Origin: Cymbomonas tetramitiformis
Lineage: Eukaryota; Chlorophyta; Pyramimonadophyceae; Pyramimonadales; Pyramimonadaceae
DNA length: 64,000 nucleotides
Assembly (NCBI GenBank): GCA_001247695.2
Contig: LGRX02026014.1
Location: 1-64,000 of the forward strand
Reading direction: 5' to 3'
The notes beneath the pieces were generated by a model, which saw nothing but the letters and a program-made list of their open reading frames with translations, did not search any database and was not told where the DNA came from. A program made the translations under genes and the position numbers. Positions 1-64,000 of the stretch are shown here, piece after piece (within the stretch, counting starts at the first letter, position 1; each line of letters opens with the position of its first letter).

Positions 1-1
1 T

Positions 2-2781
2 GTGGACGAATGGCCGCAAGACCCCGCACATACCTCGGCAGTGTTCCTTCTACCGGACATCCAGGCCCGCATGCCTCAATGGAGGCGGCTCTTCAGAATG
101 GCTGGTATGAGGCTGGTGGAAGTGATACCTACCCATGACGAACGAGGAGTACCCACCCAGCTGTTCGAGACTCCTGACGGTGTACTCCACGACCTTCCGT
201 GGCCCGTGCTAGTGGTACATGCTCCCCCTACCCGACAGCTGTTGCCGAGAGTACGGCATCCCCGAGTGGCGCCTCCTATAGTGCGACGGGGTAAGGCTGC
301 CGAGACCCGCGATGCTACGAGCCTCCCCACAGACGTTACATTCCTGGAGTCCCTGCACGATGAGTATGCACGTGCCGGCCCTCTTCGGCAGCTGCGGGAT
401 GAGATCCTTGCGGCCCCGCACCATGCCACGAGGGATTTCCGTATCGTTGGGGACTTGCTATGGCGTGTAGCCGCAGGACGGTACCAGTTGGTTCTCGGCG
501 AGGACTCCCCTTTGCGAGAAGTAGTCTTCAAGGATGCCCACGACTCCACCGCTGCAGGCCACACTGGCCGGGAGAAGACACTGGAGAGAGTTCTCCGCAG
601 GTTCTGGTGGAAGAATGCCTCCGAGGATGTGGCGGGATGGGTGGCCTCATGCCCTACATGTCAGGCGGTTCGTCCCCGAGCATCCTACCCCGATGGATTA
701 TTGAATCCGCACGCTATTCCCCAACGCAATTGGCAGGATGTGAGCGTGGACTTCGTTACGGGGCTGCCGCTCACCGCCCAAGGAAACGACGCCTTTGTCA
801 CCTTCACGTGCAAGCTGAGCAAAATGGTGCACCTTATGCCCATGAACTTTGGAGACAGCTCTGCGCAAACGGTGGCCCGCATCTACTTCGACGTTGTCTG
901 GAGGCAGCATGGGGCCCCCATGAAGATTGTATGCGACCGTGACCCCAGATTCCAGGACTCGTTCTGGCGTGAGCTAATGAGGCTTATGGGGGTACGGGTG
1001 GCTTCTACCACTCCGTACAACCCTCGCTCAGACGGACAGGCGGAGCACACCAACCGGGTGGTGGAGGACATGTTGCGCTCGTTCGTGGGTGCCAATCCTG
1101 ATGACTGGGACCTCTACATGACGAACGTGGAGTTCGCTATCAACGACTCGCGCAGTGATGTCACCGGGTTCACGCCCTTTGAGTTATGCTACGGGGTGTC
1201 CCCGATGTCTCAATTAGACCTTTTCCTGGAAGCTGCAACTCTCCCTGGCTCTGCGCGACGGAAAGGGGGGGTGGGTACCGCCCATGAGATGGCTGCGAAG
1301 TTTTCGTCGCAGTTGCGAGACGCGCGTGGCCGCCTTGCTGAGTTGGCTCAGCAGCGCCAGCGGGAGCAGTTCGACCGGCGCCACAAGCAGCATAAGTACG
1401 CAGTGGGGGATCTGGTGTGGATCGAAGCTCGTCATCTGACGGAAAAGGTGATGGACCGTGCGCTGTGCCGAAAGCTCGGTAAGCGTTGGCATGGACCTGT
1501 GACCGTGGTGGAGTGCTTCTACAGCGATTTGCAGGCGGAGCTGGCGGAGGCGGACCGCGGGGCCCCGGTGGCATATCGGTTGGCCCTACCGCCGCACTGG
1601 CGCATTCACGACGTGTTTGCGCAGCACCGCCTGAAGCCGTACATCTCCGGCAAGGATGAGTTTGCATCTCGAGCACAACTTCCCGTACCTGACCCGGTAA
1701 TGGTAGATGGGCAAGCGGAAGCTCACGTGGACAAAATCCTGGCGTATCGTGTACGCATGGTCAAGGGTAAATCTGTGGAGGAATGGAAGGTACGCTGGAC
1801 GGGCTACTCGGCAGCTCACGACCAGTGGCGCTCCAGAGACAAGATGGACAGAGGCGGGGAAAATCAGCAGCTCAAGGAGTTCGAGGCACGACGATTAGGC
1901 ATGCAGGCGGACATGCTGAAGTCCACTGAGCATGACCGACGGCAACGTCAACAGCGACAGCCCGTTCACCTTGGCGTCACCTTATCCCAGCTAATGGAAC
2001 ACCCATGTGACGTTCCGGAAGTGGATTCTCCACCGGAAGACTTCTGTCTGCCGTGGGAGCGGGTGGAAACCTTGGGGAATGGAGAGCTAGTGGTGATCAC
2101 CGACCTTGAAGAGCGGAAGACCCGGCCAGTGAGAATCTTGGTGTTGTTCAGCGGAACTGGATCGGTGGAAAGGGAGTTTACCAAGTGCTTCCCGTCTGTC
2201 TCGGTGGTTACGCTCGACAACGACCCACGCTGGCAACCTAACCATCTCGCATCAATGGAGGACTGGGACCCCACTCAGTATCCACCGGGATTCTTTGATG
2301 TCATCTGGGCCAGCCCTCCATGCACCCAGTACAGTCAGGCGCGCACTACGGAAGGCCCTCCTGATCTGGAAGGAGCAGACAAGAGTGTGAAATGCACCCT
2401 GGATGCTATCGAGTACTTGAAGCCCAAGCACTGGTTTCTTGAAAACCCTGAGGGAAGATACCCGAATGCACTGCGGTTGCGGTCAGTGGTTCGTAAACTG
2501 CCACAGCCTCTTTTTGCACCTACTGTAAGTATGGAGAGCGATATCGTAAGCCGACATGTATCTGGACTAGCTCACCTCCACCAACGCCATTGCTGGAGTG
2601 TACCTCGCGGACACCTTGCGCATGTAAATGGGCCACCGGAGGGCACCCTGAGACTGCTCAGCTTGGACCATCGTCTTCACAGCAACCAGGGGCGCGAGAT
2701 GCTCACGCCGTGTACCCCGTACCAGCTCCGTTACTGCGTCATCTCTTCCACCATCTTCAATTCGGGGAGCTTGATACCTGA
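2..2781 (+). pseudogene. Ty3/gypsy pol C-terminus: integrase, chromodomain and cytosine-C5 methyltransferase (frameshifted)
   Basis: Reading frame 2 opens inside pol. The integrase zinc finger lies at about residues 180-222 (H-H, then CPTC). The DDE core has VDFVTGLP, CDRDPRF and GQAEHTN carrying the D, D and E. A chromodomain follows at about 575-617 (HVDKILAYR ... KVRWTGY). From about residue 708 comes a C5-methyltransferase fold: FSGTGSVE (motif I), ASPPCTQYS (motif IV with catalytic PPC) and FLENPEG (motif VI). Near 2510-2535 the frame breaks. The expected target-recognition and C-terminal motifs continue in frame 1 at 2521-2781 (YCKYGERYRKPT, then VYPVPAPLL) and end in TGA. Frame 2 stays open to 3448 only through the wrong frame and the tandem array. 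The methyltransferase therefore cannot be made whole from this copy. Integrase and chromodomain look intact; the methyltransferase call rests on motifs. Confidence 0.85.
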
Positions 2782-2859
2782 AGACACCGGGAGCGGCATC
2801 GGGAGATACGGGCCGCTCTTGAGGGGGGAGGAGTTGTACCGGGAGGTACGAGCAGCGGG

Positions 2860-3490
2860 GTTGCATGCTACAGAGATCTGGTTGCATGCTGCCGACGAGT
2901 GGTTGCATGATACAAATGCCTGGTTGCATGCTGCGTATGCCTGGTTGCATGCCACAGATGCCTGGTTGCATGCTACAGATGCCCGGTTGCATGCCACGGA
3001 GGCCAGGTTGCATGCTACAGATGTCAGGTTGCATGCTACAGAGGCCCGGTTGCATGTCACGGAGGCCAGGTTGCATGCTACAGATGTCAGGTTGCATGCT
3101 ACAGAGGCCAGGTTGCATGCCACGGAGGCCAGGTTGCATGCTACAGATGTCGGGTTGCATGCTACAGAGGCCCGGTTGCATGTCACGGAGGCCAGGTTGC
3201 ATGCTACAGATGTCAGGTTGCATGCTACAGAGGCCAGGTTGCCAGGTTGCATGCGACAGAGGCCAGGTTGCATGCGACAGATGTCGGGTTGCATGCCACA
3301 GGGGCCAGGTTGCATGCGACAGAGGCCAGGTTGCATGCTACAAGGCCAGGTTGCATGCTACAGATGTCTGGTTGCATGCCACAGAGGCCAGGTTGCATGC
3401 GACAGAGACCAGGTTGCATGCTACATATGCCAGGTTGCATGCTGGTGACGGGTGGTTGCATGCTGCAAGGGCCTTGTTGCATGCCGGTCA
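2860..3490. repeat. 21-bp minisatellite, about 30 units
   Basis: Units of the type GGTTGCATGCTACAGATGTCA repeat almost head to tail. Because 21 is a multiple of three and stops are absent, several frames on both strands stay open across it, giving artificial 7-residue repeats such as LHATEAR and GCMLQRP. The array starts about 80 bp after the natural stop of the methyltransferase (2781), so it is probably 3' untranslated or LTR-proximal sequence. Confidence 0.9.
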
Positions 3491-4178
3491 CAGCTGTATG
3501 AAGAAATAATTGATGGCAAGGCAGATTTCAGGAGAAGATCTGCAATGACAATAATTATATTGAGGATCTGGTGGATTCCAGAAAGATCTGCAATGGCAAT
3601 ATCGTGATCTGCCTGATGATTGGTGGAGGAGTACCAGAATCAGGCATATATGTGCACATGATTGGTCGATGGCAGATGTCAATACAGGAATCCTGCTAGT
3701 GATTGTTAGAGAGCAACATGTTGAAAGGGAAGCTTGGAAAAGTGGACCTCAGTTAGTGTTGATCAAGAGAAATGAATTAAGGAAGTTTTACATGTTAGGA
3801 TTAGGCATGGCGCCAAGACTGATATAAGGATATAGATGTATTAGGTTTGAGACCAGACATTATATCAGAAAAGTGACTGTAATTCTCGGCTAGAAGCCAG
3901 AGTATGTCATGAAATAAAACAGTGGAATATAAGACTGTGAAGTTAATATTACACACCAAAAACAGCAGAAAACATAAAAAGAAAAGAAAGAAGATAAAAG
4001 AAAAGAAAGAAAAATAAAGAAATAAAGAAGTATAAGTTATCAGGGGTGTGTGCCTGGTACATAGTTCCCAAATATAAATTATATACAAAAACGTCATAAA
4101 TACTTCAGAATACCCAGCGCGTTACGCGTTACAGCAGTGTGAATTTTATGAACCTTTTTGGTGAGCCACTTTGGTGAG
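3491..4178. other. AT-rich non-coding tail of the gypsy element
   Basis: No convincing gene. There is an A/G-rich tract near 3955-4030 and a possible LTR at 3704-4133. Confidence 0.4.
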
Positions 4179-4209
4179 CCACTTTGGTGAGGCCACCTCA
4201 CCAAAGTGG
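4179..4209. repeat. Perfect 13-bp inverted repeat (hairpin)
   Basis: CCACTTTGGTGAG, a 5-base loop GCCAC, then CTCACCAAAGTGG. It follows two direct copies of GGTGAGCCACTTT. Function unknown. Confidence 0.8.
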
Positions 4210-4378
4210 TTCACAAGTCCCGAGTGGGGGAAATTTTGGAAAATATCATTCTTGAAAGGCGGAAGAACTTTTTAGGCAGATCTGTATTCTAGAATTAAGA
4301 ATTCAAATTTATATTCTAGGATTGTCACTTTTCTATTCCAACCAAAATGTCCACCCTTTCCAACCAAAATGTCCACCC

Positions 4379-4780
4379 TTATATTGGGGGGGGGAGCGCG
4401 CGCCGCAGGTGGCAGATGGCAGCCACCACCGGGCGCGCCGGCTCCACCGCCATGGGGCGACGGCGGCACTGAGCTGCCTCGGACTGCGTGACGCGCCCCT
4501 GCCCCGCCAGGCACACCGGGTGCATGGTGCCTGATGCCGCTGAGGGTAGCGCGCAGCGCGTGCACCGCATCCAGGCTGCGTCGTGTTGGGCCACTCTGCA
4601 GAGGTTGACGCGCGCACCTGGGAGCGGCACACCGCGCACGCATGCCCCGCCGACGAGCGCGGAGCGCAGCACCCACAGGCGAGTTGTTGAGGAGGCCAGC
4701 GTGCCCCGCGCTTTGGGCAAGTGCACCAGTCCCGATTGACGATTTGAGAGCATCTGCTCGCGGTGATACCGGGTGGGCAT
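4379..4780 (-). CDS. GC-rich open frame, unidentified Cys/His-rich peptide
   Basis: A GC-rich island in AT-rich DNA carries a 133-codon minus-strand frame. It includes a possible zinc-binding stretch (CTRCALPSAASGTMHPVC). Other frames are also open here, which GC-rich sequence does by chance, so this may not be a gene. A 21-bp direct duplication (CCAACCAAAATGTCCACCCT) lies at its 3' side near 4338-4380. Confidence 0.2.
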   Translation of the reverse strand: MPTRYHREQMLSNRQSGLVHLPKARGTLASSTTRLWVLRSALVGGACVRGVPLPGARVNLCRVAQHDAAWMRCTRCALPSAASGTMHPVCLAGQGRVTQSEAAQCRRRPMAVEPARPVVAAICHLRRALPPPI

Positions 4781-5390
4781 CGCCTCAAGCCTTGGTCCGC
4801 CAAGCAGCAGGTGGAAACTTGGTTTATCTATTTGTTAGAGCATCCGCTCACGCTGATACCGTGCAGGCTTTGACGTCGGTCGAGCCGAAGGAGGAATCCT
4901 TTCGAATCAATTTGCCTGGTCGTGTTTGTACTTTGTAACAGGCTGGCAACAACCTTGTGTCGTGGTATGTACAAACGCCGGGCAGCAGGAGAGATCCTGT
5001 GCAATCCATCAACCCTGTAGTGCACCGTGTTGGAAGGTTTAAAACCTTGATGAGCGCGGTATAATGGATGTGACGACTCGAGCCTTGGGGGAGCCTGGTA
5101 GTGCAGATGGCAGACTGTTGAGAGGCCGACCCTTGTGCTTAAAGAGGCCGAACTCCTTACTGCGGTGTGTCATGGGAAGTGTAATGACATCCCAGATAAC
5201 AGGCGGCTGAGACCTGCATAACCATCCTGAGCAACAGTAGAGGAGGTCCGACGTGGTCAGCGTGCACGCGACCTTCCCTTAGGGGGGGGGGATTTTTCTA
5301 GGAGGCGAGCACAAGAGCCCGAAACGCAAGTAAATGGGCAAAAACGGCTAAGTACAAAAAGTACAGTACTCGGTACGGAGTACAGTAGAG
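4781..5390. other. Intergenic, no gene recognised
   Basis: Mixed composition. A diverged short repeat (GAGCATCTGCTCGCGGTGATACC / GAGCATCCGCTCACGCTGATACC in part) occurs near 4747 and 4839. Nothing else supported. Confidence 0.4.
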
Positions 5391-5929
5391 AACCGATATC
5401 AAAATATCATTATTTTAGAATAGAAAAGGGTCCATTTTAAAATAGAAGTAGTATTGCGGTTATTTTAGAATAGAAATAATAAAAATTTCGAGCTCCCTAA
5501 AATCTTAATTCCCTAATTTTATTTTCGCGACCCTTGGTCCCTCCTTCCCCACCCCCTCTATCTCCCCCCTTCTCTCCAAAACCCCTTGCCTCCCCCCTCA
5601 TCGTTACACCCCCGTCTATTTCAAATGCCGCTTTATAACCCCCGCATGGCGTCGCGCGGTGAGGAGGAAGGGTCGTTCCATGTCCCACACGGAGCCCCCC
5701 CTAGCCATAATGTCGAGTGACGAATATATGATTTTTTTAAAATCAATTTGGAAGAAAGCCTTTTTTGGGGGTCTTCGGGGGAAGAAGAGAGGGGTTCGCG
5801 AAAAAAATTAGAGAATTAAAATTTTAGGAGCTCAAAAAAATTATTTCTATTCTGAAATAACCGCAGTACTTCTTCTATTCTAAAATGAACCCTTTTCTAT
5901 TCTAAACTAATTGTTACGCCAACCGATAT
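5391..5929. mobile_element. Non-autonomous MULE-type MITE with 9-bp target duplication
   Basis: The 9-mer AACCGATAT occurs at 5391-5399 and 5921-5929, bracketing a 521-bp element (5400-5920). Its arms are inverted repeats of about 140-150 bp, diverged but clear: TTTAGAATAGAAAAGGG near 5415 is matched in reverse complement near 5888-5908. The inner boundaries TTCGCGACCC and GGGTTCGCGAA also match. The arm contains three related TTTTA(G/A)AATAGAA submotifs, possible transposase-binding units. A 9-bp duplication with long inverted repeats is the hallmark of Mutator-like elements. There is no coding sequence. Confidence 0.8.
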
Positions 5930-8900
5930 GACTGTGAGGCTCTAGTCTGTGTACGGAGTGTAAGAGTACAGTAAGTTCCGACTTGAGCTCTGAAATGAGT
6001 TCCGAGATGCATAAGAACTCAAGTGTTGCCAGCTTCGGAGAAGACAACTGAACTGTGAAAAGTAATATAATAATTGTGAAGAAAATATACAGCCGAAATC
6101 GCTACCTTGTGTTGAAAGTATATACCCGGATATAGAAAGCATATACCGAATAGTTAACAAACCCGTAGTATCGAAACCATACTTCGTGCGGTCGAATAAG
6201 TTTAGGTATCAAATAATTAAGAAGATATGAGAAGAGAAGCTCTGGAAGGAGTATCCTCCCACAGTCATAACGTAATAAGGAACGGAAACCTGAACGGTGA
6301 CAGGTGACGGTGTATGACACTGCACCTCGAGTCTGTACAGATCTAGGGGTTTGACAGGGCCTACACCAGGACTCCCGAGAGGGCTGCCAGTCAGATTCCA
6401 GCAGATTACGACGACAGGGCATGCAACACGTTGCGCACGACGAAGATGCGCTGACGCGACGGTGTATATACAGTTCAGTTTCGTCACGGGTCGACGGGTG
6501 TAGGTACCATCCAGGTAAGTGGGTGAAAATAGGCCTCTACAGTCATCATGCGAAATTTTGCGGTGATGAAGAGCACACGGCACCCATGAGTACTCTGCGA
6601 TGTGTGGGTGGATGGGTGAGCTGGTAGGAATCATATCCGTGTTTTGTTTGTTTGTTTGTTTGTTAATAATGTTAACCGTGTACACGCCGGCACCGGCGAA
6701 TTAATTAATCGCTACCACATGTCAGCATTGCCTGACATGCTCCAAGCATCGTACCACGTCATACATACGGCCGTATATAGCCGCTTATCGACTATAAGTA
6801 GTAACAATATATCTGGGGTGGATACCGACGTATGCACGTAGATGGTTGTTACGTTAGCAGATAATTATGGTGCCAGAGGGTTACGTATGTGTCGATGCGG
6901 TTACAAGCTCGCACACTATCCCTGACGACACTTACCGTACACCGGTATCCAATTATGCGACCTCGCCGTTTGTGTGCACGTGGCACGTTCCTTTTTGCTA
7001 TGATAGCATATGCATATCTTCAGTAACTACGGTATATACGCGGTAAACCGTAGTAGATATATCCTCCTCGTTGCCGTCAGACATGTTTCTTGGTTGTCGC
7101 TCAGCAAACGCGCAGTTGGCGAGACCGAATTGGAAGTTTCCAAGTTTGTCTAGTTTTCTTTCTTGACGACGCGTGGCAACTAATCGTGTTATATTCACAT
7201 CATCCCTGCGTTTATATTGCCATGGTATGACCGTCGTACGATCTGCGTACTATATATAGCTATAGTATCTAGCTCATCGCAGCGTACGCGTTCTACCTCA
7301 TAGTCTCGCGTGCTACATAATGGGGGTGGTCCGCAGGCAATTCAAGAAGGTTGCAGACGAAAATACATGTAAGGTATCGTAGGATAAATAGTGACACGTG
7401 CAAAACAGCAGCGGATTGTATGTTTCCTTTTCCTGCATAGACATGGTGCACGCAAGACATGGTGGACTAAATGAATGTGCTGGGCATGGGGAACCCAAGT
7501 GACATCCTCATCTTCGCAAACAAATCGCGTGATCTTGATTCTTGATACGATTATTGTCGACAAATCGCGGAATCGATTTCGAAACTTTGTTTTCTCTTGT
7601 ATATCACAATTCAAACCGTCGAAATTCTTTGATTTCTTGGTTTTCTTTAGATACCGTACATCTCGGATGCTTGGTACAAATCACACAATGCGCGGTGGTA
7701 CCGACGCATGGTACTATGATTTAGATACCGTACATCGAGTTGGGCGCCATCAGATTATATATTTTATACAAAAATCGATAACGCAAGCACGGTATCGGAT
7801 TGCTCTCTTCGTGCCTAACGCGCGGAGTCAGGTTCGACGGGATGTAAATTCGTGCTTCTTGACTGCCCACTCTGGTTCGCCGGACACCAAATATGCATGT
7901 TTATTCGCAGGGGTTGCAGTGTGTTTCAAGACGGTAGATAGCACCTACCGTCTTTGCCTACACATAGTAGTACGCTACATATTGTCTCGCGAGTACCCGA
8001 TACAATGTGTCGTGTACGTAGCTACCGCTAGTCACAGTCAGCTCGACAGCGCTTGCACCCTGTAATCCCCGGCTTGATGCGTGGGCCTTTTATATTCGGT
8101 TAGAGATTATGGAATTGTTCGTTAATTAATTGTTTTGGTGGTCATGAGATATCCGAAGAATGGGTGCATATAAAAGTATGACAGTATAATGCGGGTTAGC
8201 ATATAAACATATGTCAGTATAATGTGGGTGTGTGCGGGATGTGGCTTGCAACATTATCACGTTGTTAGGACCTAGGAAATAACAGATAACCATACGGTAA
8301 CATGATTTAATGTTGCATTTGTTACTGGGTGAGGATCGATACACCCTTCCATACGATTAATACCCCAAAAAACTAATGCCGGGTGTATATGGCTATGGAC
8401 GTGACGGCTCTGGCGGTTTTTGTTTACTGTGCATTATATTCGGACCGGCATGCAGCCCGCCGAGCGCCAGCGTGTCGGTGGGCTGGGACAAAGCACGAGA
8501 GTTGAGCCAAGAGCTTGTTGGACGGGCAAAGTTGATATAATTCTCTGGTGCGCTTTTCGCCATTGAGTCTCACAGGCGGTTGTATATCCGGCACAGAAGA
8601 TCTTCAATTCCTGCGTTCGGCTTAAAGCGCCAGCTCGTAACAGCAACGAGGAGGACGAGGATGAGAGATGGACTTTCTGATGCCGTACATTGGTTGCAGC
8701 ATGTTGTGACGGCTCGCAGGAATTGAAGGGGGCGGAGCACACATTTCGGGAATATCGAACTTCGAGTAGCACATTTTCCGGGAATCCATGTTCGGCCGGT
8801 GTATCATGCCACACCGTTTCCATTAGCGCTTCGACACTCTATCCAATCCGTTACATTACTACCAGGTCACTGTTGCAACGCATCGGCAACCTAAACTGGA

Positions 8901-9318
8901 TCTGGGTCAGCAAACTGCTCTGGAAGGCGACTGACTTCAGCACTACTAGTAGTTGGGACCTCAAATTGAGCCGATTCGTCTGCTCATGGGCTCAAGCAGG
9001 TGCCAAAATTCGCAGAAATATTTGCGAGAGATCTATTTAAAATGATTACATACAACGTGACGTATACTATGTTTCATGGCTCACTGTAGCAAGGTATCAC
9101 CCTTCATGCCCTTCAGATTGCAGACAATCTACTAGAGCCAAACACACTTACAAATAAGTGTTCTGACGACAATACGGGTAAAAACTTACGAAGCAAGGTT
9201 TGCACTTTTGGTTGCCCACTCCGTGCAGAGGTCTGTTCTAGTGCAGGCCCAGTCTCGATCCTATCAACCCCTTTCTACTCTGAAGAAGTGGCCTTTTCTC
9301 ACTTTCTCAGCAGGGCAT
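5930..9318. other. Long intergenic region, no supported gene
   Basis: Moderately AT-rich. The open frames present (for example at 7475-8065) lack recognisable motifs. A (TTTG)n tract lies near 6640-6662. The phrase TTAGATACCGTACATC occurs twice (about 7647 and 7719). Confidence 0.5.
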
Positions 9319-10953
9319 TCACTGCTTAATACGGGCAGTGGCCATGCCACCAAGGTCGGGGTCAGTCTCTACATCGCCTTCCAGCTCTACGACCTGCTCT
9401 ATCTTCTGTCGGCAAGTGGGGCACTCGTGCGGAGGGCGGACCCACATCTTGAACGCACATATTTTGCAAAAGCCGGCATGGCCGCATTCCAGGAACACGT
9501 GTGTGGCGCGACTGTCGTAGCAGATGATACACCGCTCATCATCCTCAAGCTCTGAATCACTGTCTGAGAAGCTCGTTATGGTTTCGGTTTTCTTTTCTCC
9601 GTCACCCTCAAAAACAGTAAGTGCCGCCGTCCCCGTCCCCGCCGGGACCGCTGCTGGCTCCGGCGAAGGGCCCAGAAATCCGAGGGGCGATGTCACCGAG
9701 GCCTGGGGGAAGCCTCCGACGGCTTCCAGGGACCCGGCCGTGTTCGCACCCTTTTCAATATCCGGCAGATCTTGCAGCTCCTGGTCCGTCACAACGTTCG
9801 CCACACGACGGAAAAGAGACGCAGAGACTCGAATGAGCGTGAGCGGCTTCACCTTCCCCTCAGCCATCTCCTCCGCCGCCTTGGAGAGGTCCTCGTTGCT
9901 CATGCCGTCCACAGACGCCTGCGCTGCCTCCAGCGACGCCACTTCCACCTGATGTTCCCAGAAGCCCTGCTGCAGGATCTGCCGTTCCGAGCGGGTCCGC
10001 TCCCGCGCGCGTAGCCCCCACCACATAACCAGCGAGGAGAGGAAGAGCAAGGCCCAGGAGAGCACGTTGGGCACCATGATGTCCCCGTATGATACAGAAT
10101 CGTCACCGTCGAGGCGCTCCACCAGGCGCAGGTACGACACAAACTGTGGCGTGAAAGAAACGAACATGAAAAAGATCCCCAGCTGGAGCACGCGATCGCT
10201 GAGCGGCGCGCAGGTGCAGAGCAGCAGAAACAGCATCATGAGGGCCATACAGAACATCACCACGAAGCATACCCACGGGATGATGAAAACCACCTTCCAG
10301 CTGTAGTCGTTGATACCATCCAGCTTGCACGCAACGAAGAGAAAGAAAATGTACTGCAGCTCGCGCGCGTTGCCATACCCACGTTCAGTCTTGTCTTTGG
10401 CCAGGCAGAGGCAATTGGTGAGCACCCAAGCGATCCAGAATGGGATGAAGGTGGTTCGGAAGGACGCCCAGTCGGCGCCGTCCTCCCACACGCCCTTCAG
10501 CTGCTGGCAGATTTCTAACTTCACCAGTGCCTGGGTCAGACTGTCCACCGCGCTGTTCAGGTTGCTTACGATGTGCGACCGCTGTCGCACCGACTGGTGC
10601 GTCTCATACTGCATCTGCAGCACGGCGCTGCTGTTCGGCCCAGGGGGCGGCCCCAGCTGCCGTTGCACTAGCTCCTTAGTGAACATCAGCACGAGGAGCT
10701 GTAGCGGGATGTGGACGCAGTGCGAGATCCAAGTTGGGGCGAAGACAAGCCACCAGTTGAAATCGATGATTCCTTCCAGCTTGAGATATATCAACAGGGA
10801 CCACAGCGCGTTGCAAAGCCAGCTCAAGACCGAGTATGACAGGAAAACCCGACTGTCCGTGCGGTCGAATCCACTGTGGTGATGCTGATGTGCTACGCGC
10901 GGCTGGGCCTGTGCCTGCGTCTCAGAGGAGTTTGTGGGGGGTGCTGTTTCCAT
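9319..10953 (-). CDS. Multi-pass membrane protein with C-terminal RING finger (TMEM185-like E3 ligase candidate)
   Basis: Single-exon frame of 544 codons. The N-terminal two thirds hold about six or seven hydrophobic segments, roughly residues 38-57, 70-92, 168-186, 218-250, 258-277 and 293-313. Aromatic-rich phrases such as WWLVFAPTWISH resemble the TMEM185/Fragile-X-F family seen in algae and oomycetes. An acidic serine-rich linker (SFSDSDSELEDDE) leads to a C3HC4 RING at about 474-515: CIIC, then CGHAGFCKIC, then CPTC. By family knowledge such proteins are membrane-anchored ubiquitin ligases; substrate unknown. The start ATG is the first in frame, followed by a polar Gln/His-rich tail. It is intact, has no near neighbours, and is the best-preserved host gene here. 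Confidence 0.88.
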   Translation of the reverse strand: METAPPTNSSETQAQAQPRVAHQHHHSGFDRTDSRVFLSYSVLSWLCNALWSLLIYLKLEGIIDFNWWLVFAPTWISHCVHIPLQLLVLMFTKELVQRQLGPPPGPNSSAVLQMQYETHQSVRQRSHIVSNLNSAVDSLTQALVKLEICQQLKGVWEDGADWASFRTTFIPFWIAWVLTNCLCLAKDKTERGYGNARELQYIFFLFVACKLDGINDYSWKVVFIIPWVCFVVMFCMALMMLFLLLCTCAPLSDRVLQLGIFFMFVSFTPQFVSYLRLVERLDGDDSVSYGDIMVPNVLSWALLFLSSLVMWWGLRARERTRSERQILQQGFWEHQVEVASLEAAQASVDGMSNEDLSKAAEEMAEGKVKPLTLIRVSASLFRRVANVVTDQELQDLPDIEKGANTAGSLEAVGGFPQASVTSPLGFLGPSPEPAAVPAGTGTAALTVFEGDGEKKTETITSFSDSDSELEDDERCIICYDSRATHVFLECGHAGFCKICAFKMWVRPPHECPTCRQKIEQVVELEGDVETDPDLGGMATARIKQ

Positions 10954-12376
10954 GCTTGTGGTCGATGAGTCAAATAAACCTGGCAGTTATCAGATCTCGA
11001 TTAAACAACGGTGGAGAACGTGAAGTGCGCACTGCTAATAACCAGGTCCGATGTGACTTCCGATCTGCAATACAGTTCAGCATAAAACTCGTTAGAATCT
11101 CGCCTTAGATGGCGAAATTGTTAAGTTCGCTTACGCGCAACTGAGCAATAGCAACAAACTATGGGTTTCTCACATAGTTTTCTGGTGTATGATAATAAAC
11201 GCGTTTCAAGAAAAGGATTCTGAGTCTGAGATGAGTCGTCCACGGCTGGCAGTTACGTCGACGGGCAGGAAAGCCCAACTTAACACCTTGATATCGTCGC
11301 GTGACTATGAATACCTTTAATGACGCTTTCGAAGAAAAGGAAAGAAGTGAGGTAGACCCAGAGCCTATGTTACAGGTTTTTCTAAGTAACCCGTCGTGAA
11401 CCTCAGGAATCAAAACCTTACCAACCACCCTCGTTTAAAATGCGTCGGGTGATGCTTCCGAAGGTATTTGCGATGCGGGCTCCAAACAACAAACATGGGA
11501 GGAATTAGGTCAGAGCAACCTCAAAGGAACCTACAGATAACCTCCCTGAACTCTGGGCCCAAAAAGTAACCTAGTTTTGAAAAATAGGTTTAGAATAGAA
11601 CACTGTGATAGCAGCAGTAAGTAGTCAACACCGCGAGTGCAAAGAAAGCACCGGCGCACCGACATTGTAGGGTATAGCAACTATTTGGGAAGAAGGGAAA
11701 CAAGTCTCACCTTGATACGAAAGGAAGTCAGACAAGACGGTAAGTGTTGAAGGCTTCACGAAATATTTTTCTTGAGTCCTTGCAACTGCAGTAGATTATC
11801 AACTTTGTCTGCCAAAAGTAAGGAAGCAACTAGCAAGCTACTACTTTAAAATTTCAAGGCGACTCGCGCACTCGGCCGAATTTTGCACCATAAGACATGC
11901 TTTCCACCTCTCACTCAGCTGTGAAGTCCCAAGGAGCCCATTTCCCGAAAGGAGCTGGCGTACTGTCAGTTTCCACACGTTGCATACAATTTTACCCGTT
12001 AGGAAATATATGCAGGAATGTTTGTGTGCGATTGTTATAACTGCAGAACGTTATGAGAGTTACCCAGTGCAGGCAAACGGGAGAAGTGAAAGACGCATCA
12101 CATAAACGCGGAGACGATCCGGAAACAGCTAAAAGTCCGAGTAACATATGCAGATCATCAACTTCAACAGATAGAGATTCAACATTCAAGGGATGGAGAT
12201 CGAGATGATTGAATTCCAATTGTCTCCTGGTTGACATCTTGATCTTCAGAATGCTGATCTGAGGAGCAATTGGAGCAAGGGGGTATAACTTATATATGGC
12301 GTCAGCAGCCATATATAGGGGGTACGTGAACGTACAGGTGGGGAAAAAATAACCCCCCCCCTGAGTATCCATCATC
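10954..12376. other. Intergenic sequence upstream of the RING gene
   Basis: No gene recognised up to the assembly gap. The first few hundred bases are the presumed promoter side of the minus-strand RING gene. Confidence 0.45.
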
Positions 12377-12714
12377 NNNNNNNNNNNNNNNNNNNNNNNN
12401 NNNNNNNNNNNNNNNNNNNNNNNNNNNNNNNNNNNNNNNNNNNNNNNNNNNNNNNNNNNNNNNNNNNNNNNNNNNNNNNNNNNNNNNNNNNNNNNNNNNN
12501 NNNNNNNNNNNNNNNNNNNNNNNNNNNNNNNNNNNNNNNNNNNNNNNNNNNNNNNNNNNNNNNNNNNNNNNNNNNNNNNNNNNNNNNNNNNNNNNNNNNN
12601 NNNNNNNNNNNNNNNNNNNNNNNNNNNNNNNNNNNNNNNNNNNNNNNNNNNNNNNNNNNNNNNNNNNNNNNNNNNNNNNNNNNNNNNNNNNNNNNNNNNN
12701 NNNNNNNNNNNNNN
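12377..12714. other. Assembly gap (338 N)
   Basis: A run of N. The true length is unknown, and open frames crossing it are meaningless. Confidence 0.99.
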
Positions 12715-12825
12715 ATTCACTGATGACCTGGGTTAAATATAATTAAAATTTAATTATTACCGCGCAAGTCATACCTTGCATGTTCATGGATGACCTTTAT
12801 ATTTATATTTAATTTTATTTATACT

Positions 12826-12880
12826 GTCGTGTCGTGTCGTGTCGTGTCGTGTCGTGTCGTGTCGTGTCGTGTCGTGTCGT
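12826..12880. repeat. (GTCGT)11 microsatellite
   Basis: Eleven perfect pentamer units beside the assembly gap, followed by decayed GTGTCGTGTACAG motifs. Confidence 0.97.
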
Positions 12881-12963
12881 GTGTACAGTGACACACTGAG
12901 TCGTGTGTCACAGCTCACTGTGTCGTGTGTCACAGCTCTACTCTGTGTCGTGTACAGCGTACA

Positions 12964-13400
12964 GTGTACAGCCTACGATTCTGGCTTCATTTTTCACAGT
13001 GTTAAGAGCCACTGAATTTTCGGAATCCGTTCACACATTTCTCAGATTTGAAGAATGAAGACGTAAAAAAAACTGAGACAGAAATCGTATACAGCGTACA
13101 GTGTCACAGTGTCTGGCTTCATTTTTCACAGTGTTAAGAGCCACTGAATTATATTTCCCGATTTTTCAAAAGAGGGGGATCTTCGATTCCATCTCCGATT
13201 TTTTCCCCAATATGCATTTTATACACAATGGCTTCAATTCATAGAATATCAATACAGCATACGCAGTACAGCCTACGATTTGGGCCTCAAAAACGCAGTG
13301 TTAATTCGCACTGTTAAAGCACTGAATTTTTTCCCGATTTTTCAAAAGAGGGGGAATCTTCGATTTCATCTCCGATTTTTTCCCCAATAAGTTATACCCC
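12964..13400. repeat. Three diverged direct copies of a ~100-150-bp unit
   Basis: CACAGTGTTAAGAGCCACTG recurs near 12996 and 13126, with a diverged third version near 13295. The last two copies also share CCCGATTTTTCAAAAGAGGG and CTCCGATTTTTTCCCCAAT. Non-coding. Confidence 0.75.
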
Positions 13401-14770
13401 TCGATTGGAGCGGTATTGGAGCAAGGAGCATGAGCACTTGAGATTTGAAACTGAAACCGTCGAGTGCTGTGAAATGCCAGATCTTTCCCTCCGATATCAT
13501 CCAAAGGCCAGTAGCAGGTTATCATCATTTTAGTATTAATCATTTGATATCATATTTATACGGAAACAAAAGAGTGCCACAGAATGCATCTCCGATGAGT
13601 GATTGTGGTCACGACACTGTTGTAGCATGACACCGTGTCATATTTATACAAGGTTGGCCGTTACAATGCAATGTTTCACGAAGGCTGAGTGCTATGCTAT
13701 GCTACAGGACGGCCCACGCCACGTATGATACGGCAGATGCCGCATACGTATCATGAACGCTGCTCGCATGCATGCGCTCCCAGCCGACGCACCGAAGGTG
13801 CTAACATCATTATAACAGGGAAGCCCACTCGTCGCTCCCGCTTCGCGCGCGTCGCGGGGGCTCCGCGCTCGCGCTCGTGCTCGCGCTCGCTTTACCATTT
13901 TATTGCGATGTCTCGATCTGAGATATACCTCTCCTCTGCTCTTTATGTTTTAGGACCAAAGCAAATTACCTTAGCTTACCTTACCTTTTCTTTATACCTT
14001 AAACAAGCAAACCGCGAATGATAGCGACATAAAGAAGTGTTCCAGGAAAACCACCGTATCCACGAGTGACACGATACGGCATTTATTCATCGACTGTCTC
14101 GTCTGCGTTACAGTAGAACCCTACCTGGACCTAGTATAATTATAGTGTCACATGTGCAAATCTGGAGGGCCAAGTACCAAAAAATCAAACGAGATATCGT
14201 TGCATGAAAAAATATCTCAAGGGTCGTCGATTCTGTAACGAATCGGATCGCTGGGGTCGAATAGTGGTCGAATCATGGTTCGACAGTATCTTCCTGCCTT
14301 CTTGCCACCTTGCCAGGATCGTGGATCGAGCTTGGACATTTACGATTTCAGAAGAGCATCTCGCGACGCGAGCACGCGACGTGTGCAGTGTTGCTGGTAG
14401 GGCCAGATCCGCCAGAAATTTCTGGCGGAACGAGGTGGGATTTCTGGTGGATCCAATCGTACGGACACTCGCAAACGAAGCTTAAGACTGTGGAAATCTG
14501 ACGGCAGCAGCCCTTTTTCTGGCGGGGTCCATTCACTACCAGCAACGCTGGACGTGTGTGAGAAAATTTGATCGATGGTGTGAGATCGGAGAGGCGAGTC
14601 TATCGTCTGGCATGCTATAAATGACATGACGAGATGAAAATTGACTTTAGACGTCTTAGACGGGAGGGTGCCGTGAGGTTTCAAACCATTTTTCTGGAAT
14701 TAAATTCCATACCAAAATCCATATTTAACCGATAGAGAAAGTAAGTAACTTTCAAAAGATCTTAGAGAGG
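13401..14770. other. Intergenic, no gene recognised
   Basis: Contains a GCGCTC-rich simple tract at about 13850-13890 and a short palindromic run near 14408-14426 (CCGCCAGAAATTTCTGGCGG). No coding evidence. Confidence 0.4.
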
Positions 14771-14867
14771 CGAATTTTACAACATGACCCCCTATTTTTA
14801 TTGGTTACAGGATCCAAGAATGGTGAGTCAACGTGGTATAAAAAAAACCTCAGGAAAAGTTATCATG
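14771..14867 (+). repeat. Dispersed repeat, copy 1
   Basis: Shares GGTGAGTCAACGTGGTAT and CATGACCCCCTATTTTTATT with an inverted copy at 33104-33197. About 95 bp with a few mismatches and small indels. Confidence 0.75.
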
Positions 14868-14918
14868 TCATTTTCGAGAAAGAATTTTTATAAAATCAAA
14901 TAGCGACGATTTAGTATA

Positions 14919-15172
14919 TATGACGGTCGAGTTTTTTCCGAAAATCGATACCGTTTTTGACTTAGTCGCGTAGACCTCCCACGAGTGCGAGCCACGGGCT
15001 GTCACCCCACTATTCTGCCACCACTCTACCCCCCACCCCTCCGGGTAATCTTGGGGATGTCCTGTGGTGCATTTGAGTACCTCGCACGCCCTTAGACCTC
15101 AAGGGAATCACTCCAGAGCGGCCCATCTGCTCACCCACCCACCACACCGAGGACCCCCTCTGGACCTCTATG
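14919..15172 (+). repeat. 254-bp direct repeat, copy 1
   Basis: Appears identical to 15523-15776 by eye. The copies are 604 bp apart and separated by 350 bp of unrelated sequence. Both begin and end with TATG. No TG...CA ends, so not an obvious LTR. Confidence 0.9.
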
Positions 15173-15522
15173 ACTAACCCCCGAAATTCCTGCAAAAGTT
15201 TTGCAGGCTCTTCTCGCCCCCCTTAGCCCCCCGGCGTGCAAATTACCCCAAGGTACCTACTTGACCCCTGTGCACCGAAATATGGCCATTGGGCCTACGC
15301 TACAGCTCGCACAATGCAGCTGAATCACTACCCCTGGGCTTCCCTCCAGAATTGGAGGGCAAACCGTCATAGAGATATCGGGGGCCAGTCACCTTTAATT
15401 TCAAGGGGTCTACGGCCACCCCAGGGCCCAAGGGGGGTCGATTGGACCTCCACAGGGCTTAGTAGATAAGTTATGATGATTTCCTACCGGGGATGCCGAT
15501 TTTGAAGTTGGGTCGATATCTC

Positions 15523-15776
15523 TATGACGGTCGAGTTTTTTCCGAAAATCGATACCGTTTTTGACTTAGTCGCGTAGACCTCCCACGAGTGCGAGCCACG
15601 GGCTGTCACCCCACTATTCTGCCACCACTCTACCCCCCACCCCTCCGGGTAATCTTGGGGATGTCCTGTGGTGCATTTGAGTACCTCGCACGCCCTTAGA
15701 CCTCAAGGGAATCACTCCAGAGCGGCCCATCTGCTCACCCACCCACCACACCGAGGACCCCCTCTGGACCTCTATG
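15523..15776 (+). repeat. 254-bp direct repeat, copy 2
   Basis: Second copy of the block at 14919-15172. The right flank differs from the first copy's. Confidence 0.9.
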
Positions 15777-16694
15777 TGAGATATAATATAACGTATTATA
15801 TCGGGGCGGTCACTGAATCCTTTTCATACAAGTGTAAACTGATTATAAGAGTTAACCCCTATGGAGCGCTTTGTACCGTATACGGTACAACCACTTCAAA
15901 CTCTAAGCTTGGATTCATTTCTCAGCCCGATAGCACTTGCCGGAATCGGCCATACACGCTTCGCACACCCGTTGCAATAGGTATATCTAATACTCAACAA
16001 TTTATTCTACACACATACTTAGTATATATATCTCACCCAAGGGCAATTTTGTTGTAGTAAAATCCCCAAAGTTGCTTATGTCTAGGCATGAAATTTGGGT
16101 CAAAAGTATCTTAAAGTGTGCAAAATCGAGGTGTAGATGCCATTCGTCGACAAGGATTTGTTGGTTGAGTGACCACTATCATATAAAATGACCATGCACC
16201 TCATATGGGCAATACTTACTTTCCCAACAATCGATTTCCTCCGAAAACACACAATATGGCCTTAAGTATGGAAAACATTTGACAAATGATGTTTTTTCGT
16301 TGTTTTTTTGGTGTTTTTTCACCTTATTGCTTGAATATTTCGATGTATTGGTGCGTTCAACTACAGCCACCATTACCAATTTCAAGGCATTAGTAAAGGC
16401 GATTGTTTTATGGTCGAGGGGCGACCTAATACTCGAATAAGCGGTTGTGAGAACTGATTTTTGACGCTTTTAATTCCTGGAAAACGTGTTTTTTGGCTTG
16501 AATATCACCGATATATCGTTGTATATATAATGGGATCATGTATTTTATAGATCAAAATCAATTTATAGGAGTTAAGGAACATGTAACGAATCACCCACAC
16601 TTACCAAGGTACCATATACCGTGAAAACGGCACATTTGTGAAACTAGTGCTTTTGGCAAATAATTCCATCCGCTCCATAGGGGTTAAACGAATA
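15777..16694. other. AT-rich intergenic, no gene recognised
   Basis: No open frame with recognisable content. Confidence 0.45.
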
Positions 16695-17532
16695 TAAGGC
16701 GTCTGTGACCTAGGGATCTGTCACCTAGTACTGTACGAGTACTGGTACAGCTAACGGGAGTCAGAGTAAGTTATGACCTACGGGTCACTGAATCCAGCAC
16801 ACCACCCTGTGACTGTACATAGTGCTGTTACAGGTGGCAGAGAGCGGAGCACAGACAAAGCAAATTGTTCCGAAACAACAAACAGCTAGGAGCTGGAAAC
16901 TGCTAGAGGGAGGCCTGTGCTTTAGCCAGGGCGGTCCCTTCCTAAAACTGCTGCTAGGATACTGCTTGCAAGCTAAGTTCCTACAGCTCAATTTCGCAGA
17001 TACTCAGCCACTTTGAAAGTGGTCTACAAAGTTGCAGAGTTCACCAGAGTTGAAGAAGTTGTCAGTGTCAAAGAAGTTCAACCAGAACCAGAGTCCAGAA
17101 GTCATAATCCAGAACCAGAGTCCAGAGACCAGTGTCCAGAACCAGAAGCCAGAACCATAATCCAGAAGCCAAGACCAGAAACCAGAGGCAGGAAAAGATT
17201 CGTAGAGCAAAATTAGGAATTCCGAAAATTGAAAATCAGAATTCAAACCTGCCGAAACCACAGAAGGAAAAGAAATGCCGAAAGTAAAACAGTACGGCAA
17301 GCAGACAGACTGTTGGCAGTCACCCCAGTGGGATGTACCGCTGCGGTGAATTCAGGGGCTCGATCGAGCACCACCGAACCCTGAACCGCTGACACACATG
17401 CAAGACACATGAGTGCGGGCAGGGCTAGAGATGCAAAAGAGAATACTCTCGGCAATGTTGCCACACCGACACGTGATCGTGTAGCCGGTGGGGCCGAGGG
17501 AATTTCGTCTCCGGAAAAGGAATAGCCGTCGG
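16695..17532 (-). mobile_element. Probable truncated relative of the gag-only LTR element
   Basis: Near 16790 an LTR-end-like TCCAGCA is followed by CACCACCCTGTG, as at 21040-21055 in the nested element. ACTCAGCCACTTTGA follows at 17003, as at 21233. A minus-strand frame at 17243-17596 has a hydrophobic then Val/Ala-rich content like the C-terminus of the nested gag. The right side is cut by the gypsy LTR at 17533. Similarity is patchy and read by eye. Confidence 0.4.
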
Positions 17533-18129
17533 TGTCAGGGTTATGACCGATGACATATGTGTCATACATGTCATACGTGTCATACCTGTCATACATGTCA
17601 TGTCATGTCATGTCATGTCATATATTATTATGACAGTCGGTCGTGTCATATATTATTATGACAGTCGACAGTATGGTCGATCATGACTGTACAGGTCGAG
17701 TCGCGTCATACATTTATGACAGTCGTCAGTACGGTCGACGATGACTGTACATGTCGCCAGATGATTATGTCATATCATCAGGCATCCCTGTCATCGAGAG
17801 TTCGTATGTCGAACTCGAAGATGGCAAAGCAAAGATACATCTTGGAAACAAACCAAGAACCATCTTTAGCTTCAGCATGCGCGGAACTCGCATGTGCAGC
17901 ATGAACGAACTAGTCGTTATTACCATGCTGGTCGTTCAACCTACGTCTCGGGTTCACAACCCAATGGCGGTACCATCTAAGATGATGGGTGACGTAGGTA
18001 TAAAAGTGAGGAAGCGTTGTGCTTCAGCAGATCTTCTACGGAGACTGCAACTCACAACCCGCTATACTGTTACACTTGTGTGTGCCGTTCAACAGCACAG
18101 TGTTTATTTGATATACTGTACAATATTTG
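17533..18129 (+). repeat. Left (5') LTR of the gypsy element
   Basis: Starts TGTCAGGGTTATGACCG and ends near ATATTTG. It carries TGTCA pentamer microsatellite and a duplicated TATATTATTATGACAGTCG block absent from the right copy. Confidence 0.85.
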
Positions 18130-20799
18130 TGGGCTCGCATATCAGCCCTAACATAATGGTATTCTCATTTAGCTCGTCAAGGCACGAACAGCACGAGAAC
18201 TCAATTGTGTGCAGCGCGTAGATATCAAAAAATTTGTGTATGCAGGTTGCGGAGCGCGAGTAATATCTGGCGTCGCGATCGCATAAACATTGATATACTG
18301 CATATACTGACCGCTGTATAAGCGAAGATAGTGCGCGAGGATATATCGACGCATTCGCATTCGCAGATCGTATACAGCAGCTGATCGTCACCTATACTGC
18401 GCGACAAGGTGTGCATGCGGCATACATGCGCGCAATGATCATATGTATGCGCATATACGATTCGCAGCTGTACAAAAATTCGCAAATGAGATGCGGACGC
18501 AGAAATCATCAGCGGAATCAGTATTCGCGCGAAAATTAGCACTCGTATCATGTGCTAGACATACTGCGACGAGATGTGCTCTTAATCATCAGCGCGCACC
18601 ATCGTGATTTTCATGATCGCAGCAAATCGCTTACTGTACACGATGATTATTTTGCAATTTTTTATGACGATGTCAGTATGCGAAGTGTCATCAACATACC
18701 GTCATTATCGATACTTGCAATAATCTCTGATTCATCATCTGCGCGCGTCACGGTGTCCTGACAGAATATATGTATACTATCCGGGATTATCCTGAACGGA
18801 TGCATGATGACAATATACTGCAGCATGCCATATAATACTCTAATGTTTGTTGAGATACTATACTCTATTCACTGTCAGATTATATCAACCTACAATCATG
18901 AGTGTGAACTGCATAAATGCTGTGTGAATAGCTTACACACACACACACGCTCAACATGACAGATCATTGAATACTCTGCAGCAACATCATAGTGTGTGCA
19001 AAAAGTCGAGTGTGTGGAGATAATAATACCTGCAGCACACACACACACACATACTTGCAGTATACACTATCATGAGTATATACTGAGTGCATGCAGCAGA
19101 TGTGCATTTCACCACCTGTACATTATTATACTGAGCATCACTGTGATTGTGCATGCATTATTCATACAGCTTGATCACGATACCAGCTGTAATGTACATA
19201 CCAGTTTGATCACGTTAACAACTGGGACACATGGCATCACATCACAATACATTATACAATGCACAAAGCATACTGCAGTGCATGTAAGCTATATTGGAAC
19301 CCATGTAAGTGTAAGGTGCCTGAAGGTGATCTTAACACCATAATTAGCTCGACATGCTCTGACGAAGGATTTGGGATGAGCATGTTCGTTCTATGGTGGA
19401 TCACTGAATGGAATGCTCACCGGAACTACATGTGAAATAAATCAAGCAACTCATTATTGTAAATGAGAGTATACAGGATTACAATAACCCCTAAGCTGAT
19501 ATATATATCATGCTAGATTTATTCAGTACATGGTATACAGATCATCCTGCATGATAAATCATCTTGGTGTATTGTAATACCAGAAGTCACCTATATACAA
19601 GTGTGTATAATGAATAATTCACACACACACTTACAAGTACTAAATCAGCAAGTACCTACACAATGCACACACCACTGACATTACTATGTATAATGACATT
19701 CACTGACTCAGTAAGTGAAATGATCAACTATAATGTCAACTATGTGCATGATAATATAGATACCATCCGACAAACACATGTGCGTGTTGGATGTCAGTGA
19801 TGGCGATAGCTAAGGTAAACAGGATAAAACTACATGCTGAAGGGCTGGATGGAGAATATCTCCAGACCCGAAGGCATTATACAATGCTCAAATAAGCAGC
19901 TGGTCACTGCTGAGCATTGTCCATTCGTCTCACATATCAGCTGGAGCAACTACAACAAGTACATTGCATTATGATAGTTGATTCAGAATTGATCAGCTCA
20001 ATTTGCATGTAACATACAGATCAGTTTTCACATGATTTCTGACAATAGTATAAAGGACATTCACACACACATAAATGTGTTGTGTGAAGTTGCTGTGATT
20101 GTATCCAGCAAAGTCCAGATTTGTTCCAAATGAGATATATCACTTTGATAAATCTTAAGAGCACAGACCTATGCTCAAACAAATCATAGGTTGAGAAATG
20201 TCGCTAAAGTGGCTGTTTCCACTTAAGTTGATTAATATATACATAGTACATTTGCTGTGCATGGGTTTAAATCAGTAAAACCCAGAATGCTGTCAACTGT
20301 AAATGTTGATATACAGCACAACTCACTTATTTGCTATGAAAAAATGTCATATGCAAAAGTGAAGTTCCTTGTAATGATTCTGTACTTACATTTCACATTT
20401 ACACTGAAATATGTCACCACAGCAATATTTCAGACAGCTGAAAAAAGCTGTAAAATAGGTGAAAAAGCTCCACGTTTAATTTCAAAATGAAAAATGTGTG
20501 CCCATTTTATGTAAGATTATGATTTTATACCTATTAAGGTATCAGAAAATCATAATGACACATGTCATATCAGTGTGACACCCTAAAATATTAGGTGTTG
20601 AATATATATGGGTAACGCTATTGCTATGGCAATAAATCGCTCAAAATGCTGTACGTAAAACACATTTTGAAAATTTCGGATTGATTTTTTTTGATAAAAT
20701 GAATGTTTATATATCAAATATCAATCCCTGATTTATGCAGCATGTGTAACGCCCTGTAACAACCCTAAAATTAAATGTGTGTAACAGGGGTGTAACGTA
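18130..20799. other. AT-rich non-coding leader of the gypsy element
   Basis: About 2.7 kb with no gene. CA microsatellites occur near 18940 and 19035. The sequence just after the LTR (TGGGCTCGC) could start a primer-binding site, but the tRNA is not identified. Confidence 0.5.
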
Positions 20800-20804
20800 C
20801 CTCC

Positions 20805-21046
20805 TGCGAGGAAGACAGATACGCTGTCCGGCTAAGCTTGCTCAGCATGAAACTGAATAATCACATAACTTGTGTCTGGCCGGAGCTTTATGCTCTCGGA
20901 AACCCAGACAGTAACGATGACTGTACTACTGTACTGTACTACTGTACAGTACAGTGCTAGGAAGTCACGGACACGAAACGGAAGCAGGGTCAGGCTAGGG
21001 GCTAGTCAGAGCCCATAATAACTAAGCCTAAACCCGAAGTCCAGCA
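20805..21046 (-). repeat. LTR of the nested element (3' LTR in element orientation)
   Basis: 242 bp, TG...CA ends, with a palindromic TACTGTACAGTACAGT tract inside. Confidence 0.92.
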
Positions 21047-21233
21047 CACCACCCGTGGGTGTGACTACCTAGCAAGGCAGGTACAGGGTATACAGCCACG
21101 TGACAATAAACAAACACCTAACATTCACTTCGGTGGAAACCGATCACTTCTAGCTGGGTGCCGGGGTCTTGACCCGGTCATCCCACTACTGGGCTAAAGC
21201 TAATCAAGCTACCAGGATGAATGCCAAGAAAAC

Positions 21234-23561
21234 TCAGCCACTTTGAGGCTGGTCAGCAGAGCCGAGTTCAGCGGTCGGGATGCAAATACAGAAGAGTCCC
21301 GAAGTGAATTGCAAATTGTCTGTCACCGATTGAACACCACCAGACCCAAGTGGGCAAGGTGGTTCCACAGCAGAGAATAAATCCACTGAAGAATTCTGAT
21401 AAATAGATTCCCATGGTGTTGTGAACTTTGAAGAAAGAGATGAAAACAGAACTCGATCGTCGGGCGGCCAATCACGGATGTCCAGAAAGCCAAGCGGCGG
21501 ATCCGAAGCAAAGAAACCTCCAGTAGACCGATGGACGGTGACTCCGGGCTCAACCAGGCCCCTGTCACCACCGCCCACGGCAACCAGAGATGCCGTAGCA
21601 CTGGCCAACAGAGAGCAGCAGAGGACCGAAGACATCATCGCACATCGGAGAAAGCTCGGCGGAGCCCGCGGACGGTACACCGGAGCTGCAAGTGGCGATG
21701 CTCCCCTGCCAGAGCCCTGGTCAGGAGTGCCGAAGGAGTCAAAAGCCACTTGCCGTCCGCCGTCAGAGCCATCGTCAGAGCCTTGGTCGTTGTCAGAGCC
21801 TTCAGAGCCAATCTCAGAAGTCTCAATCGTCATGCCAGCGAACAGCGGAGCCGGTGCAGAGCCGCCAAGCTGGAGCGATGGGATAGAACCATGCAAGCCG
21901 AGAGAGCCAGAGACAGCCACTGGCGGGTCATGAGCCGTAGGCACACCACCAGCCACGAGTGCAGAGGGATCCCGAACCGCAGGCGGTGGCGGAATCGAAT
22001 CTCGTGCACCCGAGTGGAATGTGGCCAGAGGAAAGTGAGCCACGACGCCCTCGTCAGCTGCCGCATCCTGAGCGGAAGCTGCTGCATCCCGAAAGTGCCT
22101 AAGAGATGTGGGCTCAGTCGGCACAAAAGAATGCGCCGACAGCTCGCACACCTCCGGGCGACCCTCCATCGTGCAGAGTGACTCGAAGGCGTGCTCATCC
22201 CCCGCGTCATAGAAACGCTGGAAACGAACAGCCATACAGTCAGCCTCGTAGTCTTCAACCGCACCACAATAGTGGGCAGAGTGAAGACCGCCATTGGGGC
22301 ATTCAGCATGCCAGTGCTTCAAACCACTTTGTGCACACACCGCATTCTTGCAGTGGGGCACGAAGGCACCACTCTTCTTGTCAAATGAGACAAGAGGAGC
22401 GGTGCCAAGCGGTTTAACACCAGCACGGTGATGCTTAGCAGCAGAGCGGGTAAGGTGCTTGCCCGCAGGCGGCGCCCCTTCCCGTTTCTGCCGCTTCAGG
22501 TCACGAATGTCCTGCTGCATGCGCTCCAGCTGCTTCTGCAGACTGGACAACGCCGCAGCTAAGTCAGACGCGCCATCGCCGAATGACAAGGCCGAAACAG
22601 GGGTGTCATAGACTTGCAGGCCGTGGCGGAACTGCTCCCGCACACGAGCCTGAATAGTCAAAAGAGACACGCCCTGCCGCTGGTCAGCCCGAGCCAAGGA
22701 ATTAGCCAAGTCACGGTACATTGCCGAATTGCCGAGAGCCTTCAGAAACTGCCGTTTCACCGCGTCCTCTGGCAAGTTGTGGGAACGCTGAACGTCCCGC
22801 AACAGGCCATTGAACTCGCGGATGCCACGGTCAGGATCTTTGCTGCTGGGGATGCGGACCGCCAGCAGCGACTCAAAAGAGTCAAAGGGCTCCGAGCGCT
22901 CCTGGAGCATGCGCACTACCTCAAGGGCAGCGCGCTTGCCATCTCCAGGAACGTCAGACCCAGAGGCCTCAAGCCAGTCACGGGCAGGTGAGCCAGGGCG
23001 AGCCAGAAACGTCAGAGCCGAGAGCAACAACTCATTCGCTTCATGCCTAGCCTCAACTGCCATGTCAGTCAATTCAAACAGGGGAGCAAACGCCGTCGAC
23101 TGAAGCACAAACTGAGCGCGGAGCTCATGCATTAATTGTGAAAAAATGTCCACAGCATCTGCCTCTGTACCAGCGAACCGCTCCGACTTGTCTCCAAGGA
23201 TCTTTGTGGCAACGGTCTTGGCAACCTTCCTGTCGAAATTTTCACGAGCTAGCTGCTTACATTTGTCCAAAATTTCCCTCGCAGCTGCGGTGGTCGGGGC
23301 CGGCAGCTGCGGCGTGTGCGGAGTCGCAGCATGTTGCGCACCCACATCATCGAAAATAGTCTCTAATCTACGGACGCGAGACCGCGTCAAGTTGTTCGTT
23401 GCGATAACCATGATAGTGAAAGACAGGGGAGAAGGTTGAGCTAAACAGGGGGATGGTGAAAGAACGCCTACAGCGGCCAGATGTTCTGTAGAAGTCTCAG
23501 TCGAATGATCAAAATCCACAGGTCGTAAGCGATACCATGAGAGCGGCCAAAATTCAGCCAC
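21234..23561 (-). CDS. Gag-like protein of the nested LTR element
   Basis: 775-codon uninterrupted frame between the LTRs. The N-terminal half is helical and polar, as in retrotransposon Gag (about residues 90-330; QFLKALGNS, NSLARADQRQG). A coiled-coil segment lies near 345-375 (SSLQKQLERMQQDIRDLKRQ). A Cys/His cluster follows (CKNAVCAQSGLKHWHAEC) that could be a zinc knuckle variant, then a low-complexity Ser/Pro/Gly/Asp tail. A methionine at about residue 51 (MVIATNN) is an alternative start. Expected role: RNA packaging into particles made with another element's pol. The intact frame fits the young LTRs. Confidence 0.75.
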   Translation of the reverse strand: MAEFWPLSWYRLRPVDFDHSTETSTEHLAAVGVLSPSPCLAQPSPLSFTIMVIATNNLTRSRVRRLETIFDDVGAQHAATPHTPQLPAPTTAAAREILDKCKQLARENFDRKVAKTVATKILGDKSERFAGTEADAVDIFSQLMHELRAQFVLQSTAFAPLFELTDMAVEARHEANELLLSALTFLARPGSPARDWLEASGSDVPGDGKRAALEVVRMLQERSEPFDSFESLLAVRIPSSKDPDRGIREFNGLLRDVQRSHNLPEDAVKRQFLKALGNSAMYRDLANSLARADQRQGVSLLTIQARVREQFRHGLQVYDTPVSALSFGDGASDLAAALSSLQKQLERMQQDIRDLKRQKREGAPPAGKHLTRSAAKHHRAGVKPLGTAPLVSFDKKSGAFVPHCKNAVCAQSGLKHWHAECPNGGLHSAHYCGAVEDYEADCMAVRFQRFYDAGDEHAFESLCTMEGRPEVCELSAHSFVPTEPTSLRHFRDAAASAQDAAADEGVVAHFPLATFHSGARDSIPPPPAVRDPSALVAGGVPTAHDPPVAVSGSLGLHGSIPSLQLGGSAPAPLFAGMTIETSEIGSEGSDNDQGSDDGSDGGRQVAFDSFGTPDQGSGRGASPLAAPVYRPRAPPSFLRCAMMSSVLCCSLLASATASLVAVGGGDRGLVEPGVTVHRSTGGFFASDPPLGFLDIRDWPPDDRVLFSSLSSKFTTPWESIYQNSSVDLFSAVEPPCPLGSGGVQSVTDNLQFTSGLFCICIPTAELGSADQPQSG

Positions 23562-23851
23562 GTGTGGAACGACCTCGCCGGAGCCAGCGGCGCACGAAAC
23601 AGAATAACTCTCGCTGCGACGATGCTTCTGTAAAATAAAAATGACCCGTCACAAGCTGATCTCCTGCGCAGCGAAGGCGAGCACAATGTGTGCCGCCATC
23701 ACTGCCAAGTCAAAAGTCCATACCGCAAGCGCAATTCACCACCGCCCAAGTGGGCGCTCAACCCCTCCTACGTCCTACTTAGCCGAACATGGCAACAGCA
23801 AGGCGCTGTGCCATCATCAGAATCACCGGAAAGCCGGTGCGGCCTATAACC

Positions 23852-24093
23852 TGCGAGGAAGACAGATACGCTGTCCGGCTAAGCTTGCTAAGCATGAAAC
23901 TGAATAATCACATAACTTGTGTCTGGCCGGAGCTTTATGCTCTCGGAAACCCAGACAGTAACGATGACTGTACTACTGTACTGTACTACTGTACAGTACA
24001 GTGCTAGGAAGTCACGGACACGAAACGGAAGCAGGGTCAGGCTAGGGGCTAGTCAGAGCCCATAATAACTAAGCCTAAACCCGAAGTCCAGCA
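23852..24093 (-). repeat. LTR of the nested element (5' LTR in element orientation)
   Basis: 242 bp, near-identical to 20805-21046, followed on the plus strand by the CCTCC target duplication. Confidence 0.92.
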
Positions 24094-24098
24094 CCTCC

Positions 24099-24651
24099 TA
24101 AAAAACACTTTACGTTTATATGGGTATTAAATGCAGTTTTGCTTAAAAATCTTTGCAAAAACGTTATACTGCTTATTTTTTACCTGTATTAGGGTTACTG
24201 ATATCAAGTAACACCCTAAACACTGTATTGAGTAACAGGGCCACTGTAACTATATATGCTCTAAAATGCCAGTTTTATTTCGTAAAACTTCGTTTTTTGG
24301 CATTATTATATCATGCTAAATCATCATAGACATGATAATACTATGGGCAACAACCCTAAAACTGTAGGGCAACAACCCAAAAACTGCAGGGCTACAACCC
24401 AAGGACTGTAGGGCTGCAACCCTAAAACTGTAACAGCTGATTCCTATAAGGAATGCATGCTGAATGAGGTATTGGCAATTGACAACTGCCACTGTATCAC
24501 ACACTTCCTTGAGGGGGGAAGAAGGTGGATATATGTACATGCATAACCTCATCATAATATACAGATATACCATATATAACATAGGTATATATATATCTAT
24601 ACACACTCAGTTAGCTGAAGAGATTTTGGTGTTGTGTTTTGTTTTTCTTAG
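24099..24651. other. Leader upstream of gag with a 21-bp tandem repeat
   Basis: At 24345-24432 four units of the type GGGCAACAACCCTAAAACTGTA occur in tandem. Otherwise AT-rich non-coding. Confidence 0.7.
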
Positions 24652-26043
24652 ATGGCAGAAGCAGAAGATCCAGATATTCCACCCATCAATGCAGATCCGT
24701 CTACATGGTTCTTTGACATCTTAGGCTCATATGATGCATACAGTCGTTTCAAGATCCCGAAATGGCACGCTGGTTATGATAATACCCAGACCAGATTCGA
24801 CAAGATAGGGTTCTTCGACAATATCAGCCGAATGAAGCCTGATATGAGCAGATATCGAGATCCTGAAAACGAGCCTCAGGAACCAGATGAAGAATATACT
24901 GCAGACAATCCTCCAATGATTTTCACAGATCCAGATACAGCACCAGCACCAGTTCCATCCAGTTTGGTTCCCAAAGTGAAAATGGCACCACCAAATCAGT
25001 ACAAATCAGGAATGGACGCAGAGGTTTGGTTGGAAACCGTGGATAGATACTTCCAATTCACGTATCCAGGAGTTCCAGATAAAGACCTGATCACAGTTTT
25101 CCTGACCCTCATACAGAATAATGATCGACACTATTTCCAGGTCGTGGCAAATCAACCAGATGCCACATTTGCAGGAATCAGAGAGATTTTCCTCAGACAG
25201 TTTGGTAACCCCCATAAAAGATCAGTGGCTAAAAAACACCTAATGTCACTGAAACAGGAAAACCAGACTTTTTCAGATTATCTACGCACATTCACTTCAC
25301 TGGCTGCACTGGCAGCAGTTGAACTGGAAGATGTGTTGATAAAGGACAGATTCGTCAACAGCGTAGATCCGGAACTTCGCAGACAGTTTCATTTACGATT
25401 CCTGACAGAGACAGAAAGGAATAATATGTCGTGGTCACTAACCACACAGATATTGCTCGACTTGAACTATGTCGTTCATTCGAAGCAATCAGAGACTCTT
25501 CATTATCGAGGGCAGAAGGAACAGTCATCTGGAGGGCCAGCCAAAAAGGATAAGGACAGAGGACGTGGCAATAAGCCATACGACAGATCCAAAAATCAGA
25601 ATTGGAAACAGAATGACAGTCAGAAGTCCAATCAGAATAGGAATAAAGGAAAAAGTGGCAAAGGCAAGGGAAAAGGAAAAGGAAAAGGACAATCACAGAA
25701 ACAGAATCAGAATAAGACTTGCCATCGTTGTGATCGACCTGGTCACATCGAGAAGGATTGTTGGGCCACCACTACCAATGATGGAAAGCAGATAAAAGGC
25801 AAGCCACCAGCACAGAATCCCTTTCAGAATCAGAGACAGCCACAGAAGAATCAGGGTGCTAAAGATGGGTCTAACAAACTCATTAACACAATCAACACCC
25901 TGGTCAAGGAACTAAAAAATCAGCATAGTATCAATGCAGCAGTTGCAACTTCAGATCCAGCAGCTCCAGTTCCAGCAGCTCCAGCTCAGGGAAACTCTCC
26001 GGGTACTGCACAAGTACCGGTGATGAGAGCACCCCGAGGGTAG
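24652..26043 (+). CDS. gag: Gypsy Gag polyprotein with CCHC zinc knuckle
   Basis: 463 codons. The retrotransposon Gag domain lies at about residues 118-290 (VWLETVDRYFQF, then FLRQFGNPHKR and LKQENQTFSDYL). A Lys/Arg/Gln-rich low-complexity basic region follows (about 285-355). Next is a canonical CCHC knuckle CHRCDRPGHIEKDCW (about 359-373), and last a Pro/Ala-rich tail. It is uninterrupted. It ends in TAG 48 bases after a heptamer suited to -1 frameshifting into pol. Role: capsid assembly and RNA binding. Confidence 0.92.
   Translation: MAEAEDPDIPPINADPSTWFFDILGSYDAYSRFKIPKWHAGYDNTQTRFDKIGFFDNISRMKPDMSRYRDPENEPQEPDEEYTADNPPMIFTDPDTAPAPVPSSLVPKVKMAPPNQYKSGMDAEVWLETVDRYFQFTYPGVPDKDLITVFLTLIQNNDRHYFQVVANQPDATFAGIREIFLRQFGNPHKRSVAKKHLMSLKQENQTFSDYLRTFTSLAALAAVELEDVLIKDRFVNSVDPELRRQFHLRFLTETERNNMSWSLTTQILLDLNYVVHSKQSETLHYRGQKEQSSGGPAKKDKDRGRGNKPYDRSKNQNWKQNDSQKSNQNRNKGKSGKGKGKGKGKGQSQKQNQNKTCHRCDRPGHIEKDCWATTTNDGKQIKGKPPAQNPFQNQRQPQKNQGAKDGSNKLINTINTLVKELKNQHSINAAVATSDPAAPVPAAPAQGNSPGTAQVPVMRAPRG
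25989..26020 (+). promoter_or_regulatory. Candidate -1 ribosomal frameshift signal between gag and pol
   Basis: GGGAAAC at 25989-25995 reads as G GGA AAC in the gag frame, matching the X XXY YYZ slippery rule. Pol is in the -1 frame and is open from 25929. Three bases downstream CCGGGTACT pairs with AGTACCGG (25999-26007 with 26013-26020, one bulged G, 5-base loop). The spacer is shorter than usual. Confidence 0.65.
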
Positions 26044-29000
26044 ATCAGCCAGAAAATGCCACTGAAGCAAGTGGCCAGATTGAGAGTATTTCAGAGGAAG
26101 TCCTATCCAGACTGACACTACAGTTTCAGCAGATGGATAATCCCACAGAAAACATCGCACAGATGCAATCTCAGACAGCACAGCTGAAATCGCAGAAAAA
26201 GCTGTTGCTGTATAAGGGGAAAGTCCATGGACAGAATACTCACATTTTGGTTGATCCAGGAGCCACATCATCTTTTATCGACAGACAATTTGCTTCTCAG
26301 CTGGGTATATCACCATCAGATTCATCATCATTCTCGGTGGGGTTGGCTGGAGGAAGCCAATTACCCTGTACATCCTATCTTCCCAATGCTACATTCACGC
26401 TGGGCAAGTATAAGGATTCAGTAGATCTCTACATCATTGACATGAAACCATTCACTGTCATTCTGGGTCAAGATTGGTTGGAGAGGAGGAATCCACATAT
26501 TGACTTTCAGACCAAAAATCTGACGATCACTAGGAAGCATTCATCAGGCTCCAGTATTCGCACAGTATTGTCCAGAGTTGAGCAGACTCCAGACTCAGAT
26601 GGCCTTCCTGAAATGGAATTGGTCAGTGCCACCACTATGAGGAAACATCTCCGTCGCATTCGATCCAGTGGTTCGGCTGAAGAAGCCGTAGCATATCTCT
26701 TTTTCCTCTCCGAGGTCGATGGTGAATTGGTCTTTGCAGCATCAGACTCAGACACCACAATGGAAGACCCCGAGGTCACAGCAGCACGTGATCAAGTGAG
26801 AGAAGACTTTTCAGACGTTTTCCAAGAGGATCTTCCGGCTGGTCATAGGCCAGAGCGGTTTGAAGGTGGATATCATAGAATCGACATCGAACCTGGACAT
26901 AAGCCTCCTTCACAGCCAGTACGCACCATTCCAGCACCCATGATGGAGGAACTCAAACGGCAAATCATCAAATATGTCGAGTTGGGTATCCTTCGTCCAT
27001 CATCATCGCCATATGGATGCCCAATCATTTTCGCTCCTAAGCCAGGATGTGTTGTGATTATCGTGCCCTGAATAACATCACCATCAAGGACACGTATCCA
27101 CTACCACCACATGACACCCTACTAGAGCAGCTGAAGGGATCAAGATGGTTCAGTAGATTTGATTTCAACCAGTTCTTTCACGAAATCCCCATTCATCCGG
27201 ATGATATACATAAAACTGCTATTCGCACCAGATACGGTTCTTATGAATGGACAGTTATGCCTTTCGGATTGACCAATGCTCCTGCAACAGCACTTCGTGT
27301 AGGAAATCGGGCATTCTTTGATTTCATCGACCAGTTCCTTGTCATATTCATGGACGACACTATTGTATACAGTCCAGATTTTGACAGTCATGTGAAGCAT
27401 GTTCGACAGTTCCTCCAGCGTTGCAGAGATCACCAGTTCTTCATTAGGCCTTCCAAGGTGGAGTTGTTCGTCAAATCTATAGATTTTATCGGACATCACA
27501 TATCTGAAGCAGGCCTATCCATCATCGAAGACAGGATCAGAGCAGTCATGGCAATTCAGCCTCCAGTGTCTTATGGTCCTACCGTTGGAAAGCAGCCTCT
27601 ACGCCGTATGGCTAAAGATGGCAAGTCATCCCTTCGGTCATTCTTGGGCATGGTTGGTCAATTTTGGAGATTCATACCAAAGTTCTCCAAAGTTGCCGAA
27701 CCTCTCAATCGTCTCCTTAAAGATAATGCAGAGTTTGTCTGGGAAACTGAGCAGCAGCAGGCATTTGATAACCTCAAAAGTGCCATATGTAACGCTCCAG
27801 TATTACAGCTTCCAGATCAGAAACTGCCATCTATTTTGGAGGTCGATGGATCAGGCACACACATTGGCCAAGTATTACTCCAGGATCAAGGAAAAGGTAT
27901 GAAGCCATGTGGCTATCACAGCGTCACTCTATCCGATACACAGAGACGTTGGCCTATTCCTGAGATCGAGCTATTTGCCATTGTGGAAGGCTTCCGATTC
28001 TTTCGCCACATCTTGTTGGGAGCTCCTGAGACTATTGTACTCTCAGATCATCAGCCACTGGTTTATTTCCAGACCAAATCCACACTGAGCCCCAAACAGG
28101 CACGGTGGTTGGATGAACTCTCTGAGTACAACTTCCGTATAGAGCACATTGCTGGCGAGAAGAATAAGGTTGCAGACGCACTCACGCGTATCTCTACACT
28201 TTTTGAACTTACTGATTGTCTTCAACACATGGACATCAGTGAAGTCATTCCATCCGCAGATCCTACATTCATTGCTCTTATATCTTCTTCATCAGCTCAT
28301 CAGCTACACGACATCATTATATCCGAATATGATCGTGACACATTTGCACAGACTATTTTGGCTAAGCTGACATCATCGACTTCATCACAGTCAGTCAGCA
28401 GCTTCAGCTTCGAGCTCATTCAGGGGTTGATCTATCGTAAGACCATATATGGCAGGCAGCTGTACATTCCACCAACAGCTAAAGTCCCCACAGATGACGG
28501 TGAGATCACACAACTTCGCCACATTCTTCTTCATGAGTGCCACTCAGCCACTATTTCTGGTCATGTAGGCAAAAATGCTTCATCTTCTGCGTAGCCGGTA
28601 TTATTGGCCAGGAATGACAACGGCAGCTATCAAGTACATTCGGGAGTGCCCCGTTTGTCAGCGCCAGAAAACGAGGCGACACAAGCCTTATGGTCAGGCA
28701 CACATACGATATTCTGTGCCTAATACAAAATGGCTTGATGTATCTCTTGATTGGATCACTGATCTGCCTATCACCACTAATGGGCACGACAGTATATTTG
28801 TGGTAATGTGCCAATTCTCTCATCGTTGTCATCTCATTCCCTTCAGCATGACCTGGACAGCTCAGCATACTGCTTCTATCTATATGCAGCATATCTTCAA
28901 GCTCCATGGTCTTCCGAGGAACATCATCTCAGATCGAGACACCAGATTCACCTCTACATTCTGGCAAACACTGTGGAAATCTACTGGTACGAGATTGTCC

Positions 29001-29074
29001 ATGACATCGTCACACCATCCACAGTCGAATGCTGCCAATGAGAGAAGCCATGCCTTCATTGAGGACATCCTCAG

Positions 29075-29155
29075 GTAAATTTCAGATTGTTGATTCATGA
29101 TTTGATTTCACCATCCTCTGGTTTACAAACTGATTAGTAGCATTTTCATTTTCAG
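29075..29155 (+). other. Apparent spliceosomal intron inside gypsy integrase (81 bp)
   Basis: Begins GTAAAT and ends TTTTCATTTTCAG, with stops in frame. Removing it joins CTCAG to GTGTTG in phase, restoring a continuous integrase reading (..EDILR then WEDKLPLVEFAINN). Confidence 0.7.
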
Positions 29156-29889
29156 GTGTTGTTGCAATGATACTTCAGCCAATTCGTGGGAGGACAAGTT
29201 GCCTCTGGTGGAGTTTGCAATTAACAATACCGTTTCTGCATCAACTGGTTATTCACCATTTTATCTCGACTCGATGGCGCAACCACTCTCGCCTCATGAT
29301 CTGGTTATTACTATTCCGCCAGAAGCTCCTGTTCCAATACAAGAAGCTATTCGAGATCATTTTGACCAGTACTCGGTTGTTCATGCCAACGCGGTAGACA
29401 ACATTTTCCGAGCAGCAGAAATTAGCCAAGCCAGATTCAATAAGACTCACATGCCTAAGCAGTTCGCAGTCGGGCAGAAAGTTCTTTTACGGACCGAGTT
29501 TATTCAATGGACTGGTTTGACAGAGGCAGGCAGACACTTTAAGCAGCCATATATTGGGCCGTTCACTATTTCCAAAGTGCTTAGCCATGGACGTGCATAC
29601 GAGTTAGATTTCGGAAATCTTGATATCCGTATTCATCCGGTACAGCCTGTTTCCAGATTAGACCTGTACAACGACTCGATTCAAGCACCTTTGCCTCTGC
29701 CACAGATGATCACCGAAGAAGGGCAACCACTATTTGAGATATCACATATACTCTCGGATCGATAAGTTCACTAGAGGTGTCAAATACTATTTAGTACGAT
29801 ATGCAGGCTACGGTCCTGAGCATGACACCTGGGTCAAAGCCACAGAGCTGACCAATGCAGCAGACATTATAGCTGCCTATGAAGGCTAA

Positions 29890-30922
29890 ACATTATATTA
29901 AGCCTTATGCCCTTACTTCTTGTAATATATACTAATACATGTCGATCATCTATACAACCTTGCTCTTAATGTTTATCATTATGTTGCATTGAAGCGGGAA
30001 TTGATCCTTCCTTGCTAAAGGTGTAGTGAGCCTTGTTCAAAAATCATACCCTTGCACAGATACGCACACATGCGAGATATCATATCTGTGGATAAATAAA
30101 AACTGCTAAATGCTACCTTTGCCAAAACCGTGGTTTGTCATCGGATTCTTGGCCAGTCATCCGAAGCTACCGGAGATAATGACTGAGGTAGAAGGAGTTG
30201 TGATCCTAAGTTGTGCTTGACAAACATGACTAAATAAATTTCACATTAGTACGTGGCGAATTCATTCTCACTCATCGCGATAGATGTTCGTCAAAGCGTG
30301 CGTACTGGACAAAAATATTGAGGAGTTGAGCAGACCGGTTAAGGATTATAAGTCCAATTCCGTTAAGCAGGGCCGCTCCGTTTGCATTAAAACAAGCCCC
30401 TTTGTTCGTTTATTATCGAAATCGGGCTCCCCATCACCGCCTAGGATCCTCCAAAGTAGCTTAAGGAGGGGAGGAAGAGTTGGGTGCACTATATCAGGCC
30501 GAGAATCGTTCGAATATAATTCGTTATAATCGTGGGATCATCGATCGCGCAAAGGCGACGACGGCTAGCGCAAATAATCCGTAACGTAGACTTCGGATGC
30601 TTTGAATCGTCTAGCACATACATGATAACGTGTGGATCAATCAGTAATCCAGCGTAGGATTGTATCGCGAAAACGCTCTTCATTGAACCTTGGAACGTCA
30701 CTCAACGATACGATTTCCGGAAAGGTGGGCTGCATCCTAAGGACTGTATGGCTAAATGCCTAAGGTGAGGGACTAAAGTGGACTCAGTTCCCCCCAATAA
30801 CCTAAAAACACCATGAGGGACGCCTCAAATCGGTGTAAGAAGACTGGTACCAGCAAGAAGCGACAACAACAAAGACATCAAAGACATATACAAGGTATGC
30901 CCGTTGTGAGGTCACAACTCTC
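29890..30922. other. 3' untranslated region of the gypsy element
   Basis: No gene. Lies between the pol stop and the polypurine tract. Confidence 0.5.
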
Positions 30923-30935
30923 TTAAGAGGGGAGA
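30923..30935 (+). promoter_or_regulatory. Polypurine tract of the gypsy element
   Basis: TAAGAGGGGAGAT just before the 3' LTR start TGTCAGGG; expected plus-strand primer site. Confidence 0.75.
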
Positions 30936-30937
30936 TC

Positions 30938-31521
30938 TGTCAGGGTTATGACCGATGACATATGTGTCATACATGTCATACGTGTCATACCATGTCATAC
31001 CATGTCATCATGTCATGTCATGTCATGTCAGTCGTGTCATATATTATTATGACAGTCGACAGTATGGTCGATCATGACTGTACAGGTCGAGTCGCGTCAT
31101 ACATTTATGACAGTCGTCAGTACGGTCGACGATGACTGTACATGTCGCCAGATGATTATGTCATATCATCAGGCATCCCTGTCATCGAGAGTTCGTATGT
31201 CGAACTCGAAGATGGCAAAGCAAAGATACATCTTGGAAACAAACCAAGAACCATATTTAGCTTTCAGCATGCGCGGAACTCGCATGTGCAGCATGAACGA
31301 ACTAGTCGTTATTACCATGCTGGTCGTTCAACCTACGTCTCGGGTTCACAACCCAATGGCGGTACCATCTAAGATGATGGGTGACGTAGGTATAAAAGTG
31401 AGGAAGCGTTGTGCTTCAGCAGATCTTCTACGGAGACTGCAACTCACAACCCGCTATACTGTTACACTTGTGTGTGCCGTTCAACAGCACAGTGTTTATT
31501 TGATATACTGTATAATATTTG
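30938..31521 (+). repeat. Right (3') LTR of the gypsy element
   Basis: Matches 17533-18129 with few changes and small indels in the TGTCA-rich part. Confidence 0.87.
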
Positions 31522-32340
31522 CTAGGGCTGCAATACGCCACGGGACCTAAAAGAGGAGTGCAATACCTTTCCAAAACAGTTTCATTTGCTCGGCTCCGAG
31601 CGCCATAGCTCCCTCGAAGAAATATCTAAGTTGGCCAGTTATCTGCAATGCACAAGCCAGCCACAAACCGTGGTTAGAATAGCTCACAAACATCCGCGTG
31701 TGGGCAAACGTAGGCAAGTTAACCTGAAAGGGGGCACTCTTAGCTGCCGAAAACTTTTCGATTTGCTCGGTTCCGACTTGTGTAGCTAATGCTATGAAAC
31801 ATCAAAGATGCCCTAGGAACAGCGGAGCCTGCGCCTGCTCTATGTTCACACGTGAATAAGAATTAAGAAACAAACATCCGCCCTAGGGCTGCAATACGCC
31901 ACGGGACCTAAAAGAGGAGTGCAATACCTTTCCAAAACAGTTTCATTTGCTCGGTTCCGAGCTTTGTGTAGCTCCCTCGAAGAAATATCTAAGATGACCA
32001 ATTAGCTGCAGCGCACAAGCCAGCCACAAACCGTGGTTAGAATAGCTCATAAACATCCGCGTGTGAACAAACGTACGCAAGTTAACCTGAAAGAGGGCAC
32101 TCTTAGCTGCCGAAAACTTTTCGATTTGTACGCGGTTCCGACATGTGTAGCTAATGCTATGAAACATCAAAGATGCCCTAGGAACAGCGGAGCCTGCGTT
32201 TGCTCTATGTTCACACGTGAATAACAAACAAACATACGCCCTAGGTCCAACATAGAACACGGAAACCAAAAGAGAAGTGCAATTCCTTTCCAAAACAGTT
32301 TCATTTTCTCGGTTCCGAGCGCCATAGCTCATGCAACGAA
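31522..32340. repeat. ~360-bp tandem satellite, about 2.3 units
   Basis: Units start near 31522 and 31883 (CTAGGGCTGCAATACGCCAC), and a diverged third begins near 32240. Each holds CTTTCCAAAACAGTTTCATT and CGTGGTTAGAATAGCTCA. The gypsy 3' LTR abuts the first unit exactly at its boundary. Open frames inside are not conserved between units. Confidence 0.85.
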
Positions 32341-33018
32341 CTAGCGAAGATGACGTTCACGTGAATTAAGTATCGCAATCTTCGAGAAGCCTACAGTAAT
32401 CACTCAGTAAGAAAGTAGCCAGCTTTGCTTTGTGGGGGGTACCCGATTTGGTGAATATTGCTGGCTGGCTTTTTGAGCTATGAAATATGGGGTGATAAGA
32501 AATATGGGCGCTGGCGCCATATTTCTTATTGGTGCGCCGCAGGCGGAATTTTTTTTTTAATGTCGCATTTTCACGGGTTTATCACTGAAAATTTAAGAAA
32601 ATTGCTGGCTGATTGAAAAAAATGACCCACTATTCTTACGATTTTCATAGGACGCTGGCGCTGGCGGGGGGTATCAAGTTGGCGAATATTGCTGGCTGGT
32701 CCCAAATCTCCAGGTTTTCTTATTACCGAGTGATTCTGTACGCGCTTAAGCTGACGTCCTTGAGGTTGCAGTGAGAACTCGCCGCAGAAAACAATAATTA
32801 CTGATATTATGAACAAAATATTCAACTCTCAGACCATAAACATATCGGCATCATGAGCCAGTCGGGAGCGAAATACGTTGTTGAGCTGCCCACCGCCGAG
32901 GTCCGTAAGAAAAAGGTAGACATTTATCGTCTAAATTCTGGCTTTTGACGAGAAAGACCAGAGTTTAGACGAGCTCCACAATCATCAAGTAACGCAGCCC
33001 TCGAATCGAATCGCGGGT
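32341..33018. other. Intergenic with short internal repeats
   Basis: GAATATTGCTGGCTGG occurs twice (near 32452 and 32684), and ATATGGCGC-type motifs form an inverted pair near 32500-32525. No gene. Confidence 0.45.
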
Positions 33019-33345
33019 AGCCGCGCGAAGCGCGGCTCGTCTAAACTCGGGGGACGAGAGTAAGTATATGCAATCGATACATACATTCTAAAAATAAATC
33101 TACGTGATGACTTTGCCTGAGGTTGTTTTAATACCACGTTGACTCACCATTCGTGGATCCTAGCCAATAAAAATAGGGGGTCATGTCGCAAAATTTTGCG
33201 CTATAGATTTCAACAAGTGGCAGCTTTGCAATGAAATTTTATATTAGCAATAGCGAAAAACTTGTTTCATGGTCGCGAAGCGACCATGCATTTAATAATA
33301 ATGGCCGCGAAGCGGCCGATGTCGCGACCGCGAAGCGGTCGCGAC
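33019..33345. repeat. Cluster of four perfect hairpins sharing a GCGAAGC apex
   Basis: Stems at 33019-33037, 33268-33288, 33303-33317 and 33321-33345 differ in sequence, yet each is perfectly self-complementary around the identical core GCGAAGC. For example, CATGGTCGC/GCGACCATG and GTCGCGACCGC/GCGGTCGCGAC flank GAA. GCGAAGC is a known unusually stable DNA mini-hairpin. Confidence 0.85.
33104..33197 (-). repeat. Dispersed repeat, copy 2 (inverted)
   Basis: Reverse complement of 14771-14867; lies among the GCGAAGC hairpins. Confidence 0.75.
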
Positions 33346-33469
33346 CGCGAGGCCAATTATTTATATTGACTTATCTTACAATAGGATGGACTATTTTTAT
33401 AAATCTGCACCTTTGTAAACAAATAAAAATGATATCTTATAATTTGGCTATCTAACATCACAATCTAAA

Positions 33470-33560
33470 CGTTGCGTAGTGGTACTGCGGCCTGGTTACA
33501 TCTAGTAGGTAATGGGTTCGAACCTCGTCGATGGTGGCACCTGCCGTATTTTACCACAGA
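33470..33560 (+). other. tRNA-derived, SINE-like sequence
   Basis: An A-box-like TGCGTAGTGGTA and a B-box GGGTTCGAACC at tRNA spacing. The arms do not fold into a cloverleaf. Probably a SINE head or tRNA remnant. Confidence 0.4.
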
Positions 33561-35803
33561 GTATGCGTACTCGTACTGGGTACAATGCCTCCTGAACTCA
33601 ATAATAAAGTAAATACAATGTAACATGATATTAGCAATAGCCGCGGTTTTCTTATTTAACATAATTGTTGACTATGGAAATTGTGATCAATATTTTTTTA
33701 ATTCGTGAGATCACTGCACCCTACCCTTATAAACGGATAAAATAGCAGTTATTTTAGATTCATTTCAACAATTTGCCATAAATAGAGTATTTCGAGTTAC
33801 AGGATAATTTTTTGCGGAGTTCTTCATTAAGAGGTATACTTTCACACACAAAAAATCTGGATGCTCCAAATATGACTTTAGAGGTGTTATTGCTGAATAT
33901 GGCACTGTTGTCGCAAACGCGTGCATATGATGGGACAAATACTGATAGTCCCGAGTGACCTCAATGCTCGCATATATATATGTCTGGCATATTCTCAACG
34001 TACACATAAGTCTGTAATAATCCAGGCATGTTCCACACACAATCGTAGAGCTACAATTTTTTTGAAATTCTGATATTCTAGAAACGCGTGCCAGGCTCTC
34101 ACGTGCAAGCCCAAATTTCTAACATGTAAAAAGATAAAAACAGCAGTATACTATATTCATCAAAAGATTCACAAAATCACCAAAAGTACGAATTATTGTA
34201 CAAAACTGTGAGCAGAATTGTCTTAGCAATCTAGCAATTGACACGCGAACAACCACCTAGCACTTGCGAAGGCAAAACAATAATGAGTCCACTAGTCCTG
34301 ACCTGCGGTCAGAGCCTACTTATTCTCAAGTCAATGTCACATATGTAAAAACTTGTAACAGGCTTCCGCCCTGAAATCTTCATCTACCAATAGGATGTCG
34401 CTATTCTATGCCAGCTTTAATGATGTTACCACTCCCCATCTTCTGACTGGCACGTCAGTGGCAGTATTGTAGTTGGCATATCTTCTGATCACTTCACAAT
34501 CATCCTACAATGACCATATCTTCTTAACCAAGCCTGCCACCCTCAAGCAGTTGTAACGCGCAAGGTCTGTAATACTCGTCATGACTGTCACGCCTGTCAC
34601 CAGCTGGACAACCCCGGCTTCCGTACCACGAGAAGCCGGCGTTTGTTACACTGTGACCAACAATTGTCACTTGTCACATCCGTCTAGTAGGCTGGGTGAC
34701 CGTCACCCGTAGGTGCGAAACCAGCTTAGGTATTTGTGATTGTAGACTTATCTTTTATATCAACACACTTTACCGTTCTGATTCCGGAAACCCTCTATCT
34801 TAGGGTTTAACAACTTATATAGATATATTACTGCCCGGTTATATATATGTAGAGAGAGAGAGAGAGAGAGAGAGCAGGTTTGGTCCCACTTACGCTTTAT
34901 TTAGCCACTGCGAGAATGCCACTACTATGAGTGGCTAAGTCCGGACGCTTGGGATGGAGTGAGGCGCTCCGTTCGTGAGAGTACATGCAGTAACGGGTAT
35001 GGTCTAATTGCTGTGGGTTGATGTACGACAAGCCGCGGTACCTTGAGGCGCATTTTTTTACGAGATTTAACGTTGGATTGGTTTACGTTCTCTGGTTGGA
35101 TCCCACACCGTTGCGTATTGGCCCCCTATACCGCACGACTTCCTCGACTTCTGCGGTCTCTTTCAGCTGCAGCTGTATCGACGACCCACACATTTCTTGG
35201 CCGCCCCTTCTTACTGCCATTTCCCTCACTTTCTTTGCCTCACTCCGCTCCTATAGCCCTTCTCCATCATGGTTGCTTCCACCAGATCGACCGCTACCAT
35301 GGCGACACGCCGCGCAGAGCATTGGCGACAATAATCGCTTTGATTCCGAGGCTGCGAGATTTGCCAACACGCAGGCCAAACCGTCAGCAGCTGCACCGGC
35401 TGCTAATTCAGCGGGAGCCACGTTTCTAGGCAAACTTTCAGGAATATGCAACGACCGACTCGCGTTTCAGGGAAATCTTGCGGTTGTCCTCCTCGTACGT
35501 TAATTCATGAACAAACGTGTGTCGGCCCTCGAGCACGCGTTTCCGACAGTCGTGGAGATACCCGTAGCTGATGCCGTACAGTAAGCCATATAGTAGAACT
35601 TAAAGCACACCTGTTACAAAAAAAGACACCGCCACTAAAAAATTATTAACACATTATCCAACGAAACGCATAAGGGTTTTTATAGGTCGGCTGGATCTAA
35701 GACGCTTAGAAGACACCCCCAACACTGCACGTCTGCAGGCGGGACGGCCGTCGCGTGCTCGTCAGCACTCTCCACCACGCCTTAAATCTGCGCAACCTAC
35801 ACC
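33561..35803. other. Intergenic, no supported gene
   Basis: An (AG)12 microsatellite lies at 34851-34874. Overlapping frames at 35018-35503 are short and unrecognised; LTR remnants are possible but unproven. Confidence 0.4.
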
Positions 35804-35874
35804 CTTAGTAGTGGGAATCGAACCCACGAGTGCGAGGTTCATAGCCTAGCGCCGTACCAACTGACCAATGTCGC
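35804..35874 (-). tRNA. tRNA-like remnant (tRNA pseudogene or SINE head)
   Basis: Minus strand has a D-arm AGTTGGTA, an anticodon-like loop CTATGAA, and a perfect T-arm GTGGG-TTCGATT-CCCAC at normal spacing. The acceptor arms GCGACAT and TACTAAG do not pair and one anticodon-stem pair is broken, so it is not a working tRNA. Confidence 0.4.
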
Positions 35875-35974
35875 GAATATGTACACATCATAAATTTAGA
35901 AATTTATCATACAATATTCCACATTCCTGTGATGAACAATATTACACAATCTATCACAAGGTCCAAGAAAAATT

Positions 35975-36520
35975 TCGCTTTGGCCAGAGGTCGTTCATTA
36001 GCTAATGAACGGCTCCCGCGCAGCCAAAGTGTCTATATGTGTGTCGCGCTTTGGCCAGAGGCCGTTCATTAGCTAATGAACGGTTCCCGCAGCCAAAGTG
36101 TCTATGTGTGTGTGTCGCGCTTTGGCCAGAGGTCGTTCATTAGCTAATGCACGGTTCCCGCAGCCAAAGTGTCTATGTGTGTGTGTCGCGCTTTGGCCAG
36201 AGACCGTTCATTAGCTAATGAACGGTTCCCGGAGCCAAAGTGTCTATGTGCGTGTCGCGCTTTGGCCAGAGGCCGTTCATTAGCTAATGAACGGTACGTT
36301 CCCGCAGCCAAAGTGTCTATGTGTGTGTGTGTGTCGCGCTTTGCCAGAGGCCGTTCATTAGCCAATGCACGGTTCCCGCAGCCAAAGTGTCTATGTGTGT
36401 GTGTCGCGCTTTGGCCAGAGGCCGTTCATTAGCTAATGAACGGTTCCCGCAGCCAAAGTGTCTACGTGTGTGTCGGGCTTTGGCCAGAGGCCGTTCATTA
36501 GCTAATGAACGAGTTCAAAT
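35975..36520. repeat. Palindrome array 1: eight ~70-bp units
   Basis: Each unit centres on the 20-bp palindrome CGTTCATTAGCTAATGAACG, at 35992, 36063, 36134, 36205, 36274, 36352, 36423 and 36492 (two have GCACG variants). Spacing is 69-78 bp. Outside it, CTTTGGC and GCCAAAG form an outer arm, so each unit can fold into a longer hairpin. The spacer holds a variable (GT)n run. It overlaps the 3' end of the minus-strand gene. Confidence 0.95.
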
Positions 36521-37404
36521 AAACATACCTGTTTCTTGGCCAAAACGTATTTGAAGTCAAATGTATCTTCAGATCGAAAGCTGGTTTTTAGCAAGTCCTT
36601 CACGAAGTATTCCTTTCTATCTTTTTGCGACATGCTAAGAATATTTTCGCGAAAACCCTTAACATCTACCGATGAGAAAGATAGACAGCAGTGTGACTTG
36701 CAATTGCACCTAATGGTTTCTGCCATTGATATACTGTCAGCCTGCAAACGTCGCTGCTTGATACTAATTACGCCTTCATATTTCTTCTTGCGTATGTCGG
36801 ATTCGTACGGTTTGCGCACAACAATCTGCTTGTTTACTTCACCGTTCAAACACCGAAGAGTGTCTCCATCTAGCGCGTCTAAACTTGTCTCTGAAAATTC
36901 TGTATCAAGTCTGCTTTTTATCTCATTCAAGTCAATTTCGCGCAAAGCGCGTGTCCCGGAAACGCGTGAAGAATTGGAGCTAACTTCCGATCTAGACGTC
37001 AAAGGCGCGTTCCAAAGGACCATTTGCGTATTTGCGCTCGGGGCTATGCTTGGAATTGGCTCCTGATCAAAGAAGTCGGCCTCTAACTCCATAGAATCTT
37101 CAATAACGAATTTCGGGCACGGTTTGCAGATAATCTCGCAACCCTCGTCAAAAGGAATAGAAAACATATTTTCGTCAAAATTAGCCGTCATTAGCTTATG
37201 AAGCCGTTTATTACGTTCTGAAAATGATATGGACTTGCGAGTCAACAGAGGATTTCTATCTTTTTGGATCGATCGATTCTCGATTTCAGCGCAAATGACA
37301 CCAGGATATCTTCGAATCATATCCTTGATCTGAACATACCGAATCAGGAAGCGACAGCAAATGTCATTTCTGACAAAACTTGTCATCGATATTTGACATG
37401 TCAT
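36502..37404 (-). CDS. Unidentified protein with Cys-rich motif resembling transposon-associated N-termini
   Basis: 300-codon frame. The C-terminal part has CNCKSHCC followed by a spaced R..I..MSQKDRKEY..K.LL pattern and KYVLAKKQVC. I have seen this layout before integrase-like domains of some eukaryotic DNA transposons, but cannot name the family with confidence. The frame ends inside palindrome array 1. Either QVC is coding and the protein is truncated there, or GTATGT after AAACAG is a donor and the array lies in an intron. The start at 37404 faces the plus-strand gene across about 110 bp, suggesting a shared promoter region. Confidence 0.55.
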   Translation of the reverse strand: MTCQISMTSFVRNDICCRFLIRYVQIKDMIRRYPGVICAEIENRSIQKDRNPLLTRKSISFSERNKRLHKLMTANFDENMFSIPFDEGCEIICKPCPKFVIEDSMELEADFFDQEPIPSIAPSANTQMVLWNAPLTSRSEVSSNSSRVSGTRALREIDLNEIKSRLDTEFSETSLDALDGDTLRCLNGEVNKQIVVRKPYESDIRKKKYEGVISIKQRRLQADSISMAETIRCNCKSHCCLSFSSVDVKGFRENILSMSQKDRKEYFVKDLLKTSFRSEDTFDFKYVLAKKQVCLFELVH

Positions 37405-37515
37405 TTTTAGCCGACAGAAATTACTTACAATATTTTGCTAAAGTTACATCACTTTTTCAAAGTTCCTTCACACGCACCCCTTTCACAGTTGACAGCCAAT
37501 TTCTCTCATTTCAGT

Positions 37516-39463
37516 ATGGCGACAGCAGAAACATTTCAAGCACTGAGAGGGATTTATGTTTTCCAAGACTATCTCTGCAAGAAGTGGAGTATTGTTAGAA
37601 CAATTCAAACCGACAGTCCTGCAGACACCTTGCAGTTGATAATCCACTCAGATGACCCGCAAGTGGAGGCTGAAGAAATGATTTACAATTTTCCCAAAAA
37701 CACCCCTACGACTGTAAATACAGACGGTACCATTCAATCGGGGAAACGCGTAGCGTATAGTATAATTGAAGACCAGACTCCAATTTTGTATTTCGTCATT
37801 CATAGGAACAACAAGCTGACTATAATCGAACTGGACAGCGCAAACTTTGAGGAAGCCCTGAGCCTTCCGAAGCACACAAATCGGCTTGCGGCTTATCAAA
37901 GTTTCAAAAGGAGGGCAGAAGGAGAAGGAAAAAGCAAGGAATTCTTTCTAGCGAGCTATGTAAACGCGGCGTGGAAAGCGTCGATTACAGCTCCTTTCTG
38001 GCAAAACAAGAGGCCAGCGCCAGTGATTGATGACCTCGGCAGTAGTGGCGAAATACCTGTTTTACAGCCTTCGGTACGTCCCTTTCGCGCCTTGAGCCTG
38101 TACCGGGGCGGAAGGCGTTCATTAGCTAATGAACGCTTTCCGCCTCGAAACGCGCGCCTTGAGCCTGTACCGGGGATGAAAGCGTTCATTAGCTAATGAA
38201 CGCCTACCGCCTCGAAACGCGCGCCTTGAGCCTGTACCGGGGCGGAAGGCGTTCATTAGCTAATGAACGCTTTCCGCCTCGAAACGCGCGCCTTGAGCCT
38301 GGACCGGGGCGGAAGGCGTTCATTAGCTAATGAACGCTTTCCGCCTCGAAACGCGCGCCTTGAGCCTGTACCGGGGCGGAAGGCGTTCATTAGCTAATGC
38401 ACGCTTTCCGCCTCGAAACGCGCGCCTTGAGCCACCCTGTACCGGGGCGGAAGGCGTTCATTAGCCAATGAACAGTTTCGTCTTGTCCCAGGCTGCCAGG
38501 AGAACGGCAGTGGAGCTTGCTGCCAAACGCGCCCTTGAAGGACCTGGTGGCTCCAGAGTGTTTACTGGAGCGGGCGCTAATGTGGATATGTCTCAAGTGG
38601 CCACCCCATCTGAGGCAAGGAAGGCAGCCGAGGAGGCCGCACATGGATGGCACGCTAAGCTGAAAGTGGAGCATTCAACCAAGTTAGATTATGCGGAGAA
38701 AGCTGAGCTGTGCAAGAAAATCGAGATGGAGCACCGGTGGCCGAATCCGATGTCGACCGACGAGGCGGCGGAGCAAGGGAGTGTGTTCCGTCTCCCCATC
38801 AAGTGCCTGTACCACGCGAAGGGGTACAAGGCCTGCCGGGATCAAGAGAGGGGCTGGGTGAACGAGATCAAGTCCGGCAGGAAAGAGAACCCGTGGGCCC
38901 CTTTCAATGCGGGTCTCGTTGCGATCGACGATGTCAAAACCCGTGCCGAATTCTCCCTGAAAAAAGCACTGAAGGGAGAATGCAGAGGCAAGGTTTTTGG
39001 GCACCAGCACTGTTATCAAGCCACCGACGAGTGTAACGAGGAGGTCCCGTTGGAGGTAGCCTTCCAGTTCTTCGAGAACAAGATCTACATCGGTCTCACG
39101 CCTGACATGATTCGGTTCTTAGGCGAGACGCAGAACTCGATCGATCAGAAGCAGAAAGGGCGAGCCAACACCCGATTCATGCAAGGGCTCCGTTCGACCC
39201 TTTTCAAAAATCATGGGGTCGTGTACACCATCTACCGAGAAGCGTTGATCTCCGAGTTCGAAGCCAGCGTCCCCGAGGACGCCGAAGAGGGTGACCCTCA
39301 TCAACCTGGGCGGTACCAGGCCGGAGGGCTGGTGGAAAACATGGCGAGATACGAATCAGAGCATGGATTTGCAATCCCGGATCCCGTGAAATATCCCAAG
39401 GATTCCAGTACATCGAGGAGGCGACGGGGGAGCAGGAAGAGGAAGAGGAAGAGCAGGCGGTGA
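37516..39463 (+). CDS. Unidentified two-exon protein (about 509 aa), palindrome array inside its intron
   Basis: Exon 1 is 37516-38073 and exon 2 is 38492-39463. Donor TTCG|GTACGT and acceptor TCTTGTCCCAG|GCT are both phase 0, so the frames join cleanly. Exon 1 is moderately AT-rich. Exon 2 is GC-richer, has Cys residues (LPIKCLYHAKGYKAC, HQHCYQATDEC) and ends in a strongly basic tail (RRRRGSRKRKRKSRR), a likely nuclear signal. No domain recognised. The composition change leaves open two separate genes, the second starting at ATG 38468. The start is chosen at MATAETFQ; an upstream in-frame ATG at 37435 is possible. Confidence 0.55.
38100..38480. repeat. Palindrome array 2: six 67-bp units
   Basis: The same 20-bp palindrome as array 1, at 38116, 38183, 38250, 38317, 38384 and 38455, but in a different unit (CCTCGAAACGCGCGCCTTGAG...). 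The flanks GGCGGAA and TTCCGCC also pair, extending each hairpin. It lies between predicted donor 38074 and acceptor 38491. Confidence 0.95.
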
Positions 39464-39583
39464 CGGTGCTGAACGATGACATCGACGCTCACCTCGATCG
39501 GGTCACAAGTTGATACCCCGTAATGTCTCACTTGAACCAGTCGATGGAGACGCATGTGAAGCAGGTAGCGAGGTAGCGAGGCA

Positions 39584-40850
39584 GGGCGTGGTGTTGCCGA
39601 GACTGCCCGAATCTGTCGGTCGCGCATCCGCGCATGTCACCTCGGTCCCATAGAAGGTGGGTCAGTGCGCGAGGTGGTTCGTCTGCTCCCATAAGGCATG
39701 GTTGTAGCGAGCTCAATAAGGTTAGGTGCTCTTTGGGTAGGGATTCTTCAAGGGCTCAAGGTCTCAAGCAGCTCAAGTAGTCAAGTAGACTAGTGGCACT
39801 ATAGCAGTGTCACTTGCAACCCGACCGGCCTAGTGACCACTTCTCCTTTCGCCCACGTCATGGACCCTTCATTGATGAAGTGGGGCGCCCGAAGATCACA
39901 CGAGAAGGTAACTCCGGAAATTTTCCAAAACCGCCGTGTTTTTAATTCTGAAAAATCGGAATTAATTTCAGCCAATATTCGTCGAAATTGGGGAAATGTT
40001 GTGGGGGTCCATATAGGGGCCATTCAGGGGGGTTATCGATGCCATTCGACTGCTCACTATATAAGCCCAAATTTTCGATTTCAACTGTCACTTGGAAGCG
40101 ACTTCCCGATTTTGAAAAAAATCGCCATTCCGCCCCCTCAGCACAACCCCTTTAAAATGGGCATTTTTGCTTGCCGCGTGGTCAACGCGTCAGGAGTGAT
40201 TTTGCATGAATCGACCCCCACTTGTAAAATTTGACCTTGTAGTCGTCATTGGTATACTGTCTCCCGGCATATTCCGATTTCGTGGCAGCCGCATATAAAC
40301 AATATCCATGTGTGTAGGGGGCGCATTTTCGGAAAGCGTGCTTGGAATCGTCAAAAAGTGCCCCTTAATTTATGAGCAACACTAGTATGGGCTTCTTGAG
40401 AAAGTAGCGATATTGGTGGGCAAACTTGTATGTTGAGGTCATTTACGTTGTCTGAACGATGCCCATGAGAGTTGTGCACACTGCGATATGGCATATGTCT
40501 ACCTCACATAATGTAGATAGCCATATCTAGCGAGTTTTGTCCAACGGGGCAGGGTGTAACGATTGCGTTATTTTGGGTTATTATGATACATTGTGCAGGT
40601 GGTTCCAACTGTGTCTTCCACTCCGCTGCTGCCTTAAGTTTCGCGCTCCAACACCTCCCCCATCCACCACTCCACGACACAAGAAGCGATGGGAGTGGGT
40701 TCTGAGGTGAGAGGCCATGAAGAAGGCTGGCTAAGCGCCGAATATATTCGCCATCGCTCGACAATTCAAGGTGAAACGCGACTTTGTGACCAAGTGGGTG
40801 GACTGCTACCAAAGTACCGGAGGCGTTAGTGATGGTGCTGTATGTCGACT
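39584..40850 (+). repeat. 1267-bp direct repeat, copy 1
   Basis: About 99% identical to 41420-42686 (roughly ten differences seen), with 569 bp between. No TG...CA ends. Its right end encodes, on the plus strand near 40735-40835, a helix-turn-helix-like stretch (IARQFKVKRDFVTKWVDCYQ, then STGGVSD) typical of Tc1/IS630-type transposase N-termini. Confidence 0.9.
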
Positions 40851-41419
40851 TAGTGGGCTTGGCACCCAAAAACTGGGGACCGCAGGTTGTAAGCGAGCGC
40901 GTGAACTTGCACAAGGCAATAAGAATGACGAGTTAGACACCAAACGTGTGCAACGTGGTGAAAGGATCACAGCATACTGTAACTATCAAAAGTGCAAAAT
41001 ATGTCAATTTTAGCCTAGTGGTGTAGTAGTGTAGAAACCTTGCAGCGCCCGCTTAGCCAAAACGATCTCCAATGCGATTAAGCATTGTCATACTGTCAAA
41101 TAAGTATATCAACACAATTTTAATGCAATGTGACCATGGCTCGATTGAAAGAGTGCCCTTGTTCTTGCCGACGCACGCACAAAATGACCATAAACAGCAC
41201 GAAACTCTACCTTTACAGCCCTATATATAGGGCTATGGTCATCCAGTGACACAATGGTCATGAAAAACGAATTCCCCGACCTCAAAATACCTTTGTATCA
41301 ACCGACGTGGTCATTACATAACCCCATGCTATTCTGAAATGTCAGATTTCCGTCGAAACCCTACTCCGCAGACCATAAATCCCATAGTGTTGCTCATAAA
41401 TTAAGGGGCAACGAAAAGC
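40851..41419. other. 569-bp spacer between the 1267-bp repeats
   Basis: Its right end (about 41388-41411, AGTGTTGCTCATAAATTAAG) is the inverse of a segment inside the repeat near 40364-40387. In copy 1 the helix-turn-helix frame runs on into it (AGCKRARELAQGN) before a stop at 41013. Confidence 0.6.
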
Positions 41420-42686
41420 GGGCGTGGTGTTGCCGAGACTGCCCGAATCTGTCGGTCGCGCATCCGCGCATGTCACCTCGGTCCCATAGAAGGTGGGTCA
41501 GTGCGCGAGGTGGTTCGTCTGCTCACATAAGGCATGGTTGTAGCGAGCTCAATAAGGTTAGGTGCTCTTTGGGTAGGGATTCTTCAAGGGCTCAAGGTCT
41601 CAAGCAGCTCAAGTAGTCAAGTAGACTAGTGGCACTATAGCAGTGTCACTTGCAACCCGACCGGCCTAGTGACCACTTCTCCTTTCGCCCACGTCATGGA
41701 CCCTTCATTGATGAAGTGGGGCGCCCGAAGATCACACGAGAAGGTAACTCCGGAAATTTTCCAAAACCGCCGTGTTTTTAATTCTGAAAAATCGGAATTA
41801 ATTTCAGCCAATATTCGTCGAAATTGGGGAAATGTTGTGGGGGTCCATATAGGGGCCATTCAGGGGGGTTATCGATGCCATTCGACTGCTCACTATATAA
41901 GCCCAAATTTTCGATTTCAACTGTCACTTGGAAGCGACTTCCCGATTTTGAAAAAAATCGCCATTCCGCCCCCTCAGCACAACCCCTTTAAAATGGGCAT
42001 TTTTGCTTGCCGCGTGGTCAACGCGTCAGGAGTGATTTTGCATGAATCGACCCCCACTTGTAAAATTTGACCTTGTAGTCGTCATTGGTATACTGTCTCC
42101 CGGCATATTTCGATTTCGTGGCAGCCGCATATAAACAATATCCATGTGTGTAGGGGGCGCATTTTCGGAAAGCGTGCTTGGAATCGTCAAAAAGTGCCCC
42201 TTAATTTATGAGCAGCACTAGTATGGGCTTCTTGAGAAAGTAGCGATATTGGTGGGCAAACTTGTATGTTGAGGTCATTTATGTTGTTTGAATGATGCCC
42301 ATGAGAGTTGTGCACACTGCGATATGGCATATGTCTACCTCACATAATGTAGATAGCCATATCTAGCGAGTTTTGTCCAACGGGGCAGGGTGTAACGATT
42401 GCGTTATTTTGGGTTATTATGATACATTGTGCAGGTGGTTCCAACTGTGTCTTCCACTCCGCTGCTGCCTTAAGTTTCGCGCTCCAACACCTCCCACATC
42501 CACCACTCCACGACACAAGAAGCGATGGGAGTGGGTTCTGAGGTGAGAGGCCATGAAGAAGGCTGGCTAAGCGCCGAATATACCCGCCATCGCTCGACAA
42601 TTCAAGGTGAAACGCGATTTTGTGACCAAGTGGGTGGACTGCTACCAAAGTACCGGAGGCGTTAGTGATGGTGCTGTATGTCGACT
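41420..42686 (+). repeat. 1267-bp direct repeat, copy 2
   Basis: Second copy; right flank unrelated to that of copy 1. It ends 188 bp before the large MULE. Confidence 0.9.
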
Positions 42687-42874
42687 GGCAGCATGGACGC
42701 TTCGCGTACTTGCTCAGTGTATGCCAGCAGGTATTCTTCAGCAAAGCACGGAACGTAGTCAGCATTGTTGTTCTGAATCGTGCATGCTTGATAACCCTGC
42801 GACCGATGTCATCATATCTCGTCGTGACATCGTGAACGTTTCCACCATCTATATACGATATATATATATATATA

Positions 42875-42978
42875 GGGAAAATATTTAATTTAGATTATTT
42901 CTTTCTGATTTTAGATTAACTCATTTTCATGTTGATTTTAGATTAAGTTTTCTTGATGTCATCCGGCTATGACCGGTG
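42875..42978 (+). repeat. Left terminal inverted repeat of the MULE
   Basis: Begins GGGAAAATATTTAATTTAG. Three TTTAGATTA submotifs could be transposase-binding units. Confidence 0.92.
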
Positions 42979-43046
42979 GTCCTTTTCACGACTCGTGTTC
43001 AAATAATGTGCACACAGGTCAAACGCTCTCGTTCCCGCTTGCCATC

Positions 43047-43790
43047 ATGAGGAAGCCTCCAAAAAGCTTTAAGAAGGTTTGTCTCACTTGTGATAATGGT
43101 GGGCGCCGTTGTAATAGACACTCACGGCGTGTTCTGCTTGAAAATAAGCCCCCCCACTATCAACCCACCGCTTTCAAAGGCACTGTATTCAACGAGTATG
43201 TCGAAACTGGCTTCCGGCTAAAGTATACAGACACTGTGAACCTATGGGAGAGTGACGATAGTGACGGTAACCCTATATGGGACTTTCATAACCGCTATGT
43301 GTATCTCGAATACACGGAGGGTATGCCTTGGGGAGGGGTTATACCTTCACGTGGGAACTGGGGATATTCACCGTGCCAGCGACACTTGTTCTCTGGGTCG
43401 TTTCCCTTGTTTCACTACACTAACCATGTTGCAGGGTGGCAACTCCACGATATTATGCAACCTTTCTTATCGGTGTTATACAACCGGGCAAATAACATGT
43501 CATGCATGGCTCGATTCTTGTATTGGTTATCGCTATTAGCTACTAGGGAGCACCGTAGCGTCCACCATTGCTCAGCGGGCGCTATGCTTACAATTAGGCG
43601 AAGTGGAAACACTATTGGCAAACTATGTGCATGTTGTGCTTCAGAACTAACTGTGCACAATAGGGGGTACGTTTTAAGGCAGGATTGGTGTGCTTCAGAC
43701 GTTATTACGGGTGCGAGTCTATGCAAACACGTTATGGTTGACTCTACTAATCTCGCAGAGGCGTACTCACCTGCCACTGTTGTACATTAA
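43047..43790 (+). CDS. Unidentified Cys/His-rich cargo protein of the MULE
   Basis: 247-codon intact frame from an ATG 68 bp inside the terminal repeat (an upstream in-frame ATG lies in the repeat itself). The N-terminus has a possible zinc-binding cluster (CLTCDNGGRRCNRH). The C-terminal part has CACCASELTVH and CKH. The middle is aromatic-rich (YVYLEYTEGMPWGG, RGNWGYSPC). No known domain recognised. It converges tail to tail with the methyltransferase/oxygenase gene, the two frames overlapping by 4 bp. Confidence 0.6.
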   Translation: MRKPPKSFKKVCLTCDNGGRRCNRHSRRVLLENKPPHYQPTAFKGTVFNEYVETGFRLKYTDTVNLWESDDSDGNPIWDFHNRYVYLEYTEGMPWGGVIPSRGNWGYSPCQRHLFSGSFPLFHYTNHVAGWQLHDIMQPFLSVLYNRANNMSCMARFLYWLSLLATREHRSVHHCSAGAMLTIRRSGNTIGKLCACCASELTVHNRGYVLRQDWCASDVITGASLCKHVMVDSTNLAEAYSPATVVH

Positions 43791-45790
43791 ATATAATGTG
43801 GTGGCCAATACACCGGGGCTGGTTTGGTTAGACGCCTGTCATACATTTTGTATAAAGTAACGCAATAGCGCACTCCCTCAAAACCTGCAGATGCTACTCT
43901 ATGTTTGCACCGCGCATCGCACTTAAAAACCTTATGGCTTTCAGAGAATTGGAGAAGGGTGCCCTTGCTATCCTCTCTAGGCGACTCCATCTCCAAAACC
44001 GCGTTCTTGTAGTTTCCAAGAAAGATGATGTATTGATGTGACACATCTTTTCTGTCCTCGTGTCGCTTCACTTCGCACTTATCGGCTAGCATGCACGACA
44101 CATACAAGCACCAATCGCCGTCTCTATTGTAATTTGCGTCTATTATTTCTAAGATTTGACCTGCTAGGATGTAAAGTTCTTTCTTCCAATACGGCTTGCT
44201 TGCACTTGTTAGCGGATCGTCCATGTAAACACCTTTTTTCTTGTGCCAAGGGTGGGGCGTCCCGAAAGCACATGTTCCATCTAGCTTAGGGCCAAACTCC
44301 TCTTGCTGCACTGTTCTCCCCATGTTAAACCACCACCCAACATTCCAACCCTCCTTCCCTCCTTTCTTGCCTTTTGCCTCGTTTGCGCAGCCACGCTCTA
44401 TTATCTTGCACGTTTGCGCATGCAACGTTGCTTCAAATTCCGTGAGTAGTACCTTCAACCTTTGGTTATCACTTATTAGCACCGGCCGCCTGTTTCCGCG
44501 AATCCCACAAAATAAGTCCTCGATCCTTGAAAGATGCAACGTTGTGCTCTACGCCAGAATAAATAAAAGGTACGCTCCCAGCACTTTCTGGGTATCCTCT
44601 GTCTTCGTACAACAAGTTGTGAAACTCAGTGACACTTTTCTTTAGTAAATCTTTTGTTGTCGCTAAGTTGAAAAAAATATACCAGGCTTCAACTTCTCCT
44701 AAACTACGGTCGAACCCCGGATACTTTGCAGGCGGTAGCAAAATCTTTAAGCCAAGCCTTTGGAACGCACTAGCTCTACTATCCCCCACCACAGGACGTT
44801 CGAACGAATGCAATAGCTTCAAACACACGATCGTGGCGTTGGATTGAAGACACGCAGCTAACAAAGGTTCGCACTTCCCTCTTGCATATGGCAAGGACGA
44901 TATTATGATGTCTACTTGCGGGTTGAATTCTTCCCACTTGATTTTCTCTAAGTCTAGGCGTCTTATGCCTTTCGCAGGATGCTTAACGCTTAGAAAGATC
45001 GTCTTCGGTTTGAACCGAACTAGGTTGTTGTAAACGTAGCGAGGTCCCTTACCGCAGCAAAAATCGCCATTTTTTTTTCGTGAAACAAATTGCCAATAAC
45101 TGCTAATAGAGGCGTGTATTGTTGTGCGATTGTGGGATAAAAACTAGTGTCTTTATCACATACCCTTGGTATCGTTATTTTAAATGGTAAATTTTTCAGA
45201 GGAGCACACCTCGTTGAAAACGCACTCCGTTTTCGTTTCGGAAACAACTTGCTCGCGTTGTCGTCGTTTGCATTGTCGTTCGCATTGTCGTCCACAACGC
45301 GCTCCGTTGTTTCATACGGTTCAATCTCGTCGCATGTCGCAACCTCCGCGTTCACATTGTTTTGCCCTATGGGTTCAGTAGGTTGGCATATATCGGAGAG
45401 TGTTGGCGACTGTATTGAATAAAAGATTTCGTCTACCCATGCGTCGTAAGCTACAATTGTATTATGCCTATCACAGCATACTTCGAGCCCGCTGTCTGTA
45501 GGTCGGATTGAAGCTAACGCGGAAAAAAATAAAGCCAGTTGACCTTCTTTAATTGCTTGCTCACTTCCTAAGATATGTACGTAATATGATTTCAACAAAA
45601 TCAAAAGCTCTCCAACTTTATATTGCGAATACCCATTTCTTCCACCTGTGGACTCGAGTTGCGCAGGCCAGTAAATTGGGCGTATCTCTTCGAGCTTTGC
45701 ATACGGTCCCAATATCATTGCGACTACTCGCCGTAAATCTTGCTTGCTAGGTGCTTTCGGACAGCATACACCGCACTTATCACGAGGCAT
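43787..45790 (-). pseudogene. SAM-methyltransferase-like domain joined to TET/JBP-like 2OG-Fe(II) oxygenase (two frame breaks)
   Basis: Starts MPRDKCGVCCPK. After an N-terminal region of about 235 residues the frame breaks in a run of nine A (plus-strand T run 45070-45078). One base shifted, the reading continues as GDFCCGKGPRYVY, a SAM-binding motif I. Then comes DIIISSLPYARGK, matching the (D/N/S)xPY catalytic loop of amino-methyltransferases but with Leu replacing Pro. A second break near 44510 leads to a C-terminal domain with KRHEDRKD (HxD), a LGNY turn, KHRV (distal His) about 57 residues later and GVRYCVTLY (2OG-binding Arg). This is the order of TET/JBP-type oxygenases, which oxidise methylated bases. 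Known TET/JBP genes in fungi and algae are often carried by transposons. One polypeptide or two is unproven; the breaks may be sequencing errors. Confidence 0.65.
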
Positions 45791-45866
45791 CTTTTAGTTA
45801 GTCACAATCGGTCGTATATCGGCAACTTGTTTCTCAAAGTATTTCCCCCTTGCAACTTTCCGAGTC

Positions 45867-46273
45867 GCGCCAAAAACCGTTAGATTTTAATCGAACGGTA
45901 TCCCAGTTATTCACGGCCGTGAATTTTAGATTCACGGCCGTGAATCTTTCCGAATGGAACCAAAAACCGTTCGATTAAAATCTAACGGTTTTTGGTTCCA
46001 TTCGGACATATGGAATTCACGGCCATGAATCTGGAAGGGGTAAGGCGGGCGCATGCACCGTTTATCGCCGTCGTCCCGAACTCCCCGTCGCGTGACACAG
46101 CACCCGTGTGAAGGGCATGAGATGAAAACAGGTCGGTCATATATCCCTGTCATTCACGGCCGTGAATCTTTCCGAATGTAACCAAAAACCGTTCGATTAA
46201 AATCGAACGGTTTTTGGTTCCATTTGGATATATGGAATTCACGGCCGCGAATCTGGAATTCACGGCCGTGAAT
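45867..46273. repeat. Palindrome cluster in the divergent promoter region of the cargo genes
   Basis: ATTCACGGCCGTGAAT, a perfect 16-bp palindrome, occurs at 45909, 45930, 46152 and 46258, with near-copies at about 46015 and 46237. Two 56-bp hairpins, 45950-46005 and 46172-46227, have stems of 22 bp or more built on GGAACCAAAAACCGTT. A shorter relative lies at about 45867-45900. The cluster sits between the start of the methyltransferase/oxygenase gene (45790, minus) and the next gene (46351, plus), so it could hold operators or promoters for both. Confidence 0.9.
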
Positions 46274-46350
46274 ATGCAAGTTAGTGGCGCTTTTATTTCC
46301 TTTAGTGAAAGTTGAAATTTATTATAACCCGAACGTAAATCGTAACGACT

Positions 46351-47879
46351 ATGGAACAATCAACACTTGCCGAGATCTGCGAATGCGGACAGTTAAACAA
46401 GAAGGGAAAGCTCATTGAATGCAAGCAAGACCCGTCGACTATGGACCACGAGGGCAAACGCTGCACCCGGATAAAAAGAGGCAAGGGCGAGCTGCGATGC
46501 GCAAAATGCAGCGGACAGTCAAAGAAACCCGCAAGAGGCAAAGAAAAATATTTGGACGACTTCGATCGTACGCGAGCAATAGGCTTCGCAAACAACTTCG
46601 TGGTGTCTTTACCCGAAGACACGCGACAACATCTGGAAAGGCGCTCTTCGCTTATGTGGCGGGAAGCGTTGAACAAGGTGCCGGATTGGGACAAACTTCC
46701 TCGCGGAATGGTAACCCTTACCGGAGGAAAGCTAGAGGTGTTTCATGAAACCGCGAAACACGGGGGGGGGGAATATTGACGGACTTCTACGACAACTTCC
46801 TCGACGACGAAGATCGGAAGCACTTGAACGTCTTCGTCAACGAGGTGGAGACGCAGGTATTGGAAAACCTACGTAACTCGTACACCGTCGAGAACCAAGC
46901 GTTTTTAATCAACGACAACCTGGTTGCGGAGAAATCGGGGAAGGTCCTCTCGTCCCTAAGGGGGTGGCAACCTTGGCATCTTGACCAGCCGTTGAACCAG
47001 CCCCTCACCGAGCCCGCCCAGCACTTGGCGATCGTCGCCTACTTGGGCCCATGTTCCCCAACAAGGGTGTGCTCTGCGCCAACCCCGTCGTTGGAAGCGT
47101 CGATCAGGGAACATATCAAACATGTATGTCGTACGGCCAACACTCAAAATTTCCATCGGCCAAATTTCGGCCATCCCGGCCAAAATCCAAAATTGCCCGC
47201 CGCAGGCGTAAAATTTTAATTTTATGTATGGCAATATCATAAAAATCGCAAATTGTCGGGGGAATTTTCAAAATTTTACATAATTCGTTTCGGCCAACAA
47301 GCAAAAGCACACTCGGCCAAACCTCGGCCACAGCCCTCATCGTACGGCCACAGACCGGCCATAGGGGGTTGATATGTTCCCTGGCGTCGATTGACCTATT
47401 AGGCCAATCGACGCAAGAGAACTTGAGGCTTAACTGCGATATAGCTTTCCGTGAGCAGCGCGCTCTAATGCTCCCGAAGGAAACCCTCGACGCCTTCGCG
47501 GTGAACGTTGGGGGGAAGGAGAAAGTGGAGTTGGGCGAGTGCGCCGTTGTGGGGGGGGGTTCACCAAGGGGTGTCCAATGCGGATGGCACGCCCCGAATA
47601 GTGTTCTCCGCCAACTTGGCCTTGAAGGACGTGGCCTCATACGACCCGGATGTGCAGCTCAACCCAGTCAACTCGCCCATCCACTGGGGTTTTCTCGACT
47701 TCGCTGCCAAGGAGTTCGTCAAGTACTTCCTCGCGGGCACGGACCTCGCCCCCACGGTGGACGATGAAAACGTGAAAGTGCTCAATACTTTGGGGGCAGA
47801 CGTTATGAAGTGTTTGGACAAAGTCACGAACAAGCGAAGGCGTGAAGCGGAGGGTTCGCGGAAGCGTGGTAGGAGATAA
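46351..47879 (+). pseudogene. Cys-rich protein with possible second 2OG-Fe(II) oxygenase fold (several frame breaks)
   Basis: Starts MEQSTLAEICECGQ. The N-terminal 50 residues have CEC...C...C...CAKC, a likely zinc-binding module. The frame breaks in a G10 run (about 46762-46771). It continues with YDNFLDDEDRKHLNVFV and WQPWHLDQPLNQP, an HxD-like motif. About 250 bp of repeat-rich sequence (about 47110-47370) then interrupts it. Coding resumes with REQRALMLPKETLDAF, breaks again in a G9 run (47551-47559) and continues with VHQGVSNADGTPRIVF (possible distal His and Arg) to a basic end (NKRRREAEGSRKRGRR). HxD, then His, then Arg suggests a double-stranded beta-helix oxygenase, but this is motif-level inference. 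Divergent from the methyltransferase/oxygenase gene. Confidence 0.45.
47103..47385. repeat. Insert-like segment bounded by a 15-bp inverted repeat
   Basis: CAGGGAACATATCAA near 47106 and TTGATATGTTCCCTG near 47369 are exact reverse complements. Between them CGGCCA recurs many times. GTATGT near the left and CATAG near the right could also make it an intron. Confidence 0.55.
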
Positions 47880-48045
47880 GTAATAGATTACGCTACATTA
47901 CATTACGTGTATGCCATGCTTAGCCACGTGAAAAAAATATTTACACTTACAAGTTGATATATATTATTACTTGTTTTTGCAATCAAATAATATTTGTTTG
48001 TTGTACTTGCTCGTTATCGCTACTAGTCTTTGCTAATTTGCTATC

Positions 48046-48570
48046 CTATATTAGCTCGAACTCGACGTTCAAACGTTCAGAAATATTCAAACTTGCATTG
48101 CGCTCGTGCCTCTCGAGAGGCACCACCATCCTCTGACAAGTTTTAGTGCACTTGCTGCACAACTTGTACGACACAAGGGAGGTGAAGTTCTCTGTCGAGT
48201 TTCTTTTTCCATCGTCGTCGTTTCCATGGTCGTGGAAAACGATGCGAGTGGTTGCGCTCTCCTCGCACCACACCCACGCACCCTGCTTGCAGTTGTCGAT
48301 AGCGTAGTGGTCGAGCATTGGGAACTAATCGAAAGGAAACTCTAATGGCCAAACGCCAGCCTCCCCATACTCAACCATGCATATGAGGACCTTATGCAAC
48401 TCGCACCGCTTGTTGGGGCGAGTGAGTCCACAGTGGGGATCCTTGGTAGGGTTCTCGTCTTCCCTGCGCACCACGACGTGCTTCTGCCAAAGCGCTGGGC
48501 AATTGTATGGGGCGGGCAGGTAGCCTCTGGAAGATTGATAGTCCTCGTCCCTATTTATTACTCGGTTCAT
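48046..48570 (-). pseudogene. Small Cys-rich cargo reading frames, broken near 48320
   Basis: Two adjacent minus-strand frames appear to be one product. 48325-48570 begins MNRVINRDEDYQSS and 48046-48318 contains KLCSKCTKTCQRM, with the frame lost between them. Function unknown; a zinc-binding role is possible. Confidence 0.35.
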
Positions 48571-48822
48571 TCTTTTATTTGCGGGCTAAGACTAGGTTTA
48601 TGCTTAGTCAAATAGGTTGAGTGAAATACAATAGCGTCTTTAACTCTCCGAGTTAACGTATATGGTATAAGATCCTCTACGAGTTAACGTATATGGTATA
48701 AGATATCGTATAGCGTATACTATATAATAACATATCACGTTGTTCGCATACATACTCCCTTGTGTTCGCATCTTACTATCACTTATCGACCCAAGGAAAC
48801 TTTGTTCAAGTACGAAACAAGT

Positions 48823-49164
48823 ATGCCCCAACCATGTTGCGACCACTGCGAACGGAAAGCGTGGCTCCGCGGTAGCCCCTCATTTGTGTCGCACGGGGTA
48901 TTTTATTTGTCGTGTCGCAAAAGATTCGTTTATATTAACGACGCTTCGCAGCTTTTTCAGAAATATGCTGTTTTTCATTTCGTTTCCCTTAAAGGAGCGA
49001 AACAGGTTTCCTGGAAAAAAGTGACATCAACAGGCCACACCGCAGGAGCTGTCCCTCAAAATTATGCCGTTGGAAAATTTTCGAAAATTTTCTGCCCATG
49101 TCAGCAGTCCTACCCCGGATTGTGTCGAGCGCTCGCGCTTTACCGGCCAATCATGATACGATAG
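48823..49164 (+). CDS. Small Cys-rich reading frame, unidentified
   Basis: Starts MPQPCCDHCERKAWLR and holds GVFYLSCRK. A related CC..C....GYF/VFYLSCRK coding segment lies inverted at about 50955-51090, so this is half of an internal inverted duplication. The 3' end runs into a tandem repeat, and the terminal codons are probably not conserved. Confidence 0.35.
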   Translation: MPQPCCDHCERKAWLRGSPSFVSHGVFYLSCRKRFVYINDASQLFQKYAVFHFVSLKGAKQVSWKKVTSTGHTAGAVPQNYAVGKFSKIFCPCQQSYPGLCRALALYRPIMIR

Positions 49165-49600
49165 CATCTCAGCAGTCCTACCCCGGATTCTTTCGACCGA
49201 CAACGAGAGAAACGTTTAACAATTCAAAATTATACCACGAAGATATATATGCTGTTTTTCATCCATGTCAGCAGTCCTACCCCGGATTTTGTCGAGCGCT
49301 CGCGCTTTACCGGCCAATCATGATACGATAGCATCTCAGCAGTCCTACCCCGGATTCTTTCGACCGATCGTTCGTAACCGACAACGAGAGACACGGGTAA
49401 CAATTCCATATTTTACCCCGAAGATATGTGGAATTTACAATTATGAATTTGTCGCAAAACTGCTCGAACAGGTTTACCGATCTCAACATCATCATCAGCA
49501 TCAGCAGTCCTACCCCGGATTGTTTCGGCCGATCGCTAGTAACCGACAACGAGAGACACGGGTAACAATTCCATATTTTACCCCGAAGATATGCGGAATT
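49095..49600. repeat. Interleaved tandem repeat, five copies of a core
   Basis: CAGCAGTCCTACCCCGGATT recurs at about 49105, 49171, 49268, 49338 and 49503. Longer blocks (AACAATTCCATATTTTACCC) are shared between some units. Confidence 0.85.
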
Positions 49601-50803
49601 TACAATTATTTACGCATCTCGTCATTCAAGATCATCTCACCACTCCTATCGGCGGCGCGGCCCGGACAAAAGTGGATATGGTATGATCCTGGTCGGCAAC
49701 GTTTTCATTTTTCTCCAAGCTCTTATCTTGCGCCTACCTGCTCGCTGTCTCAGCGCGCGGCTTGTGTTTTTGTTTGATTAATGATTTTTGCGCGCTACTT
49801 TTCTTTAGCGATATTTCATATCGAGCATGTTTTCGTGTGCATGCGTGGAACCCGGCGGGGGGGCGTTCCTGCGATGTTCTTCCATGAGCCGCATCCCACC
49901 AGCAGCCCATCCTGCGATACATGGATGATTGGAGGCCGTCGGGCGTCTTTGCATCCTGCCTGACGGTTTGGGTTCAATTTTCAACAGGAATTCTTCCTTC
50001 CTGAGCAGCGCTCTGTTTTTTGCAGGTTTATGCTGTGCCTTTTCTGAAGGCGCCAGCAACGGCCATAGTGTATAATTCACGCTGTGCCTTTTCTGAAGCC
50101 GCCAGCAACGTTCCTGGCGGCATCTTTCCCTCTGGCCCTACTAAGCTCAAGGGGTGCTTGGAGACCGGCGGGATTCTCCGACGGGTTGGGTTCGATTCCC
50201 AACGTCTTTACTAACCAGCGTTTCGTTTTTTGCAGGTTTTGTTTTTTACGCCGAGCATCCTTTTATGCCGCCAGCAGAGTGCTCGCGGCATCTTGTGACT
50301 TCCAGCTCTGTTTAGGTTTCGCCGATTATTGATGTTCAGAATTTTAGATTTTCCACCCACTGTTCCGCTGCTGTTTTCAAAACGTCTATTTTGTACGTAG
50401 ACGCCCACCCGAGGATGAAATGCGGACAGCAGTTGGCTGTCGGTATTGGGTTCGATCCCCAACGTCCTGACTGATTCGCTGTTCGTGTGCTGCAGGAAAC
50501 GTTTTGGTTCTGAAGATTTTGGAACGTGCGTTGTGCTCTAGTTTCCTAGTTTAGATTTTCATATCGCCCTCGGGTAGTTGAATCCTTGTATTAGAAACTA
50601 GCAGCCTAGTAGTAATAAGTATTTATGCTAATATTTTTTAAGAGAGTAATCGGTTTTTCTCTTAGTATCTTTATCCATCTGAAATGCTTGCTTGCTTGCT
50701 ACTCATGTATGCCTCGTGCTATATGAATGTCCCCAAGTGATCGTGTAATACACCTGTGTTTTATGTAATATTCGCGGTACTACTCGTTCAGTAATTTTGT
50801 TTT
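49601..50803. other. Repeat-rich non-coding segment with B-box-like motifs
   Basis: GCTGTGCCTTTTCTGAAG(G/C)CGCCAGCAACG is duplicated near 50030 and 50082. GGGTTCGATTCCCAAC (50185-50200) and GGGTTCGATCCCCAAC (about 50447-50462) match the tRNA/SINE B box, each followed by a GCAGG. Probably SINE fragments inside the MULE. Confidence 0.4.
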
Positions 50804-51229
50804 TCAAGTCATAATCGCGGTACTATTCGTTTGTGTTCCCCCTAGCTTAATTTCATTTTCGGAAATTTTCTGTGAATTTTCACGACAGAAATGAGCGTGG
50901 TCCTCATGATTGTCGCACCTGCGACAGACATGAGCCCCCAGCTCATTTCTGTCGCACGGTATAATTCCAATCTGTCTTGCGACACGACAAATAAAATACC
51001 CGGTGCGACAAATTTGAAGTGCTACCTGGCTCCGCGCTCGGTTCAGCCGGGACTTGCAAGACCTGCAACAAGCTTTCGCCAACAATTTTGAAGGATACGC
51101 CGACCACGAGCGGTTCCTTGCAAGGTGGGCGGTAGTGGGTAGGGACCTAGCCGATATTCCCTTAGCACAACCTGACCGGCTCACTTGCAAAAGTTGCTTC
51201 ACCAACATTTGGCTACCACATGCTACCAC
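50804..51229 (-). pseudogene. Inverted, decayed relative of the 48.8-kb Cys-rich frame
   Basis: ACCRSCKSRLNRARSQ and the GGGTATTTTATTTGTCGTGT nucleotide core match 48.83-48.93 kb in reverse orientation. The homologous reading switches frame, so it is probably non-functional. Confidence 0.35.
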
Positions 51230-51548
51230 GGATATCTACTTCACCTCCTGGGCCAAGTGGGAATTTTTATAAAGTAAAGCAAAGTAAAGAGGTTACTAGA
51301 TTGATTCAAAAACAGACTTGAGAATAGTGTGTACACAAAATATCAATACTTGCTATTACACTTATGTACACCTGACAAAAATTGTCTATTCCTTAGCTAC
51401 GCATATTCCGCACAACCATGTTCCTGCTGGGATCTTGCTTAGGCTTGGACGCAAGCAAAAAATATGGAAGCCCTTATTGCACACGTCGCATAACAGCATT
51501 TCATCTCCGTTGTCTTAGACTTCACCGCACAGTTCGCACGACAAACTT

Positions 51549-54017
51549 TTAGGAACTTGCTGCGAGCATCTTGCTTCCATGTCTAGCTCTGCCATCTCGC
51601 GCGCTCGCTTGGATGCTTCCCGTTTCAGTTTCGCGGTGATCTTCCCAAGGGGTTGCCTTTTCAAGGCGCCAATCTCTCGGGCAATTTCTCGGGCGTCCCA
51701 CTTGTGGGTGTCGGCCAATTATGTCGAGATGTTTTTCAAGAGGCGCCTTAAACTTCCCTTTGAATAAGCCAACAGCAATACAGCATGCACACGTGACGCT
51801 CTCCGCGTAGATAGGGCACATACACCAGTGGTGCCCATATTCGGTGACCTTATTAGCGTCCAAAGGTCGTAAGATCACAAAAGACTTGTAGGTGTTCATG
51901 AACTGCTCGAAGGTGACAACCGTCGCTGGAGGGTGTTCAGGGTCGCGCATAAGGGCGAGGAACTTTACCACAAGGGGAGCAATCTCTTTCCTTTTATCCG
52001 CGATAGTGGAACCACTCAACTTCTCGAAGGTCTTAAGGGAGGGAACGACATATGAAGGACGGTCTGTAACCCCCAAGACGCCGGTCGTGCGCGTCATAAG
52101 CTCGAGCATGTTGTTGTCAATCATAAGTAGCGCCTCCCGCCAAATAGCTTGTGTAATAACTGGAGTCGTAGGTATGGGGTGTTGCCCGTCGTATATCGTC
52201 TCCTCGTGCATGTATTTTAGCGCAGAAGGATGGAATACCTCGAGTTGGAGTTGCTTACGCATGGTCATCTCGTCTTTCACGTGTCTATTCACGCACTCGG
52301 GACTATTCTGCGTAGATTGGATCCCTTCTGGCATGAAGCCGAGAACCCACCCACCCCACTTGCCCCACCAAGTCTCCGCGAACCAGTTATTGCAAATATA
52401 CTCTTCATCACGCTTGTATAGTTCGATGAAGAGATTGAATGCACTATCACGAGCACCAGCGATGGTGATGTTGTGTATTTCCGTAACGCCATGCTTGAAG
52501 CCGTTAACGTTATGAGCGTCGTTGAATAGCGCGGTCTTCTCGTTAAGCTTCATCATGCAATGCGACCAACATATTCCTTGCTTAATCTCTTCCGCGACAA
52601 GTGTACACCGTAGGTAACCTCAAATGCTCTAGAACGTGCGTGATGGTTTCCGCCGGAAGCTTGGCGTTAGCGTTGAAGAAAGCGAGGGAGTGATCCAAAG
52701 TATGATAACGAGGTTGCCACACTTTCTGGAAACCAAGTTGCATAGCCGCGATCAAGCAAAAGTCCACTATTTGCGAAGCATAGGCGTCCTCGTGCGATTT
52801 GATGGCGAGCGCCCCGAGACGAAAACGTTTATCCAAGTAGGAAGACCCGTTGCATTCAAGGGGTAAGCCTTGCCAGTTCGTCTTGTACGTGTCGTCTCGT
52901 GAGCGGTGATCCTTTGCGAGAAGTACCTCGAGTTTCCCCCAAGTGGTGTAAATCACGCACCACCTTTTGCGTTTCTGCGCTGCGACATAATCCTTGACGA
53001 GTTCGGTGTAGTTCTTGTAAAGGGCACGCAAGTTCAACTTCCCTTTATAAAACCTTTTCGAACGCGTACTCCACCCTTGGACGACAAGCATGTTCTCTAA
53101 GATATGCACGAAGTACTCAGCGGACTCGCAAGCAAGAATTGAGATGAAATGTGCTTGAAGGTTCCGTTCATAAACGGAAAAGTCTTCATTCCAACCCGCC
53201 AGCTTCCAAGTATTAAGCTCATCTTGGGTTGCTTGGGCTTCGAAAGGAATAGGAGGCAGGGTGTTCGCGGAATTCTCGGCGTAATGTTCCACGGTTTCGA
53301 AGCCGCTCGGTTGGAGTACTTGTCCTTCAAACATGCAAAGCGTCCCCGCCGTTTTGCGATCGGTCACGGGGATGGCCAACAAGTTGGAGGTCTGGCAAAC
53401 CTCCATGAACTGACCGCAAGTCTTTATGGTTTTAAGCCCCAAGATTTGTTTGCGATTGTTGTACACAAAGTTCTTTATGACCTTGTAATCAACGTCGTCA
53501 TCGGCTTCCATGGCTGTGGTGACTGCGGTACTAAGCTTCGCTTAAAAATGGCTTTAGGCGGAAGCTTTTCCTTGATCGCCTCCTTACACTTGTCCTTTAA
53601 ATCTTTCGACATACCCTTTCCTGTGAAATTAGTATGGTCGTGTGTCCCACGGGTGTACAAGTTGCATGTAATAGTAGGGCATAAGGTCGTTCCCTTGACA
53701 ATTTTATAGTAAACTTGACAACCGTGTGTATGCTGTAAAGCACACCTGAAGTTTTGAGTCACGGAACCGTTTTTTCCCGACCTATAATCCTTGCCAGACT
53801 TGGTCACACCCTCGAGGCTCAAGGTTTCCATCTTCTCTGTGCACTCTACATACGATACACCATTGAGGACCGTACTCCATACTAAGGGGACACGGGTACG
53901 TTTCGACTTTCCCATTGGTGTAACGAGGAAGTCCTCTTCTTCCTCTTCATCCGAATGATATATATCCTCCACATTTTTACCCGGGCTTGTGAACTCAAAG
54001 CCGTCGGGCTCAGCCAT
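51549..54017 (-). pseudogene. MULE transposase with WRKY/GCM-type N-terminal finger and SWIM-like finger (two frame breaks)
   Basis: Three consecutive minus-strand frames make one product. 53475-54017 starts MAEPDGFEF and has a C-C-H-H finger (FRCALQHTHGCQ ... THDHTN) of the FLYWCH/WRKY-GCM kind. 52582-53511 holds the first catalytic region (DDTYKTNWQGLPL), SHEDAYAS, and TLDHSLAFFNA, where the second Asp is expected. 51549-52556 holds NSPECVNRHVKDE (third acidic residue) and WCMCPIY...TCACC, a SWIM-like CxC...CxC with Cys in place of His. Breaks lie near 53490 and 52610. It binds the terminal repeats and cuts by a DDE mechanism. The start lies 68 bp inside the right terminal repeat. Confidence 0.85.
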
Positions 54018-54084
54018 GTTACTTTCCTCTCGTTTGGCTACGCGACAACTCTTTTGTGTAATATTTCGATGTCATGGATGCATG

Positions 54085-54188
54085 CACCGGTAATAGCCGG
54101 ATGACATCAAAAAAACTTAATCTAAAATCAACATGAAAATGGGTTAATCTAAAATCATAAAGAAATAATCTAAATTAAATAGCCTACC
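54085..54188 (-). repeat. Right terminal inverted repeat of the MULE
   Basis: Reverse complement of 42875-42978 with few mismatches, followed by ATATATATA and a long TA tract. Confidence 0.92.
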
Positions 54189-54195
54189 ATATATA

Positions 54196-54229
<34 letters not shown>

Positions 54230-54235
54230 GTGTAG

Positions 54236-54302
54236 CACGAAAGCTCTTTTAGCACGGGTGCTCCTTTAGCACGGATGCTCCTTTAGCACAGATGCTCAAA
54301 GC
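54236..54302. repeat. ~17-bp tandem repeat, about four units
   Basis: TTTAGCACGGATGCTCC-type units beside the MULE insertion site. Confidence 0.8.
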
Positions 54303-54895
54303 TATGCCAGACAGGGATGATGCGATTACATATAAATAAATGTTGAGTGTATATATGTCCTGGTGTAGACTAGAAAGAAGTGAGCAAGTCTAGGAGCAAG
54401 CTATGCCAAGTTTTCAAGGTAGCAGGAAGCAGATTGATGGCAACAGCTGATTGCTAGAAGACTTAATAAGCTTGCAGAGCCCGGTTACGTCGTCATCCAT
54501 TGCTAGAAGGCTTGCAGAGCCCTTTGCACCAGAACCAAAAATCCCGCCTGCATGCAGAGAGCACTATTAAGAGCACCAGCATATGCCATTGCACACGCCA
54601 CTGATGCGAACTTTGACCGCCAATTCCACTACTTATTCCATAGCACATGAAAAAGTTCTCGATGTGCGTGTGTATGCGCTCATGCTTGCCCTTCACGAAA
54701 AACTGCACAAGGGCAGGCCCGCAGCGAGTGAGCCTACCATCCCACTGGCGCAAGAGCCGCCCAGAGAACTTACACTTTTGTGGGGAGGTGCTGGCTGCTA
54801 AACAGCTGGAAGTATCCGGCGCCGGCTACGTAGGAAGAGTTTCGGGCGTGGGCATGCACATACGGGGACAGGTGGGGTTGCTTGAGTATGCACCT
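54303..54895. other. Probable intron or 3' flank of the CER1-like gene
   Basis: No exon matching the expected next CER1 block was recognised here. A minus-strand frame at 54493-54753 is unassigned. TTGCTAGAAG(A/G)CTT is duplicated near 54449 and 54500. Confidence 0.35.
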
Positions 54896-56320
54896 GAACG
54901 CCCCATGCCGGGATTACGTGCACGTGCAGCTTGAACTCTCCGAGGCGACGCTTCATCGCAACGAAGGGCTTGCCGAAAACACGGAGCACCAAGAAAATGG
55001 CCACAGCGACCGGGTACAACGGGTATAGCCACCACGTTGGGTTAAAAGGCTTGGACGAAAGCGACCTGCACAGGCAACCCCTCGGATCACACTTTTTCCT
55101 TGGGAGCAGTCAGAGGATCTTACTTCTCCCACCCTTCAACTCCACGAGCGTCGACGAAATGCAAAACTATTGGATAGCGACTCCTGTGCAGCTGCCTCAG
55201 AGTGCAAAAGAGAGATACTAAAACCTCAGTTCAATCGAGTGAGTACACCTGCACGAGAGGAACACTGCCCTCGACGAGCTATCTTGCACACCGATCTGGA
55301 CTGGTGCCCGAAAGTGCCACTCAGTGCAGTGCACCGCATGTAAAGTAAGCCCGGGCCAGAACATACCGTCCCATGAAGGCAGGTGGAACACGGAGAGCAG
55401 CTCCGTCCCGTGCGCAAGGAAAGCCTGCGAGCCAAGCCGTGATGCGATAATAGTAAACGATCAGCTATTTTCCCACTCGCAGAGTAGGACAGGAGGTACG
55501 AGTTTTAGAAACTGTACACTCGTGGCGATCACGGATGAGATGAGAACGAACCAACAAACACAGAGCAAGTCAGGTGCTCGGGACCTCTTCGACACTGCGG
55601 GTGACCTGTGACATACAGCAGTAGAGCCGTGACAGATCTGCAGGAGCAGGCGTCACGGTAGGATGTCTGCCATAGTCTACACGTGTCGCTTCAGCTACAT
55701 ACGCTGGAAGGGAGCTAAGGCGAGTTGCGATAGATTGTGGAAACGGGAAAACTCATGCGACGCACCACATCGGCGACTTCGTCGTCTTGCATACGACCGC
55801 CAGTCCAAGTAGACTTATGAAGATCGTCCGACCCTATGTCGGCTGTCCGGTAAAGGTAATCACAAATGGGCATGACAATGCAGAAGTTGATGTGCACGTG
55901 CGAGTGGTGGAGCGAGTGAAATGACGATGTGTATATCAGATACTCCAGTGGCGGCACGGCTTCATACAGTCTATGCCATGTGAGGGGATAAACGTTAGTG
56001 GTTATCACAAAATAGCACAGCAACACGCATTTTCCTGGCTCAAAAAAGCGCACAGCAACACGCGCTTTCCTCGCGCCTGCAGAATAGGGAAACATGAAAA
56101 TGTCTACAACTGGCGGGCGTGCGTGAAGGCAGGCACTGACCAGTGCGGGATGACTTCAAAGTTGCAGTGTCCCAATGCATTGAGGAAGTCAAAGCCCAAG
56201 ATGTAAGCGTATACGCTGAACCAGCTGCTGGTGCCCGTGTACCACGTTCCTAGGAGTGGGATTGCGAAGTTGGCCGTATATCCAATATGCTCCAAGAATG
56301 GGTGGCATGAACCTGCCAAA
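54896..56320 (-). CDS. CER1-like fatty-acid hydroxylase superfamily gene, partial multi-exon
   Basis: Three exons are recognisable, reading right to left. About 56320-56145: HPFLEHIGYTAN ... LNALGHCNFEVIPHW, entered after acceptor TTTTGGCAG. About 55972-55755: PPLEYLIYTSSFHSLHH, the family His box, then MPICDYLYRT, ending before donor GTGCGT. About 55069-54896: SSKPFNPTWWLYPLYPV ... FGKPFV ... LGEFKLHVHVIPAWGVQ, entered after GCCTGTGCAG. The order matches plant CER1/CER3 proteins, membrane enzymes of very-long-chain aldehyde and alkane formation with di-iron His clusters. The exon between 55069 and 55755, the N-terminus, and the C-terminal domain were not located, so gene limits are minimal. 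Exact donor after IPHW is uncertain. The MULE sits just beyond its 3' side. Confidence 0.75.
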
Positions 56321-57386
56321 AGAAGGAGATGCCAATAAACCTTGTGCAAGGGGGAAAGAGCTTTATGCAAACAATTTCATTTAATTGAAAACTCAGTCAT
56401 CAGGAAGGATCCACGACCTACCGGGTATGGGCTCTGTTTAAAACGATGCGCGAAGGTTAAATACAGCTAAATAAGTCCAACCCTTGAATAAAAGCAAGAT
56501 TCGCTGCAATAGCCTGTCGACAATCTATTTCAAAATATTTGCAGGTTTCCTCAATGGTTCGTTCCATATAGCTTGCAGAGAAAGTGAATTTGAAATTTGG
56601 AAAACCATTATCTTGAAGTATTCAGGAATACTGAGAGAAGGATTGTGGCCTTTGGGTTCCCTCTTGCAACGAATAATAATGTAGTATTTACGCTGAGAAT
56701 AATGACAAAGTCACGAGTCCGCTGTAATTCTGCAAGCAGGCAACTGAAGAACAGAGGGAGCTGAGATCATCCTCATAGCGCACCCCGAAGGGCTCATCTA
56801 GGTCATATCAACCTAGGAAACCGCGGCAAGGCAAAACTACGCAGAGCGCTAAAAAGGCCGTGCCGGCGGAGAAGCAGCAGAGGAGTTGGAGGTGGAGCGA
56901 GGCTGCATCTGTGATGGAAAACAGGGGCGGGGGCGAGGCGGAGGGGGCAGCGAATATAAAGACAAAAGAGACCTCTCGTTTCTCTCCACACTTTCACAAC
57001 ACGCATAATGATCGAATTCGATAGCATGGCATGGCATCACTATCGCATGGCAATGATTCAAATAGACGGGAAGAGTCGCAGACGCCATGCGATGGCGATG
57101 GCGCAGGCGCGATCGGCAGCGGCTGCGGCATCGGCATGGGCATCGTGGAAGTCGGTGACACATCACTCGGAACTTGGGATGTGGGATGATGTCAATGCCA
57201 TGCCATTCCCAGATGCCATGTCATTTTTCGATGTACAAAAAGATCGCGAGCGTTGAAACTCTAATATATATTAGAATTGTGACGGACGGAAACGTTCGGG
57301 GGAGCTGAGGAGCCCCCCGTTTCGTCGGATGCAAAATGCCACGACAATGTCTCGCACCCTCATCCGTGCTACAGCATATATATATA
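56321..57386. other. Upstream of CER1-like exons, no further exon recognised
   Basis: May contain N-terminal exons. ATGGCATGGC-type short repeats at 57020-57230 give a His/Met-rich frame with no known domain. Confidence 0.35.
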
Positions 57387-57922
57387 TATGTTACGATATG
57401 AGCCCGCCGCTGGTATATACCGGCCGATTTCGGTACAGGCCCGCCTATACCGATTTCACTGGTACATGCCCGCCTGTACCGATTCCACTGGTACAGGCCC
57501 GTCTGCGTACCGATTGGCATGACCCCCCCGCGGTATGAGGCCACCGGTACAGGGCCCGCCTGTACCACCTGCAATCGGTAAAGGCCAGCCTGTACCGGCT
57601 GTATGAGGGTGTTGGGACATGGTTTGGGGTTTGTTTGTGCATGGTTTAGGGGTTGTAATGGGGGATGGTTTGGGGTGTAATGGGGGATGGTTTGGGGTGT
57701 AATGGGGTGTAATGGGGTGTAATGGGGTGTAATGGGGGATGGTTTGGGGTGTAATGGGGTGTGTTGGGGCCTGTACCGGTGGAGGGTCATGCCAATCGGT
57801 ACAGGCGGGCCTGTATCAGTGGAATCGGTATACAGGCGGGCCTGTACCAGTGAAATCGGTATAGGCGGGCCTGTACCGAAATCGGCCGGTATATACCAGC
57901 GGCGGGCTCATATCGTAACATA
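57387..57922. mobile_element. Fold-back element with ~140-bp inverted repeats and a G-rich core
   Basis: The left arm (57387-57530) and right arm (57783-57922) are near-perfect reverse complements, beginning TATGTTACGATATGAGCCCG. Within each arm GGTACAGGCCCGCCTGTACC-type near-palindromes repeat. The core (about 57600-57775) is a GGTTTGGGGTGTAATGGGG minisatellite. It is flanked by TA and CATA microsatellites, so a target duplication cannot be read. No coding capacity. Confidence 0.85.
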
Positions 57923-57924
57923 CA

Positions 57925-57960
<36 letters not shown>

Positions 57961-58960
57961 TATATCTACTATCAGTGTATGATAGCAGTACTCCACCAGA
58001 CGTCACCTTTACTGTCATAAAATATCTATGGTACACTCTGTCATATTTATGTCGGATGACCGACGACTGATAACCGACGACTGATAACCGACGACTGTTC
58101 GTCATCTCAGTAATTTTAGCGCCCTAACATCGTCGTCGTCCGTCGGCCCATCAAAGGCCATAAGGCGAACCCGCGCGGTTCCTGGCGGCTCCCTGGCGGT
58201 TGATCAATATTATATGTATGTGGCACTCGACAACCGACACATAAGACCCGGGAGGCACACCCAAAACGATTGAACCGTTAGTGCGCGCCCCTTGTGCGCA
58301 CCCGATCCGATCGACAGATGGCCGCCGGAGGAATGAGGGAATATTACCCCCACACCGAACGAGCAACGGGTTGGGGGCACCGGCTCGTCGAGTCCGGCCG
58401 GGTGACATGCCCCTATCATATGCGGCGGCGCGGTCGGAAAGAACACCCGAGCGATCCTCGAGCGCCGCAAGCCAGCGACCGCACCAGACCTCGCCGCGTG
58501 ATGTGCCAAATCCAGGCACGGAGACTTTGTACATGAAGGACCGGGAGAAAGGTGGCGGTATGGGCGGTGCCGCGGGCGATATCGGCTGCACTACCGTATC
58601 TGCTCGCCGGACGGGATCCGCCTTTTCTCGCACGGTGGTTGCCACCACCGGTGGTGACGCTCAGCGGACGCAAACGTCCGCACCGGTGACCGGTCGCCGC
58701 ATGATGCCCACCGCGGTCTCCTTGCCGCCGTCGCCGATGATACCGCGAAAGCCCCGGCCCGGGTGAGGGTGATGGCAAGTTTCGAAGACACACAACCGAT
58801 TCGATGAACGAAGCCCGCAGCGTATTTTCTTTTTAAGTATGTCAATAGGAAATCGCCCGATAATCGATTACAAAGAAAATAACTTTTGAAGATTTCCCAT
58901 TTGGAATCGATTGAGGGCTTTGGATTGTCAATACTCCGATTCGATCTTGGGGTTTAATCT
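57923..58960. other. Microsatellites and a GC-rich block, no gene supported
   Basis: CATA and TA tracts follow the fold-back element. CCGACGACTGATAA is repeated three times at about 58060-58097. A GC-rich block at 58150-58770 has open frames on both strands without motifs. Confidence 0.45.
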
Positions 58961-59160
58961 CCCAAATAATTGAATTGATCTCAGGCTTCGAAATTCTAAA
59001 GCATTTCGATCGTAGGCTTTGTCAGAATGTCAAACAAATTCGACATTGTTTTCTCAATCGCTTCGATAGTCGTGTTAAGTGTAATTATTCCGAAAATCGA
59101 CCAAACCGATACCTAACCTTAGATGTCCTCGAGGAAGGTGGTGTCTGCACACGGGATGCG

Positions 59161-60039
59161 TCAACCACCGCGTTGCTGAGCGAGATTCGATGATTCGTAC
59201 TTTGGTCGGAGGCGACGGGTGAGCCCAACATAGCGATTATTTGTTTGTTCGTTTGTATGTATGACGCATGTTCGGTTAGTCCATTTGGTTTTTTTGTACA
59301 GTAGGGTAAGCTGGAATGTGTCGATAGCGGTAAATGCCACATTGGATGCATCATCAGGCCCGATGACCGAAAGCAATCCCACGATATTGCGGTCAAACAA
59401 TTCCAGTGCAGCAACCCAAGCGCATCGCAGACTAACCATTTCCCACAATGTTTGTCAAAGCTGCACATCACTCCAAGTTGAACAAACTTTTCCTCTTGCA
59501 GTGTCATAACGAACAGGCCACCAGATTCCTCAGGGGTGAGACAGACGCCCAGCAGCCATTTATTGGACACATGCTGGAGCTGTTGTTTAGATAATCAACG
59601 CACCATATACCAATATATGTCATCCATTAACAAATGCCCCCCATCCTACAAACATGCAGCTACACGATGCTATGGCAGAGCTTTATGCCATACCGAACAT
59701 GCTGCAGAGTAAGTTTAAAATATGAATTACTGTATTCCTATTATTGCAGCTAGTACCTCTACACACGAGGGAGATGAAATATATCTACGGTTTGTTCGCC
59801 TTTCAAGTCAATGACACAATCACCTGTAGCTGCATCATCTTTCGTGTCATCACCTGACCCCACACAGGACGCCTTCATGAGACAACATGGAAACTAATCC
59901 ATACCCATGGCCAATACAACCGCCGATCAAGCATCCCACCTCTGTAAAAGACACGCCTACACTCAAGTGCGGACGCTCCAAACACGAGACTTGAATCTTG
60001 TTATCAACAACCGCACTTGCCACAGCATCCATCTTTTTA

Positions 60040-60070
<31 letters not shown>

Positions 60071-60596
60071 GGTAAGGAATTGTGCGAATTGCTGACATAG
60101 GCATATATTTGTGTGACATATATTATGTTTAGCATATCCCACATCTCAATGCACTTACACATGAAACTCGTTTCAAAAGAATGCTTGATGAATACTGGCA
60201 GCCTACCTACGTCTTCTGATCAAACATTTACTTGAAGATCTGAAATGTGGGAACAAGTGGTGCATCTAGGGTACAGAGAGCAGCTTCGTCACCTGTCGGC
60301 TCCTGCAACGAGCTTCCTAGGGGACCAACAGAAACATCTCCCCAAGCCTCAACCGATTTATGAGGCTGAGCGCTGTACCACTCTGACATGTTTCTGACGG
60401 AGTGATCACTCCGCTGCGAGACTGGCCTCACCAATGGGGAGATCTCATTCTCCTCTTCTTCCTCCTCATTGCTAAAGGGAACCACGTCATCTGCTGCAAC
60501 GATGTCTAGAGTCGGAGGTGCTCCGCGCTGGTGGTCAGAAAATAACAAGACAGATGCCCCCAAGAAACCCAAACTGGTTAGTCCACACTTGATCAA
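59161..60596 (-). CDS. Unidentified gene, probably multi-exon (fragments only)
   Basis: Several coding-like stretches run right to left. 60596-60236 holds SNEEEEEENEISPLV ... SLQEPTGDEAALC and is followed by a possible donor GTAAAT. About 59945-59858 holds EVGCLIGGCIGHGYGLVSML, between acceptor TTTTACAG and donor GTCAGG. 59570-59470 holds NKWLLGVCLTPEESGGLF. About 59425-59300 holds ALELFDRNIVGLLSVIGPDD, faintly like ligand-binding receptor folds. Joins were not verified, so limits and number of genes are open. Confidence 0.3.
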
Positions 60597-60886
60597 GCTC
60601 TAAATCTGAAACCTCATGCTGGATAAAGCTCGAAATATGTCATTCCAAGTCGAACGAGGTCACAAATCTCTTAATGCCCGCTGGGTTAGGCTACAAATCT
60701 CCCCTTTGTATCCTTCATCACGTGACAGGGAGAACACATTCCACGGGCGACAAAACTTCACGCAAAGCAGCAAGGTAGCATGCCGTCCCAAATTATGGTG
60801 ACTAAACAGTCCACACAGTGGCTGACAAGTGATGTTAACTGGTCGTGAGAAGACACGCCGCTTATGGCATTACGTGGGCAGTTCCA
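60597..60886. other. Intergenic, no gene recognised
   Basis: Nothing supported. Confidence 0.4.
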
Positions 60887-61016
60887 TTAGACAAATGGGA
60901 ATAGTTGACAGCCCCAGGGGGTAGATTAACATTCGACAAGTGGGAATAGTTGACGGCCCCAGGGGGAGATTAACATTAGACAAGTGGGAATAGTTGACGG
61001 CCCCAGGGGGTAGATT
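60887..61016. repeat. ~44-bp tandem repeat, three units
   Basis: AAGTGGGAATAGTTGACGGC and CCCAGGGGG(T)AGATTAA recur three times. Confidence 0.93.
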
Positions 61017-61483
61017 AAACTATCTCCTGTTGCAACTTCAGCGAAGCTGGCCGACTTCATGGTCGAGGGAGACCGGAATCATCCGGGAGGCCAATGCTGA
61101 GCTCTAACCAAATCAAGGTCCGCACCAAATGCTGAAGCCCCATTGGATGCAGGTATTGAGAGGCCATACCGATGTATCCCCCATGATGAGGTTCCTTAGT
61201 GTCCTATCTCCGTCGCCTCCGAGCTCGCCAAGACCAATCAACTTTGTAGACTGACTCCCTTCAACGATCGATTTGGTGCGCCTTTCCTCCCTGACCTTTG
61301 TTGCCTGCTTAACCAGGCTGATGCCGCACACACCGGACCGTCCAGGGGTCAGTCACAGCGCCTCTAAGTGTGGAAAGAAAGTTCAGGCCTGGTTCTTCAC
61401 AAGCAGAATCCACTTCCCACATCCCAGAGATTGGCATGCTTTGACATGAGTGTAGGCTGCGGTACGCGTGAACGAGGCAGAAA
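61017..61483. other. Intergenic or unassigned exon sequence
   Basis: A minus-strand frame at 61113-61331 (KLIGLGELGGDGDRTLRNLI) has gene-like composition but no recognised domain. Confidence 0.25.
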
Positions 61484-61810
61484 GCTGAGCGTCGATGCTT
61501 TTTGCGCTAGGTCGAGGAGCCCTTGCTGAGCGTAGATATTTTTTGCGCTAGGTTGAGGAGCCCTTGCTGAGCGTCAATGTTTTTTGCGCTAGGTCGAGGA
61601 GCCCTTGCTGAGCGTAGATGTTTTTGTGCTAGGTCGAGGGGCCCTTGCTGAGCGTAGATGTTTTTTGCGCTAGGTCGAGAGCCCTTGCTGAGCGTAGATG
61701 TTTTTGCGCTAGGTTGAGGAGCCCTTGCTGAGCGTAGATATTTTTGCGCTAGGTTGAGGAGCCCTTGCTGAGCGTAGATGTTTTTTGCGCTAGGTTGAGG
61801 AGCCCTTGCT
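61484..61810. repeat. ~43-bp tandem repeat, about 7.5 units
   Basis: GCGCTAGGTCGAGGAGCCCT and TGCTGAGCGTAGATGTTTTT alternate regularly, with T-run length variation between units. Confidence 0.95.
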
Positions 61811-62337
61811 CTGCATCATAGGTGAATGAATGGCTGATCTCAAAGTCAACGGTGCGAGCCACTCTGTTGAGGGGTCACGCCCCATACAGGGGGCCTGGCA
61901 AGCGCGCCACAAGTTCGCCTAGAGGCGCAGACGTCTCGAACGAGCGCCCTCGTGCCCGGAGTCACAAGAGGTCGGTACTGCCCATGTGTGCCCTGGGGTA
62001 CGACTTGTTGCTATCCCATCATTTGTCTACAAAGGAGCGAATCTCAATCATTATCGTCATCAACGTGCACTACATCGGAGCAACGTGCACTGCAGTGGAA
62101 GTGGCTTGGGACGGTCTCGCTACCTTGAAACGAACGGCCACAAAAAGGCGAGGATCACAATCATCACCATCCCCACGGCAACCCCGATAAACGCCTGGAG
62201 GTCACCCCATCAACCCACGTCATGTCCACATCCGAGCTCGCCACCCCTTGACCTTGCCATGTGCACTACCGAGCTCGCCACCATTTGACCCCGTCACGCG
62301 TACCTCCACACTCCCCGCCGGCTGACCTTTTAACACG
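61811..62337. other. No gene supported
   Basis: Short frames only. Confidence 0.4.
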
Positions 62338-62590
62338 CTCCTCCAAGCTCGCCGCCCTCTGATCTTTTCGCGTGCCCCTCCCCGCCCTCTGATATTTTTG
62401 CGTGCCCCTCCCAGCCCTCTGATCTTTTCGCGTGCCCCTCCCAGCCCTCCTATCTTTTTTCGTGCCCCTCCCAGCCCTCCTATCTTTTGCGTGCCCCTCC
62501 CGGCCCTCCTATCTTTTTTTCGCGTGCCCCTCCCGGCCCTCCTATCTTTTTTTCGCGTGCCCCTCCCAGCCTTCCACCCTTTCACCTGGT
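62338..62590. repeat. ~30-36-bp tandem repeat, about seven units
   Basis: CGTGCCCCTCCCAGCCCTC plus (T)GATCTTTT(C)G units; upstream diverged units (GAGCTCGCCACC) reach back to about 62230. It creates pseudo-repetitive frames on both strands. Confidence 0.92.
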
Positions 62591-64000
62591 CAAGCGCGCT
62601 CGGTGACCTCGTCGCGAGCACCTCCGAGTTCCCTGTTCCTCAACTTTGTGACACGCCCCTTGGGAGAGCTCGGGTGGTATGTGGGCGGGGGGCTCACTCC
62701 TGGGGCCATGTTAAGAATGGTGTCGTCACCATCGTCAGAGTCAACCGGGTAGTTCGTCGTCGAGGTGTCCTCCCAGCCATACCTGATGAGCATTCCGCGC
62801 AGCTCGTCCTGCAGAGGCAAGGTCACGGGGAGAACGCAGAGGGTGGGTGGTCAGGTGGGGTGGGATGAGGCAGGAGGATACCCCAGGAGATTGCGCTGCT
62901 ATCACTACTGCTGCATGCCATCCCGGGCGGTGAATATCAGCCAGCGCGCACATCTCATCGCGGGAGCAAGGCTGCCTGCGTCTGCCATAGATATGCAATG
63001 CCACGAGACGACAGCCCCGCTTCACGGTGTTGGCAGCATTGCTTGCGGCACGCCGTATAGCATCCACATATTCAAAGCCCAGACGCTGCCAACTCCTTTG
63101 AAAGCTCGAGAACGGAGCGTGCGAACATCGTCACTTAGGCGTCTTGCTTGTCCAACATCGGGCGGCGAAGCATGCCTTCCGGCACAACATCAGTGATGAG
63201 CGGTGTGCCGGCAGGGACGCGGGCAATGAGGCGCGGATCGCCTCAGAGATAGCGGTGTGCGGTTCCAAGCATAGTGCACAGAGAGAAGCGTGCATATGGC
63301 TGACTGCTGGTTGGCCGCATATGAATAATGGACACCAGCCGAGAAGTTATAAACCGGCCGACTTTCGAGGCAGTCGTGGCGAGCTGTGACTGACAACAAG
63401 GCATTCCGCGCGGATGAACGAAGTCGGCACGTTCCTCCTCCCTTAGCCTCCAGGGCCAGGCCAGATGTTTGGCCCGCTTAAATCGATACCCGCGTGCCAG
63501 TGCCGAGCACGTGCTGCAGGGTGGGGGGAAACTAGGGTCGTCGGAGTGTTCCGAGGGTGCAGCACGCCGCAGGGAGGCGGGTAGCCCACTCAAGCAACCA
63601 CCTGGGTATCAACTCAAACGACGAAAACGGTTATTCTGGGGCGAAACCGGCATTGAGAACGCAACTGGAATCACTGAACACCCCTTTTCCGAGGGGCTTC
63701 AGGGTCTGCGTGTAGGTAAGCATTAAATAGGCTTCACAAACGCCCGCCCGTGTGGGAATGTGGTGCCATGTCCGCTTGGGGCTCGGATAACTGCTTCAAA
63801 AGTCCCGGAACGTACTCTACTGTGCGGCTACATCAACGTTTGTGCTCAATGCTCGATGACCATACTTGGACCGGAGCGCTACCGACCTCGCAGCCTGGCT
63901 AGGCGCTCTCAACAGCACCAGTGTGGCAGATTCAACCTGTGCCTCACCGTAAATCCGCCGAGACCGGCCTCAGGGTCGGCCGCCACTTCCTCGATGAGGT
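62591..64000. other. No gene securely supported to the window end
   Basis: A minus-strand frame at 62741-63067 (DAIRRAASNAANTVKRGCRL) is the most gene-like segment but is unrecognised. Other frames overlap on both strands. Confidence 0.3.

Follow-up and report, generated by a model that had tools for sequence, protein, structure and literature searches.

Does the segment at positions 42875 to 54188 constitute one mobile element, and do the predicted base-modifying enzymes encoded in it belong to that element? The segment lies in the window, a 64,000-nucleotide stretch of contig LGRX02026014.1 from the green alga Cymbomonas tetramitiformis. A preliminary interpretation of the same DNA without database searches, referred to here as the sequence-only reading, proposed a Mutator-like transposon (MULE) with a base-modification cargo. 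We found that the segment is a single, damaged member of a multi-gene MULE family that has a high copy number and was recently active, and it is almost certain that the cargo of this element is under selection. The features of the copy are listed in Table 1.

Table 1. Features of the MULE copy in the window.
Feature	Positions	Strand	Remarks
Whole MULE copy	42875..54188	.	inverted repeats and comparison with other copies
Left 9-bp target duplication ATATATATA	42866..42874	.	in AT microsatellite
Left terminal inverted repeat	42875..42978	+	97-bp core 42882-42978
ORF1, small Cys-rich protein	43047..43790	+	start codon read from sequence
Oxygenase frame (HED...H...R; 2OG-Fe(II), TET/JBP-like)	43787..44548	-	overlaps methyltransferase frame
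Methyltransferase-like gene (motif I DFCCGKGP, motif IV SSLPY)	44469..45790	-	
Predicted intron, 193 nt	44490..44682	-	removal joins methyltransferase core (..VEAW) in frame with oxygenase
Palindrome array (ATTCACGGCCGTGAAT; CGTTCGATTAAAATCGAACG type)	45848..46279	.	between divergent cargo and ORF4
ORF4	46351..47879	+	broken by small transposon and frameshifts in window
Nested small inverted-repeat element	47105..47383	.	8-bp duplication GCGTCGAT
ORF5, small His/Cys-rich protein	48046..48570	-	
ORF6, ~94 aa	48823..51272	+	split by nested element in window copy
Nested 2.16-kb MULE-type non-autonomous insertion	48871..51026	.	9-bp duplication TGGCTCCGC
MULE transposase (N-terminal Cys/His region, DDE, SWIM, PHD)	51386..54017	-	disrupted
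C-terminal PHD finger of transposase	51386..51540	-	PF00628; in-frame stop in window copy
Right terminal inverted repeat	54085..54188	-	97-bp core 54085-54181
Right 9-bp target duplication ATATATATA	54189..54197	.	

Ends, copies and integrity of the element

The longest inverted pair within positions 42000-55000 is formed by terminal repeats of 97 nt, which are 96% complementary (E 1.8e-39). The tips beyond this core are less conserved, and when they are counted the element ends at 42875 and 54188, in agreement with the repeats of about 104 bp described in the sequence-only reading. The 9-bp target duplication claimed there is also present, but it is uninformative alone, because both flanks of the window copy are AT microsatellite. 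The duplication is demonstrated by other copies: all nine family-1 contigs in which both ends were read contain perfect 9-bp duplications in ordinary flanking sequence, and they correspond to eight distinct sites, since contigs C22887 and C23766 represent one site. Long terminal inverted repeats and target duplications within the 8-11 bp (usually 9 bp) characteristic of MULEs were also found in a divergent subfamily 2, where the repeats measure 71 bp and are 92-94% alike within a copy, and the 9-bp duplications are present in both copies inspected (with a 1-nt slide ambiguity).

Copies were sought in the 851.7 Mb genome of the host. The leftmost 326 bp of the element yielded 1508 candidates, and all 40 scored places, counting the window itself, matched at 96% or more. 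Three complete copies elsewhere have lengths of 8.55-8.79 kb and contain neither of the nested insertions, whereas the window copy is 11.3 kb long because the two insertions enlarge it. At both insertion positions, the six of six other copies that were read there have an empty site. The transposase, methyltransferase, and oxygenase frames are all open in two of the three complete copies (C25555 and C25227).

It is very improbable that the window copy is in reality intact and owes its frameshifts to assembly errors. The published assembly is a Nanopore/Illumina hybrid (PMC10675990), and one of the lesions is a 9-base homopolymer, at which a 1-nt gap recurs in three of the five copies compared. 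However, the further differences are indels of 2, 5, 7, and 18 nt and an in-frame stop, the two nested insertions are clean and bordered by duplications, and the lesions resemble real decay.

Of 27 other copies probed, 20 contain the cargo at the expected offset. The search for further copies that the sequence-only reading had suggested thus showed that the same combination of ends, transposase, and both cargo modules is repeated at different sites. The remaining seven copies have the same ends and no cargo at the expected offset; one of them, C15948, retains part of the oxygenase. In C25627, a deletion extends into the genes on both sides. A 2.1-kb non-autonomous kind, represented by C1507 and C11193, has these ends around a different interior; their 1.44-kb interiors are 98% alike and match neither the window copy nor C25555. 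An origin as deletion derivatives was considered for the cargo-less copies and dropped, since the contents of the 2.1-kb kind differ. The sequence-only reading had named same-ended copies lacking the cargo, together with insertion scars around the cargo genes, as evidence against it. Such cargo-less copies do exist, but a non-systematic look at the complete copies revealed no insertion scar around the cargo.

The members of subfamily 2 share 47-59% protein identity with the family of the window copy and have the same gene set and the same overlap of cargo frames. Copy C18801 contains a P0014-type transposase with SWIM and PHD regions, the methyltransferase, and the oxygenase, and in C20682 the transposase and the oxygenase were found. 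Among 19 further subfamily-2 cargo copies, the transposase was located at a fixed offset in nine (ten with one partial match), and no transposase match was present at that offset in nine.

Transposase

The transposase of the window copy is broken into several frames and has an in-frame stop. The motifs, which we take to be those of MULE transposases, were assigned by eye. Five of five transposase relatives have the DD(66)-(131-137)E spacing with CxxH between the second Asp and the Glu, and SWIM-type cysteines are present in three of the five, the remaining two models stopping short of the region. Judged from these motifs, the protein combines a DDE domain containing CxxH with a zinc finger/SWIM region, as MULE transposases do, and the transposase proposed in the sequence-only reading is real, yet broken in this copy. 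The suggested comparison with MULE and SWIM profiles of Pfam gave no match for the window frames, their read-through, or the five relatives; one source names P0011 a SWIM-type protein. The C-terminal PHD finger, a feature of Rehavkus-type transposases, was recognised by PF00628 above the cut-off in the window piece (E 3e-12, with the stop read as X), and in copy C25555 with E 5.9e-13. It also scores above the Pfam cut-off in P0012, P0013, and copy C18801.

Cargo enzymes

The sequence-only reading placed a methyltransferase and an oxygenase in one gene. Both modules are real, but they occupy two overlapping minus-strand frames rather than a single continuous one. A single fused frame of 671 aa was considered for some subfamily-2 loci and rejected; the four loci read contain overlapping or frameshifted frames. 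The predicted splice joint of the window copy is the same junction as in gene model P0003 and is shared between sequences, with predicted intron lengths of 184 and 193 nt. Splicing of this conserved predicted intron would join the methyltransferase core to the TET/JBP-like 2OG-Fe(II) oxygenase, and an unspliced message would yield the methyltransferase alone. A +1 programmed frameshift or re-initiation may operate in place of the predicted splicing. The oxygenase frame has no AUG ahead of its conserved part in either subfamily, and in P0006 a gene caller probably read a GTG start as Met. In the Cymbomonas gene model P0008, the N-terminus of the transposase is joined to the oxygenase.

Adenine-N6 methyltransferases usually have NPPY or DPPY as motif IV. 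The cargo enzyme departs from this with SSLPY, in which SLPY presumably resembles the NLPY of KsgA/Erm. A motif I of the form D[FV]CCG[KQ].P, the motif noted in the sequence-only reading, is present together with motif IV SSLPYAR in seven of seven methyltransferase sequences. The window gene has a frameshift at the 9-base homopolymer 45070-45078, and its motif-II Asp is changed to Val. The structure models of both cargo enzymes are poor (pLDDT 45 and 43), and Foldseek searches with them gave no match reaching 0.001. A methyltransferase name appears in 48 of the best 50 of 610 Foldseek rows obtained with the low-confidence methyltransferase model. The motifs and these top fold-comparison rows point, with low confidence, to a core that is probably Rossmann-type and of the adenine-N6 class rather than C5. 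The dN/dS of the methyltransferase is 0.45; selection was unmeasurable within the 8.8-kb group, because the cargo is nearly invariant there.

The HxD...H...R core of the oxygenase, an iron triad and a 2OG-binding Arg also common to other 2OG families, is present in six of six complete sequences. For the comparison with TET2 and NgTET1, we used residue numbers of the iron Asp that we take to be correct. An Asp occupies position D+3 in seven of seven sequences and a Tyr position R+6 in six of six, although the sequences in these counts represent about three distinct lineages. The protein therefore has, besides the triad and the Arg, the base-contact Asp/Asn and the aromatic residue of TET/JBP enzymes. 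Two of the three alignable base-contact positions of TET are retained; at the third, R+8, the complete sequences seen have Met (GVRYCVTxYKM), whereas TET2 and NgTET1 have the base-reading His and CMD1 has Arg. The D+3 and R+6 positions contact 5mC in CMD1, TET2, and NgTET1 (PMC7854593). The residue-level support for the TET/JBP-like assignment of the sequence-only reading is good, but the profile search proposed with it gave no match of Pfam Tet_JBP to the cargo oxygenase at E up to 10, and comparisons of the low-confidence structure model by Foldseek and VIA remained at noise level, barring 2OG enzymes that head the VIA list. We consider it likely that the substrates of the oxygenase are nucleic-acid bases.

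Purifying selection acts on the oxygenase, whose dN/dS is about 0.13 in two subfamilies. The value is 0.13 in family 1 (p 9e-7) and 0.12-0.14 in three non-independent comparisons with the divergent copy L067 (p 5e-13 to 8e-11); three close pairs gave 0-0.18 (p 0.0007-0.03).

Profiles from Pfam, NCBIfam, PHROGs, and PADLOC gave no credible match to either cargo enzyme, and a PDB sequence search found no credible relative. No relatives of the cargo were found in the viral contigs scanned by protein and by end pattern or in the genome contigs scanned; therefore, the scans gave no sign of a recent viral or bacterial origin of the cargo.

Relation to known transposons

Fungal DNA transposons of the KDZ, hAT, Harbinger, IS3EU, EnSpm, ESTA, Plavaka, and Helitron groups carry TET/JBP genes (Kojima 2025, PMC12730594). 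Like the element described here, they are multi-copy and have an open TET-like 2OG oxygenase gene beside the transposase. They belong to other transposase superfamilies, MULE being absent from the list in the abstract of that paper, and the present element differs further in its green algal host, its methyltransferase partner, and the lack of a Tet_JBP profile match. Section 4.2 of the same paper notes that the TET genes of fungal transposons have not been functionally validated by experiment. Algal transposons with ParB and an N4/N6 DNA methyltransferase, such as Sola1-1 of Ectocarpus, resemble this MULE in being DNA transposons whose accessory gene encodes a predicted base methyltransferase, but belong to another superfamily, have ParB rather than an oxygenase as the partner, and contain a recognisable DNA methyltransferase domain (PMC12477816). 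Dinoflagellate and charophyte elements with C5-methyltransferases are likewise mobile elements with a DNA methyltransferase; they differ in being retrotransposons and in encoding DNMTs (PMC5890265).

Rehavkus MULEs share the 9-bp duplications, long inverted repeats, and a PHD finger in the transposase, but are described from Arthropoda and Annelida and have a minisatellite and one ORF (PMC6446971), whereas the present element combines SWIM with PHD in its transposase and has six ORFs in addition. In Arabidopsis VANDAL MULEs, the VANC gene acts on the silencing of its own element, which we only infer for the present cargo; VANC is described as a sequence-specific anti-silencing protein (PMC10398659, PMC12730594). 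A search of open-licence literature found no MULE that carries a TET-like oxygenase, alone or together with a methyltransferase. Transposons with TET/JBP genes or with DNA methyltransferases are already known, and a MULE carrying both is a new combination within the open-licence literature searched.

Proposed function of the cargo

A mechanism can be proposed in which both cargo enzymes work on DNA bases within the element or in its surroundings. Silencing methylation of the host would be removed or converted by the oxygenase, and/or the methyltransferase would place an element-specific mark. The PHD finger of the transposase may read the histone state at source or target sites. A MULE with a spliced methyltransferase-oxygenase cargo acting on DNA bases and a PHD finger reading the histone state is the best overall explanation, which we consider reasonably probable. 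The sequence-only reading proposed a role in evading or editing silencing marks, and the chances that the net effect of the cargo is anti-silencing appear evenly balanced. More tentatively, regulated splicing of one gene could provide a stand-alone methyltransferase as a writer and the methyltransferase-oxygenase fusion as a writer-converter, coupled with a histone-reading transposase. With such a self-contained epigenetic kit, the element would mark or unmark its own copies, possibly via N6-methyladenine or an unknown hypermodified base.

Self-labelling, by which the methyltransferase and then the oxygenase would build a hypermodified base on the element DNA, to be recognised by the transposase or PHD-bound chromatin in a phage-like logic, is rather unlikely. 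The pairing of the two enzymes in one gene with a shared, in-frame predicted splice joint and the palindrome array adjoining the cargo are consistent with it. However, no glycosyltransferase or other enzyme was recognised by Pfam in ORF1, ORF4, ORF5, or ORF6, and motif IV is suggestive of an adenine-N6 enzyme, whereas the target of TET-type enzymes is a C5 methyl group. We regard as less probable still that the cargo is an RNA-acting pair, in which a methyltransferase of the rRNA adenine-N6 type and a demethylase resembling ALKBH5 would edit transcripts, such as the mRNA of the transposase or small RNAs, instead of DNA. A neutral passenger, in which fragments of host genes were captured as in Pack-MULEs and amplified through sitting between good ends, would fit the tendency of MULEs to acquire host fragments (PMC6446971) and the propagation of cargo-less elements with the same ends. 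Pack-MULE cargo evolves without coding constraint, whereas the present oxygenase has the low dN/dS given above, with p down to 5e-13, in two subfamilies. The full-length open frames and the retention of the gene set and overlap across divergent subfamilies also argue against a passenger, and we consider it highly improbable.

The use of borrowed base-editing enzymes by transposons against silencing has so far been argued mainly from sequence. The preferred reading, a MULE with cargo acting on DNA bases, would extend the range of transposons with base-editing enzymes by the MULE superfamily and by a methyltransferase-oxygenase pair, and it suggests that profile libraries miss a branch of TET-like oxygenases. 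In its phago-mixotrophic green algal host, the family combines high copy number, recent activity, open frames, and an oxygenase under strong selection. Because cargo-less elements that share its ends occur naturally in this genome, the marks on cargo-bearing and cargo-less copies can be compared in a direct test.

Other reading frames of the element

Pfam gave no match to ORF1, ORF4, ORF5, or ORF6. The dN/dS of ORF1 is about 1.3 between the window copy and C25555, and in the latter copy ORF4 encodes 413 aa.

Organization of the window copy

The element is bounded by 97-bp inverted repeats (42882-42978 and 54085-54181), which are 96% complementary and constitute the longest inverted pair within 42000-55000. 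Inclusion of the less similar repeat tips places the limits of the element at 42875-54188, so the inverted repeats described by the sequence-only reading are real. That reading placed a methyltransferase and an oxygenase module in a single cargo gene; both modules are present, but they occupy two overlapping frames. Four more small genes, ORF1, ORF4, ORF5 and ORF6, fill the remainder of the element, and none of them matched a Pfam profile. The cargo and ORF4 are transcribed divergently and separated by an array of long palindromes, which aligns as a shorter version in the copy on contig C25227 and is a candidate for sites of regulation or protein binding within the element.

Features of the window copy and its surroundings (window positions)
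Feature	Position	Strand	Remarks
Transposase	54017-51386	minus	split over several frames, one in-frame stop
PHD finger, last part of transposase	51386-51540	minus	PF00628, E 3e-12 with X placed at the stop
Methyltransferase-like and oxygenase-like frames	45790-43787	minus	two overlapping reading frames
Long-palindrome array	45848-46279		between cargo and ORF4
Small inverted-repeat element (CAGGGAACATATCA..), 279 bp	47105-47383		inside ORF4; flanked by 8-bp duplication GCGTCGAT
Non-autonomous MULE-type element, 2156 bp	48871-51026		flanked by 9-bp duplication TGGCTCCGC
Direct duplication, 1267 bp, 99.2% identical	39584-40850 and 41420-42686		immediately left of the element
Tandem arrays, 71- and 67-bp units	35976-36516 and 38086-38473		palindrome CGTTCATTAGCTAATGAACG common to both
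Two ORFs without assigned function	36502-38196		flanked by the tandem arrays
Open frame, 332 codons	38465-39463		no Pfam match
LTR retrotransposon	24652-29765		gag, protease, reverse transcriptase, RNase H

Both nested insertion sites are empty in all six other copies read there (C25555, C25227, C23766, C19272, C17974 and C25627). Therefore, the window copy is an inflated, decaying member of its family. The larger nested element has GGTAGC tips, resembling those of the large elements, and an interior with CAGCAGTCCTACCCCGGATT-type repeats. Since the published assembly is described as combining Nanopore and Illumina reads (PMC10675990), single-base homopolymer frameshifts may be errors.

Copies elsewhere in the genome

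The left 326 bp of the element were found with at least 96% identity at all 40 scored places, including the window, out of 1508 candidates. Ten copies were read at length, and five of them carry both cargo genes. In three of these five, the element is complete through its right end (C25555, 8793 bp; C25227, 8552 bp; C23766, 8787 bp), the contig of C19272 stops close to the element end, and C17974 has lost the start of the transposase. None of the remaining five has the full cargo. C25627 carries a deletion that removes part of the oxygenase and part of ORF4, and C15948 and C2942 match at the left only, with part of the oxygenase kept in C15948. C1507 (L009) and C11193 (L019) are 2.1 kb long, share their ends with the large element and have 9-bp duplications; their 1.44-kb interiors are 98% alike and match neither the window nor C25555. 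They are a non-autonomous kind of their own. Short probes detected the cargo at the expected offset in 9/10 and 6/7 further copies. The search for copies with the same ends and cargo thus returned the cargo at this offset in 20 of 27 other copies, a count that leaves out the window, its duplicate contig C12437 and 11 scored places; the two copies with the same ends and another interior are among the seven that did not have it. Right-end probes were returned for 12 copies, five of which held the end. Contig C12437 represents the window's own insertion a second time, as a duplicate or an allele; its positions 5533-8858 (L002) are 99.97% identical to window positions 41375-44700, outside flank included.

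The 9-bp duplication of the window copy carries no weight alone, because both flanks are AT microsatellite. The duplication was borne out in the other copies: it is perfect and lies in ordinary sequence in 9/9 contigs with both ends read. C22887 and C23766 share one site, which leaves eight events, two of them of the 2.1-kb kind. The ends, transposase and cargo of the complete large copies have moved together.

In C25555 and C25227, the transposase, methyltransferase (440 codons) and oxygenase (253 codons, stop to stop) frames are all open. The C25555 transposase has 893 codons from the first methionine and a C-terminal PHD finger (E 5.9e-13). One-base differences occur in ORF1 of C25555 and in the methyltransferase of C23766. 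Relative to C25555, the cargo is free of substitutions in C25227, C23766 and C17974, whereas C19272 shows a few; this burst of copies with near-invariant cargo is recent.

A divergent subfamily

The relatives are named Cymbomonas tetramitiformis proteins; P0003, P0008 and P0009 share 52-59% identity with the oxygenase of the window copy. On contig C13101 of the window's genome, the oxygenase frame agrees by eye with the P0003 sequence, starting at RKRLPISD. A genome search with P0003 scored 105 places of 1265 candidates. For two loci of this subfamily 2, both ends were read. C18801 spans about 9.97 kb and C20682 about 9.9 kb; each has 71-bp inverted repeats and a 9-bp duplication whose position can slide by one base. 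Their transposases are of the P0014 type (98% and 96%, respectively). C18801 contains both cargo genes, and its transposase has a SWIM motif and a PHD finger (E 5.9e-11); C20682 is supported by its transposase and by the oxygenase found in the P0003 search. At 19 further cargo loci, a 400-bp transposase probe at a fixed distance matched fully in nine, partially in one and not at all in nine, which could reflect insertions, deletions or separated cargo. In the gene model P0008, the N-terminus of a P0014-type transposase is fused to the oxygenase. Because transposases, methyltransferases and oxygenases are only 47%, 50% and 59% identical between the subfamilies, the association of transposase and cargo is old.

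Transposase class and cargo expression

The Pfam MULE profile gave no match. In all five relatives, the acidic residues are spaced by 66 and 131-137 and a CxxH motif separates D2 from E; SWIM-type cysteines occur in all three models long enough. Based on these features and the 9-bp duplications, the element is a MULE, and the proposed MULE transposase holds. The PHD finger (PF00628), also present in P0012, P0013, C25555 and C18801, is shared with Rehavkus MULEs, for which such fingers are on record (PMC6446971), and is possibly a histone reader.

The oxygenase frame lacks an AUG ahead of its conserved part and overlaps the 3' end of the methyltransferase, an arrangement common to both subfamilies. 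We infer that alternative splicing links the two enzymes; frameshifting or re-initiation may do so instead. A predicted donor (G|GTA after ..VEA-W) and acceptor (CAG|G) lie 193 nt apart in the window and C25555, and 183-184 nt apart in four subfamily-2 loci, and their joint restores a single frame from the methyltransferase core into the oxygenase. The named gene model P0003 has exactly the same junction, and P0009 uses the same acceptor with a different donor. The conserved donor GT is weak evidence alone, because it follows from conserved Trp-Tyr codons.

The oxygenase has a dN/dS of 0.13 between the window and C25555 (p 9e-7; 15.5/145 synonymous versus 8.5/554 other sites). Among four subfamily-2 copies (six pairs), the three pairs with the divergent L067, which are not mutually independent, gave 0.12-0.14 (p 5e-13 to 8e-11), and three close pairs gave 0, 0.10 and 0.18 (p 0.0007 to 0.03). 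The window comparisons of the methyltransferase (0.45), transposase (0.46), ORF4 (0.33), ORF5 (0.21) and ORF1 (1.3) include neutral decay of the window copy.

On the structural side, the finding is solid and stronger than the initial statement of it. For the biochemistry, the reading of the cargo is plausible from residue-level and selection evidence, and an anti-silencing role of the element can be inferred and is testable. Fungal TET/JBP-bearing transposons include KDZ, hAT, Harbinger, IS3EU, EnSpm, ESTA, Plavaka and Helitron elements; unlike the window element, none in that list is a MULE (PMC12730594). An Ectocarpus Sola1 element is described as carrying ParB and an N4/N6 methyltransferase, and similar proteins are reported for transposons of green and red algae (PMC12477816). 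We found no MULE with a TET-like oxygenase, or with both enzymes, in the open-licence literature searched.

Elsewhere in the window, repeats lie near 17.5-18.1 kb and also near 31.0-31.5 kb; the stretches around 17.9 kb and 31.3 kb are similar and may be the long terminal repeats of the retrotransposon.
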